Shown piece by piece: positions 1-64,000 of a stretch of DNA of 64,000 nt. Where the stretch lies: NCBI GenBank assembly GCA_963971305.1, contig OZ020303.1, positions 43,698,106-43,762,105 of the forward strand. Direction: 5' to 3'. The notes below the pieces were generated by a model. That model was not told the DNA's origin, searched no databases, and saw only the letters and a program-made list of their open reading frames with translations. Origin of the DNA: Arcuatula senhousia (Eukaryota; Mollusca; Bivalvia; Mytilida; Mytilidae). The stretch's first letter is position 1, and each line of letters begins with the position of its first letter. The position numbers and the translations under genes were made by a program.

Positions 1-233
1 GCATTTTTACTTGGAAAAACTATTCTTAAAATCTTCATGTATAAATAAAACTTTAGTAAGATTTTTCAGTAAGAGGTCCTTTAAACGACCTAGTGAGCGT
101 TTGGTGTCATTCCCTTGTTTATTTTATTCCAGATGTAAGAAAGGAACTTAATTTATAATAAACCTTTTTCTTCGGGAAACGCATGTGACTTTAACTTTAG
201 ATGTATCCCTTGTATGTTCCAAACAGTACGTAC

Positions 234-969
234 GTGCATAAAATGTAGAATAGGTTGGCCAGATTCCCAATGTCACATTGTATTTTACTGAAATATTCGA
301 TTGGTGTATCTGCCTGTGGATTGGGTCCAACATCTATGCTTTCTATGTTAAATGACGTAATCCATCTATAAATAGCTCGAACCCTAACCAAATCATCGAA
401 CACGTCGTCACCTGTCAGGTACTGAATTAGGTCCCAAAAAGTTCCATTTAATAAGGACTTTGGTGCCTGTAAGAAAAAAACAAAATGGATTTTTTTATAG
501 GAATGTTACTTCAATATATTAATACAAGTATACCCCAACACTGGTGTTAGAGATTACAGTTATGATCTAACTTATATATACCAGTCTTATTTATTTGTAT
601 TTGCCATGGTTTTTTACTGTTCAAAATGAAAAAAAAATACAGCATTCATTATGCAAAAAAAATATAATTAAGATACAATTTCTTTCATTCTTTTTTGTTT
701 TGTTTGTTAGTGTTTTTTTTTTCCAGCAATTGCATTCGACTGATAAAATCCAACAAAAAAGAGACCAAACACTATCCCTTCTTCGATCGACTTCTGATGC
801 TAATTTATTGTAAGTTTTTTTTTGAAGTTTTATTTTTAAGAAAACCTACGTCTATAGCATGATGGTCAACAACAGTAAAGTCCAGATCTTTCAGGAATTC
901 GTCTTTTGTTGTCTTTTGCGGTACAGGTTCCGGAAGTTTATCTTTCTTTCCTTTCTTCTTTTTATCGTT
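234..969 (-). CDS. KY-like pseudo-transglutaminase gene, 5' part only (gene 1)
   Basis: Two adjoining exons of a fifth array member whose remainder lies left of the window. Exon A is complement(850..969): after a lysine-rich start it has the PEPVPQKTTK linker and the motif DFTVVDHHAID shared in form with the other genes. Exon B is complement(234..466), 233 bp, exactly the length of the matching exon in the genes at 7617 and 53167. It encodes the N-terminal helices of the transglutaminase-like core (FWDLIQYL, IYRWITSF) and ends at LFYILC with a GTACGT donor in codon phase 2. At the place of the catalytic Cys there is Ile. The first exon was not found; it should lie between 970 and about 7600. 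The catalytic Asp exon is outside the window. The gene is unbroken as far as visible. Confidence 0.8.
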
Positions 970-1917
970 CTGGTTATAAATGTAAGCATTATAAAGTATT
1001 TAGTTCCAAAAAGTACGTAATTTTTAGCAGCTGTCTTATTTACACAAGAAGATTTTGTTCATGTGCAATCCACGTAAAACCTGAATTAACATGAATTTTA
1101 CGTGAATTTCACGTTATACAAGTAATAATCATTAACGCGAATATCACATTAAATAAATTAAACATCAAAGTTTTAAATACTTTTTTTTCTAAATATTCAT
1201 AGAACTGTATGTAAGTTGCATGTGAAAACTTTAAAAAAAATGTCAATAAGTTTTTTTTTACGTGAAATTCATGTTATCTTAACGTCAATTGTTCGTTTAA
1301 TATAACGTGAAAATTACATTAATTTTTTAAGTGAATTTCATATGAAAAAAAAATTCTCGAAATCTCGAAAAAAGGAGAAATAAGTTCAAAAAGTTGAAGC
1401 TTAAGCCGAGAAGTTTTTGTCTAAACTAGAGGCTGTCAAAAAAAGAAGTATACCGTTTCTTGTCCACTCATGCTGTGTTTCTATTATTCAATAGTTTCTT
1501 CCATCTTTTTATTAATGCATACTGGTATTGATAGTGTGGTGCCTGTAAAATAAAATATATCTGCCTTTAGATATTTTTTTTAGATATAATGAGGTTTGGT
1601 GTAATTATATTCCGATGTAACATCCCCTAAAACAATACTAGTTTAAGATCTGTTGTACATAGCCACCAATAGCTTTAAAGTAAAATCAGTGATAGCTGTT
1701 CGCCATCATGCAATTGTTCGATGTAAAACCTTTATTTGTTGCTGAAAATTTCTTATTAAAAACACAAAAATCAACTTGCAAGAAGCTGCATAAAGAATTG
1801 AAATGGTAAAATTATTAATCAAATTGTGCTTAACAAAAGGTGAAAATTTGAAGGCCATTTTTAGAGTGTATATGATGGAGATTGGTTTCAAATTAACGCC
1901 CAGGTCGTTGCAAGCTT

Positions 1918-2060
1918 CAGTGGCGGATCCAGAGGGGAGCGGAGGGGGCGTATGCCCCCCAATTAATTGAGAATTTTTTTTGTATCTAATTGACAAACCT
2001 TCTTCAAATTTTCATCAAAAATTTGGCATTTTTGCAATTACGCCCCCCCACCCCCCATGT
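1918..2060. repeat. Fragment of a GGCGGATCCAGA-type repeat
   Basis: It begins CAGTGGCGGATCCAGAGGGG, the same end as the inverted-repeat element at 63291-63446, and contains C-rich tracts near 2041-2058. The far end is not clearly defined. Probably a decayed MITE-like copy. Confidence 0.4.
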
Positions 2061-2852
2061 TCATTGAACTTTTTAAAAATGCAATTCTTACCGTTTCACT
2101 AGACCAGTTTTAATCCATAAATATACAAAACTTGTCTTCTTTTCCTTTAGTGTTTGACATAAATGTTCCTTGTTGTATTGAGACAAAAATGTTATTTTTA
2201 TTTTATCTTATATTTTGCTTTTTTCCAAATGTTTCCTTTTAAGTAAAGGTGTTTTTCATGACCTAGTTAGGTATAACGCTTACCTTATTTCAAGATATCA
2301 AAATCATAAAATAATTTTTATAATCAGAATAAAAATCATTAGGTTTTATAATATTTTAAGCGATAAAAAATCTTTATATTCTTAATTGTAATCCTGAACC
2401 GGATTATTAATTCTAAATCAGTTTGGCATTGCATTACTTTTAAAATTCAAAACGTGTAAAGGTTAAAAAGTTAAAGAAGCGAGACTAGTCTGGTCCTGTG
2501 CCATAGTCCTTTATCCTTTCTCTAAAATTCATTTCAAAAAACGAAGAATATATTTTGCATGCCCTTTCATTATCTTTTTAAAAAAAATTCATTTATTTCA
2601 TTTATTTTCTGATCTTTGCTTTGGTGGTTCTTTCACATAAGTTCGTGGTAAAGACAGATTGATCTTTATGGGCGATTTAATTTCTTTACTCCCTATTGCG
2701 ACTGGAGCACAATGGAATTCGGCGAAAAAGGCCAAAAATCTATCACGAGTGAAAGATCAACGCAGGTTTTCGAGGATACGTATAAGAACCTATTTTGTCG
2801 CCATTGCCATTTTTTTTGTACCTTAAATCTAATCCGATGAATTAAAACAATA

Positions 2853-3664
2853 GAGTAACTGTACGTGGAGTCGTACAGGACGTGGAGTTTACACTTATGG
2901 TTAATTTCAAAATTAAACTTTTACGGGAAATTATATTACAAATATTTGTTTGTGTAAATGATACTATACCATTAAAATGTTCTTTTACAGTATAAGTAAC
3001 GTTTTTGAGGTGAAGAACTATTCAATTATAATTAAAAATCGAAGTCTAATTAATCCGCTAAATTGTAAACTTGTCTTGTCTAAAACGTCAATGAAGAATC
3101 TTTATTTGTTACACAAACAATATATCTTTTAAAAACTAAATAAAACGACCTGTCTAACTCAACTTTAAAAATATTTTATGAAATATTTCTTGAAAAAAGT
3201 TACAATTATAGTTTTAGTGAATCCCGGCACCTTTTATCAACATAAAAAAGGAAACAAATAAAGCTTAAAACAACTTCAGGTGTAAGCTAAGATCAGAAAT
3301 CACTTGGACATTGAAAAACAATGTTATTTCAATTAGTTTCCGCTAATATTTTCAAAAGTTTTAATCGTGATTTAAATACTTACGCTAAAATATGAATGTG
3401 CTGATTTTTAGAGGTACGGAAATTTACAAACTATTTACGTGTACGACTCCACGTACTATTTTTAGCAATTTTCCATGCTTTTGTAACCTTCAAATAATAA
3501 TCTGTCAAAATATAACGAACTTAGATTTTTCAAAAATATATTGAGCATTTGAAGTTCTTGTCCACCTCTATATTTTAGATAATGATTGAAACCGATTCGC
3601 ATTTGCCGTCGAAATTTTAAAAGTTAAAAGCTTAAAAAGTGTACGACTCCACGTACAGTCACTC
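2853..3664. mobile_element. TA-flanked inverted-repeat element (mariner-like MITE)
   Basis: Left end GAGTAACTGTACGTGGAGTC is matched by the inverted right end GACTCCACGTACAGTCACTC (one mismatch), each flanked by TA (2851-2852 and 3665-3666), the target expected for Tc1/mariner transposases. A further internal copy of the CGACTCCACGTAC end lies at about 3440-3457. No transposase frame is present, so it is non-autonomous or decayed. Confidence 0.6.
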
Positions 3665-3869
3665 TAGTACTCAAGTTGCATTTCCTTTATCGGTGTCAAT
3701 CATCAACATTTGTACCAGTGGCGATTATTGGTTACTTGACAGTGCAAAATTACAACACCTATAAACACATCTCATTATCCTGGATTGGGAAACAAGCTTA
3801 ATTGATACCTATGTGAATTCATCGTAATGGCAGTTTGCGAGTGTATACTTTGTAGCGCCCCCCAAATCT

Positions 3870-4125
3870 TGAATTCAATGAAACCTGGAAAAGTCATTGA
3901 ATTTCATTTCAATGTTCTAAAACCTGGAAAAATCCTTGAATTTTATCAAATATCCTTGAAAAACCCTTGAATTTTGTAATATGCAGATTTATTGACCGTT
4001 TGATAAAAAAAGGCCGAAAAATATTGGATTTTTTAAATTTTTGTGGACTATTTTAATCCTTGAAAATGACCTCAATACCCTTGAAAAGTCCTTGAAAAAC
4101 CCTTGAATTTTGTGTCCAAAAAATA
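3870..4125. repeat. Degenerate CCTTGAA/CCTGGAAAA repeat
   Basis: Repeated short phrases such as CCTGGAAAAATCCTTGAATT and CCTTGAAAAACCCTTGAATT occur at least six times, with a central non-repetitive part around 3985-4060. No coding content. Confidence 0.45.
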
Positions 4126-4199
4126 ATGGGAACCCTGTTGACTGTGGGCTGTGTCGCGTACACTTAATCCACATCTCATTATTTTCTATTTCAGAAACT

Positions 4200-4437
4200 G
4201 AAAAACAATTTCTTTTAAGGACAGAAAGACAATTCATCAAAGAGTTCTTTAACGTGCATGGGGCTCTCCCCAGCAACGGAACAACCTAGTCCCTGTCGAA
4301 GGACTAGCTTTGCTTCTCAAATAGTTTCAAGAGAGAGTCGGAAAATTGTTTCTTGAAATTTTCACCCCTGCTGATGATCGAACCACGAACCTCGATGTTG
4401 GTAACTTGGAAGCGTTCACCACTACACCACTGAATCT
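4200..4437 (-). mobile_element. tRNA-derived SINE-like sequence
   Basis: On the minus strand an A-box-like TGGTGTAGTGG (4419-4429) is followed by GAACGCTTCC and then a B-box-like GGTTCGATCATC (4373-4384), the order and rough spacing of an RNA polymerase III internal promoter in a tRNA head. The downstream body extends to about 4200. The two B-box mismatches and lack of a closed cloverleaf argue against a functional tRNA. Confidence 0.5.
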
Positions 4438-5381
4438 CTCTAAAACACTAATTAAAGAATTAAACTGTATTAAGCAATAGAGCAAACTCAAGTCAGAGCA
4501 CATGTTTCCAGAAAGCTAAACACCAATGGTCAATTTAGTGTAGGTCAAATCCAGTTAAGTGCGGCAGTACAAAAACTTACAAACTGACATCGAAATCCCC
4601 GTTAGGTCCATGACCACATGGTGTCTTGCGCATTTCTTAAGTGAAACAGAATCCAAGGAGAGCATTATCTTATTAGCAATTTTTGACTCAGTTCTTTGAA
4701 GTAAAAAATGATATACCTCACAAACTCAGTTGTAATACTGAAACCCTATCGAAATAAGAGTTAAAGTTTTCACGTTTATCCTTTAAAGCTTATTGAGGTG
4801 TAAATCCATAGATGAAACATATTTCCTAGAATCTATATTGACCATATCTCGCGTTTCTCGAGCTATCTCGCGTTTCTCGAGATAGTCACAGTCTCGAGGA
4901 TTGTTGATGATCAAGGTAAATAGAAGTGAATTTAAAGGATAAAGTAGGTCTATGGTATAGAATTGTGTAGAAGTGTATGCAAGAAGTGTGATAAATATGC
5001 AATCTGTTTGGGAAAATGTGACGTTCTTTATACGTTAAAGAACACTGCTGCAAGTCCTGATAAGAGTTACTCGTAGGAAGCCCTGCAGTAGGCTTAATTG
5101 ACAGATTTTACACATCCCTCATTTTCAAGCGGAAGTCAAAATTCGTTTCCTCTATTGACTTTTTTCTCCATTTCTTCAACTTTATTATTTGTCATGTTCA
5201 TCTCCTTGATAGAGCCGAAATCGCGCTGCTTTGGAGTAAAACAGTACCAACAAAGGAAGCAGGCAAGGTTGCTCAATATCTGCTTACCTTAACATACATT
5301 TTATGTGTTTTTTAATAGTGACAACATACGAGACCTACTTTTAGGGTTCATATTTATTGACACTCTTAGTAGTTATTAAAA

Positions 5382-5458
5382 CACAGGGGCTTGAATTCTG
5401 GTTATTTATATTGATTCTTTATAAGTCGATATAAATGACCAGAATTCAAGCCCCTGTG
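5382..5458. mobile_element. 77-bp hairpin element with flanking duplication
   Basis: Arms at 5382-5402 and 5438-5458 are perfect 21-base inverted copies (CACAGGGGCTTGAATTCTGG...), and pairing continues inward with two mismatches, leaving a loop of only a few bases. ATTAAAA is directly repeated immediately outside both ends (5375-5381 and 5459-5465), like a target-site duplication. It has room for nothing but the hairpin. Confidence 0.6.
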
Positions 5459-5792
5459 ATTAAAACACTGTTTAATTTACATATTTTTATAGCAGAAATA
5501 AGGATGTATCTGTCCTAGAAACCGCATTAATAAATTTTCAAAGTGTCAATTAAAAGTAAGATATAAATGAAACTTTTTCCTGTAAATCTGTAGAACTATA
5601 CTATACATACGTATTTATTGAAAAGTTCGGACGATTTAACCATGCAATTATTATAATATTATTTCGCTCAATTTAGCTGTGTTTTATCAGTTCTTCATAG
5701 TTTGCGATGGAAAAAACTATTTGTCTTAAGGCTTTTTAGTTCAGCACTTGCTTGCCATATAAGTCTACTATTTTACAACCCGTCCAATTTAA

Positions 5793-6084
5793 CTATGGAC
5801 TTTCGATTGACACAACAATGAAAATTTACGTCGGCATGCACAAGCCAATCGGTAACAAAGACCGCAAATCGTCACAGTAAGAAACACCAACGTCAGCCAG
5901 ACTATTCATCAATATCCAATCAGATTTAATGTTTGCACGACCCATTCATTCAATCAATGTATTTTTATGTCATTAAATGTAACGATTTGTGGTTTTTGTT
6001 AACGATTGGCTTTGTTCACGACGACGTAAATTTTCATTGTTGTGTTTGCACACTTCACTTAACGCTTCAATCGAAAGTCCATAG
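5793..6084. mobile_element. TTAA-flanked inverted-repeat element A
   Basis: The left end CTATGGACTTTCGATTGA (from 5793) recurs inverted as TCAATCGAAAGTCCATAG (ending 6084). Further inverted segments (ACAACAATGAAAATTTACGTCG and its complement) lie inside. TTAA borders both ends (5789-5792, 6085-6088), a piggyBac-type target. No transposase frame. Confidence 0.6.
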
Positions 6085-6088
6085 TTAA

Positions 6089-6759
6089 AGGCATATTGTC
6101 TACGGCAAACTCTTTTTTTTTAACCCCCAATTTTTTGGTGTCAATTAGACCGAAATGCAATAAAATGAATATTGAAAAACAAATTTGCCACCAATTTTGC
6201 CTCAAAAGTACTTTATTTCGATCAAAATAGCTCGGCAATATTGATTGATATTTTATTTACCTGCATCACGTCACATTGACACAGATTTAAACTGAGTAGT
6301 TTTAACACGGACACTAATTGGAATCTCGGGTTTTGTCCCCGAATACATTGATATGTTGAAAAAATACCAATATTTTTCGTGTTTACCTTTTCAATCACAT
6401 TCAAAACTTAATACATGCAATAATTGTCAGTTTTATTCATTAAGCAGCTCTAATATTCGGTTGTTGTTATAATTTTCGTTTGAGCTAAAGCTTCGAGAAA
6501 CAGATTATGCACCACGTACAAAAACTAGGGAAGTTTTCAATCAAAGAAAGTATAGTGCGCATGCTTACAGCTCATCTACATCTCATGAATATGAATTTTT
6601 GTAAAGCTTTACAAATATTATATATTTTTCAATTTCTAATGTAATAAGGTACCCTAGTCGTATTTTGAACGTTTGTATCTTTCTAAATAAACACAACAAA
6701 TAGTCTGACGACAGTTTTTTGGTTTTACAAAAAAAATAATTTTCGTAGACAATATGCCT
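6089..6759. mobile_element. TTAA-flanked MITE B, copy 1 (671 bp)
   Basis: Ends AGGCATATTGTCTACG and CGTAGACAATATGCCT are exact inverted repeats, flanked by TTAA at 6085-6088 and 6760-6763. A second, inverted copy of nearly the same length lies at 49866-50535. It shares its left TTAA with element A, so one was probably inserted into the other's target site. Non-coding; transposase must come from elsewhere. Confidence 0.75.
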
Positions 6760-7616
6760 TTAACGTGTAGCTAATATGTAACAGAAGTGACAACAAACAA
6801 CATTGACATAACTTACTACAAGGAACATTAGTGTAGAATTTTCCAGCTACATGTAGTTTGTAGATATTTTATTTACGGTATTTCAAAAATGTTTTGTCGA
6901 AAGATATATTTGTATAATCTTATAATATCCATGTACGAGTTTTGTTAAGGATGTTTGCTCCTCATATTTTGGAATTTCTGTCAGATTTTCGAGATCCGCG
7001 GGTTCTATCCATTTAATATGCTTGAAATTTTGTGCCCATGAACTCCCTACTTTCTTTTTTTTATTCAAATAAAGGTACACTGAATATGACGTTGACAATT
7101 TTTTAAGAAATTTTATATACTCTATCATACATTTTAGAAGGTTTAAAGTTGCCAATCGGTGGCAATGTAAAAGTCATAAAAACTCTAGAGAAACCCTGTT
7201 TCCCACCAAAGTTATAAGCGCTTATGATATGGACCTATATTTTTTTCTTACTTATGTTGATCATTTGTAAATATTCTTCATCATTTTTTTTTATTTAAAG
7301 ACAGAGGAGCAAATCCTCTTAAGCATAAATAGGTTACTTGTTTATTTTTTAAATTTTATTTTTATACATATATCCAGAACATATGTTAATAAAATATTTA
7401 TAAGATTTTAAAACGAAAATCTGTTTAAATTTCAATGATAGGAAGTAATATGTGAATGATTAAAATAGCATGATAATGAACAATATTCAAAGAATATTCA
7501 GTCAACAGATATTGGCTTAGTTGTCGAGTTTTTTTCTCTCTTCAGCTCCATAGAAGAAATTCCAATGAAAAATTTGCATTCAATTTCATGTTTTTGTATG
7601 TTAGTTTTGTTCTGAT

Positions 7617-10600
7617 TTATTTCATCTTTATACTTTTTGCCCACATCCTTTCAATTGCTTCTTTCTCGTCTTTTCTTTTGTTGTAGATTTCTTTATATTG
7701 TTTTTTCTTTGCTTGGTCGTCATGAAAATTTCCTTTGTTATCTCTGTTTCCCCTATGGGATAGTGGATCATCGCCATGGTAACTCGAACTACCCGGATTT
7801 TTAAGAGCTTCCGGTATACTAAGATGCCCATCAACAGAATAGCAGTCGTCGTCATCGTAAAGTCGTTCTTCATTCTTTTTAAAATATGTCTTCAAATAGG
7901 ACGAATTGTTTTCATCGGTGACTATTTTAGATTTCTTAATGTTCTTTTTAATGAAATCTTTTGGTTGAGATTCTTGCATTTTTAATTCTTTAAGCTTTTC
8001 TTTGATCAATTCGTCTTGAGGCTTTTCCTTAGGTGCAGTCTTTTTCGTATCAGGAAGACTCTTAACACTATTGGTTTTTATACTTTGTTTTGTGTCTTTT
8101 GTGCTCTTTTTGGTCTTTGGCTTTATCAAACGGTTGTGCCTGTCATATTCAGGTTTAAGCATGTCTGGGTCGATCAACAAAGATTCTAAGGTTACAAGCT
8201 CAGTCTTTTCTCTTGTTGCTACTTTGTCTGGTTTTGGTGCTTCCGTTTGTTTTCGTATTTCTGCCTTTGCTTGGCCAGACTGAGGCACCATTTTGTTTTC
8301 TCCAAGAGTTCCAGCACTTGCTTCTATGCTTTTGATCATTTGATTCACCTATCCAATAGAAAGAAAAGCAATGAAGTCTATTAAGATTAATAATTATAAG
8401 TTATATTAACTATTCATTTGTAACTTGTTCCACCAACATTTCGATTAAATGAAATTACAAGTTTATCAAGTGCATTCTTTTTATATATTCTTACTTATTA
8501 TGTTGTTCATAACTTAGTAAACACTAGTTCAGAAAAGAATACTAAATAGCTAATTTATTTGTATAAGTGTAATTTAATTTCCTTAATTAACACGACAGTT
8601 TTTTTTAAATAATCACTGAAGAAGCTATTTTCTATGAATCAATTGATTAAAATGTTTCGCTTCCATGATTTACTTCCCTTGAGTATTAATTAAGATCACT
8701 TAATTACCCAAATAAAGATTGAAGCTGCTTCGTGGCTTCCTGCATGAACCTGCTCTACTGTAAATGGTTGCACAATTTTCTTTGCTTCAAATGCCAATGC
8801 GAGATTTGCATCCTTGGTGTCAAATTTGGACATTTGTGTCAAAAATGATTTATCTCCCTTTTGTCCTAGTATTTTCTGACACTGCTTCCAGGTCTGTAAT
8901 AAAAAGGGGTCATCTCAAGGCATATCAGAATGTAATGAATACAGTAATTAAAACGAAGTACTGGTATTGTATATAACATGTGTTATACTGACACATAATG
9001 TCAAGAATTATCTATTTTTAAAAAAATTGAGTAGAAAATCACAGAAATTGACAGGTTGGTTTTTTTTATTTGGTACATTAACTACCACCCATGATCAAGG
9101 TTTTCTTTTTAAATGCCAATTTATCGAATCATACATCACAAACGTTAGATTTTAAATCAAATTATGATCTATCAAAATTCAAAAAAATACTTCAAGTACT
9201 GATCAACTCTTTAATTACCACTTAAATGTTACCCAAACGTTATTGTGTAAAAAGTATTTTCTTAGCTTAGGATTACAAAATCCAACTAAGGTTGTTTTGA
9301 AACTTTCTTTTATATTTCCAACTACCTGATCAAGTCTTATCATATTCCTTACCTTAACATCCGATTCCTCATATCCCAGTAGCATAAGAGCTGCTGTGAC
9401 GGTCTGATGTACACCGACTGGGGGAATATTATACTGTCTAAGCTCCCCGATCATTCTGTTGTCTGTATTCCTCACCAGTGCCTGCATGGTTCTCAAAGCT
9501 GCAAGTCGGTCTTTTAATCTTGTAGCAAGTGTAAGTTGTTGATCAAAAGACCCGTCGTCGTTAACGGCTGAAGCATTGGCGATGGCTCGCTCTAAATAAG
9601 TGAGCTCCCTAGCCTGATATGCCCGTAGAATATCTAAAACAAAAGAGAAGGAACGGTCGGTACTTCGAATAAAATCCTAAGTTGATAGTACTTGTACATT
9701 TACTAGAAGTATTAATTCAAGCTCCATTTTAAAATGGCTGAAAGTGGTCCTTTAGTAGACTAAGCCTTTTTGTCGAATAAATAGATTGATAACAAAACAA
9801 AGAAAGTGATTTTTTTCGTAGATAAGTCAATATAAACATATAATTACATACCATCTTATCGATTATAACACAAACAGACCAATCCCATCATAAAAAGTAG
9901 GTTGTATAAGAATAAACACTACAAGTAGTTTTAAAGTACCATTAGAAATTAAAGATTGATTCGCTTCTTCAACTTCAGGTAGAAATTTTAAAATCCTATT
10001 TGTATTTGTAATATGTGTAACTAATTTTCAAACAGCTCTGTTTTCCTACGGGATTTAATTCATAAATAATCATTAAAATTTCTTTAAATGTCATGTATCG
10101 TTTTTCTTTGTTTGTTTGATATAATTGCTCTGTTCTTTCAAATAGAAATATTTTCAGATCCTTAACTTGCTGTTATCTATTAATGTACTCGTCTCAGATA
10201 AAACTATGAAATTTCATTCAGAAGCCATCTTCGCTAGCCAAGGGTTACGATCTTATAGTGAAGATGAGAGATAGCGGATCGTAACCCTTGGTTAGCAAAG
10301 ACGTTCAGAAGCAAGAATTTCATAAAAGAGCTTGTGTGACTAAAAGTGTTTTCCCTAAGAAACTTCTTAAAAAAAAACGAGAAATTCAGCAGGGCCGCCA
10401 TGCAAACCTTAATCAGTGTACCTGCATATTTTGCACAATCAGCTAACTAAACGCAGTAAAGATATTTTAAGCTTTCTTTATTTTTCTTTAAGAAATTTCT
10501 TTTCTTAAGGAAGTGACCTTTATTTGCAATGTACATGTATTCTATATTTAAGCAAAATATTATGTTCTTATTTAAACTTTACCATATTTCGCCTCTAAAA

Positions 10601-13600
10601 CTTTGATTTCTCTTTTGCTATTTCTTATCAGATCATCTTGTACATCTGGATGAATTCTCTGGTAGTCTAACAGAGCCAGCCTTATACGTTCAGGGTCATT
10701 TGTCTTAAGTGCTTCAGCTAATTTCTGTGCACTTGCTATTTTGCGTTCGACTATAAATAGACATCATTTTGTTAAAGTTAGCAAAAACAACATTTATATT
10801 TATAACGTTATGCCAAAAGTACTAATCAAACGGAAAGGAAAACTTTCCTGTCACTCAGAAATGGTTCATGATTAGTTTGATAAAACTATTGCATTTTATT
10901 CTATTCTATTCTCTTAGAGGAATAAAGGCTTTTCCTTCGACATTTTATTACATTAATTCATTCATTTATATAAAATATAAAATGAAGAAAAAAAAATGAA
11001 CAATTGACACAAAATTCAGGAAAACAATAGAATAGAAAACAATCTTTAGCACTATAAGATATAGCGGTTTTGCGATTGGCACCAAACCCACAGCAAGGAG
11101 TACGAATAAACCTAATTAACGTGACCTACCATCGACATAGGTCTTTATTCGACTGCCGGCCATATATCGTTCCATGTCTGTCACGTCCGTTCCACTAAGC
11201 TCCCTCTCTTCTTTGATAATCTCAATTACCTCTTTGACGTCATCTTCTATTTCTTGGGCATCATCATTTCTTGTAATGTAGTAAGATCGAATCAGACCTA
11301 GGCAATGATTGTCGTTTTGATAGACATTAAATGTGTAGTCCCCAAGATCGTCCAGCTTGACTTTGTAGATTTCGATTCCCTTCTCTGTTACCCTTTCCAC
11401 CGATTCACAACTTTGGGGTTCAGACCTATCAGCCTTTTGTAAGAAAGCAGAAAGTTTATCAATTCCTCTAGGTACGGGTATGGATATTTCATTTTCAACT
11501 GTTTTTATGGATTCTGTTTTGACCTCACCAATTTGTTTTGGTGGTGCATGTTTCCCTAATATTTTGCTTTTGACTGTTCCAATGCTTATATTCCGACCGT
11601 GAGATATGACTAGAAAAGCATAAGCATTTAACAGTTTTCCTGGTTCGTCCTTCTTCGTTGCATACACATTGAATCCATATTCACCCTTGATCGGAACATC
11701 AAGGGCAAATCCATGCCTTTGCCCTTTTGTCTTATAAGGATTAAGCCGCATTCTTGCTATGGCTTCTGGATCATTTGAATGCAATTCTCCAATTAGTTCT
11801 ACATCCGATTTTTTCATGAATTCCATAGATGCATGACCATCGGGGGTTTCAATAAATCCATTTTCATAGTTAGCTGCTACGACTCCTAATCGTTCAACCG
11901 TAGGATGCGCTCCCAAGATTGTTTGAGCAATATGTGGAAGACTTTGTCCGCTGCTTCCTTTCGGCATAGAACAATGAATTATATAATTCAAGACATTTTC
12001 ATGTTCCATAGTTTCCAAATTAACTTTGAAGAACTTAAGTCCATAAATACCTGTCTTAGGGAGGCGTGTTTTAACTATGTATCTTCCATGGTTCCAATAC
12101 ATCATTGCATACTTTGCCATATTTGTACTATCAACAAAAGGGTTCACTAATTTCATTTCTAGTTTTGTACCAAATTTGGCACCAACCTCTATCTCTAAAA
12201 TACCAGTTGTTGTAAAAATGCTGGATTCTTCATGAGTAATCGGAATAAGACCCAGTCTCCTGGATATCTTTGTTGGACCCCACCCTATTTTTGGATAGTC
12301 AGGAAGAGGCAAGTAATCGTCATTCAGTTTTGAAGATATAACGATTACAGAGCATATCATATCAAATTTCTCAAGCCCGTCGGTTGCAGGGTCGGACGCG
12401 AATATGTTTACTCGAAATTTGCCTAGAACGGGTATATTGAAAACAAAAGAAATTTTATCGTCATGCCTTTCAAAAAGTATAAAGTGGTGGAGAATTTTGT
12501 CCAATCTCCGCGGTGGTTCATCCTCATGGGTTACCATTCTGGTGAAATTATGTTTAAAGTGGTAGTTTTCTCCTCGTTTATGTGGGAAGTTCAACTCAAA
12601 ATTTGCCTTTCCATTTTGAACATTTATAATTGCATTTGTCTGTGGGAACGTGATTCCCAATTCACGTGACCGTTCACGAACATATAATCTTTCCAGAAAA
12701 TCTTTTCTCGATAGTGTCTTTTTCTGAAGCTGCCACTTTTCTTCATCCGGATGGTGAGTCCAGATAAGGTCTTCTGCGTCGGTGAAGAAATATTCGTCAT
12801 CCACGTCCTCGGCACGTAATGACCTTGCACTTGACATCATTGAGTCATCATCTTCTCCAGAATTCACCATAACACAGGATTTAGCCCAGAAAACATCAAC
12901 AAGTCTCCATTCTTTCTGTACGTAGACTGCATTCCATTGAGATTTCATCTCTTCCGTTTCCGGTTCTCCCATTTTGTAATATTCATTTTTCGTTATCCCA
13001 TCTATAACTTTGCATGGCACTTCAGCCATTCTAAAAATTCAAACATTGAAAAATTAAGTGCAAATATACAACGTTATTAAAAACTCATTTACTGATGCAA
13101 GTATACTGCAAACCTTGTCATGTAGTTAACGTTAGGTTGTAAAGACTTTTTCATTGTGTGTGTTTTAATATGTGGGCTGTGCGTTGTATACTTGTTTCAT
13201 GTCTCATCATCTTCTGTCATAAAAAAGCAACAACTTAAAGCATGTTTAAAAGATGCAAGAAAATGAAGAAAATGACGATGAACATAAAACTCTAAAGAAC
13301 TGATGTGAACTGAATCCAGTTCCACTTGCATAGGCTATCCTAAATCAAATGATGGTAAAACTACGTGTTTGATCCTCGTTATAACCGCTTTCCAGAATGA
13401 AAAACCACAAGACGTATATACAAGTAGTAATTTTATACTACTGGAAGGATCGAAGGATCATTTATTTGATTTTATCTTTATTATTTAGGTTTTTATTTAA
13501 ATATATCCCCGTCTGGTACTCTCTTAAACCAACCGTGGATAGTGAAAATATTTGGAAACCGACTTGCTTTAATGGATCTTTATGAATACTACATACGTGC

Positions 13601-15122
13601 ATAGAATGTAGAAAAGGTTGGCGATGTTGCCCATGTGACATTGGATTTTACTGAAATATTCCATAGGTGTGTCGGGCTTCGGATCAGGACCGACATCGAT
13701 AATTTCAATATCGAATGACGTAATCCATCTATAAATAGAGCGGACTCGGACTAAGTCATCAAATACGTCATCTCCGGTCATGTACTGAACCAAATCCCAG
13801 AAAGAACTATTCAACAAAGCCTTTGGTGCCTGCAACGATGATTAATAAAAAAGAATGGTTGATAAGTAAAATGAAAATACTATAATAGATAAACATTTTT
13901 ACATACAAAAAACTGTTTACTGGTTCATTTAAGTGTTTATACATTTTTGCGTTTTTTGCCAAGCTACCCTCAATCTTATTACAAATTTTGCATTTTCAGC
14001 AGCTACACCCCTCTAACTTCAGACACTGAATCCGCCCCTTTACGAGCATGCCACTATTAGCTGGAAATGTTTTAACCAGTGCCGATGAATCTGCTGTATG
14101 TTTAATTATATTTTCTTTCGCATCTAAATTCTTAGTTAAAAGAATGAACTTCACTAATAAAATCATACAAACCGTCAATGCATGACTATCGACAACTTCA
14201 AAGTCGATTCCATTGAGAAAATCTTTTTTCAAAGTTTTCTGCGGAAAGGGTTCTGGTATCTCTTTTGTTAACGACTTTTTCCAATCATCAACCTTTTCCT
14301 GCTTCTATAAATCAAAGTAAAATGGGGAAAAAATATATTAGCGAGCAAGTGTTAAGGGTTAACACTTTTTTCAAAGCACATGGGTTACACATGATGGTCA
14401 GTTTTATTGGAGGAGGAAACCGAAGTAGCCAGAGTAAAACTCCGATATTGGACAGATAACTAAATTACAGGTATGAAAACCAGTGTTGTAAATTACAAAG
14501 GCGGAACAAAAAGTAAATGTAGATAAAACCATATAATGAAAGCCGCTTGTTCATATTCATATTTTGTAATTTATCATGTGAAGAGCATTATTTTTCTCTT
14601 AATTTGATTCAATTGATTGAATTTTCATTTATTTTAGTGGTGTACAAAAACATATTGAATGTAGCAAAAATACTGGGTTTTTTGTTGTTGTTGTTGTTAA
14701 AATTTGGAATTTTCTACAGCAAATGTAAAAAACATTCCATGTTAAACTCTTGCTAATAGATATTGCATTGCTTCTCAATAATTTCTTAAAAATGCTTCTC
14801 TCTATAAAAACTCGCATCACTAGCTCTGTTTCAATTATACCGATATTCAATATATGTTGGGTTTTACTTCCTTTTAAGCTGAAATCAGGAATAGAATTGC
14901 GTTTACATTAAGTTAGCATCGAATAATATTAAATCTAGTATGTACCTTGCTGGCATAACTTGCTTTTGAGGCATCATCGGGTGTATCTTTTGGTGCCTTT
15001 TGTTTTCCTTTTTGGTTGGTTTTGTTTTTTCCGTTTTCTTTAGTTTTCTTTTTGGAAGCTTGAGTTCCTCTAGGAGCAGTTCCTCCACTATATTCGCCTG
15101 CCTGGTGGTAGAAGTTGTCCAT
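7617..15122 (-). CDS. KY-like pseudo-transglutaminase with Ig-like repeats and dynein-stalk-like C-terminus (gene 2, 1269 aa)
   Basis: Eight exons: complement(join(7617..8348, 8708..8893, 9353..9633, 10583..10750, 11130..13030, 13597..13829, 14173..14304, 14946..15122)); phases agree and the sum is 1270 codons. Residues 1-59 begin MDNFYHQ and are lysine-rich; this paralogue lacks the MGxG start. The PEPFPQKT linker follows, then a transglutaminase-like core (about 104-235) with Met169, Ser211 and Asp226 where KY peptidases have Cys, His and Asp. About four KY Ig-like repeats fill the 1901-bp exon. Residues 816-964 are helical; about 925-1027 match the dynein stalk tip (PPVGVHQ, LLLGY-like, TWKQCQ, FDTKD, final IW-V). 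The 243-residue last exon is unique to this copy, highly charged and probably disordered. The start could instead lie in an undetected upstream exon, and the exon 2 donor (GTTTGT) is weak. Catalysis is unlikely; a structural role is inferred. Confidence 0.85.
10226..10303. mobile_element. 78-bp hairpin element with 9-bp target duplication
   Basis: The arms TAGCCAAGGGTTACGATC and GATCGTAACCCTTGGTTA are inverted with one mismatch, and TTCAGAAGC repeats directly outside both ends (10217-10225, 10304-10312). It lies in the intron of gene 2 between the exons at 10583 and 9633. No coding capacity. Confidence 0.65.
14690..14699. repeat. Short (TTG)n simple repeat
   Basis: A TTGTTGTTGTTGTT run spans about 14682-14698 in the first intron of gene 2. 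Trivial microsatellite. Confidence 0.6.
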
Positions 15123-15689
15123 ATTGCTTTGTCAGCTAGCCCTTAGTGACTTTCTTCATTTTCTTACAATGGCTAGAATATAAACACTTTTTTGAATGTC
15201 AAGAACAAATTGTTATGGATGATTTTACATGAACCCGAATAATAGAAATTAAGTACTAAAGATTAGCAAACAAAAGTAAAAACATGATTCACCTGTATAC
15301 ATTTGTCGAGCCTGATTTCGTTTGCTCTAGAATTCCTATCTCATATGTTTTCAAAGAATCAAACTTTGCACTCTTAGTTAAAATGCTTGAACCAATGTTT
15401 TCGCAGCGTGATCTCATTTGTCATCAGAGAATTTGGTATAGATGTTTGTTGGTACGTGTACCTGAACGGAAAAGAATTTTGTTGCAATGAATCCAAAATG
15501 ATTGCCTTTCATAAATTATTTATCTGATTGAAAGAATTACGCCACACGAAAGGTATACTGATATGTATTGGTATTGTTAAAACCAATATGTTCAATTTAG
15601 GGAACAAACATTTTATTTTCGGGGGCGGGCTTTGGATATATTCTTCGTTTGGCATTTTTATTTTCGGAAAATTGGAGCCTTTTTTTTTG

Positions 15690-16070
15690 CTCGCTATATT
15701 GCAATCACCTTGTCCGTCCGTCCGTCCGCTTGGAACAATATCTCAACTTCTACTGAAGGGATTGATTTCAAAATTAGTAGACAGCTTAAACTTGATGGGA
15801 TTTACATTTCTTATACTTTCTAGGTCAGTCGGTGATCTAATTTATTTTTTCCGAGCCGACATAAACTATTTTTGATACACAGCTAAAACATGATAAATTG
15901 TATCGGCTTCCCATTTCCAGGTCAGTTGGTCATCTGCTTCCTGTTTTCCTAGCCGACTTACACTATTTTAATGCTAAAGAATGGAAAATTTTCCTAATAG
16001 ATATCTTGGCTGCTACTGAAGGGATTAATTTCATATTTCGTACACAGCTTAAGCATAATGTAATGCATCG
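15690..16070. repeat. Dispersed repeat with two internal reiterated units
   Basis: Phrases such as TCTACTGAAGGGATTGATTT (15749) and CTACTGAAGGGATTAATTTC (16013), and GTCAGTCGGTGATCT (15824) against GTCAGTTGGTCATCT (15922), recur, showing diverged units. It is preceded by a (TCCG)n tract near 15715. No domain recognised. Confidence 0.45.
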
Positions 16071-16599
16071 TGCCTCCCCGTTCCAGTTCTTGTCATTTAT
16101 CTACTTCATCTTTTCTGAATGGTTGAGTAGGGGTATGCTTAGCGCGACTTGGTGCAACCCCTTGATATTTTTGAAGCTACTATGAATGTTTTAATGTTAT
16201 TTGCCACTGGTGAACAAATCCTAAATTAGGTTGAACGTATTGGTTAATGATTGTTTTGATTAGTGTTTTGCTGATTGTTGTACTGAGATGGTCATCTTAT
16301 TATCCCTACTGTGTCTTCACAACCGTGTTGCGTTTTGTGTTACTACCGGACCCCAAGATCGAAATGGAAGAGGGAGGTTCGGCGCGCCATAAAACCCACC
16401 ATTTAATTCGAAATGCCTGTTCCAAGTCACGACCATTGCGATCTATAACTGTTGGGGTGTGTCTTTAATGTTTTGTCTTTTCTCTTGTGTATTGAGATTG
16501 ATCCTCCAAATTTGGTAATTTTATAATTCCCTTTACTAACCCAAAACCCCAACCTGCCTTTTTTCTAATTCAAAGCACTGTCCTGCTTTTTATGGCCCG

Positions 16600-17345
16600 A
16601 CCACGTATGTGGATCGGACATATAGTTTTACCCTTGTCCGTATGTCCGTACGTCCGTCCGTCCGTCCGTAACACTTTGGTTAAGTTCTTGGCTAAGGTCC
16701 ATTACTCGGATACTAGATGTTGGGGGTCAATGATATTTCACCACCAGATGGGTCTTGGGTAGGGCTACACCACCCACTAGAAATTAGGTCACTGTGACCT
16801 ATATTTTACGCATGAATGACTTTGGTTAAGTTCTTTGTTAAGGTCCATATCTAAGATACTACATGTTGATGGTCAATGGTATTTCACCACTAGATGTGTC
16901 TTGGGTAACATGACACCACCCAATAAAAATTAGGTTACTGTGATCTAGATTTTATGCATGAACGACTTCGGTTAAGTTCTTGGTTAAGGTCCATAACTTG
17001 GATACTAGATGATGGGGGTCAATGATATTTTACCACTAAATGTGTCTTGGGTAAGGTGACACCATCCACTAGAAATGAGGTCACTGTGACCTATATTTTA
17101 CAAATGAATGACTTTGGTTAAGTTCTTGGTTAAGGTCCATATCTTGAATACTACATGTTAGGGGTCAATAATATTTCACTACTCGATGAATCTTGGTAAC
17201 ATGGCACCACACACCAGAAATAAGGTCACAGCGACCTATATTTTACACATAAACACTTTTGATCAATTTCTTGGTAAAGGTCCATATCCCAGATAATACA
17301 CATTGAGGGTCATTGATATTTCAAGAACGGGAGGGCCATTCTGTG
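16600..17345. repeat. Tandem array of about 145-bp units after a (TCCG)n tract
   Basis: The phrase TTTGGTTAAGTTCTTGG recurs near 16676, 16818, 16967 (one mismatch) and 17110, with a decayed fifth unit near 17255. Each is followed by AAGGTCCAT..., GGGGTCAATGATATTTCACC and GTCACTGTGACCTATATTTTA. It starts with GGCCCGACCACGTATGTGGATCGG and a GTCCGTCCG tract and ends near GGGAGGGCCATTCTGTGGCTC. Non-coding dispersed repeat. Confidence 0.7.
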
Positions 17346-18389
17346 GCTCATAGACACATTTCCTAGTTATTTCTGATTTTTGGCATCCTGCCTTTTATAT
17401 CAAATTCTAACAAAGCCCCTACCCTTACAAATCAAATGGTCACTCCCTATACCGAAATATGTACATTGTCAGAAATATACTTCACTAACAATATTTGAAC
17501 GGTAGAAACGCCCAAACATACCCAAACATAGAAAGAAAAAGACTCGCACACAGAAAACCAAATCCTGCACACGACATCTGCATTACAAGGAAAGAAGCCT
17601 GGTGCTTTAATGGATTTGAATTGAATTGCTCCATTTGTACACCTTTGCTTTTTTAAACATTGAGAATGTACAATATTTGAAATCCCCTTGGTTTTTGAGT
17701 TCGTGTTGTTGATTTACGTTCGGTTGATTTTGTGTTTTGTGTTTCTTCGAAGTGTTCTTGTTCGTTCTTATCGGTTTTGTCGTTACCCTTTCGGACTTTT
17801 GACACTCGAATGTGTCATTGGTGTCTCTTTGCTTCTTTCTTATTTGTATATGGTTTCGTATTGCTATTTGCTTGTTTTGTATTTCTTTTGTAATGCCTTG
17901 CGTACCTCTATGTTCTTTCTTTCTTTTTTTGTTTTTGTTGGTTTTTGGTAAAACAATATTGTCTAAAATAAGTCAATTCTAGATTTCTTAATCATTCTTT
18001 TAGACATGACTTACCTTCTCAGATCTAAAAAACTATGTCATTAGTATAAACTCTAATTTTAAAAGTTCATATTCGTTATTTAGGATTTCAATACTTATTG
18101 AATTCAACCTTTAGTTTTAATCTGTTGCTTTTTAAATCTTAACTCCTTTAGATTTACTTTCTTTAATTATGTTTAACTAATTATGTCTGGATTTATATAA
18201 TAACACGTTATATAAAAATTTACATGTAGGTGTAAAACGTATTTATGAACTCTTTTTTTTATTCTTCCATCTTTTTCATACACAGGTAAAACTAATGTGT
18301 CTATTAACTGTATTTACTTCCATTGACTTGGTCTTATTTGAACACTTAATTTGTTTAATCAGAGCTTACCTTATAAGAAGCACCCAGTT

Positions 18390-18720
18390 CCTAGCTCAAG
18401 TGGACAAAAGGCCGGGCAGCGACAAAACCCAGCCTGTGGTAAAATGCGATCAAGAATCTTTAGACAGTGTCCAACCTTGATGGCTGAAAAGAGTGGCCCT
18501 TGTGCGAGGGGGTTGTCAGGTCATAACACAGAAACCATGGCAGCTGGCCATGGTAGGCAAATGCATGTGGAAAGCGCCACGTTTTGCCGTTTTATGCACA
18601 CATAGTCTTAATTTCTCGCCCTTACCCACCTTTTCAAATGGCCTTCAAAGTTTACTGTGCCTTTTTTTCTATCCCACCTTCATGTTTCTTATTATCATTT
18701 CATGCTCTTTTCTAATATGA
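18390..18720 (+). repeat. Dispersed repeat, copy shared with 63880-64000
   Basis: The phrase TTCTCGCCCTTACCCACC (18615-18632) with GCCACGTTTTGCCG and a TGCACAC-like stretch before it recurs on the opposite strand at the right window edge (TTTTCGCCCTTACCCACC, complement of 63897-63914). Short open frames through it are probably remnants or chance. Confidence 0.4.
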
Positions 18721-19177
18721 AGCAACACAATGACGCACAACTTACGAGCCTCAAGTAAGATACTCGTTTTCAAAACTACTAAACTGATGCTACTGAACGT
18801 TTGAACTAAAAAATGGTAAGTTTTAATGTGTGTTAGGATTTTTGTTTGTTTGTTGTTTTATTGGTTTGGTTTTGTTTTTTTTGTTTTTTGTTTTTTTTTT
18901 TTGTTTTTTTTTTTTGGGGGGGTATTTTTTCCTTGTAGATTGTCCATCTACATAGTAGCACATTTATACTCGTATACCATCGGCAGCATGACTAGTATAG
19001 TGTGGTTCATGTCGTCCCTTCCCTTTTCCAAAGCCTCATTGTTATCTTAAATTTTAGGCTCTTATGTGTGCCTTTGTATTTTTGAATTTGTCATTCAGGA
19101 TTTGCTTCTAAGCCCTTGCTAAAATCAAGGAAAGAGTAGGTTGAGTTTCCCATTTATTTCGTGAGAGCCATAGTTGA

Positions 19178-19353
19178 GGGGGGTAGGACCTTTTTCGGGA
19201 CACCAGGATTGGCCATATTTAAGCTCGGGATTCCGGGATAAAACTATATCAACTTTACCGGGCTTCGGGATTTTCTCATTTTTAAGTCGGGATGACGGGA
19301 TTTTGTAAAAAATAGTTCGGGATTCCGGGATCAGACCCCTCCTACCCTCCCCT
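19178..19353. mobile_element. 176-bp element with 9-bp target duplication
   Basis: CATAGTTGA is directly repeated at 19169-19177 and 19354-19362. The ends are G-rich/C-rich and roughly inverted (GGGGGGTAGGACC vs CCTCCTACCCTCCCC). The body is made of repeated TCGGGATTCCGGGAT-like phrases. Non-coding; transposon class unclear. Confidence 0.6.
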
Positions 19354-20128
19354 CATAGTTGAACTAGGATTATTACAACTAACATAATATACTCAGCAAC
19401 GCAAATAACGCACCACTTCTTTCCTTCTAGGATTCTTTGAAAATCTTAATAATTCGTTCATACAAAATAATAAATCAAACCAAATTCAATAAAAAGCCAA
19501 GCCATAATTTTTGAAGTTTGCATGAACTTTTGATAAAGAAGTCGAAAAAACAAAGTCTAAGATTTATCAATTTGCGTGTTTCTGAAAAGTTTGGCCATTT
19601 GTTTTGGGTGAAAATAAAGCTTTGCCCCCCCCCTTTTCTGATAACATTTTTGGATAAGCATCAAATTTTCAAAAAAATGGTGAATTTTTCATTTTTGGGA
19701 TAAAAAAAACCTAATTTTTTAGAAATTTTAAAACGAAAAATCAGAATTTTTCGAAATTCGCAGAGATAAGTGTTAAAGACCCCATACATGCTGTGCCGAA
19801 ATCTCAGATCATTCCAACGACTACTTTATGAGATTTTTGCTATTAAACTTTTAAGTTAAAGGAAATGGATGGAAGTGGTGCGTTTCTTTTGTTGTTTAGT
19901 ATATATAACTAAGAACATTGCTGCATTTTATTTGTTTTGGTGCATGCATTGAAATGATAAAAAAAATGAATCATTCATTTAATTTAATTATTTACATGTA
20001 CATATATGTCATAGAAACTTTCAGTCAGAAAGAATACTAAGCACAAACTATAAAACTTTACAAAATGCAGTGTTCTTTGCAAAAGATATACATGTCTATG
20101 CGTATATAAATTTAAGACCAAATTCACA

Positions 20129-23100
20129 TCACCACTCGTCTTCCGAATCCCATTCCTCGCTCTCAAATATAATGGTACCATTCTTCTCTATTGAATATTC
20201 TGGAAGCATTGCCTTTCTAGGTGCTACTCGCCTCGACAGTACGGATTTTCCGGATTTACATCTTTCTACATCACCTTGTTTGTACTCCATCACACGGATA
20301 ACTCCCTTGACCTAGAACGAAAGTAAGTTATCATTATCTTGAGCTCGGAAATGTTCAGTGCGAGTTTTACTTTGTAAATTTGCTATATGTAACCATATAT
20401 TCCTTTAGTATAAACTCAAACTAAGGGATGGACCATTTAACTTGAAAGGGGGGCTTGGTTTTTTGTTTTCGTCAGAACTATTTATTTTTCAAAGGCGCCG
20501 CGACAGAATATTTTTTTTTCATTATTATCATTATCCTATATGGCAGAAATCCTTCTTCAGAATATTTTTTTCTTACCCCCTGCTTGCTGCCAGATTATTA
20601 TTTTCATCAAAAATAATTTTCAGAATATTTTTTTGGAAAAAAAACAAGTTAAATGGTCGGTCCCTAAGTGTTCCGATTCTAAAATCAAGATACATAATTC
20701 TATAATCGGTACACTGTAAAAATGGTGTTTAGAATCTAAACACTTTTAAAACATTTATAGCCCTAAACACTTTCCAAATTAAACATGTAAAAGCTAAACA
20801 TGTTTAGGTTTTAAACATGTTTCACTTCTTAAAAATATCAATCTTAGAAATTTTCCTAAATTATTTTCATTAATCTAAACACAATCCTAAACATGTTTAG
20901 ATGTTAAACGTGTTTAAAATTCAACACAAATTTTGTGCTAAAGATTGTCTTCAGAATCTATACACAATTTTCACAGTGCAGATGAAATAATTTAATAAGA
21001 AAATTATCCGCGATTGTCTATCGGTGTCTCTTGATGTCAAATGCGACCATGGTTTTAATAAACGGTGGTTCTTCTTCAGAAGGAGCAAAAAATGTCTATG
21101 TTGAGTTGAGAGAGCAATGCCACATGACCTTTGCGTAAAATGAGATATCATAGGGCTCATTGATTTCAACGAGATTACCACAATAACACACTGCATTGGC
21201 ACTGTGGAATAAATTAAAATGTCCTCCTTCCCAACCTAGCTTATAGTAAAGTAATAGTAAAATCTAACCTAAAAATATAAAACTGAATTTATTGCTGATA
21301 AATTACTATTTAGTATAGTTGAATACCTACCCAGAGATATACAATAGAAGCTCCCTTGCTGACATCCCTAATTTGCCATGCTTTGTATGGGTCTAAAATT
21401 CTTTTAACGGCTACCAAAACCTTTTCATCAACACCTCGTATGTCAAATTGGCTTATTTTTCTTGTTAGACTTTCCTTCCCACTTTTGTTTAATAAACTCT
21501 GACAGCCTCTCCAGTTCTGTGAAAGTAAACATAATTTTTTATTTATCTTTAATCTATAAAAATGGCAATTACTCTTTGCCTTTTTAAAAGAAAATCTAAC
21601 TAGAATTATAGGGGTTGTAACAATTCAAAAGAAATATGTTTGCAAACAAATATTACGTTTGAGTAAAATTGGGTCTTTGAAAATATACTGTAACCATTTT
21701 ATAAGCTAAAATATATACCTTTCAAATCAATAATCCAATGTTTGTTTAAACTAATTGAATAAATACATTCCTTGCTAACAAGTTTGGTTTGTTAAACTTC
21801 ATTTAAGTTGTTTTATAATGTTTTGTTTTTAAACAGTTTTATGTCATACCTTTACATCGTCCAAACCATATCCCAACAATAGAAAAGCTGCTGCCAATGT
21901 CTGGTGGACACCATTGGGTGGCACTTGGTACTTCTTGAGCTCAGACAAAGATTTCTGGTCAATTCCAGATACATCTTTGCATATGTTCTCTATTTTGTAA
22001 ATTCTGCCTAGAAGTCTTGTCGCTATAACTATTTTCGATTTGAGAGTTCTTGAAAAGCCTGCCTGTTTGGCTCTTTCAACTGCATCTTCAAGCATCCCTT
22101 CTGTCTTTGACTGACAAGCCCTGTCTAGATCTATGCAATATAAAACAGCAGAATTCGAGACCACTGCACTAAATTATTGCTGTTGTTAATCTTAAAAGTC
22201 ACGTGAAATGGTGTTTTGAGAAAGAAATACTCAGACCTTGCTTTTAGATGTTACATGTACTAGTATATTAATCTCTATCAAGAAATCTTATGGGAGACAC
22301 CATTTCCTTAAAGACAAATGCCAGTAAGAAATTCGATCCTATTATTTTTTCTTGTTTTTTTTTTTTTTTTGGTTTTTTTTGTCTTTACCTATCTTAAAAG
22401 TACCATTGACAACGCAACAGGTATGTCTGAAAAGTTCACGTTCGTTTTATTGATTGCATTTTGGTTGCATTGTGTGTTTCTAAAGGTTGTTGTTGTCTCA
22501 ATGTCTCCTGATTTTTGTCTTTATTACATTTAGAATGTCTCTTTTGAATTATTTGTTTCTTTCCAAGTTTGGTAATTTTGTTTATTACCTTTATTCATAA
22601 CCACTGTGTCTTAAAATAAAGTTATTTTACAGACAACGGATTTTAACTGAATATGGAAATATCAGTTTGATCGTATTTCCAAGCAATTCAAAAATGCTGA
22701 ATATGAAGAATATAAAGCATGGAACTAAACCATAAGGGAACTACAATATATACCAATACGTACATTTTTGTGCTTGTAGGAACATGACCATTTTATTTGC
22801 CTCCAGTGCTAAAGAGTCAGTATCAGACGAGGAAGAAGTTCCTCTCTTAGAAGAATTGTCGTACACCTTCAAATAACTGAGCAGTTTGTTCAAGTCTCTC
22901 TGACTTATTGCTTTCTTGATATTTTGCTGAATCGTATTTTTCCTGTTTGAATCTTTAATAATAAAATTAAATAAAACATTTTGTTTAAATAATGTTTGAA
23001 TGTAATGGACAAATCGTGATTTTTGGTTGCACACCACACAAATGGATCAAAGCATTAAAACATGTAGATAAAAAAGTGTCTTTCCTTACACGGAGCGTCA

Positions 23101-26100
23101 TGCGATTTTGCATTACATGTAGTTGTGATTCGTGTTTCTTCGTAATATTGTTGTATTTGGCATAAACTGTTTTTGTCTTTCTTTTTATATAATTCCCAGA
23201 TTCAAATACCCGATTGGTGTGCTTTGCTCCATCTATCATAATGTATAACTCATCTTAACCAAAAAAGTTTATCTTGAATACTGTTTAGTCAACAATTTTT
23301 CTCTAAAACGATTAAAACTTATGCAATTACCGAATTCGACAAGAGAGTCTTTGAAGAATTTTTGACTGACTTAAATTGCGTATGTCCTAATTTTTGTTCT
23401 TGGGCTATCAAAACAGACAATTTTAGTTTCTAAATTGGGTTGTTTACATTACCTTTAAATCTAACTTTTCGTGCTTCAGTTACAGGACGGTTAAACATGT
23501 CATTTTCTTCTTCATCAAAAAGAGCATTCAGATCCATATTATCCCAACTGTCTTCGTCAATTTCAGGGTTAAATTTGCGGACTATGTAGTACCTTGCAAG
23601 TGTGGTCAGACCTTCTTCAGATTCAGATTTGAATATGTCAAGTGTAAATTCGCCAGGGAACTTCAAATGCACTTCCAGCTCGTTTTCTCGTTTTACAACT
23701 CGCGCAACCTTATGCAGCTGCTCAGGAGGTATAGTGCTGCTCTGTAGAGATGTAGAGAGGTATCTCACATCCATCGTGACCGGAAGTACAAGCAGGGGCT
23801 CTTGGGTAACAATTGTTTCGTGCTTTATCATTGCATGCTTCTTTTCGCTGGAATCTGTCAGCATAGAGGGGTATGGGTGACCAGTCGAATGAATCAAGCC
23901 GCTATAAATGGGTTTTGTTTTATTTTCATCATTCTTTCCCATCAGATTGAATGAATAAACGCCTTCAACTGGCATGTCAAGTTCAAAAATCCAGTTGCCA
24001 TCTTCATCATTGTATTTCTCACAAACCATTAGTTTGGAAGATAGTTCATCCGTGCTACATAACTCTGGGTATAGCCGAACGTCCGGATTGGCATCGAATT
24101 TAAGTTTTACTATCCCTCCTTCTGCTGTGATTTTACCACTTGCCATTTCTTCTGCAGTTACAAACTCGTCCATGTTTTTCTTTGAATTTTCCTGTTTTCC
24201 TAAATCTTTACCACCGTCGTCTTTGCCACTTTTACCGGGGTTATTGTCATTAACTGAATCTTCATTCTCTGCATCCTTATTTCGATTTTGCCCAGATTCA
24301 TTATAATCACCATCACTATCTCCATTAGCATTAGTTTTGTCCTTGTCCAATCCTTTGTCGTGCTGTTTGTCTTTTTCCTTCGTATTTTTCTTTCCATTTT
24401 TACCATTGTCTTTGTTCTCATTTCCCGAATTTACACCCTTAGCATTATCGTTCTTCATTCCAGGTAGATTTACCCCTATTTCATTTGCACTGCTCTGCAT
24501 GCCGAGATGCTCTCCCATGATTGCCGGTAACGGTTGAGCTTCTTCCTCTTCAACATGCAACTTCGCATCTATAAGAAAAGTAAGCAGGTTTGTAAGAACG
24601 CCATCGACAGGTTCACTACTAAGCCTTCCAAACACTTTTAGGGCTAACTCGCCATCAAACGGAACTTTCACGTGAATCAAATAGTTTCCCTTTTCAAACC
24701 TTCCCGTTGTGAACCGACTAAGTTCAGCCTCGCTCATCCCTTTGCTTTTAAGTCTATGATTTACTGTTCTTAGCTTTTTCATCGAGATAGATACATCGAC
24801 CTCACCCCTTGTCGATTGAATAGTTGCCATCCTTGGTTTTGGTTCTACACCGGAACTTAACGCGACGGGATTGGGTCCCCAACCTAAAAATGGGCAATCT
24901 GGAAATTCTTTGACTTCTATTTCCTCTTCTCTTAAACACTTGATTCCATATGTACACAGAAGGTGATACAGTTTGTTGGAGGTTGTATCCTTTCCGTACA
25001 TATCAAGTCTGTATGTTCCTGAGAACGGAACTCGTATCGTATAGCTTAACTTGTTGCCAGAATGTTCGAAGAAGACAAACTGTCGCAGACTTTTCCCCTC
25101 TGAACTATGTTCAGATTTAATAAGAACCAAATTGTGGGCAAATCTAAAGTTATGACTTCTTGTTTCGGGTAAATCAAATCCTATAGTAACAGGTTCATAT
25201 TTTACTTTTATCAAGGAAATATGCGAATTATATTTAGCATTAGTTTTCAAACCCATCAAGTGGAAATGCTCACGGATATATGGCGCGTTTTTCCATTCTT
25301 GTACGCTCCATGGCTTGTCTAAGAGTTGCCAGTTGGGATCATCCGGGTAGTGGGTGTAAATAAGCTCCCCAGGGTCGGGCAAAAAGAAGAACTCATTTAC
25401 AGGCCTTGGAGGTCTTCCGTCCCCTTTCCTTTTGATTTTTGCTTTCGCGTCAATGGAGATTTTGTCGTCATAGTCTCCTTCTTCGATGCACGAGAAAGCC
25501 CAGTAAGGGTCCACAAATCTCCATTGACCTTTGATGTAAACTGCATTCCATCTAGAGTCTAGAAGTTCTCTATCGGGGTCGTCGCCAATCACATACAACA
25601 TATTCTTAGTCATCCCGTTAATAATCACACATGGAATATCAGCAATTCTGAAAAAAAATTATTAGTAAAAAATAATTGCAGTAATTGATATTTTTAGACA
25701 TTCGATATACTTACTGGTAAAAACAAGGCGTTATGTGCTCAATTGATGAAACAGTTGATGTTTATATAACCTATTGTGAAGACAAATTAATTTGTAATAA
25801 ATTATCCTCATTTATTCATAATAGCTTTGATATGAGAAAAACTAAACTAGATAATAATTAATGTGTTTATTTTCATTGATCACTTTTTGTTTTGTTGTTT
25901 TTTGTTTGTTAAATATGTCTATATCTTTTGTTTAAGCTATGTTTGATGTTTTCAATTGTATTCATGTATGTATATATATATGCCCAGTGATGGGCCCATA
26001 ATTGGTTTAATAAACTATTCTATTCTATTCTATTCTAACTATTGAAAACCACTGATGTAAAATAGTTTTTTCACTTGCAAAACTCTACAGACTAATCGGA

Positions 26101-28078
26101 AAATATGGCAAAATATGATCAGAATTATTATAATGGTACAAACGCAAACTGCTAAAAAGATTGAAAAGAGTGAGATTATCGTCTAATCTTCATCATAGGA
26201 ACTTGACCATGACAACAGTTTACCCTAATTGGGGTTTAATTATTGAATGTCTGTCAAAACTGAAAGTCAATAAAGTATTTTTCAAATTCTTAACTTACTG
26301 ACAAAGTGCATAAAACAAATGACAGTGATCTCCAAAGTCATTTTGTATATTCATTAAGTAGTCTATAGGAGAGTTTTCTGGTGGCAACATTTCCATTTCG
26401 ATAGCTTCAACGTCAAATGACGTCATCCATCTGAATATTGCACGAACTCTCAGAATTTCATCTATATACTCAAAGGATTTCTTGACAATGATGTGTTCAA
26501 CAATGTCCCAGAAAGTTTCCATTAAAAGGTCCGTAGATACCTGAAATTAAAAGAAAACAATGATATGAAACACTGCTTTAATTTTATCATGTCAAAACAT
26601 TCAAACTTTATGGCTTTGTTCTGTTTACAATTGACATCACAATTGACATCTCAAATAATGGGGATTTTTTGCTTTTGTGAATGCTTTAATAGTGTGTTTG
26701 CATTGGTCGAACAGAATTTGCACATGTTGACAAATAAAAGACTGTTCTTCCATCGTTTCTTTTTAATGTGGTAGTTTTATATCTTTTAAGCATTAAAGTT
26801 GATATCATTAGCGTGTAACATAATAACAGGTTTTGATTCTTTCGAGTCGAGCTTGTGTATAATAAATTGTTTGATGTTTTTTTAGTTATATTCATGTAAT
26901 CTGTCTGCTCATGTTGTGTTGCTAGGGCAAAAAAACCCACCAACTAACTCACCCACTCACCCACTTACTCATCTTTTTGTTTGTGTCGACTTGTTTTGTC
27001 TTTGCTTTTTCGGACTTTGGGCATTCGAAAATCCTATGGTAACTTCTTTGCTTCTTTTATATAACGTTACATTGAAAAGTGCTGGCGGTTGTCCATTGTG
27101 GTTTTTTTTCTGAATTACCGCTTGAATGTGAGCTGTGTCGCGTACACTTATTCCACATCTCATTATTTTCTATTGCATGTAATTCTTTGCTTAACCAATA
27201 TTGGGTCTTACACTCAATGCTTTCTGATCTGTTTTGGTGAAATCGAACTTTCGTAACAATTCCGCCTTAGTAGTTTTGGTAGGTGATGGCTCAGGATTAC
27301 TGTCTGATCCGTATGTCCCTTTGTCATGGTGGAACACATCATCTATCTGCAATGCAATTGTTTGTGTTATTTGTTTGATTTTTTGGTTCCCTTTCTTGGT
27401 ATGTAGGGTTTACTTTGAAATATAATGATAAATAGAATGGACATTTCATGTATATTTAGTCCAAAAGAAATCAATTTTAATAATGGCAAGCATAGTAAAA
27501 TTCAACGTTATGATAGATGTACAAAAAAGATGCTCAGTCATAGACACCTCATTTGCCAATATCTAGTATCAAACAACGAAATACATGTAATGGATGTTGA
27601 TAAGAGTATTATTTTAAAGAAAAACATAGTGTTAATTTCAAAGTAAGATCTATGTTTCGGAATGTACTTAAAATTTACGTTTTTAAAACTCATATTTTAT
27701 TATGATTTTAGTAGTAATGTAACTTAAAAAAAAAGAAATATACAGCCTAAGGATTTGATTCTCAATACGTCACAACAAGACAATCAGCCGAAAAAGCTAT
27801 CACTAAAAACCCGTGTGAATCAAGCAAATGACCTTTTGCTATAAACAGTGTTCAATTTGTATGGATCCAATCGTGTCCAATAGATGCCTGTATGCTCGGA
27901 TATCAACCAGGCAAATATCCGAGTGGTGGAGATCGATATATTTTCAAAATAAATGCAGTTGATAGCATAAAATAAAAGCATTTTCTAGATTCGCACCTGT
28001 TATTCAGAGGCTGAAAAAATCAATACTTACTTTGTACGATCTAGAAGATAAAGGCCGTTTGGAGCCACCGTTGCCCAT
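20129..28078 (-). CDS. KY-like pseudo-transglutaminase with Ig-like repeats and dynein-stalk-like C-terminus (gene 3, 1152 aa)
   Basis: Eight exons: complement(join(20129..20311, 21331..21516, 21850..22130, 22764..22952, 23453..25647, 26299..26540, 27212..27346, 28031..28078)); phases agree and the sum is 1153 codons. The start MGNGGSKR fits N-myristoylation with a following basic residue. The PEPSPTKTTK linker precedes the transglutaminase-like core (about 62-200), where Phe130, Ser173 and Asp188 occupy the Cys, His and Asp positions. The 2195-bp exon carries KY Ig-like repeats, interrupted by an insert of about 100 residues rich in Asn, Lys, Asp and Gly (around 535-635). Residues 875-1030 are mostly helical. 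About 990-1093 match the dynein stalk tip (PPNGVHQ, LLLGYG, NWRGCQ, FDIRG, IRDVSKGA, LW-V). The 60-residue tail ends in an acidic, Trp-containing stretch (SEEWDSEDEW). The core is probably inactive. Confidence 0.88.
20421..20668. mobile_element. Inverted-repeat MITE (248 bp)
   Basis: The left end CTAAGGGATGGACCATTTAA is repeated inverted at the right end TTAAATGGTCGGTCCCTAAG with two mismatches. The interior is T-rich with repeated AGAATATTTTTTT. It lies just upstream of the last exon of gene 3, within its last intron. No frame of note. Confidence 0.55.
20712..20978. mobile_element. Inverted-repeat MITE with CACTGT ends (267 bp)
   Basis: The left end CACTGTAAAAATGGTGTTTA pairs with the inverted right end TACACAATTTTCACAGTG with few mismatches. 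The interior repeats TAAACATGTTTA palindromes. It lies in the last intron of gene 3. Class uncertain. Confidence 0.55.
26006..26038. repeat. (TTCTA)n microsatellite
   Basis: Consecutive TTCTA units in the intron between the core exons of gene 3; a shorter ATTCT run occurs at about 10892-10910. Simple sequence. Confidence 0.7.
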
Positions 28079-28622
28079 TTCAAACAATCTTCACTGCTGC
28101 ATTTGTGTCAGAAAGTTACAGTCAAACTTAAATATCTATATAGTTTGTATGTAGGTGAAAAATTATTTGAATATGGATACCGTCAATATTATTTTGCCCT
28201 AAATAGCATGGTATTTGTTGGGATGTAAGACAAATTCAAGTTAAGGTCTTTATCACCAATGGTAAAATAAGAAAGAAAAGGTTGATGTTATTCTTACGGA
28301 TTTTTATACCTATTTTTAACAAAAATATATGCACTCATAAAAATTTATAGTAATCGTTAACAAAAATATATTTGTAAAGAATATTAAGGATTCAACACGC
28401 AAGTGACAACGGTGAATTTAAAATGACGATGATTTGAATTATTTGTTTTTCGGATATTTTTTTCAGAACATGTGAATCCCCTTCTACACACATTTAATGT
28501 TGTTGTAATCTTGAATGAAAGACCAAAATAACGTTCAATTAGTAGGTATTTATAGTATGCTTATCAAAGCTTGAGGCTCTAAGAGCTTATTTCCTTTGCA
28601 GAGCTGACAGAGTAAATTGGTC

Positions 28623-28760
28623 TCATTGTGAAGTCTGATCATCCTGTTCTACATTTAATGATCGGCAGCCAACATTCTGGCTATCTTCGTTAGCTACGTT
28701 CACTACGTCGGACGCCAAGTGATCCCAATAGCTCATTTGGCCCATTCTAGAGCACCCCAT
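28623..28760 (-). CDS. Possible small acylated protein or terminal exon (MGCSRMG start, 45 aa)
   Basis: A 45-residue frame begins MGCSRMGQMSYWDHL and ends DDQTSQ before TGA. A good splice acceptor (ACTGTTTTAG) sits one base before the ATG, so the frame may be the last exon of a small gene upstream of gene 3. The MGCS start is typical of dual myristoylation/palmitoylation. No family recognised. The frame is short enough to be chance. Confidence 0.3.
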   Translation of the reverse strand: MGCSRMGQMSYWDHLASDVVNVANEDSQNVGCRSLNVEQDDQTSQ

Positions 28761-29804
28761 TCTAAAACAGTAAATATCACTTTTATAGTAAGTACTTGAT
28801 ATTAAAACAAATAAAAACACCAATAAACTGGCAGCAACGTGTTGTGGTACTTAAATACATTTTTCGTCCTATTCTTAAATGTAAATGTTCATTTGTTAAT
28901 TATGCATTACCAAGATGCCTGTTCTTCAAACAGAAAAAAAGCTAGTTTTAATGTCATTGTAAAAAATGGCATTAAAATTGTTTTACAAGTGTCATCATAA
29001 TTTTGTTTATATTTTTCATAGGAAGAAAAGACTGTAACACGTCGAACGCGTTGCAGTGCTTATATTCTGCAAAATTTCTTTATATTGTCTCATGTTTTCA
29101 TTTTTTAAAGTATGTTTGCTTTTCTTTTGCTGGAGTTAAGCTTCCCTTTTCGAACCTTTTGGATTTGAGTACTTTTTATTCAATACTTTTGGTTTTTGAC
29201 CTTCCAATATTTTGATTCAAATGCTGATGATGAGAGTTAACTCCTTGAAATATCGATATACAGCATAACCAAATTAACCATTTTTATACCCGTTTCGGTA
29301 TTTGAAACAACTGGGTCGATAACCGCTGCTGATGGATCAGAGGTCCCCTAGGGAACACAAACCTGGTCGTCAGACTTGTCTGACACGAATTTACTAATAT
29401 TTTTGTCGTTTAAATTTCCGATTGTTAAATTCAAACTGATTGTTTAAAACACCAGGTTTCTTTCCTTGTACTGCACATGGTCGATATCCTCGTTGCTGGA
29501 TTTGGCTTTCCTGTTCGTATTTTCTGGTTTTGAGTACTTTTTATTCAATACTTTTTTGGTTGTTGACATTCCAATGATTCAAATGGTGCCAATGAGAGGT
29601 AACTCCTTGAAATATTGTTATATTATGTGGTTTGTTTTGTTATGATGATTTTTTGTCTACCGGGCGGTTTTGTCTCCGACTTTACGGTTTTATGATACTG
29701 ATTACCCCTTTGGTACACCTTACATGTAGCTTCTTTCAAACAGCATTACCAAATTAAGTGTTTTATTCCCGTTTTGGTATTTGTAATTTTAAATGAGCTA
29801 GCAT

Positions 29805-30073
29805 TCTAACGAGGTGGGGAAACTGTCCTCGTTATTATTATTTAAGATATTCCACAAATAAAAGTTTTTAAATTTATTTTCACAACTGAACACATGTACA
29901 ACAAAAATCAGAGAGAGACTCAATATATACAATCCGTGTCAAATCCGGAAAACGCAGTTTCCGGAATGACGTTATTAAAGATATGAAATTAACAAAATAA
30001 ATCAATCATTTGGGGAACGTATTATATACAAAATTTACTAAATATCCTGACCATGCAAACCAACCCTTTAACA
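29805..30073 (-). repeat. 3' LTR of the retrotransposon
   Basis: 269 bp, matching the 5' LTR base for base as far as I could compare. Contains ATTTAT/AATAAA-like stretches suitable for processing; none singled out. Confidence 0.9.
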
Positions 30074-30082
30074 TCCCCCGCC
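30074..30082 (-). other. Polypurine tract of the retrotransposon
   Basis: On the minus strand GGCGGGGGA abuts the 3' LTR (TGTTAA...), the position and composition expected for the plus-strand primer of an LTR element. Confidence 0.65.
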
Positions 30083-30879
30083 AAAGAAAAACGAAAACTA
30101 TTCGTTTAAGATGGTCAGGAAATTTAGAACAATTTACAAACAATCTATAATCATATTATTTTAAAAAATGACAAAAATGTCAAAACCACAATTTATCATA
30201 CAAGTTATACCAGCTTTGAACTATCTATCAAGCTACACATCTTTATATTTAAACAAACCAGTTCAAGATAACCTTTCAAGTTTGATGACACCAGCAGAGA
30301 CCAAGACTCTTAAGTTCACTTACATGTATATAAAAAGGTCGGCCATTATAAAAATGGTGTCCGTTTAAAAATAACCTTACATGAAGTATTACAAATAATT
30401 GGTAATTTCCGGTACTAGACATCAATTCTGCATGTAAAGAAATGCTACTATCAGGCTTTTCATGAACTAAATAAATCATTTGACAATATATTCGGGTGTG
30501 TAATAAGTACACATGTATTACAACAAATTTCAATACCCTGTCAAAGATTCAAAGCAATTACAAACATCGCAATGTCAAAAATACCATTATAACATATCAA
30601 AATCAACGTCTAGAACATACGTTCCATATTAACTACAAATTATCTATATACTCTACAAATTCAAATCATGAAAATGTCCAATTCTACGCAAGTTACATAC
30701 AGAATCTCAAGAAAAATCTTTTTCCATACAAAGCAAATAAAGTAAAAACAACAATTCCAATGAAATGTTCAAATGCATAAAAATACCATTTGGTTCATGT
30801 AAACAAAAATCTTTTTTACAATATCAAAAAAGTGAAATAAATTTGACAATACCAATGTACATGAGACAACATGTCATAA

Positions 30880-33800
30880 TCAGTCGACACTGGGTGGCGG
30901 TTTACGACGAACCAGTTTTTGGGTAAAGTCATTCAGTTGACAAAACGGAACCCATGTCGCATTTTGGGCTGGCTCACCCTTGAACTGAAGAAGGAATTCC
31001 TCAGTGTCCCCTCTTTTTCTCTGTGCCAGAACTCGCTTAACTTTGTAGAACTCTTCGTCCGTGTCAGTTTTAGAGTTATAGACGGAAGATTCTTGGAAAC
31101 GTTTTGGCGGTGCTCTTTTGCGTGTTGATCGGCGCAAAGTTTGTGGATTGGCTGGCGGCTGGTTGTCTTCCGAACTTACGGTTCGATTGTCAATTTGGAA
31201 CGGATTGTCGGCTTCGGTATCTTCCGGGCTGTCTGATTGGCTTGGATTCTGATTTTCGGCTAGTATAATGTTTTCTTGCGTCTGTACAACAGGACAAAAA
31301 TAGTCGGCTGGTTGCGGCGCTCGGACAAATGCGACCTTCAATCTGTCTAAGTGTGTGGGATTTTTGAAGATTTTCCCAGTTGACGGATCTCTTAGCTTGA
31401 CGGTATGTGGTGACAAAATGGCATTGACGACAAATGGTCCGCTATATTTGGGCTGTAATTTGCGACCTACGCCTACAGGATCCTTGAGCATATAAACAAA
31501 GTCACCAACAGCTAACTTGAGAGGATTGGACTTCTTGTTAACTCTTTCTGTCATTGCGTCTCCAGCGGCGATGGCGTTTTTCTCAATTTCAGATCTAATT
31601 TCTTTGATTTTCTGGCCCTGTTTTTGAATAAAGTCATGAAAATCCACCGGAAGATTATCAAAATCGGTTTGGTGTTGAAAACTTAATGGAAATTTGGGTC
31701 GGATACCGTAAAGTGCTTCAAATGGTGAATATTTGGTGCTTGAGTGAACGGACGCGTTAATAGCAAATGTCACTGCTGGTAATACAGTGTCCCATTGACT
31801 TCCTTTCTGTACATAAGGAGTAAGACGTTCCGCAAGCGTTCGATGCGTTCTCTCACAAGCTCCTAGGCAGTGGTGTATAAAACTAGGTGTAAAGTTTTGC
31901 TTAATGTTAAGAAGCTTACATAGTTCCTTCGTACAACTACCTATAAATTCACTACCAAGGTCACTAATAATAGTGTCACAAACACCGTACTGACATACCA
32001 TATCAAAAAGAGCCAGAGCAACGGTCATAGCATCGCAGTTAGGGATCGGAACATTATACACAAGCTTGCTGAGCATATCTACGGCAGTGAAAATGTACTT
32101 ATTTGAGCGTTGTGTTGTCGGAAGCGGTCCAAATAAGTCTATCTGCCAAACCTGAAAAGGTTCCGTTGGTGTTCTATACGATATTATTCCGGACTTAGTG
32201 TGGGCTTTAGTCATTTTACGACTTTGACACTCATGACAGGACTGTACATATTCCGACACAGTAGACGGCAATTTGTCAAAGTAAAAATACTCGCTAATGA
32301 TGTCCGTCGTACTTTGTATACCACCATGCCCACCCATTGGCGAATCGTGGTAAATCTCAAGGACTGGTCGAATCAATATTTTCGGAACAACAAGCTGGTA
32401 TTTGCACTTGATATCCTGTGTCCGCTTCGATTTTGCGTCTCTGATGTGAAAAAGTACAGAGTCTTTTAAACAATAGTCCGCGGCCTTCAAAATAATTCGC
32501 CGGGCATCTCGCTGTAGTCTCGGCAGGGTATCATTTTCGAGATATTCAATGAGCGGAATCAATGAACTGTCCTTGCGTTGAAGCTGTTTTACACTTTCTG
32601 GATTGAAACCATGGTCTTTCAATAACTTTATACTGTCTTGGAACTCAGCATCTTGATTTCCCACGATATTTGTTTCTGCCGAATTAACAGAAAATATACA
32701 TTTGGTGGAATGACAGTTCATTCCGTTATTAACATCAGGGCTTTCAGGGTCGCAGTTGAGTATGTTGGAATGGAAACCCATTCCAATTTGTTCCGATGAA
32801 CCAACGGGTGTACTTTTATCGTCAGATCGACCAAGTAAAATCTGCGAGACTGTATTTTCTGAAATAGCATACAGGGTTTTAGTATCTGCCTTTTCCAGCC
32901 AATCCTTTTCATACAACGTGGAATGACTGTTCATTCCATTTTCAACACGATTTGTTCCTAACATATCGCTAACATTTCTGTAGTTGGAATAGCTATCTAT
33001 TCGGTGTTCCTGTATACAAACTTCATTTTCTGACAAATTGTTAGCTACCAACGGATCGAATTCGTTTATTGCGTTAACAGCGGAATAGCAATCAATTCCG
33101 ACAATAGAATTTGATTCTGCTTTAGGTTCTGTTTTATCGTCATTTGTGTTCAAAAACACTTCTCTGAATTCCGGATCGCTTAAAATTGAATTCGGGGTGT
33201 TCGATTCGTTTGCACAACTGTCATTTTCAGTAATCGGCTCGAAACGGATTAGATCATGTGAACAGCAATCTGTTCCAGAATTTGAAATCGGCTCTCTTTC
33301 GTTGTTTTCAATACGCACTAAATCGTTCACAATAAAGTCATTGTGACGCACTGAGTTCGGAATTCCCGCGTATCTGTTATCTGATGGTTCACAATCGGAA
33401 AACGCAAGCGAGTTGGTTACTTTCACGCAGTTTGCTGAAGAAAGGCAATCCTTTCCAGCGCTATCATTCGAGTCGGTATCAGAGTCGGCATCGTAACATT
33501 CATCATCGCTACACAAAACGATATGGTTTAACATGTTCGGTTCACGGGTGTAAACTGGCGGATCGACAATTTTGATGTTTCCGGTGTTTTCGGTCACGTA
33601 CGGAAAATATGGGTCATTTTCCTCTGGGCTCGAAATACCGTCAGAAGCGTCCGATTTCATACAACGAGACAGAGCGTCGGGGACTTGCATTTGAGCTGCG
33701 GCTTTGTATCGAATTTCAAAATTGTACTGCTGAAGAATTGCTAACCAGCGGTCGTAAATAGCTCCTTTCAATTGTTTCTGTACAAGACAGCGAAGCGCTT

Positions 33801-35913
33801 GATGGTCACATTCAACAATGAACTGGCTCCCGCGTAAGTAACTTGAACAATCAGTAATGCTTGTCACGACGCCAAGTAATTCAAGCTTCGTCGGGCCGTA
33901 AGATTTCTGCCAGTGGTTTAATGATTTGGAACCAAATCGGACAACGCGAATGTTTTCGGAATCGTCGCTTTCGTCAGGATGTTTTTGATAAAGTACATAT
34001 CCAATGCCTTTCGCGGATGTGTCGACGGCAAGATAAAACGGCAAATCAAAACGAGGAAAGGCCAACACTTCTGAATTTAAGAGACGATGTTTCAATTCGG
34101 TTAACGCGTCTTCCTGCTCCTTTTCCCAAGAAAAAGCTGCACCTTTCTTGAGCAATTTTGTCATCGGTTGCGTAATAGCACTATAGTTAGGTATGAATTT
34201 CTTGAACCAGTTAAATAAACCCAACAAGCGACGTAGCTGTTTGATGCTCTTTGGCGGTGGATAGTCCTGAAGCGCTTTGACGCGGTCGGGAGGGGGTCGG
34301 ATTCCCTCGCTGGAAATATGATGACCTAAGAATATACAAGAACGTCGCGCAAAAGCACATTTCTTTGGGTTCAACTTTAACCCAGCGGATCGAAACCGTT
34401 CGAAAACTTCATCTATATCTTTCATGTGCTGGTTAAAAGTTTCAGAACAAATAAGTACATCGTCTAGGTAGCAAAGGCACGATTTGAATGTCAACCCACG
34501 AAGAACTTTATCCATGAGCAGTTGAAAGGAATTCGGTGACGAACTTAGACCCATCGGTAAGCGTTGGAATTTGAATGTACCGTAGCATGTATTGAAAGCT
34601 GTAAATTTGGAACTATTCGGCTCGATTTTCATCTGGAAAAATCCGGAACTGAGATCGATCGAAGTTATGAAGTTAGGCGTATATTCCGTAAACGATTCCG
34701 TCAGCTCTTGCAAGTCAGGAATAGCGTAACTGAATGTTTGCGTCTGTGAATTCAAATATCGGAAATCGCAACAGAAACGAAACTGAGACAAACTTGCCTC
34801 CTGGTCGTATGGTGGCTTTTTCGGCGACGACGAACGTTTAGTTACTAACACGATCGGACTTGTAATCGGGACGTCCTCACTTGGGTCTACGGAGGAAATT
34901 ATACCTTGTCGGAGGAGTTCGTCAAGGTGGTGACGCAGTACTTGCTTTTTATCGGGAGCAAGTCGGTATGGCCTTTGGTACTTTGGTTTGGCGTCCGGTT
35001 TCAAAATAATTTTATGTTCCACCAAATCGGTGTACCCAAGATCCGGATTGTCTTTTGTGACAAAGATGTCTTTGTTATTAATCAACATCTTTTCGAGTTC
35101 GGCTTGCTGTTCGTCATTCAACTCGGAGCCTTTAAAATCAAAATTATCAATAAAACTATCGGTTTTCGAATCATGATCCGTAAAGTCACATTTCTTATCG
35201 GATTCGTAAGCGTCACTTTCGATGTTGGACACGTGCGCTGACTGAAGTTTAGGCTCGTTAAAGTTCGGGTTCTGAATCTGAATATCGGACGTGCGAAGCG
35301 TGAAATCGGCTAGAGCTTTTCGTTTGTGAACGGTTATCGCGACATCAGTCGGATTAAGAATTTTTATCGGAACAGTTCTATTTCTGGAAACAGTTACTAA
35401 CGCTTTCGAAACGAGCAGACCTTTAGTTACAATGTATTTGCTGTTTTCACAAATGCCTTGTTGCCCATACAAGTTTGACGAGGGTAATTTACCCCATAGT
35501 ACCATTTCTGTATTCGCCGGTATTGTAAATCGCTTCATACACGAGACCGTTGATCGCTTCGGAGTTACAGTCATATCACCGAAATCCAACACGACTTTAT
35601 TTTGCTTCAAATAAGCAAGACCGAGAATAATAGGATACGACGTCTTCTTAAGAATGTAACAAAATATCCTATGATCCGAACCAGAAATTGTCATAGTAAC
35701 CACGGCTGTTCCTACAAAGTAAACTTTCATGTCATTGGCCAATGTAACACTTCCTTGAAAGTTCGTGTCTATCGGTGTCTTTTTACGATACGGTACCGAA
35801 TTGTACAAGTCTTCGGAAATGATATTGTGCGTCGCTCCCGAATCTAATAAAGCCGACACTTTGAAAGCATTAAATTTTACATTCAAACATAGAAATTCGA
35901 AATCGTGAAACAA
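30880..35913 (-). CDS. pol: Retrotransposon Pol polyprotein (about 1677 aa)
   Basis: Domains in order, residues approximate: aspartic protease with LLDSGATHN (about 22-30); reverse transcriptase with YLDDVLI (about 480); RNase H with LAVDTSAKG (about 630); a low-complexity spacer (about 755-1105); integrase zinc finger with HDSPMGGH and CHEC (about 1185-1230); integrase core with WQIDLFG, ISDLGSEF and ACERTHR, an intact D,D(35)E set; and a chromodomain-like tail (FYKVKRVLAQ ... ATWVPFCQL, about 1617-1655). No internal stop. The frame is open beyond its first listed start back across the gag stop, and is -1 relative to gag, so it is probably made by -1 frameshifting as Gag-Pol rather than from its own start. 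The spacer holds seven hairpins described separately. Confidence 0.93.
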   Translation of the reverse strand: MFHDFEFLCLNVKFNAFKVSALLDSGATHNIISEDLYNSVPYRKKTPIDTNFQGSVTLANDMKVYFVGTAVVTMTISGSDHRIFCYILKKTSYPIILGLAYLKQNKVVLDFGDMTVTPKRSTVSCMKRFTIPANTEMVLWGKLPSSNLYGQQGICENSKYIVTKGLLVSKALVTVSRNRTVPIKILNPTDVAITVHKRKALADFTLRTSDIQIQNPNFNEPKLQSAHVSNIESDAYESDKKCDFTDHDSKTDSFIDNFDFKGSELNDEQQAELEKMLINNKDIFVTKDNPDLGYTDLVEHKIILKPDAKPKYQRPYRLAPDKKQVLRHHLDELLRQGIISSVDPSEDVPITSPIVLVTKRSSSPKKPPYDQEASLSQFRFCCDFRYLNSQTQTFSYAIPDLQELTESFTEYTPNFITSIDLSSGFFQMKIEPNSSKFTAFNTCYGTFKFQRLPMGLSSSPNSFQLLMDKVLRGLTFKSCLCYLDDVLICSETFNQHMKDIDEVFERFRSAGLKLNPKKCAFARRSCIFLGHHISSEGIRPPPDRVKALQDYPPPKSIKQLRRLLGLFNWFKKFIPNYSAITQPMTKLLKKGAAFSWEKEQEDALTELKHRLLNSEVLAFPRFDLPFYLAVDTSAKGIGYVLYQKHPDESDDSENIRVVRFGSKSLNHWQKSYGPTKLELLGVVTSITDCSSYLRGSQFIVECDHQALRCLVQKQLKGAIYDRWLAILQQYNFEIRYKAAAQMQVPDALSRCMKSDASDGISSPEENDPYFPYVTENTGNIKIVDPPVYTREPNMLNHIVLCSDDECYDADSDTDSNDSAGKDCLSSANCVKVTNSLAFSDCEPSDNRYAGIPNSVRHNDFIVNDLVRIENNEREPISNSGTDCCSHDLIRFEPITENDSCANESNTPNSILSDPEFREVFLNTNDDKTEPKAESNSIVGIDCYSAVNAINEFDPLVANNLSENEVCIQEHRIDSYSNYRNVSDMLGTNRVENGMNSHSTLYEKDWLEKADTKTLYAISENTVSQILLGRSDDKSTPVGSSEQIGMGFHSNILNCDPESPDVNNGMNCHSTKCIFSVNSAETNIVGNQDAEFQDSIKLLKDHGFNPESVKQLQRKDSSLIPLIEYLENDTLPRLQRDARRIILKAADYCLKDSVLFHIRDAKSKRTQDIKCKYQLVVPKILIRPVLEIYHDSPMGGHGGIQSTTDIISEYFYFDKLPSTVSEYVQSCHECQSRKMTKAHTKSGIISYRTPTEPFQVWQIDLFGPLPTTQRSNKYIFTAVDMLSKLVYNVPIPNCDAMTVALALFDMVCQYGVCDTIISDLGSEFIGSCTKELCKLLNIKQNFTPSFIHHCLGACERTHRTLAERLTPYVQKGSQWDTVLPAVTFAINASVHSSTKYSPFEALYGIRPKFPLSFQHQTDFDNLPVDFHDFIQKQGQKIKEIRSEIEKNAIAAGDAMTERVNKKSNPLKLAVGDFVYMLKDPVGVGRKLQPKYSGPFVVNAILSPHTVKLRDPSTGKIFKNPTHLDRLKVAFVRAPQPADYFCPVVQTQENIILAENQNPSQSDSPEDTEADNPFQIDNRTVSSEDNQPPANPQTLRRSTRKRAPPKRFQESSVYNSKTDTDEEFYKVKRVLAQRKRGDTEEFLLQFKGEPAQNATWVPFCQLNDFTQKLVRRKPPPSVD
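32707..33456 (-). repeat. Seven covarying 18-nt hairpins in the pol spacer
   Basis: Imperfect palindromes at 32707-32724, 32767-32784, 32920-32937, 32986-33003, 33082-33099, 33259-33276 and 33439-33456. Each is a 7-bp stem with a 4-base loop (for example GGAATGA-ACTG-TCATTCC). All spacings are multiples of three and each encodes G/R/L-x-[NDG]-[CSF]-x-S-type hexapeptides such as GMNCHS and GIDCYS. Stem bases change in compensated pairs. An eighth copy is in the leader at 37476-37493. Confidence 0.7.
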
Positions 35914-36062
35914 ATTATTTTCAGTGTCACTATCACTCGTAACGGAACTATCGGAATACGTAGATGAACTACATGCCTGCTCCTCTTTGTCTAAATTTAT
36001 ATTATTTACATGTCTTTTTACAGGTTTTAGCGACGGCGAACGACTTCGTTTACGAATGGCAC

Positions 36063-37367
36063 CTATCGACTCCCTCCTGGAGGACCGTGCCTGGCGTCCC
36101 CCAGGTGACTGGCATTTCCCTGAAGTTTAGGGCAACGAGAAGCGATATGTCCGTTCTCGGAACAAATCTGACACACAACGGTTTCGGCTGTTGACAACGG
36201 TTGTTGAAGTTGAACGCATTGAAGTGCGGTATGACCGGACTGTTCACAAAGTTGACATTTACTCTCGGGAGAAATCGTTCCTGTGCCGTTCCACTTACAA
36301 TATTTGCGAACGTGACCCTGACCTTTACACGAATAACAAGTAACCGGCTGTCTCGGGCCATCTGAAGTTCTCGGTTTACTTGTACGAGCACGAACGGACT
36401 TATCGTCGGACAAGTTTCTAACAAGCGTACTTAACTCGCTCATTTGAGTTTTCAAGTGCGAAATATCGTCGTTTTCGGGTCTTGATGGTACGTTCCTCGC
36501 GATGGCTAATTGCGGTTCGTGTATCCTATATTTGTAGGCCTCTCCGGCTTTCGCGAGTGAAAGAGCCTCTGACGTGTCGTGCGGTTTGCTTGTCCGGACG
36601 TAAAACGCGAGCCTTTCTGGTAGACCGTTGATAAATTTCAGCATAATTTCATGTTCCGGTTTCGACAAAAGTTGGCCTTTTTCAATCAGCTGACAATAAT
36701 AGTCCTCAATATCTTGAGATGGACCTAATGCCATATTATGAAACGACTCGCTTTCGACGACGATCGACGGATGTTGCCAATCGATTTTAACGTATTTTGC
36801 TATAAACTGCTCTCTAATTTCCTGCCACGAAAGCCTTGGGCTAAGCCCATTAAACCATGTTAGAGCCGGTCCGACCAAATGAAGGTGAAACGCAGCGATT
36901 TTGCGACTCTCGTCGTCATCAAGTTCATTTAAAAGCGCAAACGACTCAAACTCTCTAAGAAAACGTGTTCCGTTTTCACGCGGGTAACCAGAAAATTTGT
37001 GAGTTCCAAGTTTGTCCATTGTTAGATGTTTTCGTGACTTGTGTTTCGGTAATTTAAATGAATTAGCTAAAACGGGGTCTTGATTACTAGTATTAGGGTC
37101 ACCAAACGTTAAACTGCTGTCTTCACGTTCGGAAGTATTATCGAACAGGTCAAAGTTTGTGGCGGGTGTTACTGGTGTAACAGGCACACGGACGAGGTAT
37201 TTCTGGGCAAAACTGTCTTCATGAAACGAGTGGTCGGCGGTTCCTAAGCTTTCGGGTGGCGGAGAGTTAGAAATTGAAAATTTATTGTTTTCTAGAAATG
37301 AGTCATCTAAAATACCAGAAGAAATTGAAGAACTGGACTCATCGTCAGATATATCCGAAGAATTCAT
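36063..37367 (-). CDS. gag: Retrotransposon Gag protein (434 aa)
   Basis: A Ser/Asp-rich N-terminus precedes a retrotransposon Gag capsid-like domain (about 115-270, with FSGYPRENGTRFLREFESFA and WFNGLSPRLSWQEIREQF). Three CCHC zinc knuckles follow near the C-terminus: CYSCKGQGHVRKYC, CQLCEQSGHTALQC and CQICSENGHIASRC, all of the form C-x2-C-x4-H-x4-C. Three knuckles is more than most elements of this class carry. The stop is followed without a gap by the Pol frame in -1. Intact. Confidence 0.92.
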   Translation of the reverse strand: MNSSDISDDESSSSISSGILDDSFLENNKFSISNSPPPESLGTADHSFHEDSFAQKYLVRVPVTPVTPATNFDLFDNTSEREDSSLTFGDPNTSNQDPVLANSFKLPKHKSRKHLTMDKLGTHKFSGYPRENGTRFLREFESFALLNELDDDESRKIAAFHLHLVGPALTWFNGLSPRLSWQEIREQFIAKYVKIDWQHPSIVVESESFHNMALGPSQDIEDYYCQLIEKGQLLSKPEHEIMLKFINGLPERLAFYVRTSKPHDTSEALSLAKAGEAYKYRIHEPQLAIARNVPSRPENDDISHLKTQMSELSTLVRNLSDDKSVRARTSKPRTSDGPRQPVTCYSCKGQGHVRKYCKWNGTGTISPESKCQLCEQSGHTALQCVQLQQPLSTAETVVCQICSENGHIASRCPKLQGNASHLGDARHGPPGGSR

Positions 37368-37475
37368 TACACATGTTTGAAAAGCAATCTATTCAACATA
37401 AGATATACAAAAAGGGGGTACAATCTACACCCGTACACAACCAATAAAAAGTACTGTACAATAACTCTGTTCGTG

Positions 37476-37493
37476 TGAATGACAATTCATTCC
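37476..37493 (-). other. Leader copy of the pol hairpin
   Basis: GGAATGAATTGTCATTCA lies between the gag start (37367) and the 5' LTR, outside any frame. It has the same stem and loop design as the seven hairpins in pol, with one unpaired end position. Confidence 0.6.
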
Positions 37494-37639
37494 ATTTTTT
37501 TTCGACTAAAAATTCATAACAAAACTACAAAGCAACATGGTGGCCATTTGTAAAGTTCAGTTCAACAGCTCTCGTTATAATCTTTTTCATTTTCGAAATA
37601 CGTGATCAAATGTACAAAAAAATGTTCATTCCACTTACA

Positions 37640-37657
37640 AATTCGGGTTCTTCACCA
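37640..37657 (-). other. Putative primer binding site
   Basis: TGGTGAAGAACCCGAATT follows the 5' LTR directly on the minus strand. TGG is the complement of a tRNA CCA end. The matching host tRNA is not recognised. Confidence 0.55.
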
Positions 37658-37926
37658 TCTAACGAGGTGGGGAAACTGTCCTCGTTATTATTATTTAAGA
37701 TATTCCACAAATAAAAGTTTTTAAATTTATTTTCACAACTGAACACATGTACAACAAAAATCAGAGAGAGACTCAATATATACAATCCGTGTCAAATCCG
37801 GAAAACGCAGTTTCCGGAATGACGTTATTAAAGATATGAAATTAACAAAATAAATCAATCATTTGGGGAACGTATTATATACAAAATTTACTAAATATCC
37901 TGACCATGCAAACCAACCCTTTAACA
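37658..37926 (-). repeat. 5' LTR of the retrotransposon
   Basis: 269 bp, same as the LTR at 29805-30073; GCAT follows at 37927-37930. Expected to hold the element's promoter; no core promoter was defined. Confidence 0.9.
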
Positions 37927-38127
37927 GCATACTGGAAGTTATGAATCGTTGACTTGTATTAAGACTGGTTTATATATGTGTGATAAAACAAACCTTTTAA
38001 ACGATCAAAACAAAAAAAACCAGGTCCAATAAAAAAGAGGTTTGCAATTTATCTAATGTAATAAACGCATGGAAAGAAATAACTCATTTATTGAAATATG
38101 AATATAAAATACATCCAATGTTATATA

Positions 38128-38706
38128 CACCTGGAAAAAAGTTAAGCACCCCTGTGATTTTTTAAAATCTTAAATTTTCAAAAAACTTTTTAACCATTAA
38201 TTAACGGATAGGCTTTGTAAATTTGTATTGTAAACTAAAATATGCACTGTTGAGCATAATTTAACATGTTTATAACAAACAAAACGATTTTTATGTACAT
38301 AACCTGACATGTAAAAAATGATGACTTTTGTACATAAACATGGTCCTCAAAAAGTATGGTCCCCTAAAGCTCAAAACTTTTAATTAATTGTCAAATCGCA
38401 CTTGAAAAGGTAAATCATAATCAAAAGATTGGTACTGTATCGTCAAAGAGTCAATTTCGAGTATGTTCACCTTTAGCACGAATGACTGCTGGAATCCTTG
38501 TTTTTTTTTACTACCAGTTTGGTGTCTTATTTCCTAAAGAGTTATCTCCCGCTTTTCGAGGCGAAAATGTGCTTTTAACCAAAAGCTAACATCCTTCCAG
38601 TCACATATTGCAGAATTAAAACTGACTATACTCATGAAAATTAGAAATAATTTCAAATCATCCAAATGCACAAAAAGTCTAGGGGTGCTTGACTTTTTTC
38701 CAGGTG
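38128..38706. mobile_element. TA-flanked Tc1/mariner-type element, non-autonomous
   Basis: The left end CACCTGGAAAAAAGTTAAGC is inverted at the right end as GCTTGACTTTTTTCCAGGTG (two mismatches), both within TATA/TATATA flanks. The interior has no open transposase. It ends about 30 bp from the stop codon of the gene at 38736, so that gene's 3' UTR probably runs into it. Confidence 0.7.
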
Positions 38707-38735
38707 TATATATTGATGAAAAGAAAATTCGACTT

Positions 38736-41700
38736 TTAGATTTTAACAACAGTCCTCTCTGTCTTTTCAGTATACATAGCAGGCCTTGGACGAGAAGATT
38801 TCAATCTTTCAGGTTGGCTGCCTTTTCCTCTTTTTTGAATTTCATTCAATATTCCAGTGACCTAAAAGATATGCAAAAGTAAAGATAAAAAAAAAATAGT
38901 GAAAAATGAAAACAGCATGTGAATAATACGCAGTTTCAATAATTTTTTTAAATTGTCTCCAACAAATGAAGTCTATTTTAATTTAATATCTTTTGCTTTT
39001 GAACATGGTGTCCAAAACGATATTTGAAGCATTACGTTTACGAATTGGTGTCCAAAATGATATTTGAAGCAAACTACGTTCACGAATTGTAAGGAAAGAC
39101 AAAACTTATAATAAAACTGAGGAAATCAAACTAAAAGTAACGTAGTAGAAAACCCTAAAGCTATAAATCGTCCATTTAAATTTCAAAATTTTCTAAACCC
39201 TAAGACCTTACCTACCCCAGTCTTAATTAGGTTGTTTTTCATGTTCGGTATTTTTGGTTTTATTGTTCAATGCTCTTGATAATCTGGGTATGATATTAGG
39301 CTTTTTCAAAATTTTGGAAAGAATTGTCTCTGATGAGTCTTGAATAGACGAAATGCGCGTCATGCGCAGCAAAATTTATTGTCTGAATCTTTGTTGTAAC
39401 TTTTATTTGTTAAGCTTCTGACTTGTTTAAGGTTTGATTAGGTTTTGTGAGAGCATTATTTCAATTGCCATGTGTATAAAAGTCATATGCTTATTTAAGA
39501 AAACAATAAAAAACCACATGCCAATAAGAAGTGAAGTAGCCATTTTGATGAAATCTCGAATTATTCAACAACGAAAATACCAAATAGAATTTAAAAATCA
39601 AGCATAAAAAATCGAACAAATCAATTGTTACAGAGAGAGCAATCAAAGCCCTTTTTTAGCTCACCTGGACCAAAGGTCCAGGTGAGCTATTGCCATCACT
39701 TGGCGTCCGTCGTCGTCCGTCGTCCGTCGTCGTTAACATTTTTCAAACGTTAACTCCTCTAACACCATAAGTCCAATGGCTTTTAAATTTGGCACAGTTG
39801 TTAATTAGCATAGGTAGTATAAAACTAGCGTGGGGATTTTTGATTCGTTGAAAAACATGGCCGCCATGGCTAAAAATAGAACATAGGGGTACATTGCAGT
39901 TTTTTGCAAATAACTCAAAAACGGTAACAGATATCAAAATTCTGGCACAGGGTAAAAGTGATCAGCACCTCAAGATCTACCTGCCCAGAAATTTTCAAGA
40001 AGATCCAACAACCGATGTAGGAGTTATTGCCCTTTTTCTGGATTTTTTCAAAATTTTGCACTTATTTAGCACTATATCTTGAAAACTATACAAGATATTT
40101 TAAAAATTCAAATTGCATATGATTAAGCACATCAAGATCTACATTTCATGTAATTAGGTCAAAGCTGTAGAACCATTTCTTTTAGGAGTTATGGCCCTTA
40201 AAGCGTCAAATTTTACCATTTTTCATTACTTTTACCCTGAATTTCAAAGATTAACTTGTCTGACACCATACATCCAACTTCAACCAAACTTGGCACAGTT
40301 GTTTAATAGCATTAATGCTAAAGTTCTATCGTTCGGATTTTTGATTTGTCAAAAAATATGGCCTCCAAGGCTTAAAATAGAACATAGGGGTCAAATTACA
40401 GTTTTTTGCAAATAGCTCAAAAACGGTAACAGATATCAAAATTCTGATGGAAGACAAAAGTGATAAGCATCTCAAGATCTACCTGCTCTGAAATTTTCAA
40501 GAAGATCCAACAAACGACATAGGAGTTATTCCCCTTTTTCTGGATTTTTTTTCAAAATTTTTCACTTATTTAGCCCTATATCTTGAAAACTATACAAGAT
40601 ATTTCAAAAATTCAAACTGCATATGATTAAGCACATCAAGATCTACAATTCATGTAATTAGGTCAAAGCTGTAGAACCATTTCTTTTAGGAGTTATGGCC
40701 CTTAAAGCGTCAATATTTACCATTGTTCATTACTTTTCCCCTGACTTGTCTGAAACAGTAAGACCAACTGCATCTTAACATGGCACACTGTTTGATAGCT
40801 TATATGCTACAACTCTATCGTTCAGATTTTTGATTCGTAAAAAAACATGGCCACCATGGCTAAAAATAGAACATAGGGGCAAATTTCATTTTTTTGCTAA
40901 TAACTCAAAACTGGTTTCAGATATCAAAATTGTGCAAGAATCAAAAGTGATCAGCATAATAAGATTTACCTGTCCTGAAATTTTGGAAAAGATCTGACTG
41001 CTGATGTGGGAGTTATTGTTCTTTTTCCTAATTTTTGCCAAATTTGCACTTATTAAGCCCAATATCTTGAAAACTAACCAAGATATTTCATAAATTTAAA
41101 TCGCATATGGTTAAGCACAATAATATCTACAAATATATGTATCTGTGTAGTTCAGGTGAGCGATTCAGGCTCTTGGGAGCCTCTTGTTAGTATTTGAGGT
41201 TTTTGCCCCAAGCCTCTTTAAAGGTAACCATCTAAAGACAACTATTTAAACAAAAGTCGCAAAGTTTTTATCATGTTTGATTGAAATATGAAAAAAAGAA
41301 AATAAAACAAGGTTTTTAAATAGTCACATCCAGTTAAATATTTTGACTGCAAATACCTTACCCAGTTATAAAAGGCAGCAGCACCCTTGCTAACGTCACG
41401 AATCTGAACAAAGCTGTATGGTTCCAATATTGCTGTTATCTTATTGATCATATCCGGTGTTACGGTGGTAATGTCAAACAAGGTCACACGTCTCATCACA
41501 TGGTCTTTACCAGTCTTAAACAGAATAGCCTGGCAGTCTTTCCAACACTGCAATGATATTTTTACATTAAAGCTAGAAAATGCAGGGGTTCAAATTAACA
41601 TTTGAGAACAAAAGGTCCCGGACTTTTGGGAGTCCAGAATAAAAGTCCATAAAAAATTAAAAGGTCCTCAATAAGAGTTATTGTAAATACTGGCAGGTCC

Positions 41701-44700
41701 AGGACCTTTGTCAATGAAAATTTGATGGTCCTGCATAGAGAATCAAAGGTCCAAGACCTCTGATCAGTGCTAATTTGAATCCCTGAAATGTTTTTATTTA
41801 ATCCACATGGTAAAGTTTGAATATTCAATTTAGAATTACTGAAAATTGGTCTGCAATTTTGCTTCTTTACATGAATGTTATTCAATTGTGGTTACTTTTG
41901 AATCAACTTATGAGAATACGGTTCTTACCTGCTTCAAGGCATATACTTAACATGTCAACGATCATTACAACTTTGCAACAAGATTAAAATAAAAAAGAAC
42001 TCCAAATACGTGACTTGTCAAACTATAGTTTTTCACTAAAAACCAAAATATAACGTTTCAAATATTTTTGAAAATAAATGTTCTTTTGTATTGCCGATAT
42101 TTGGTCATTTGCAGTGTATATCTAAGTGTTTTATAATTTCTGTGATTGTTTTTTAATTGTCTTTTCTTGGCTTATTTCTTTCAATTTGATATCGATTAAA
42201 CACATCTTGGTGTATACCTTCAACGTTTTTGGGTTATCTCCAAGCAAAATACAAGTAGCTTTTAAAACATGATGAACAATTTCTTGTGGTGTCTGATATT
42301 TCTTCATCTCAGTAAGGATATTCTGATTCATGACCAATAAGGGCCTCGTCAGCCGCTCGATGTCTCTCACTCGTTTTAAGATTTTCTCTGATAGCTTGAT
42401 CTGCATATCTAGTTGGTGATCATAATTGGCATCGTTAGCCTCCTTTAAGTATTTTTCTATAAGTTTGGGATCCCGTGCATAACATGCTCTCGCCATTTCT
42501 ATAAAATTATCCAAAAAGTGATGGTTTAAAATCAAGTATTATTTGGTACTACAATATGATTGATTGGCATTTAGACGGATGATAAACGATAAATAATTTG
42601 CTATGTCAATTGTGTGTTTTTGTTCTTGTTTTGTTTTTGTTCTTGTTTTGTTTTGTATTTTGCTTTGAAAAATCGTGAATATCAAAAGGACAAAGAATAA
42701 AGCATCGAACACATAGAAAGGACAGGTATAAATAACACCAACAACCAAAATAAGAAGAGAGGAGATATTAAAAGAATGGGTAGCAACAGGTATGAAATAC
42801 AAAAGGACATAAAGGGGGACTACAGATGACAAAAAGTACTAAGAAAGATAAGGAATTCATGAGATTTGGTGAAAGATACAGCAAGGGGATGAATAAAGGA
42901 CAAATAAAGAGCTGGTTAAAGACGAAGGGGATATGTATGCAAGTTTTGAAAATTGCAATTTAGGCATTCATTCTTGGTTAGCATTAAACAGGGATAGTAG
43001 TCTGAGGAAAATTGGACATCTAACGAGACATTAAATTATACCCCGCCACAATATATTGAAAAATGTTTTAGAGAGAGATGAGTTATCTTCCTTAGACCAG
43101 AAAATTTCAGCAATGTCAAATCTTTAATTTTTTTAAAGTTGTAAAACTATATTTCATATTTTTTGATCATCATGAAAATTTACTTTGACCTTTATTTTAT
43201 TGTTGTCAACAGATGTGCAAAATATCATTAAAACACCTTGACGCGTTATCATCTGGAAACCTTTGGGAACGGACAGATGGACGGACGGACAGGACGGACA
43301 CAAAACGAAACTGAGGGTATAACATAATACCTCGCCACTTCGTGTGAAAGGTATAAAAATGATTACATTGTAAATCTAAACATTTCTTACTTTCTTTTGC
43401 AATCAATCCTCTGACGACTTTCTTGGTATAAACATATAATTTGTCTTCCGTATCTAAATCTAGTTCTCTGAACTTTTTAAGTTGCACTCTCAGTTTGTCT
43501 ATATCTTTTGTTTTCAGGGACTTTGCCATATTCTTTTTAATATACTTTTCTTGTGCTGAATGTAGACAAAAAGATATGATCAACATTATTACATACACAT
43601 GAGTGAGTATAAAAGTAAGATGTAACCAATTCGCACTCCTTCATGTTCAAAATGTTTATATGATAGAACAAGGATATGTTATTCTTCTTTACCTGTTATT
43701 TTAAAAACACATAGATTTGTATATGGACTATGTTGTTGCGTCTAAAAAAAGCCATTTACAGTTAATTCTTGTTGCAGTCGTCATGCTTTAAGTAGAGTCG
43801 AGAGGTCCACAAGACTAAAAGCTGTTTTTTCCATTCTACCATGTGTCTTAAAAATCATTTTTATATGCCAGATACTAGTACCCAGATCATGCATCAATGT
43901 ACCAATACCATGAACATGTACCAATGTACAAATACCATGAACATGTACCAATGTACAAATACCATGAACATGTACCAATGTACAAATACCATGAACATGT
44001 ACCAATGTACAAATACCATGAACATGTACCAATGTACCAACCATGTACCAATCGTTGAAACTGATACATTGATATAAATCGTTACAAAATGGTTAAATTA
44101 GATTATTAGTAGACAAAAGTAAACTTTTAAAAGATATCGATTTTTCACCAACTTGAAACATTTCTTTACAACATAATCGATTTAGGTCTGAAACTTTAAA
44201 GTTAAGTTTTTGCGTAAATAGAATTATTGTACTGCCCCGCGTTTTTTTTTTACTATATACATCTTACTTTTTCTATATTTCTCCCTAGCTTCAGCTTCAA
44301 TAGGATCTAATTCTTCCACTTCTATCTTCTCCGATAAAGCTAATGACTTCGTATCCTCAGTCAGAGTCAACGATTTTAGATCTTCTTTATCATCATTTAT
44401 ATTGGACTTTTCGACGATTATTTCTTCTTCGTCTTCTTCGTTTATTTCTGGGTTATCACTGTCCGAATCCTCGCTGCAGATTTCTTCAAACTGACTCGGC
44501 TCAAAGACACTGTCCAGCCTGTCTGGAATGGGTTCTTCGATCGGCATTGTATCTTCTCTTGGCTTAAGAGTCCTTACAAGCTCGTGAAAATCATCTTCAT
44601 ATATGTCATCTTGTCTTTTTCGATGAATATAAAATCTTCCCACCGTTGCGGTGATATTTTCATATTTTTCGTAAATGAACACCTCTAGAATATATTCTCC

Positions 44701-47700
44701 GTAGTCATTTAGTGTTAAGAATATGTTATTATCGATCACTTCTGTTTGCATTTCATTTTCGGTCTCGTATATTTTTTCGTCAGTTTTACGAATGGTTGTA
44801 AATATCTTTTCACTATTTAATGTAGGGGGTATGGAAATTTCGATTTTGGTTTCTGACGTGATGATTGTATCGGTAATAAGGTTCTCCACGATATTGTCGT
44901 CCTTAAACCTAACCTTTCTTGTAACATTGCCATCTGAATGAATGAAGAAACTATGTATTTGATGTAATTTTGATTGGTCTTTGTCTTGAAATGCGAAAAC
45001 ATTCATAGTGTATTCGCCTGGTATGGGCATATCTGCGTGAAACGCCCACTTATCGTCGTTCACTTCGGTCTCGACCGAAGCGCGGCTGTTGCCCTCTCGT
45101 TTACAGCAGGAGAGTTCAGTCACTAAAGAAACGCCTTTGTCTGCACGGAAATGAAATGTTGCCGTACCGTCTGTAGCTTTGATATAATCACCTTCCAAAC
45201 TTAGACATTTTATCCCCAAAGATTTTGCATCGAGTTTAGCACCAAGTTGTCCGTCTGGAATATTCGGAAAGGGGAGATTACTCGGACGATCGTCGCCTTT
45301 AAATTTTACAATGAAATTAAGTAAATCGGACGGAAGATTATTGACAACATTGTCTGACGTCTGCTCAACATAGAATTTGATGGCGTACTCTCCTTCTCGC
45401 GGCAATTTGATGTTTGCAATATACCTGTTATCTTCCCTTCGTGTTAAAATGTGTCTGCTTAGAACACTTGGGTCGATTAGCAAACTTTTAAGCATGTGAG
45501 AGACCCCTAAATGCTTGTCGATATTGATAACGAATTCTAAAATGCCGTTTCCGGTTTTGACAAATGGTTTCGTTGGCGATATTGCGTAGATTTGTAACTT
45601 GTTTGCGTGTGGATTATTTCCAAATCCGATTTCTGGGCAGTCTGGGAAGGGGAGACAATTTTCTTTTGGATCAACACAGTCGATCAAGTACGATGCAAGC
45701 AGGGAGAAGTCGGTAGATTTTGTGATATCACATGCGTAAATATCAAAATAATACTTTCCATAAAACGGAAGTCGAATTTTAAACGTAACTTTGTCAGACG
45801 TATGGATCAAACTAACAAAACGTTCCAGCAAAATGTCGACGGGTTTGTTAGTTTCTATGACGGTTCTCTTCTGACTCAGCATGAAACGAAATATGAAATC
45901 TGCACTTTTATTGGGATGAATACCGAACGAAATATTTATAGTTTCTTGTTCAGCTTTTATTTTGCACGCATTAGATACTTTGTCGATAATGTTCATTTCA
46001 TATAAATGGAAATACTCGCGTAAAAATGGCATCGTTGTAAAAATCGGCATAGTTATAGGGATTGTGAGCAATTGCCAACGATCGTCGTCTGGTAAGTGAG
46101 TAAACATGAGTTTATCTGGATCAGTGAAGAAGTAAAATTCGTTGTATTTGACAACTTCGTCTTTATCTCCTTTCTGAGTGATTTTCCCTTTAGTGTCAAT
46201 GAACAATGTATTTTCCTCGCTGTTCCCTGACACACACGTGGATGCCCAGAACACGTCGACAAATCTCCATTGACCTTTCACGAACACTGCATTCCACTGA
46301 CTGTTGAGTTCATCATAATCCATCTCGCTGCCAGGTTCGTAGGAGCTGGACTTTGTAACACCGTTTATTAAAACACATGGAAGATCTGCAAGCCTACAAT
46401 GAAAGCGTCATAGATTTACTTGTGCCGTACTAGGTCAAGCTGAAAACGCCAGAGTGCTAATAAATACTTATGAAAATTTGGGAATTTAAGAAATGGGTGA
46501 AACTTTTGTGGTTTTAGATATAAGAATAGATGTTGGATCATGCTTTGATGCAACAAAATTTGAATATAACACAAATAACAGGAACATAGCACCAGTCAAT
46601 TGCTAGTTAATTACTTTACATTAAATGATTGATTTTTTTAGAGACAAAATCCCTCTTTTGAAATATAAACATACATGCAGAGTGCATACAACATTTGTGC
46701 ATGAGATTCTTGGCAATACTGGATCTTTAACATGTGCTCTAGCGGTGAGTCAGTCGGCGGAATCATCTCTGCGTCTATGCTATATACGTCGTATGATGTC
46801 ATCCATCTAAAAATAGCTCGAATCTTCAAGATATCACTAGTCTGCTTTCCATCAGGTGTCAGCACTAAGTATTCTACAACATCCCACATGGACTTGGTAA
46901 GGAGGTCCAAAGGAGCCTAGAAATTTGTAAACGAAACGTTAAAGCAGGAGGTATTAGTCAGACGATGGGTTTGGGTCTATAAATCTTCATATTGAAAACC
47001 CCAAATAGGATCAGATTATGACCATCATATTCAGTGTGTGTATTGGTGTTTAAAGCCTTTTTCAATGCACCTGGGTCGTATAGGGCGGGTCAGTCAGTGA
47101 TAATGGCAGAGTAAACCGGAGCAACCGGAGGAAACTACTGACCTAAGTAGCTGACAAACCTTCAGGTGGGAAAGTCTCGTTCATGTAAATTCCATTCGGG
47201 AATCCATCCAACAACCTGTAGTGGAAATTGACTAGTGACCAATAGCATGGTTTTTAAACCAGCGCCTTAGACCACTCGGCCACCCCGGCCCTGCCATCAT
47301 AATCAGCATATAAATGCAAAGTATATAAAATGATAAGATTGTGTCAATCCCAATCTTAATGATGAAAAAAATGAATAGTGTCATTTATGAGGACTATACA
47401 AATACGTTTTTATTGTAATAAGACAAAATTGTACGAAGAGCTTTTTCAATATTTCATATTTAACTCTCGCATATTGAAACCCAAGATAATAGCATTGTGA
47501 ATAGTAAAGGGTTCATTATACCTGTAATGCTATGTTGTCAATGTCTGTAAAATCAACGTGCTTCAGAAGTTCTTTCTTCGTTGTCTTTGGAGGTGTTGGT
47601 CTCAGCTGATCAAATGTCGTAATTGTTCCACGCCGCTTTGGCAAGTACCCGTGCGCATGCGAGCCATTCTCAGACGACATCAAACTAATGCGATCTGTTC

Positions 47701-48416
47701 CCGCCAATGTAACTCGTCTAGTGGACAAACCATCCCTTTCCGTTTGTCTGTTTTCCAAGGCATACCTCTGAAAATAATAATGACTGCATGTTATTGCCTA
47801 CTTTTGTCTATGTGTATACATTTTTATACTTTTTTTTCTTTTGATTTGATTTTTGTCCTTTGAATAATGAGTGTAACACCAGCCAGTGCAGTGTGCCTTT
47901 ACATATACAAATTCTAATGACGTTGAATAATTGTTCGTGTTTCGATATAGATCCTTGTATTGGGGTCTTTGTTGCTATAATTATTTTGTTGAGCGAGACA
48001 AACGTTGGTTGTCTCTTGTTTGTGGAAAACAATTATATGTAAACAAACACCGTTTGGCAAAAGTAGGCTCAGTAACGGTCGCTTCAAAGTCCTTAGTTTC
48101 GACTCGAGTTCGCGTTCCTATAAGCAGGTTGGTTGTTGTTACTGTTGTAGTGCGTTTTTGTTTTCTTTTTTGTCAACTGATTTCGTCCTCGCTTTTTTCG
48201 ACTTAATACTTTCGAATGCATGACTATGCCTTATTTGATGCTCCTTGCCCCTTTCTGCACACTGCAAACTAAAGGGATTCATGAAAGCTTTAAGTTTGCA
48301 TCCTATCCAAATGAAAAAAATCTAAAATAAGTGTGACTTACTCCTCTTTTGAAATTATCTGCAAAGCCATTGACCTTATCATTTCCTTCTATCGTCGATG
48401 ATGCACCGTTTCCCAT
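38736..48416 (-). CDS. KY-like pseudo-transglutaminase with Ig-like repeats and dynein-stalk-like C-terminus (gene 5, 1148 aa)
   Basis: Eight exons: complement(join(38736..38861, 41362..41547, 42218..42498, 43391..43555, 44268..46393, 46675..46916, 47522..47767, 48342..48416)); phases agree and the sum is 1149 codons. The start MGNGASST fits N-myristoylation. The linker reads RPTPPKTTKKELL. The transglutaminase-like core (about 108-245) has Gln176, Ser219 and Asp234 in place of Cys, His and Asp. About four KY Ig-like repeats follow, then a Glu/Asp-rich stretch near the end of the long exon. Residues 898-1045 are helical. About 1005-1108 match the dynein stalk tip (TPQEIVHH, ILLGDN, CWKDCQ, IRDVSKGAAAFYNW-V). 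The basic 41-residue tail ends TVVKI. If the donor at 44267 is not used the frame would stop at 44224, giving a form without the C-terminal module. Pseudoenzyme by residue loss. Confidence 0.88.
39329..39410 (+). repeat. TGATGAGT..GACGAAATGCGCGTC repeat, copy 1
   Basis: Contains CTCTGATGAGTCTTGAATAG then ACGAAATGCGCGTC and GCAAAATTTATTGTCTG, the core shared with copies at 48761, 54132, 60544 and 60901. Truncated on the left. Located in the last intron of gene 5. Confidence 0.7.
39658..41189. repeat. 1.5-kb dispersed repeat with palindromic head and three internal units
   Basis: It opens with AGCTCACCTGGACC-AAA-GGTCCAGGTGAGCT, then (CGTCGTC)n, then three diverged units of roughly 490 bp (AAAAACATGGCC..., AGAACATAGGGG, CTCAAAA(A)C(G/T)GGT..., GGAGTTATGGCCCTTAAAGCGTCAA). 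It closes with AGGTGAGCGATTCAGGCTCTTGGGAGCC. No protein domain. I recall this head and tail from bivalve genomes. It fills much of the last intron of gene 5. Confidence 0.7.
41583..41784. mobile_element. hAT-like MITE (202 bp)
   Basis: Ends CAGGGGTTCAAATTAAC and GCTAATTTGAATCCCTG are inverted with two mismatches. The interior repeats AAAGGTCC/GGACCTTTG phrases. It lies in the intron of gene 5 between the two exons of the dynein-like module. An 8-bp duplication was not clear. Confidence 0.55.
43895..44055. repeat. 27-bp minisatellite, about 5.7 copies
   Basis: The unit CAATGTACAAATACCATGAACATGTAC repeats nearly perfectly, the first copy having CC for CA and the last being truncated. It lies in the intron of gene 5 between 44268 and 43555. 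Because the unit is nine codons and lacks stops, it reads open on both strands. Confidence 0.85.
47085..47293 (-). mobile_element. tRNA-derived SINE-like sequence
   Basis: On the minus strand GGCCGGGGTGGCCGAGTGGT holds a perfect A-box (TGGCCGAGTGG, 47272-47282) followed by CTAAGGCGCTGG, as in a tRNA-Leu/Ser head. A recognisable B-box is missing and the body continues to about 47085 with CCGGTTGCTCCGGTTTACTC. Located in an intron of gene 5. Not a functional tRNA. Confidence 0.6.
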
Positions 48417-48760
48417 GTTCCTTCATTTTATTCCCAATCGAATGTCTTGCACAAAGTCTTGTTATGATCAAGGATTTAAAATATATGCCTTGTGAAAATA
48501 ATTGTAACGATCAAAGGTTAATCCATTGAAATTAATAAAGTTGACCTCATTTTAATTTTTTTCACTCTACTTCATTTACTTTAAGGTATAATAAAGCCTC
48601 TTATTTGAGTTATCAGACTAAACCTCTTACCCCAAAATTATTAAGACGAAAGATTAATCTAATGAATAACAATTTTATGTGCAAGTTTATAACAGTTTTT
48701 TAGGTCATAACACATATTTTAGCAAATTTCATAACTTCGACCTTGTGATTGAACTCCTTT

Positions 48761-48846
48761 CACCTCTGATGAGTCTTGAAAAGACGAAACGCGCGTATTA
48801 AAGGCGAAGCAAAATTTATTGTCTTGAAATTTGTTATCATTTTTTT
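48761..48846 (+). repeat. TGATGAGT..GACGAAACGCGCGT repeat, copy 2
   Basis: CACCTCTGATGAGTCTTGAA, AAGACGAAACGCGCGT and GCAAAATTTATTGTCT match the shared core. The segment after GCGCGT differs from other copies. Short, truncated copy. Confidence 0.7.
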
Positions 48847-49865
48847 CCGTATTACTTAATTGAGAAATTAAATAAGTTATTCTATCCTTGATTATAATTG
48901 TCATTTATTTGTTTATCATATTCTACTTAAAAACTGTCCTTTCAACTCAAGAAAATCTTGTGTGCTGTCAAAAACGGACAACAAGCACATTGCGATCACA
49001 TCAGATACATGTATATCAAAACTGTAAAGATTTGTAAGAAAATTTAAATCCCGATCATTAATTGGAAGTTTCTTCGATAAAAATTTTCTATTTGTCCACT
49101 TATCGCCACCTTGATTACCCCTCGAGATATAAAAATTTCGTCTGTAGTAACTTTTTAAAAGGCCTTTTTAGACTCCCTTCCTCTCAGACTTGTTTTGATA
49201 CTCCTACGAGGCTAGAACAAGAAGTATATGGAAACAATTTATTTATTCACGATGTCCTCTATAAAGAATGCTTATTTTGCAAAAGAATTTTGGGGAGTCC
49301 TAAAGATACTGACAGGAGACAGACAGACAGAAGTGGACGGACTTCGTTACTGCCCCACACGTAAGAGGACGCAATGGGCAGTAAAAATGTGCGTGTTGGT
49401 TTGAGTTTGTAATTTCTCCGTTATGCCTTTTTCTTGCTCTGTCTCATCTTCTTGGGCATATGAGATTGATAATCCCAATTTGATAGTCTTGTTGTTACCT
49501 TTATTTGTTAGTAACACGATCTTTTCCAGGGTCTTAATTTGAATTTGTGTACTGTAAATTTAAAATGCCTCTTTTTTCTCTGGATGTGTGATAAGGTTGA
49601 CCTATTAGACAAAATCAGATGAAAGTATTGTTGACATATATGTAACCAGAAAAACAAACCTTCTATGCCATAACAGGTTTAATACGATGTAAATGCTCAT
49701 TTTAAAACGTATAATTCGACTAAAACATCAATGAAAGAGTATCATCATGTAATGTGATGGATGTAATTACAAATCTTACTCCATGGTAAAAGAGGTCGAA
49801 CAATGGGATTTTCCACTAAAGGCATTCTCATCTCATCATCGGCATTTAAAAGTTTTACATATTAA

Positions 49866-50535
49866 AGGCATATTGTCTACGAAATTTTTTTTTTTGTAAA
49901 ACCAAAAAATTGTCGTCAGACTATTCGTTTTGTTTATTTAGAAAGATACAAACTTTCAAAATACCACTAGGGTTCTTTATTACTTCAAAAATTGAAAAAT
50001 AAATAATATTTGTAAAGCTTTACAAAAATTCATATTCATGAGATGTGGATGAGCTGTAAGCATGCGCACTATACTTTCTTTGATTGAAAACTTCAATAGT
50101 TCTTGCACGTGATGCATAATCTGTTTCTCGAAGTTTTAGCTCGGAAGAAAATTTAAACGGCAACCGAATATTAGAGCTCCTTAATGAATAAAACTGACAA
50201 TTATTGCCTGTATTAATTTTGGAATGTTATTTAAAAAGTAAACACGAAAAATATCGGTATTTTTTCAACATATCAATGTATTCGGGGACAAAACTCGAGA
50301 TTCCGCTTAGTGTCCGTGTTAAAACTACTCAGTCTAAATCTGTGTCAATGTGACGTAGTGCAGGTAAATAAAATATCAATCAATATTGTCGAGCCATTTT
50401 GATCAAAATAAACTACTTTTGAGGCAAAATTTGTAGCAAATTTGTTTTTCAATATTCATTTTATTGCATTTCGGTCTAATTGACACCAAAAAATTGAGGG
50501 GTAAAAAAAATGAGTTTGCCGTAGACAATATGCCT
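49866..50535. mobile_element. TTAA-flanked MITE B, copy 2 (670 bp)
   Basis: Same ends as 6089-6759 (AGGCATATTGTCTACG inverted) with TTAA on both sides (49862-49865, 50536-50539). The interior matches copy 1 in the opposite orientation with scattered substitutions and small indels. Non-coding. Confidence 0.75.
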
Positions 50536-50974
50536 TTAAACAGCGTATTTGAGTGATATCAGTTTGATCAAAGAAGCAGAGAGGTACCAATGGGGCATTC
50601 GAATGTAAAAAGTCTGAATTAGGATACAGAGATAATATTTTGGGAAAGCGTTATAAATCACGTATGACATGTATAAGTAAACAGGTAACAGCAAAAGATC
50701 TAGAATGAAAACTACGAAAACTGTGAGCGCTCAAGTAAATACACCGGCCCTTTAAAATTTAGCAGGTAGAATGTTTAAATGAGGTGCACAACTATACTAT
50801 GTTACGAAGATTGTATCAAGGTTTTATAAAACTCCATTTAGTGGTTTAGAAGGAGTTGCTTATACGAGATGGTTATCCTTTTGTCGTCTCACGACTAACC
50901 CAAGTTTGATGTATGGTACCTGAGACAATAATTAAATTCGATATGATTTTCTCAGATGGTACTCAACAATCCAC

Positions 50975-51391
50975 ATTATTATACTTCAGTAGATTTTTTT
51001 CTATATAAAATACAGGTAAACATTTTAACTATTTCATCTTGAATTTGGTAAAAGTACTATTTCCCTAGGAATATAGTAAAAACTATTTCCCTAGGGCAAT
51101 AGTACCGTAATACTATTTCGCGGGGTTTTTTGTATGATTGGCAGTAGGCGTGGCCTGAGTATACTGTATACAAAGTAAAGAGTCCGAGCAGTAGGCGTGG
51201 CTTTAGTTAAGTTGTTTACCGATTCAGTATAATTAAAACAATTGTTTACTGGTCATTCGGAAAACAGTACATTTGTTTCCCCTCGGTACTTACCATTTCC
51301 CTCGGCGCTACGCGCCTCGTGAAATAATAAGTACCTCGTGGAAACAAATGTACTGTTCCCCTCATGACCAGTAAACAATTGTATAATATCA
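50975..51391. repeat. Inverted-arm repeat, copy 1
   Basis: It starts ATTATTATACTTCAGTAG and ends GTATAATATCA. Its right half is a long inverted repeat from CAATTGTTTACTGGTCAT (about 51238) to ATGACCAGTAAACAATTG (about 51380) around a GCGCTACGCGC centre. A second copy follows 679 bp downstream. Confidence 0.7.
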
Positions 51392-51653
51392 AATATTTGA
51401 GAAGCACATCAACATAACGATACAAAAAGTATGTAAAAGTTCATGAAAATCTATTGAGGGTTAATTTTAAGTGGAGTTTTGGAATAAGAGATAAGGCATA
51501 TAGCAAACAGACACACAGACGTCGAAAGACGTCCCAAAACGGTATATTTCACCCATTTTGTAGGCAAGGGGTTTAAAAGGGATGGAAGTAAATGCTTAAT
51601 CGATGTTTCATCTGTCCGAGAAGTTTTCAATCGATCGTTTACTAGTATATTTT

Positions 51654-52065
51654 ATTATTATACTTCAGTAGATTTTTTCTTTATAAAATACAGGTAAACA
51701 TTTTAACTATTTCATCTTGAATTTGGTAAAAGTACTATTTCCCTAGGGATATAGTAAAAACTATTTCCCTAGGGCAATAGTACCGTAATACAATTTCGCG
51801 GGGTTTTTGTTTGATTGGCAGTAGGCTTGGCTAGAGAACACTGTATACAAAGTAAAGAGTGAGCAGTAGGCGCAGCTTCAGTTAAGTTGTTTACCGATTC
51901 AGTATAATAAAACAATTGTTTACTGGTCATTCGGAAAACAGAACATTTGTTTTCCCTCGGTACTTACCATTTCCCTCGGCGCTACGCGCCTCGTGAAATA
52001 GTAAGTACCTCGTGAAAACAAATGTACTGTTTCCCTCATGACCAGTAAACAATTGTATAATATCA
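51654..52065. repeat. Inverted-arm repeat, copy 2
   Basis: A near-identical 412-bp direct repeat of 50975-51391, including the ACTATTTCCCTAGG motifs and the palindromic right half. The spacer between the copies is unrelated. Confidence 0.7.
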
Positions 52066-53166
52066 TAAACTATAAGAAACTAAATAGGCGCAACAACATG
52101 TTTAACTAATACAACATTTTATTTGAAAATTTTCAGCATGATAGATGTTAGAAAGAATATAAATGGACGGTTCTTCGAATGTGTACTACAAGGCAAGAAA
52201 AATAAAACATAAAAATCAAATACAATAATGAATTTAAATATGTAAATATTTTATAAAACTATCACAGATTTTTGGACGGTATTCATATAAAACATAATAT
52301 AAAGATAGTTAAATTATATAAAAGTATAAAGGAAAAAAGTACAATTCAGCAGTGCTTTGAAATGTCAAATAGATTCATTAAAATTTAATAATGTCAGCTG
52401 ATAAAGATAAACGTAAAATATTAAAAAAGCAGTGCTTTGAAATTGTCTTTTCATAGAAAGCTGACAACATCAACTGTACCAGTAAAAGCAAAATACAGAC
52501 ATGTGCATAAATTTGTAAATGACAATATTTAAAATAAAGCTTGAACTTATTTATAGAATAATATTTCGATTCCTTATACATATTGGAACAATTATTTTAT
52601 AAATATCGATAGTTGCAAAAGCTAAGTTACAATTAATAAATTTAGACACCACGGTTTTATAGTGCGGCAATGGTGGAACTATGGGACTTTTGAATCACAA
52701 TTTCTTGTCGTTTGTTTTTGATAAATTTGATCCATCTGTAGCAGTATAAAGTAAAAATAAAACTTTATAATAATCATAATCTTTACAATATCTATGTTTT
52801 TGATAAATAAAAATATGTATATTATATCTAAAAGTCTTTCATTTTTATTATTTTATCATATATTTGAATGTTTGAAATATTTACAACAGTATGAAAATGA
52901 CACATATGAGTTCTATTGAAAAAAAGAAAAATAAGACTTTATAAAAGTAGTGATTGCACTTATAAATGATCAAAAACAATAGACTTGATAAATTAAACAA
53001 TAAAACAATTCTGAAATTTTGATTTTGGATCTACTTTTTAGTGACATAGAAACTTGAAAAATCTGAATATGAAACCATGATATATTAATTATTTTACAAT
53101 AATCAAAATGACAAAAGAACCATGATCAACACAAAGTTGCCACTATCCCAGTTATTTAGTGATTGT

Positions 53167-56100
53167 TTAACGTTTCTTCTTTTTCCTTCCTTTTGTCTGT
53201 TTCGTTCCTCCAGTGACGGGGTCTTCTTCCTGTTTTCCTCCAGTTGATTCCACTTCTTCAATCATTCCTTTGGACTTAAATAGAAAAATACGTAAGTACT
53301 TCTTTGTTTTAGAAAATACAAAAAAAACCAAACAAATCCACGGTATGGTTTAGAGTTACGGGTTATGGTTAGAACTTTCCCTAATCCAAACCCTAAATAC
53401 AACCTTAATCCTAACTACACATACAATCTAGTTTAGAGAGAAGGTTTGTTTACATGCTTTGAGATTGAAGTTTTGTACCAGTACCAATCATCTGGAAGGA
53501 TCATTACTTGTTGATTCAGTGATAATGTCACCCAAAAAGACATCCAGATATACTTCCAAACGAAATATGAATCAATGCTTTTGTCTCCATTAACTGTGAT
53601 TGGCTGTGATACAAGTAAGACAAAATATAATTACTGATAATTCAACAATTCTATCGAAATTTCACTATCAACCCTAATATTTATCTTCTTTATTTGCCCG
53701 TTTTTGTTTTTGCATTTTTTATTCTGACCACCAGTCCGTATTTTTCGGTTACCCTAACAAAGCTAGAGACTTACCCAAACATAGAAGGTTGCGGCTCCAG
53801 CACTAACATCTCGGATATGTTCCAGTGTGTAATCTGCAAGTATTTTCTTTGACTGTAAAGCTGATTGCAGGAAACAATCTTTAGGATCAAACTTCTGAAT
53901 TTTCCTCATAACAGATTCTTTGCCAGTCTTTCCGAGAATGATCTGACAATTCCTCCACTCCTGTAATAATGATTAAGCATAAGGGTAATTTTTGTTATCA
54001 GTAACATGAAAAAGTCCCGAAACCGATTCCGTTTGTTTTTTTGTTTTTTTTTTTGTCAGAGAAATTGTAATTCTTTATCATTACTCTATATTTCTACCTT
54101 TATGTCAAGTAACATGGTAAACAAGATTTATGTTAGTTATAATTTGGTTTCCAAGTTCGGTATTTTTTGTTCCATCGTTGCATGCTCTTCATGATCATAT
54201 TGTGTTTGTCTTTTTTTAATATTTTCGGTAGAGCGCCTCTGATGAGTTTAGGATAGACGAAATGCGCGTCAAGCGTAGCAAAATTTATTGTCTGGAACTT
54301 TGTTGTTTTTTTTTTGCATATAGTCATCAAATAACAACATTTTTTTCATAAATGTACATGTAAATATGTCCAGTATAAGCCATTTTACCTAATTTAAATA
54401 AATTCAATACACTTCTGCTTTTACAAAGCTTGAAATAATACTTTTCGATTTTGGTTTATAAACAAGTAAAAAGGTCTCATTTTCCAAAAAATGCATCCTA
54501 TAAACATAGCAAATTTGCATACCTTTACTTCTTTCATAGAATAACCAAGCAGTAAAAATGTGCCCATAAGGGACTGATGTACTCCGTCTGGGGGCTTAGA
54601 ATATGTCTTGATTTCATGGATCGTTTTCTGGTCCATGTTAAGTACAGAGTGACGGAGTTTCTCAATTCTTGCCAACTGATCTCTGAGCCGCTGTGCGACG
54701 ACAATTTGAAGGTCCAACTGGTTTTCGAAGTTAGCTGCTTTAGCTCTAGCCAATGCCTTATCCAATGCATCTAGTTCTCTTCGCTGTGAAGCATTCTGTA
54801 GTTCTGAAAACAACGAAATTTAAGTAATTTTTAAAAATCTTTTACTACGACACAGACCAAATATTGGTACATGTACCTACTTTACATTGTTGAATATTTG
54901 TGGTACAGTGGATTTTTGGTGGATGTGTTGTTTTATACAGTCTTTATTAAAGTTATTGTATCAAATGAAATAAGGTAAAAAACAATATTAGATATGTGAA
55001 TAAACATAGTTTCATAAATCAAGATCCTACTAAATTCTTTTTGATATTTTCAATCAATATTGAAGTAGTTGGTACGTTACAAGACCAACATCTTTTACCT
55101 CTGATACATGAAAAAAGTCCCGTTTGTTTCATTTAAAGATTTCTCTGCGACAATTATTTCAGTTTTAATAAATTGTACAAAATTACAAAAGTCATAATTA
55201 TAGTATAACCTTCCTTAGCTTGCATTAGCTCCAACCACCTTCTAGCCTTTTTGATTGAATCATCATCCTTTCCACCGGCATTATCATACATGGCCAAAGC
55301 CTTCTCAAGTGAGTACATGTCCTTCTGTTGTATAGCCCTATCCATCAGCTTCTTCGCATTTCGTCTCTGTATTTCTTCATCAGATGCGTGTGGGTCGATA
55401 GGTTCGTCGATTACTTCCTCCTTTGGTTTCTGTAGCAATTGCTCCATCAACATCTTGGCGTCATCTTTGTACAATTCTGATGCTGGTTTTCTGTTTATCT
55501 GGTACCTTGCCAAATGAGTAAGAGATCCCTTATCGTCCTTGTTGTAGATGTCCATCATGTATTCTCCAAAATCTTCTAATTTTGTGAGGAACAATTTCAA
55601 GCCGTCTTGTTCCATGAGCTTGATAGCTTCATTATCTGGTGGGTCATCGGCGTGTCTTCTGTGGAATGATGCAACCACGTTGTCGTAGCCAGTAGGTGCT
55701 GGAATCAAGATTTCTGGTTCTGATGTTTCGACGGTTTCTATAATGACAGCTGGTTCTTCCTTTTCATCTTTCATGGAATCTATCTTTTCAGTATCAAGCT
55801 CATGTCCATCTGATTCCATTAGATATGAATGGACATTGTAAACTCTTGATGGGTTGTTCTTTTCTCTTGCAAAAACATTAAGAGAATATTCGCCCTCGAT
55901 CGGCATATCCATATCAAAGGTCCATGTACCGTTTTTGTTTGTTGATTTTACCACCATGTGTTTTCTAGCGTTCGGGTCATTGCTGTGTATCTCGCATACA
56001 AGTTCTACGTCATTTCTGGCCTTGAACGTAACTGATGCTTTTCCATCTTTGGTTACCACAGATCCTCCAGGATTGCTGATTGGTTTTACTCCAAGTTTTT

Positions 56101-59100
56101 CTGCAATGGATTTCTTTCCTATCTTACCATCTGTGACGTTCGGGAATGGGTCGTTTGTTCCTTTTTCTACAAACTGTACAAGATAATTTAGAACATTGCT
56201 GGCATCTCCATCTTCTCCCTCGTCATTTGCGTACAGCTTCAGGGCGTATTCGCCATCTTGTGGCAGTCGTAAATGAACTATAAATTCCCCATTTTCTTCT
56301 CTTATTACAGCATATTTACTTAGAGTAGCTTCGTCAACGATAGCATTCTTGAGGAGCTGATGGAGACGGACGTCTTTATGTGCACCAAGTTTGATATCGA
56401 CTTTGCCATCCTTGGATACGATAACGGCGCCATCATGGGATTTTGGTTTGATTCCTGCGTTCTTAGCTTCGACTCCAGGTCCCCAACCAATTTCAGGACA
56501 GTCGGGAAGAGGCATGCAGTTCTTCTGGGCTTCATTGCAACTGATCAGATAAGTACAACACAAATCAAAAACATCAGATTCGCGTTCGTCCAAACCAAAA
56601 ATGTCCATTTTAAATTTTCCAACGACTGGAAATCGCAAGGCGAATCTTAACAAATCCGAGTTGTGTTCAAACATCACGAATCTTTCAAGTGACAGATTTC
56701 CACCATCTAAACCGCTTTCTGCACGATTTTGATACAACATATATTTGAATCTAAAATATTCACTTTTCTCCTTAGGTAGCCCAAATTCAAGTCCTATTTC
56801 TCCTTTTGATGCTGTCAAAAGACATTGTTCTTTGCTCTTAGCAGTATAATGCATGTCCAGATAATAAAACCTTTCACGAACATACGTATGATTTTCAAAC
56901 TCTGCGACTGTTCTAGTTTTTTCCAAAAGTTGCCAAGCCTTCTCGTCTGGGAAATGTGTCCATATAAATTTATCTGCGTCCGGAAGGAAATAAAACTCAT
57001 TGACTCTATGCTGAGTTTCTCCTTCTGATGTTTCTTCGTCCTCTGTGGCAACGTTGCCATCCGTGTCAACTAGTGTCCATTCCCCAGACTTCTTTCCTAC
57101 TACACAGGCTGAGGCCCAGAAGGCATCCACAAATCGCCACTCTCCGTCGATGTACACGGCATTCCACTGAGCCCCCATCATTTTGCGATCACATTTGCTA
57201 CCAACTTCATAAGCTGCGCTTTTGTTCATTCCGCTTATTATAACACATGGTACACCAGCCATCCTGGAAAACAATATCATAGAAATAAAGGTTGATTCAA
57301 TGCTAAAATAAAAATAAATGTTTCAAAGTAAATAAGAGCTTAATTTTGTTAAACATGAAGTAGGGTTAGTGGCATTTGTTTAAAGCTGGTACTGTATGCA
57401 TGCAACTAATATAAAAAAAAACAAGAGGCAGTGATTAGTAGTCTGTTTCCCACCTATTGCCGCCTGGCTTTCGCCTTTTTATAACCAGAATTTTCAATTC
57501 GTGAATTTCGACCTTAAACATTAATTTAATGTGCCATGAAAAACTCGTCTTGTTGTTTTTTTTTTTCAAATATCCGAGATGAATTCAGTTCATGTTATGG
57601 AGATATTGTTACGGTCTTCTCCTTCTATTTTTCTTAATTGCATTCTGATCAATTGGGTACATATTGAAAGTTTTAGAATATTTTGAATGATCATTGTGTT
57701 GTGGTTAGTGCTAAAGAAAAGTTACCCTTTGTAAATGTTTTGAAGTAGCATGACGGAAAAACTTTGAGAACTTTGGTTTTATACATTTTCTGTCTTAGAC
57801 AAGATTTAACCAAGAAAATAATTCAAACTCACTGACAAAGTCCAGAGATAAGATGGGCATGGTTACCCATATTCTTCTGTATTTTGATAAAATATTCAAG
57901 GGGTGAATGCGTAGGCGGATCGCTCTCTGTTTTCAGGCTGTAAACATCTACTGAAGTGACCCATCTAAAGATGCCCCTCACTTTACACATGTCATCCCAT
58001 GACGGGTCTTTGGTAAGATAGGCAATAAGTTCTTTGAAGGTTCCCACTAAAAGGTTAGGCGGCGACTGAAAATAAAAACCATATAGGTTTGATAGTTTGC
58101 GTTTAGGTTCCAGTGAAAATATATAAGTTTTGTCATCTTATTTTGTTTACTTATACTATGATATATTTCGTTTAAGTTGCAGCCCTTTAAACAAATATTT
58201 ATTTTATGATTTTAATGAAAAGAACAGATTTAGAGAGGTTACTTGATCGTCGTTACATGTATATAATCTTTATATGCTGACTGATTTTTTTTTTCAGGTT
58301 AAGAATGACGTCGATTTTACCGTCGTGGCATGCATTTGATTCGTTGCATGTCAAGCATTGGGAGACAGATTATTTTTACAAAGTGAAACGATAATTCTAT
58401 TAAACTACATGTATAGACAAAAACTGAATTAACATAAAAATATAAGATAAAGACTAAACGTACATTTAAGGCATAATCATCAACATGTTTGTATTTTTCT
58501 ATTTGGAACACTTCGTCTTTCCGTCTTTTTGGAGGAACTGGCGGTGGAACATTTGGTTTGGCTGGCTTCTTCTGTGCTGGTTCAGTTTTATTGTTTGTTG
58601 AACCTGATGTTTTAGGTCTAGAATCCTATAAAGGGAAGACAAATTTTTAATAAAAGTTATTAAAAGATACTGTTGTAAACTTGTTATATTTAGATAGACC
58701 CTTGACCGAAAAATGAAAAAAAACAGGGTCTATTCAAAATTGAAAAAGCTATTATATGAATAACTAATGTGTCGTGCATATTACATAATCTATATGATTT
58801 CATTGTTATTTGATAAACGTATTGCTTTATTAGTTTTACATTACAAAACTTGCCTTATTTGAATAAATTATTTATTAATAGACATGATCTATTTTCTGTT
58901 ATCAATTATCTGAACAAATAGAGTCGTCATTGCAACTCAATAATACGTGCAAGTTGAGGTAGAAATTCGTGCAAATACTTGATATACAAAACACTTTGTC
59001 ATGCATTCAGGTGATACATGGAGATATGTCACCGTCAAGATGAAAGTGCTTATTGTATTTGATGCATCATTACAATTTATAAAGTACTAAAAAATAAGTA

Positions 59101-62100
59101 TGTTTACAGTATTGACAAAGTCAGGAAAGGCATAGGCGCCAGAAGATAGAAGATTTACCAAAATATTGAACGGATTTAGTTGAAACTTTAACATGCAAAT
59201 CCTCAAATGGTATTAATCACTCTGTAATATCTCAGATATGTACCCCCTACAGTTCGTTAGCAAAGGCGTTGTTGTTGACGGACGGATAGACAGTAATAAC
59301 TCAAAATCAAAAATTCTTAGCACAAAATTTAAAATAGCGTAAACTGTAAGACTAATCTCATTTTAAAACCCCTACGAATTTGATTCTTATGGTAGTAACA
59401 AAATTAATTAGAAGATCGATTTGATATACCCCTCCCATTTTTTTACATAAAATTCGATGTTTTGTCTTGATAAAATGCCCAAATTCAATTTCTATGTATT
59501 TTAACCGTAAATCTACTTATATTTATAAACATATTTCAGAAATTCGAAATCGTGAAAAACAAATCTGTCAACAACATGATATGGGTGGGATCCGCCAGTC
59601 AAAATGTTCACATCCTTATTGTGGCTTTAAAAAACTTCAAATATGAATTTTATTCATAATTCATAACTGATTTACAATCTTTTAGATTGACAAATTAAAG
59701 ATTTTATTAAATTTTAATGCAACATAAAACTTATGTACATAATTTTATGTGGTGCTTAACCTAAATTATTATTTATTGACCTTATGTTTTCACATATTTC
59801 TCAGGGGTATCTTGAGAATTTCTTTTTTTTTATCCATGTTATTTAAATTGCATATTATATATGTATTTTTTGTCATTGATAACTTTTATGTCATGCTTCT
59901 CCATTTATAGTTGTACAAGCATGCAAATCGATGTCAATAAATGGAGCTACATATGATGAAAAAACGTGTTATAAAGTAAAACCTTTGAAAGCAAAATAAT
60001 TATATTAAAAAGCACATCCACATGCATACATTTAATCAAAGTTAAAATGGTAACGTCATGCAACACCTTTAAACTTAAAGGACAACAAGACATTGATGGA
60101 AAAATCTAAGTAAAATGTACTGTATGTATGCACAAACATGCAGTTTTCCAGGTAATACTAGATGGAGTGAGGTTAGACTTATATCGCCTGCTCAAGTCAA
60201 AGCTTATGTTTGTATTGGTTTTAATGCTAGTTGCTCTATGCCCATTTGATAATTTAAGGCTTGACTCTGAATGATGCGTCTTGTTTTTGTTGATCTACAA
60301 CCGATTGCAGACGAACAGTTAAGGCTGTTGGCTGTTTTTTTCTGTTTTAGATTTTTATAAATTGACGACCGACTATATAGGTTCTCACCGTTGTGACATT
60401 TATTCCATATCTTATTATATTCACTTGGTCAATAAAAAAAACATGTGAGCGAAGGGGAAAAATTGCTAAATAGATGCAAGAGTACTATAGGATAGAGCTC
60501 TTGGAAAATATGAAACTTCTGCTGGCGCTGGTGCTTAAAGCAATAAAAATGACAACAAAGTTCCAGACGATAAATTTTGCTACGCCTGACGCGCGTTTCG
60601 TCTATTCAAGACTCGTCAGAGGCGCTCTACCAAAAATATTGAAAATGCCAAACACTGTATGAATATGAAGAGCATAGAACAGTAAAACCAAAAATACCAA
60701 ACTGGGGAACCAAATTATTACTAAGATGATCAACCTATGTCTGGGGTAGGAAGAACCTTAGGGTTAGACAATTTTGAAAATTAAACGGGTAATTCAAAGC
60801 TTTGATTTGTTCTCCAACACAAAAGTGTTGGTGCCGGAGCGGGCTAACCTCGGGGAATTAAAACTCCACCAGCAGTGCTAACCTTCACGTGTGTTCGAAA
60901 TAAAAATGACAACAAAGTTCCAGACGATAAATTTTGCTACGCCTGACGCGCGTTTCGTCTATTTAAGACTCACCAGAGGCGCTCTACCAAAAATATTGAA
61001 AATGCCAAACACTATATATGATTATGAAGAGCATAGAACAATAAAACCAAAATTACCAAAATGGGGAACCAAATTATTACGATGATCAACCTATGTCTGG
61101 GGTACACAATTTTGAAATTTAAACGGATAATTTAAAGCTTTGATGTGTTCTCCAACACAAAAGTGTTGGTGCCGGAGCGGGCTAACCTCGGGGAATTAAA
61201 ACTCCACCAGCAGTGCTAAAAATTTAATTGTTATGTGAAACACGGAAAGTATATGCAGACGACATAAATGAAAACTGGTTCTTTACAACAAACAAAGCTG
61301 AGTTATCGGTGCAGTGACCCCTATACGCATGTCTGTCAGTTGTCTGTTCGACAGGTACGCAGACGACATAAAATGAAAACTGGTTCTTTACAACAAACAT
61401 AGCTGAATACCTGTTTCAATGTAGTGACCCCTATACACATGTCTGTTTGACGGGAACGCAGACGACATAAAATGAAAACTGGTTCTTTACAACAAACAAA
61501 GCTGAATACCTGTTTCAACCTCTTCTTCACATAAGTATACTTCAGCAAAACACTTCATATTGTAATGTATTTGTTCTACAATTACTAGGTGATGTTTATA
61601 GCACTAAAACTTTCAGTTTTAATACATTTTCAAACCCCCACAAAACTTGCAGCTCGTTAAAAACTTTATTTAATTTAACAGTTGAAAAGAAAAGTTAATA
61701 TATGTAACTTTAAAAAGGTGACGAAGCGATTTGTCCCAAAATATTAAAATTCTGTCAAAACTATATAATAAGTGTTAACAGTTTGACATACTTTAAAAAG
61801 TCGTTCAGTTATGTACAAAACAGTTTGATCTATTCATTTTTTGTAATAAAGTTCGACATTTTTCTTACATGTAAACCCCTGGTATTGAGACACATATAAC
61901 GGTTTGGAAAACAAATGGCCGGGTTAGACAGTTTTTCAGCTGATCGATATGAAAAACTGACATTCATCAAATTTAAATTGAGGATAAAAAAAATCTCATG
62001 CAAACCACCATGGTCTTTTGTTTCAAAGAAGATAAATTTTACACCGACCAATGAAAATATCGGATATAGTCGACTGAAAAACAACTCTAGCCCTGTCTTC

Positions 62101-62264
62101 TGAATTCCAATCGGTTCCACGTGTCAAAATACCCGGCGCTTGATTGGTTGAAACAGATATAAGGAAAGCAGACTCACAGGCGTTTGAATTGGTGCGCCAT
62201 TTACTTTATGAGGTGAACTTTGAGGTCTTTGTTTAACCTCCTGTGAACTGGACCCAGAACCCAT
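53167..62264 (-). CDS. KY-like pseudo-transglutaminase with Ig-like repeats and dynein-stalk-like C-terminus (gene 6, 1036 aa)
   Basis: Seven exons: complement(join(53167..53274, 53775..53960, 54523..54803, 55210..57263, 57833..58065, 58464..58625, 62178..62264)); phases agree and the sum is 1037 codons. The start MGSGSSSQ fits N-myristoylation. The linker has a PPPVPPKRRK stretch that resembles an SH3 ligand. The transglutaminase-like core (about 84-215) has Met149, Ala192 and Asp207 where KY peptidases have Cys, His and Asp. Four KY Ig-like repeats (about 220-760) each carry a G-[KE]-[FY]-x-[ML]-[DKN] strand. The helical segment that is a separate exon in its paralogues is fused to the long exon here. 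Residues about 900-1002 match the dynein stalk tip (KPPDGVHQ, LLLGYS, EWRNCQ, FDPKD, IRDVSAGA, VW-V). The 35-residue tail ends in basic GRKKKKR. Activity as a peptidase or transglutaminase is unlikely. Confidence 0.9.
54132..54310 (+). repeat. TGATGAGT..GACGAAATGCGCGTC repeat, copy 3 (longest on this strand)
   Basis: It runs from TTATAATTTGGTTTCCAAG through a CATGCTCTTCATGATCATA stretch to GGTAGAGCGCCTCTGATGAG, GACGAAATGCGCGTC and GCAAAATTTATTGTCTGGAA. It matches the reverse of 60544-60735. It lies in gene 6 between the two dynein-like exons. Confidence 0.75.
60544..61218 (-). repeat. Tandem pair of TGATGAGT-core repeat units (357-bp period)
   Basis: Two direct units, 60544-60900 and 60901-61218, each with (plus strand) AAAAATGACAACAAAGTTCC, CTACGCCTGACGCGCGTTTC, GTCAGAGGCGCTCTACC (or CACCAGAGG...) and an end part with CAACACAAAAGTGTTGG and CTCCACCAGCAGTGCTA. 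On the minus strand each unit contains CTGATGA- or CTGGTGA-type and GACGAAACGCGCGTC blocks. Located in the first intron of gene 6. Confidence 0.75.
61254..61519. repeat. Tandem repeat of about 100 bp, nearly three copies
   Basis: GCAGACGACATAAA(A)TGAAAA recurs at about 61256, 61361 and 61459, each followed by CTGGTTCTTTACAACAAACA. The first two are followed by GTGACCCCTATACGCATGTCTG-like sequence. In the first intron of gene 6; apparent open frames are chance. Confidence 0.75.
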
Positions 62265-63290
62265 GTTTTATGTCCTCGTGTAACTTTTCATTCCATGGTA
62301 ACTATTTCATCTGAAAATAGAAAAGATAAAAATCTATATCAACATGCAAAGAAATCAAACTTATTTTACAATGCATCAATGCAGAATCTTTAAAATTTAT
62401 GTAGTATAAGCATAAATAATAAAAAAAGAAATAAGGTATAAATCGTAAGTACATACTCAACACGGCATTTGTAATACAGTGGTAAACAGCCAGGAGAAGC
62501 AAGTCTGGAATTGGAATAGTGGTCGGATCGAAGTTAAAGTCCTCGATCTGCCATTCTTTAAGTGTTTTTCTGACTTTTTTTTACGAAGACCAGCATTGAC
62601 CGCTAGCCAACTGAAGACAAGAAGCCTTTGCACACTCACAAAACCATACAAGTTTTATGATACATTGTATGGTACATTGAAATTTAATGAACAACATTGC
62701 AAATGACAAGATATTGTTTCGTCAAATAAGTCCCATCATTAAAATTGTAGTACCAGAGAATGAGAATCCGAACTATACAATGAGTCCGACTTCGTTACTG
62801 ACTCTAATCAATGGTTTTATTCAATTAACCGAGAAAAAAACACCATGAATTGTTTTAAAATATTAAAACCAAGCTGCAATATTGAACTGTACGGACTTTT
62901 TAAGAGATATTTATTTTCTATTTCCAAACAAAACTTAATTGTGGCTTTTAAAATGCAATCAATATCAGTATTTACTTTAAAGCAATGCCACATTGTATTG
63001 TATAAATGGGATTTTGAGGTGACGTAATAGAAAATCTAGAATTATCAGATTTGGTCTACAGAGATATTTATTACATAAATTATTATAAAAATGCTCCATT
63101 GTTAATGAAAACTTCATCTTGATGCCTATTTTTAACAATAGTATAGAATATTCAATATTGAATTACTACATTTCAAATATACAAATATCAACATAATGTT
63201 TTCAATATATAATATGCTCAATATACTCGAAATTATACTCAAATTAGGCAGATTTCATCCGTTTGAAATTTGCTTCTATTTTTTCAGAGG

Positions 63291-63446
63291 CGGATCCAGA
63301 GATTCTGAAAAGAGGGGGCCCACTGACTGGCCTAAGAGGGGGCCCGCTTTGATCACGCTTCAATGATTTCCTATATATTCAACCAAATTTTTCCGCCAAA
63401 AGGGGGGGCCCGGGCCCCCCAGGGCCCCCCTGGATCCGCCTATGTT
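63291..63446. mobile_element. Inverted-repeat MITE with GGCGGATCC ends (156 bp)
   Basis: The left end AGGCGGATCCAGAG and the right end CCCTGGATCCGCCT are inverted. The interior has repeated AGAGGGGGCCC and a G/C-rich GGGGGGGCCCGGGCCCCCC palindrome. A fragment with the same end is at 1918. Non-coding. Confidence 0.65.
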
Positions 63447-63705
63447 TTTATCATTGACCGTAGGTGCACATAACGGTTGCTTTAGTTCATTGTTATAGAT
63501 AAGTATTATATCAGGAAATCAAGTGTTTTAAAAGAAGCCTTATTTGTAATTAACAATATAAGATACAAATAAATAGATTTACATTTATAATACATATGAA
63601 TGGCCTTATAAAATATTTTGTCTATTTTTTGTTTGTTTGCTTTTTTACCGTATGATTTATATTGAATTATCTTTGATACACGAGTGCACGAATACCTGAC
63701 AAGTC

Positions 63706-64000
63706 AATCTAATTAAACAAAGTGAGTGAGTGAGTAAGTTGGTTAACGCCCGTGCAACACTATATAGGTTATTTACAGGCGATGAAAATGAAAAGGATGA
63801 TAAAATGAACATGAAATGATGATGATAAATGAAATATGGGGATGAGGTGGGAAACAAAGGACCGGTAAATTTTGAAGAACCACAGGAAAAGGGGAGAGGT
63901 GGGTAAGGGCGAAAAATTTAGCCTATGTGGTGCACTATTTGGCGGTCCACAAAGGGGTCTTTTACGTGCATGAAGCGTGGCACTCTTCACACACGTTGGT
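63706..64000 (-). repeat. Dispersed repeat at right edge
   Basis: It opens with a (GTGA)n tract (63721-63735) and GTTGGTTAACGCCCGTGC, and near the edge shares CGCCCTTACCCACC (minus strand) with 18615-18632. Truncated by the window. Confidence 0.45.

Follow-up and report, generated by a model that had tools for sequence, protein, structure and literature searches.

The tip of the dynein stalk is usually taken to be meaningful only on a motor. The 64,000-nt stretch of the Arcuatula senhousia genome analysed here (the window; contig OZ020303.1) raises the question of whether a protein of quite different build can carry such a tip on its own. The first-pass annotation had proposed that a gene in it fuses a KY-type transglutaminase-like core to a dynein-stalk-tip-like domain, preceded by a coiled-coil lead-in and lacking both AAA part and return helix.

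Results

The gene and its tandem copies

The gene runs on the minus strand from an ATG at 62264 to a stop at 53167, its seven coding exons joining in a single open frame of 1,036 aa (Table 1) and all six introns being bounded by GT..AG. The model was assembled manually from the genomic sequence alone. Its product shares 85.2% identity with P0001, an uncharacterized protein of Mytilus trossulus, over 1,030 aligned residues, and ends in a basic tail with a net charge of +6 over the last 26 residues. Intron 1 contains, at 60542-61219, two blocks of ~120 nt and one of 70 nt, each in two copies that are 91-97% identical; a 79-nt pair at 61341-61518 adjoins them.

This is one of four tandem KY genes, all on the minus strand, that occupy 7617-62264 and each have a stalk exon pair. 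The pairs have the same lengths (281 + 186 nt) and identical phase in all four genes, and the stalk domains they encode are 25-44% identical. Paralogues g1 to g3 were read from the open frame of the KY core exon and the stalk exons, with the tail exon in addition for g1; in a tree, their stalk copies lie on much longer branches than that of the window gene (62264-53167). Inspection of translations by sight revealed a Ty3/gypsy-like retroelement (30880-37388, minus strand) that separates the second KY gene from the third; its two frames, a zinc-knuckle gag (36063-37388) and a protease/reverse transcriptase/integrase (30880-36126), are both long and open.

Table 1. Coding exons of the window gene and positions of its paralogues, in window coordinates.
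Feature	Position	Strand	Remarks
Coding exon 1	62178..62264	-	start codon 62264; N-terminus, low confidence in the orthologue model; splice-consistent gene model
Coding exon 2	58464..58625	-	proline-rich stretch; gene model
Coding exon 3	57833..58065	-	first part of transglutaminase-like core; Met149 at expected catalytic Cys place
Coding exon 4	55210..57263	-	remaining transglutaminase-like core (Ala192 at His place, Asp207 kept), KY Ig-like domains, start of helical linker
Coding exon 5	54523..54803	-	helical lead-in, CC1-like helix, stalk-tip H1 and H2 (EIKTYSKPPDGV..LLLG)
Coding exon 6	53775..53960	-	stalk-tip H3 to H6 (WRNC..KFD..VSAGAATFYVW), to residue 1001
Coding exon 7	53167..53274	-	end of H6, basic tail; stop 53167
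Paralogue g3	41362..42498	-	stalk exons 42498-42218, 41547-41362; KY core exon ORF 44224-46407; PF12777 12.5 bits, below cut-off
Paralogue g2	21331..22130	-	stalk exons 22130-21850, 21516-21331; KY core exon ORF 23430-25658; PF12777 12.3 bits, below cut-off
Paralogue g1	7617..9633	-	stalk exons 9633-9353, 8893-8708; tail exon 8348-7617; KY core exon ORF 11116-13038

The KY core

A Pfam scan of the window protein gave PF01841 at 31.7 bits (cut-off 23) and PF23265 at 211.5 bits (cut-off 27): the layout is that of the KY/hillarin family, a transglutaminase-like core followed by KY Ig-like domains, and one relative, P0127, bears the database name hillarin-like. The catalytic places were assigned by eye through alignment to 9crn. 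Cys is found at its place in none of 42 rows (three are gaps), the His place is Ala in 41 of the 42 with one gap, and the Asp is present in 41, again with one gap. By this alignment the Cys-His-Asp triad is broken, two of its three residues being replaced. The window protein thus differs from the family in the replaced Cys and His places and in an extra C-terminal helical linker and stalk tip; vertebrate KY is not known to have this C-terminal part.

Relation of the C-terminus to the dynein stalk tip

The stalk landmarks assigned by the first-pass annotation to the two exons before the tail are where it placed them: exons 5 and 6, encoding residues about 845-1001, carry KTIHEIKTYSKPPDGV, LLLG, a Trp as residue 2 of the next exon, KFD and VSAGAATFYVW. 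The dynein stalk (PF12777, MT) and this domain have in common the landmarks EI[KR]..YS.PP..V, W.....LLG, FD and VS.GA....W, together with the stalk-tip helices and a CC1-like lead-in, a likeness borne by a family profile match and a fold match from a relative; the window domain differs by two short insertions, one each side of H3.

As a single phmmer query against PDB sequences, the domain returned dyneins in all top five rows (E 1.3e-4 to 7.8e-3). The match to DNAH6 (E 3.9e-4) covers query residues 3-160, the whole domain; the first non-dynein chain among the 25 rows stands at E 0.02. The reversed sequence, used as control, found no dynein and one unrelated match (E 1.3). A profile of 22 family copies, searched against PDB sequences, yielded 67 matches at E <=1, the best at 2.8e-9. 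Of the best 60, 59 can be recognised by name or length as dynein heavy chains or stalk constructs, one of them misleadingly named; the lone non-dynein, Son of sevenless, has E 0.19. When a profile of 142 family copies was compared with one of four dynein sequences, the probability was 98.7 over 104 columns. A profile of 37 whole proteins, mostly EF-hand-type (see below), was weaker, reaching DNAH10 at E 9.4e-4 and cytoplasmic dyneins at 0.0048-0.053. It also picked up calbindin at 0.012 and, at 0.22-0.98, further EF-hand chains as well as myosin VI, SEC3 and fusion chains.

The proposed match to the Pfam stalk profile held in part. Paralogue g1 just passes the PF12777 cut-off of 24 (24.3 bits, E 1.9e-5), as does Gigantopelta aegis P0038 more clearly (33.5 bits), and the family profile finds dyneins; but the window protein has no PF12777 match in the Pfam scan, and g2 and g3 fall below the cut-off. 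At E 0.05, PF12777 is found in 7 of 34 KY members and in none of 38 EF-hand-type members; bare domain copies match in 14 of 22 cases at a lenient E of 10, the best at 3.2e-9.

Predicted structures

The same scan of the 1,036-aa protein detected no AAA+ motor ring, dynein linker or tail, as had been proposed. The AF2 model of P0001 contains the lead-in helices, in agreement with the predicted coiled-coil lead-in, and a final long helix, and the other proposed absence is seen in it as well: there is no CC2 return strand to form an antiparallel stalk with CC1, the last helix ending at residue 1010. Residues 1016-1034 have pLDDT <50. Searches with the full KY model do not probe the C-terminus, since the best 50 rows from each of Foldseek and VIA-align are mainly Ig-type domains, antibodies and central-pair chains.

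It was the model of P0078 that matched solved stalk tips and gave the six-helix stalk-tip fold, dyneins taking Foldseek ranks 1-13 at weak E-values (best 1.5e-3). The expected fold was therefore recovered, but in an EF-hand-type relative and not in a KY protein. Helix 6 of P0078 runs on as a 63-residue helix (residues 282-344), like a return stalk strand, which the KY model is without.

As judged from the sequence profile and the model of a relative, the C-terminus of the window protein is homologous to the microtubule-binding stalk tip of dynein. With the family profile at E 2.8e-9 and PF23265 and PF01841 in the same protein, the proposed fusion of KY core and stalk tip is borne out.

Two Chlamydomonas proteins offer comparisons. 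PDB 7jtk chain C, a radial spoke 1 chain whose name was not found in papers, is not among the best 60 of the 67 sequence-profile matches and may be an independent non-dynein use of the stalk-tip fold. The match to FAP246, a central-pair protein of cilia, stops at residue 526 and leaves the stalk tip uncovered; in tabulated entries of PMC7999657 (see also PMC8175508) it is given LRR, TGC and EF-hand motifs.

Distribution of the module across animals

A first database search found 49 proteins with the domain, 39 with a KY Ig-like domain and 10 without KY. Named organisms account for 32 of the 39 KY-type proteins: 31 molluscs and one brachiopod (Lingula). Further searches, word-based and length-limited, gave 89 and 80 overlapping rows, which included a second KY group, an annelid KY protein and EF-hand-type carriers from nemerteans, annelids, a brachiopod, hemichordates, echinoderms, amphioxus, tunicates and one coral. 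The KY-stalk fusion is present in molluscs, a brachiopod and an annelid; on these sequence matches, it was found to be spread across lophotrochozoans and the module to be common to other animal protein families. No vertebrate, arthropod or nematode protein was among the named matches of these length-limited, word-based searches. The domain profile, for which many of the same proteins supplied the seed, matches all 141 returned proteins, isoforms included, and in the 92 listed as P0050-P0141 the domain ends 2-100 residues short of the C-terminus.

The trichohyalin-like or caldesmon-like EF-hand coiled-coil proteins end in the same module, with 39-46% identity to the window copy in 7 aligned rows, and have an EF-hand-like N-terminus and a long coil where KY proteins have KY. 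EF-hand_6 appears at E 0.05 in 20 of the 38 EF-hand-type proteins, below the Pfam cut-off in those displayed. In a tree of 49 rows, 45 family members are split from four dyneins by a branch with 100/99 support, the EF-hand-like proteins falling with the KY copies on one side of it; the branches in between are long, which the tree program flags with a warning, and four dyneins are too thin a sample to name the parent dynein.

Amphioxus proteins with the module at their C-terminus (P0123, P0129-P0134, P0117, P0119-P0122, P0139, P0140, P0128) are of CLCA/VWA, CD20-like four-span and mucin-like membrane types, with one CARD-like; the CD20 and CARD matches are below Pfam cut-offs (CARD-like 17.9 bits vs 23.9). 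In all nine membrane-type proteins scanned the module follows the last hydrophobic stretch and therefore should be cytosolic, on a hydropathy scan too crude to prove membrane spans, since it also flagged P0001 and P0126, which are taken as soluble. These lancelet fusions rest on gene models: those seen in a single protein may be gene-model errors, to which odd lancelet proteins are ascribed in the title of PMC4967905, and the reverse-transcriptase fusion P0135 probably is one.

Tubulin contact positions

According to PMC7042235, in the part bearing on the yeast dynein tip, six salt bridges to tubulin are made by K3117, E3122, R3124, R3152, R3159 and R3201. Charge is kept at three of these places (E3122, R3124, R3152) and altered at three, one by reversal. 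In H1, the E3122 place is Glu and the R3124 place Arg or Lys in all 141 copies with a letter there; in the window protein these two places are E909 and K911. In H3, after the Trp, 115 of 142 copies have Arg or Lys at the R3152 place. The K3117 place is mostly Gln; R3159 is replaced by Gly in 135 of 142, with an adjoining Lys or Arg in 140; and the R3201 place in H6 is Asp in 131 of 141, with Arg one residue earlier in 135. By alignment this H6 place would be that of mouse dynein R3382, named as a tubulin contact in text from PMC4987762 and PMC4230729. The contact losses alone do not exclude tubulin binding, since two axonemal dyneins in the alignment also have no Arg at either H3 place. A GKTGK loop, which none of the four aligned dyneins has, is specific to the family; ranked by conservation, four of its five positions come within the first 22 of 166 columns. 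From these residues, the microtubule binding that the first-pass annotation had proposed for the KY protein appears possible, at about an even chance, and its geometry may differ.

Discussion

The reading we put forward, and to which we give an even chance, is of a non-motor KY scaffold with a static dynein-tip docking head at its C-terminus. The KY-type pseudo-transglutaminase core and Ig-like domains would serve as a binding platform, and H1 and H3, placed on the tubulin surface, would tie this scaffold to microtubules or the axoneme, a step for which the chances again seem roughly balanced. Dynein affinity is switched by a register shift of the stalk helices; such a shift should be unavailable to the KY protein, as it has neither return helix nor ring, and attachment would be constitutive, or regulated otherwise. 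The module would have been joined to several N-terminal parts in one animal family, the window gene being one of four tandem copies. KY deficiency is described as disturbing filamin C in muscle (in the part of PMC6078408 concerned), so that a microtubule-to-filamin link is one guess.

That the fusion is an artefact of gene model or assembly, joining two neighbouring genes, is hardly credible: the model was indeed hand-built without RNA, but KY Ig-like and stalk domains occur together in 39 database proteins, seven of which lie on 3.3-5.3 kb contigs, and the pair of stalk exons recurs in three more KY genes of the window. We rejected a split gene on these orthologous fusions and in-window copies. 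Convergence of short helical bundles, or an artefact of composition, would account for the failure of the window protein and most scanned members to match PF12777, for the unrelated chains appearing from E 0.02 in the single-sequence search, and for the readiness with which helical models give middling structural scores; it is nevertheless very improbable, being disfavoured by the reversed control, which drew no dynein, and by the specificity of the 22-copy profile for dyneins.

A stalk-tip descendant that no longer binds microtubules, and acts as a general C-terminal docking or signalling module for another partner, is a serious contender whose chances we put a little short of even. The charge reversal at the R3201 place and the loss of K3117 and R3159 speak for it, as do a conserved surface of the family's own, formed by the GKTGK loop and RDVSAGAATF, and a position on amphioxus membrane proteins and the CARD-like protein that resembles receptor or adaptor tails; yet the H1 Glu, which in yeast contacts alpha-tubulin, is invariant, the nearby Arg or Lys is kept in every copy with a letter, and the departures from yeast at the H3 places are shared by the two axonemal dyneins. 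A wider version of the docking-head proposal, which we offer tentatively and hold to be rather doubtful, is that a mobile, motor-free stalk head of single origin, dating back at least to the split between cnidarians and bilaterians, sits C-terminally on calcium-sensing coiled-coil proteins, pseudo-transglutaminase scaffolds and transmembrane receptors, attaching them to microtubules, and was lost in vertebrates.

In the literature covered, from which subscription papers are mostly missing, no KY or other non-dynein protein was found tied to a dynein stalk domain; kyphoscoliosis peptidase occurs as a gene or protein name in the portions of mollusc expression studies consulted. The same tip stands on several unrelated animal proteins and therefore may be a reusable docking module, a compact candidate for a microtubule docking tag. 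Proteins that have kept the tip and dropped the ring, along with the second stalk strand in those of KY type, are a natural test of the tip alone, and the docking proposal provides a hypothesis of function for more than 100 database proteins, many of which are at present labelled uncharacterized, trichohyalin-like or caldesmon-like.
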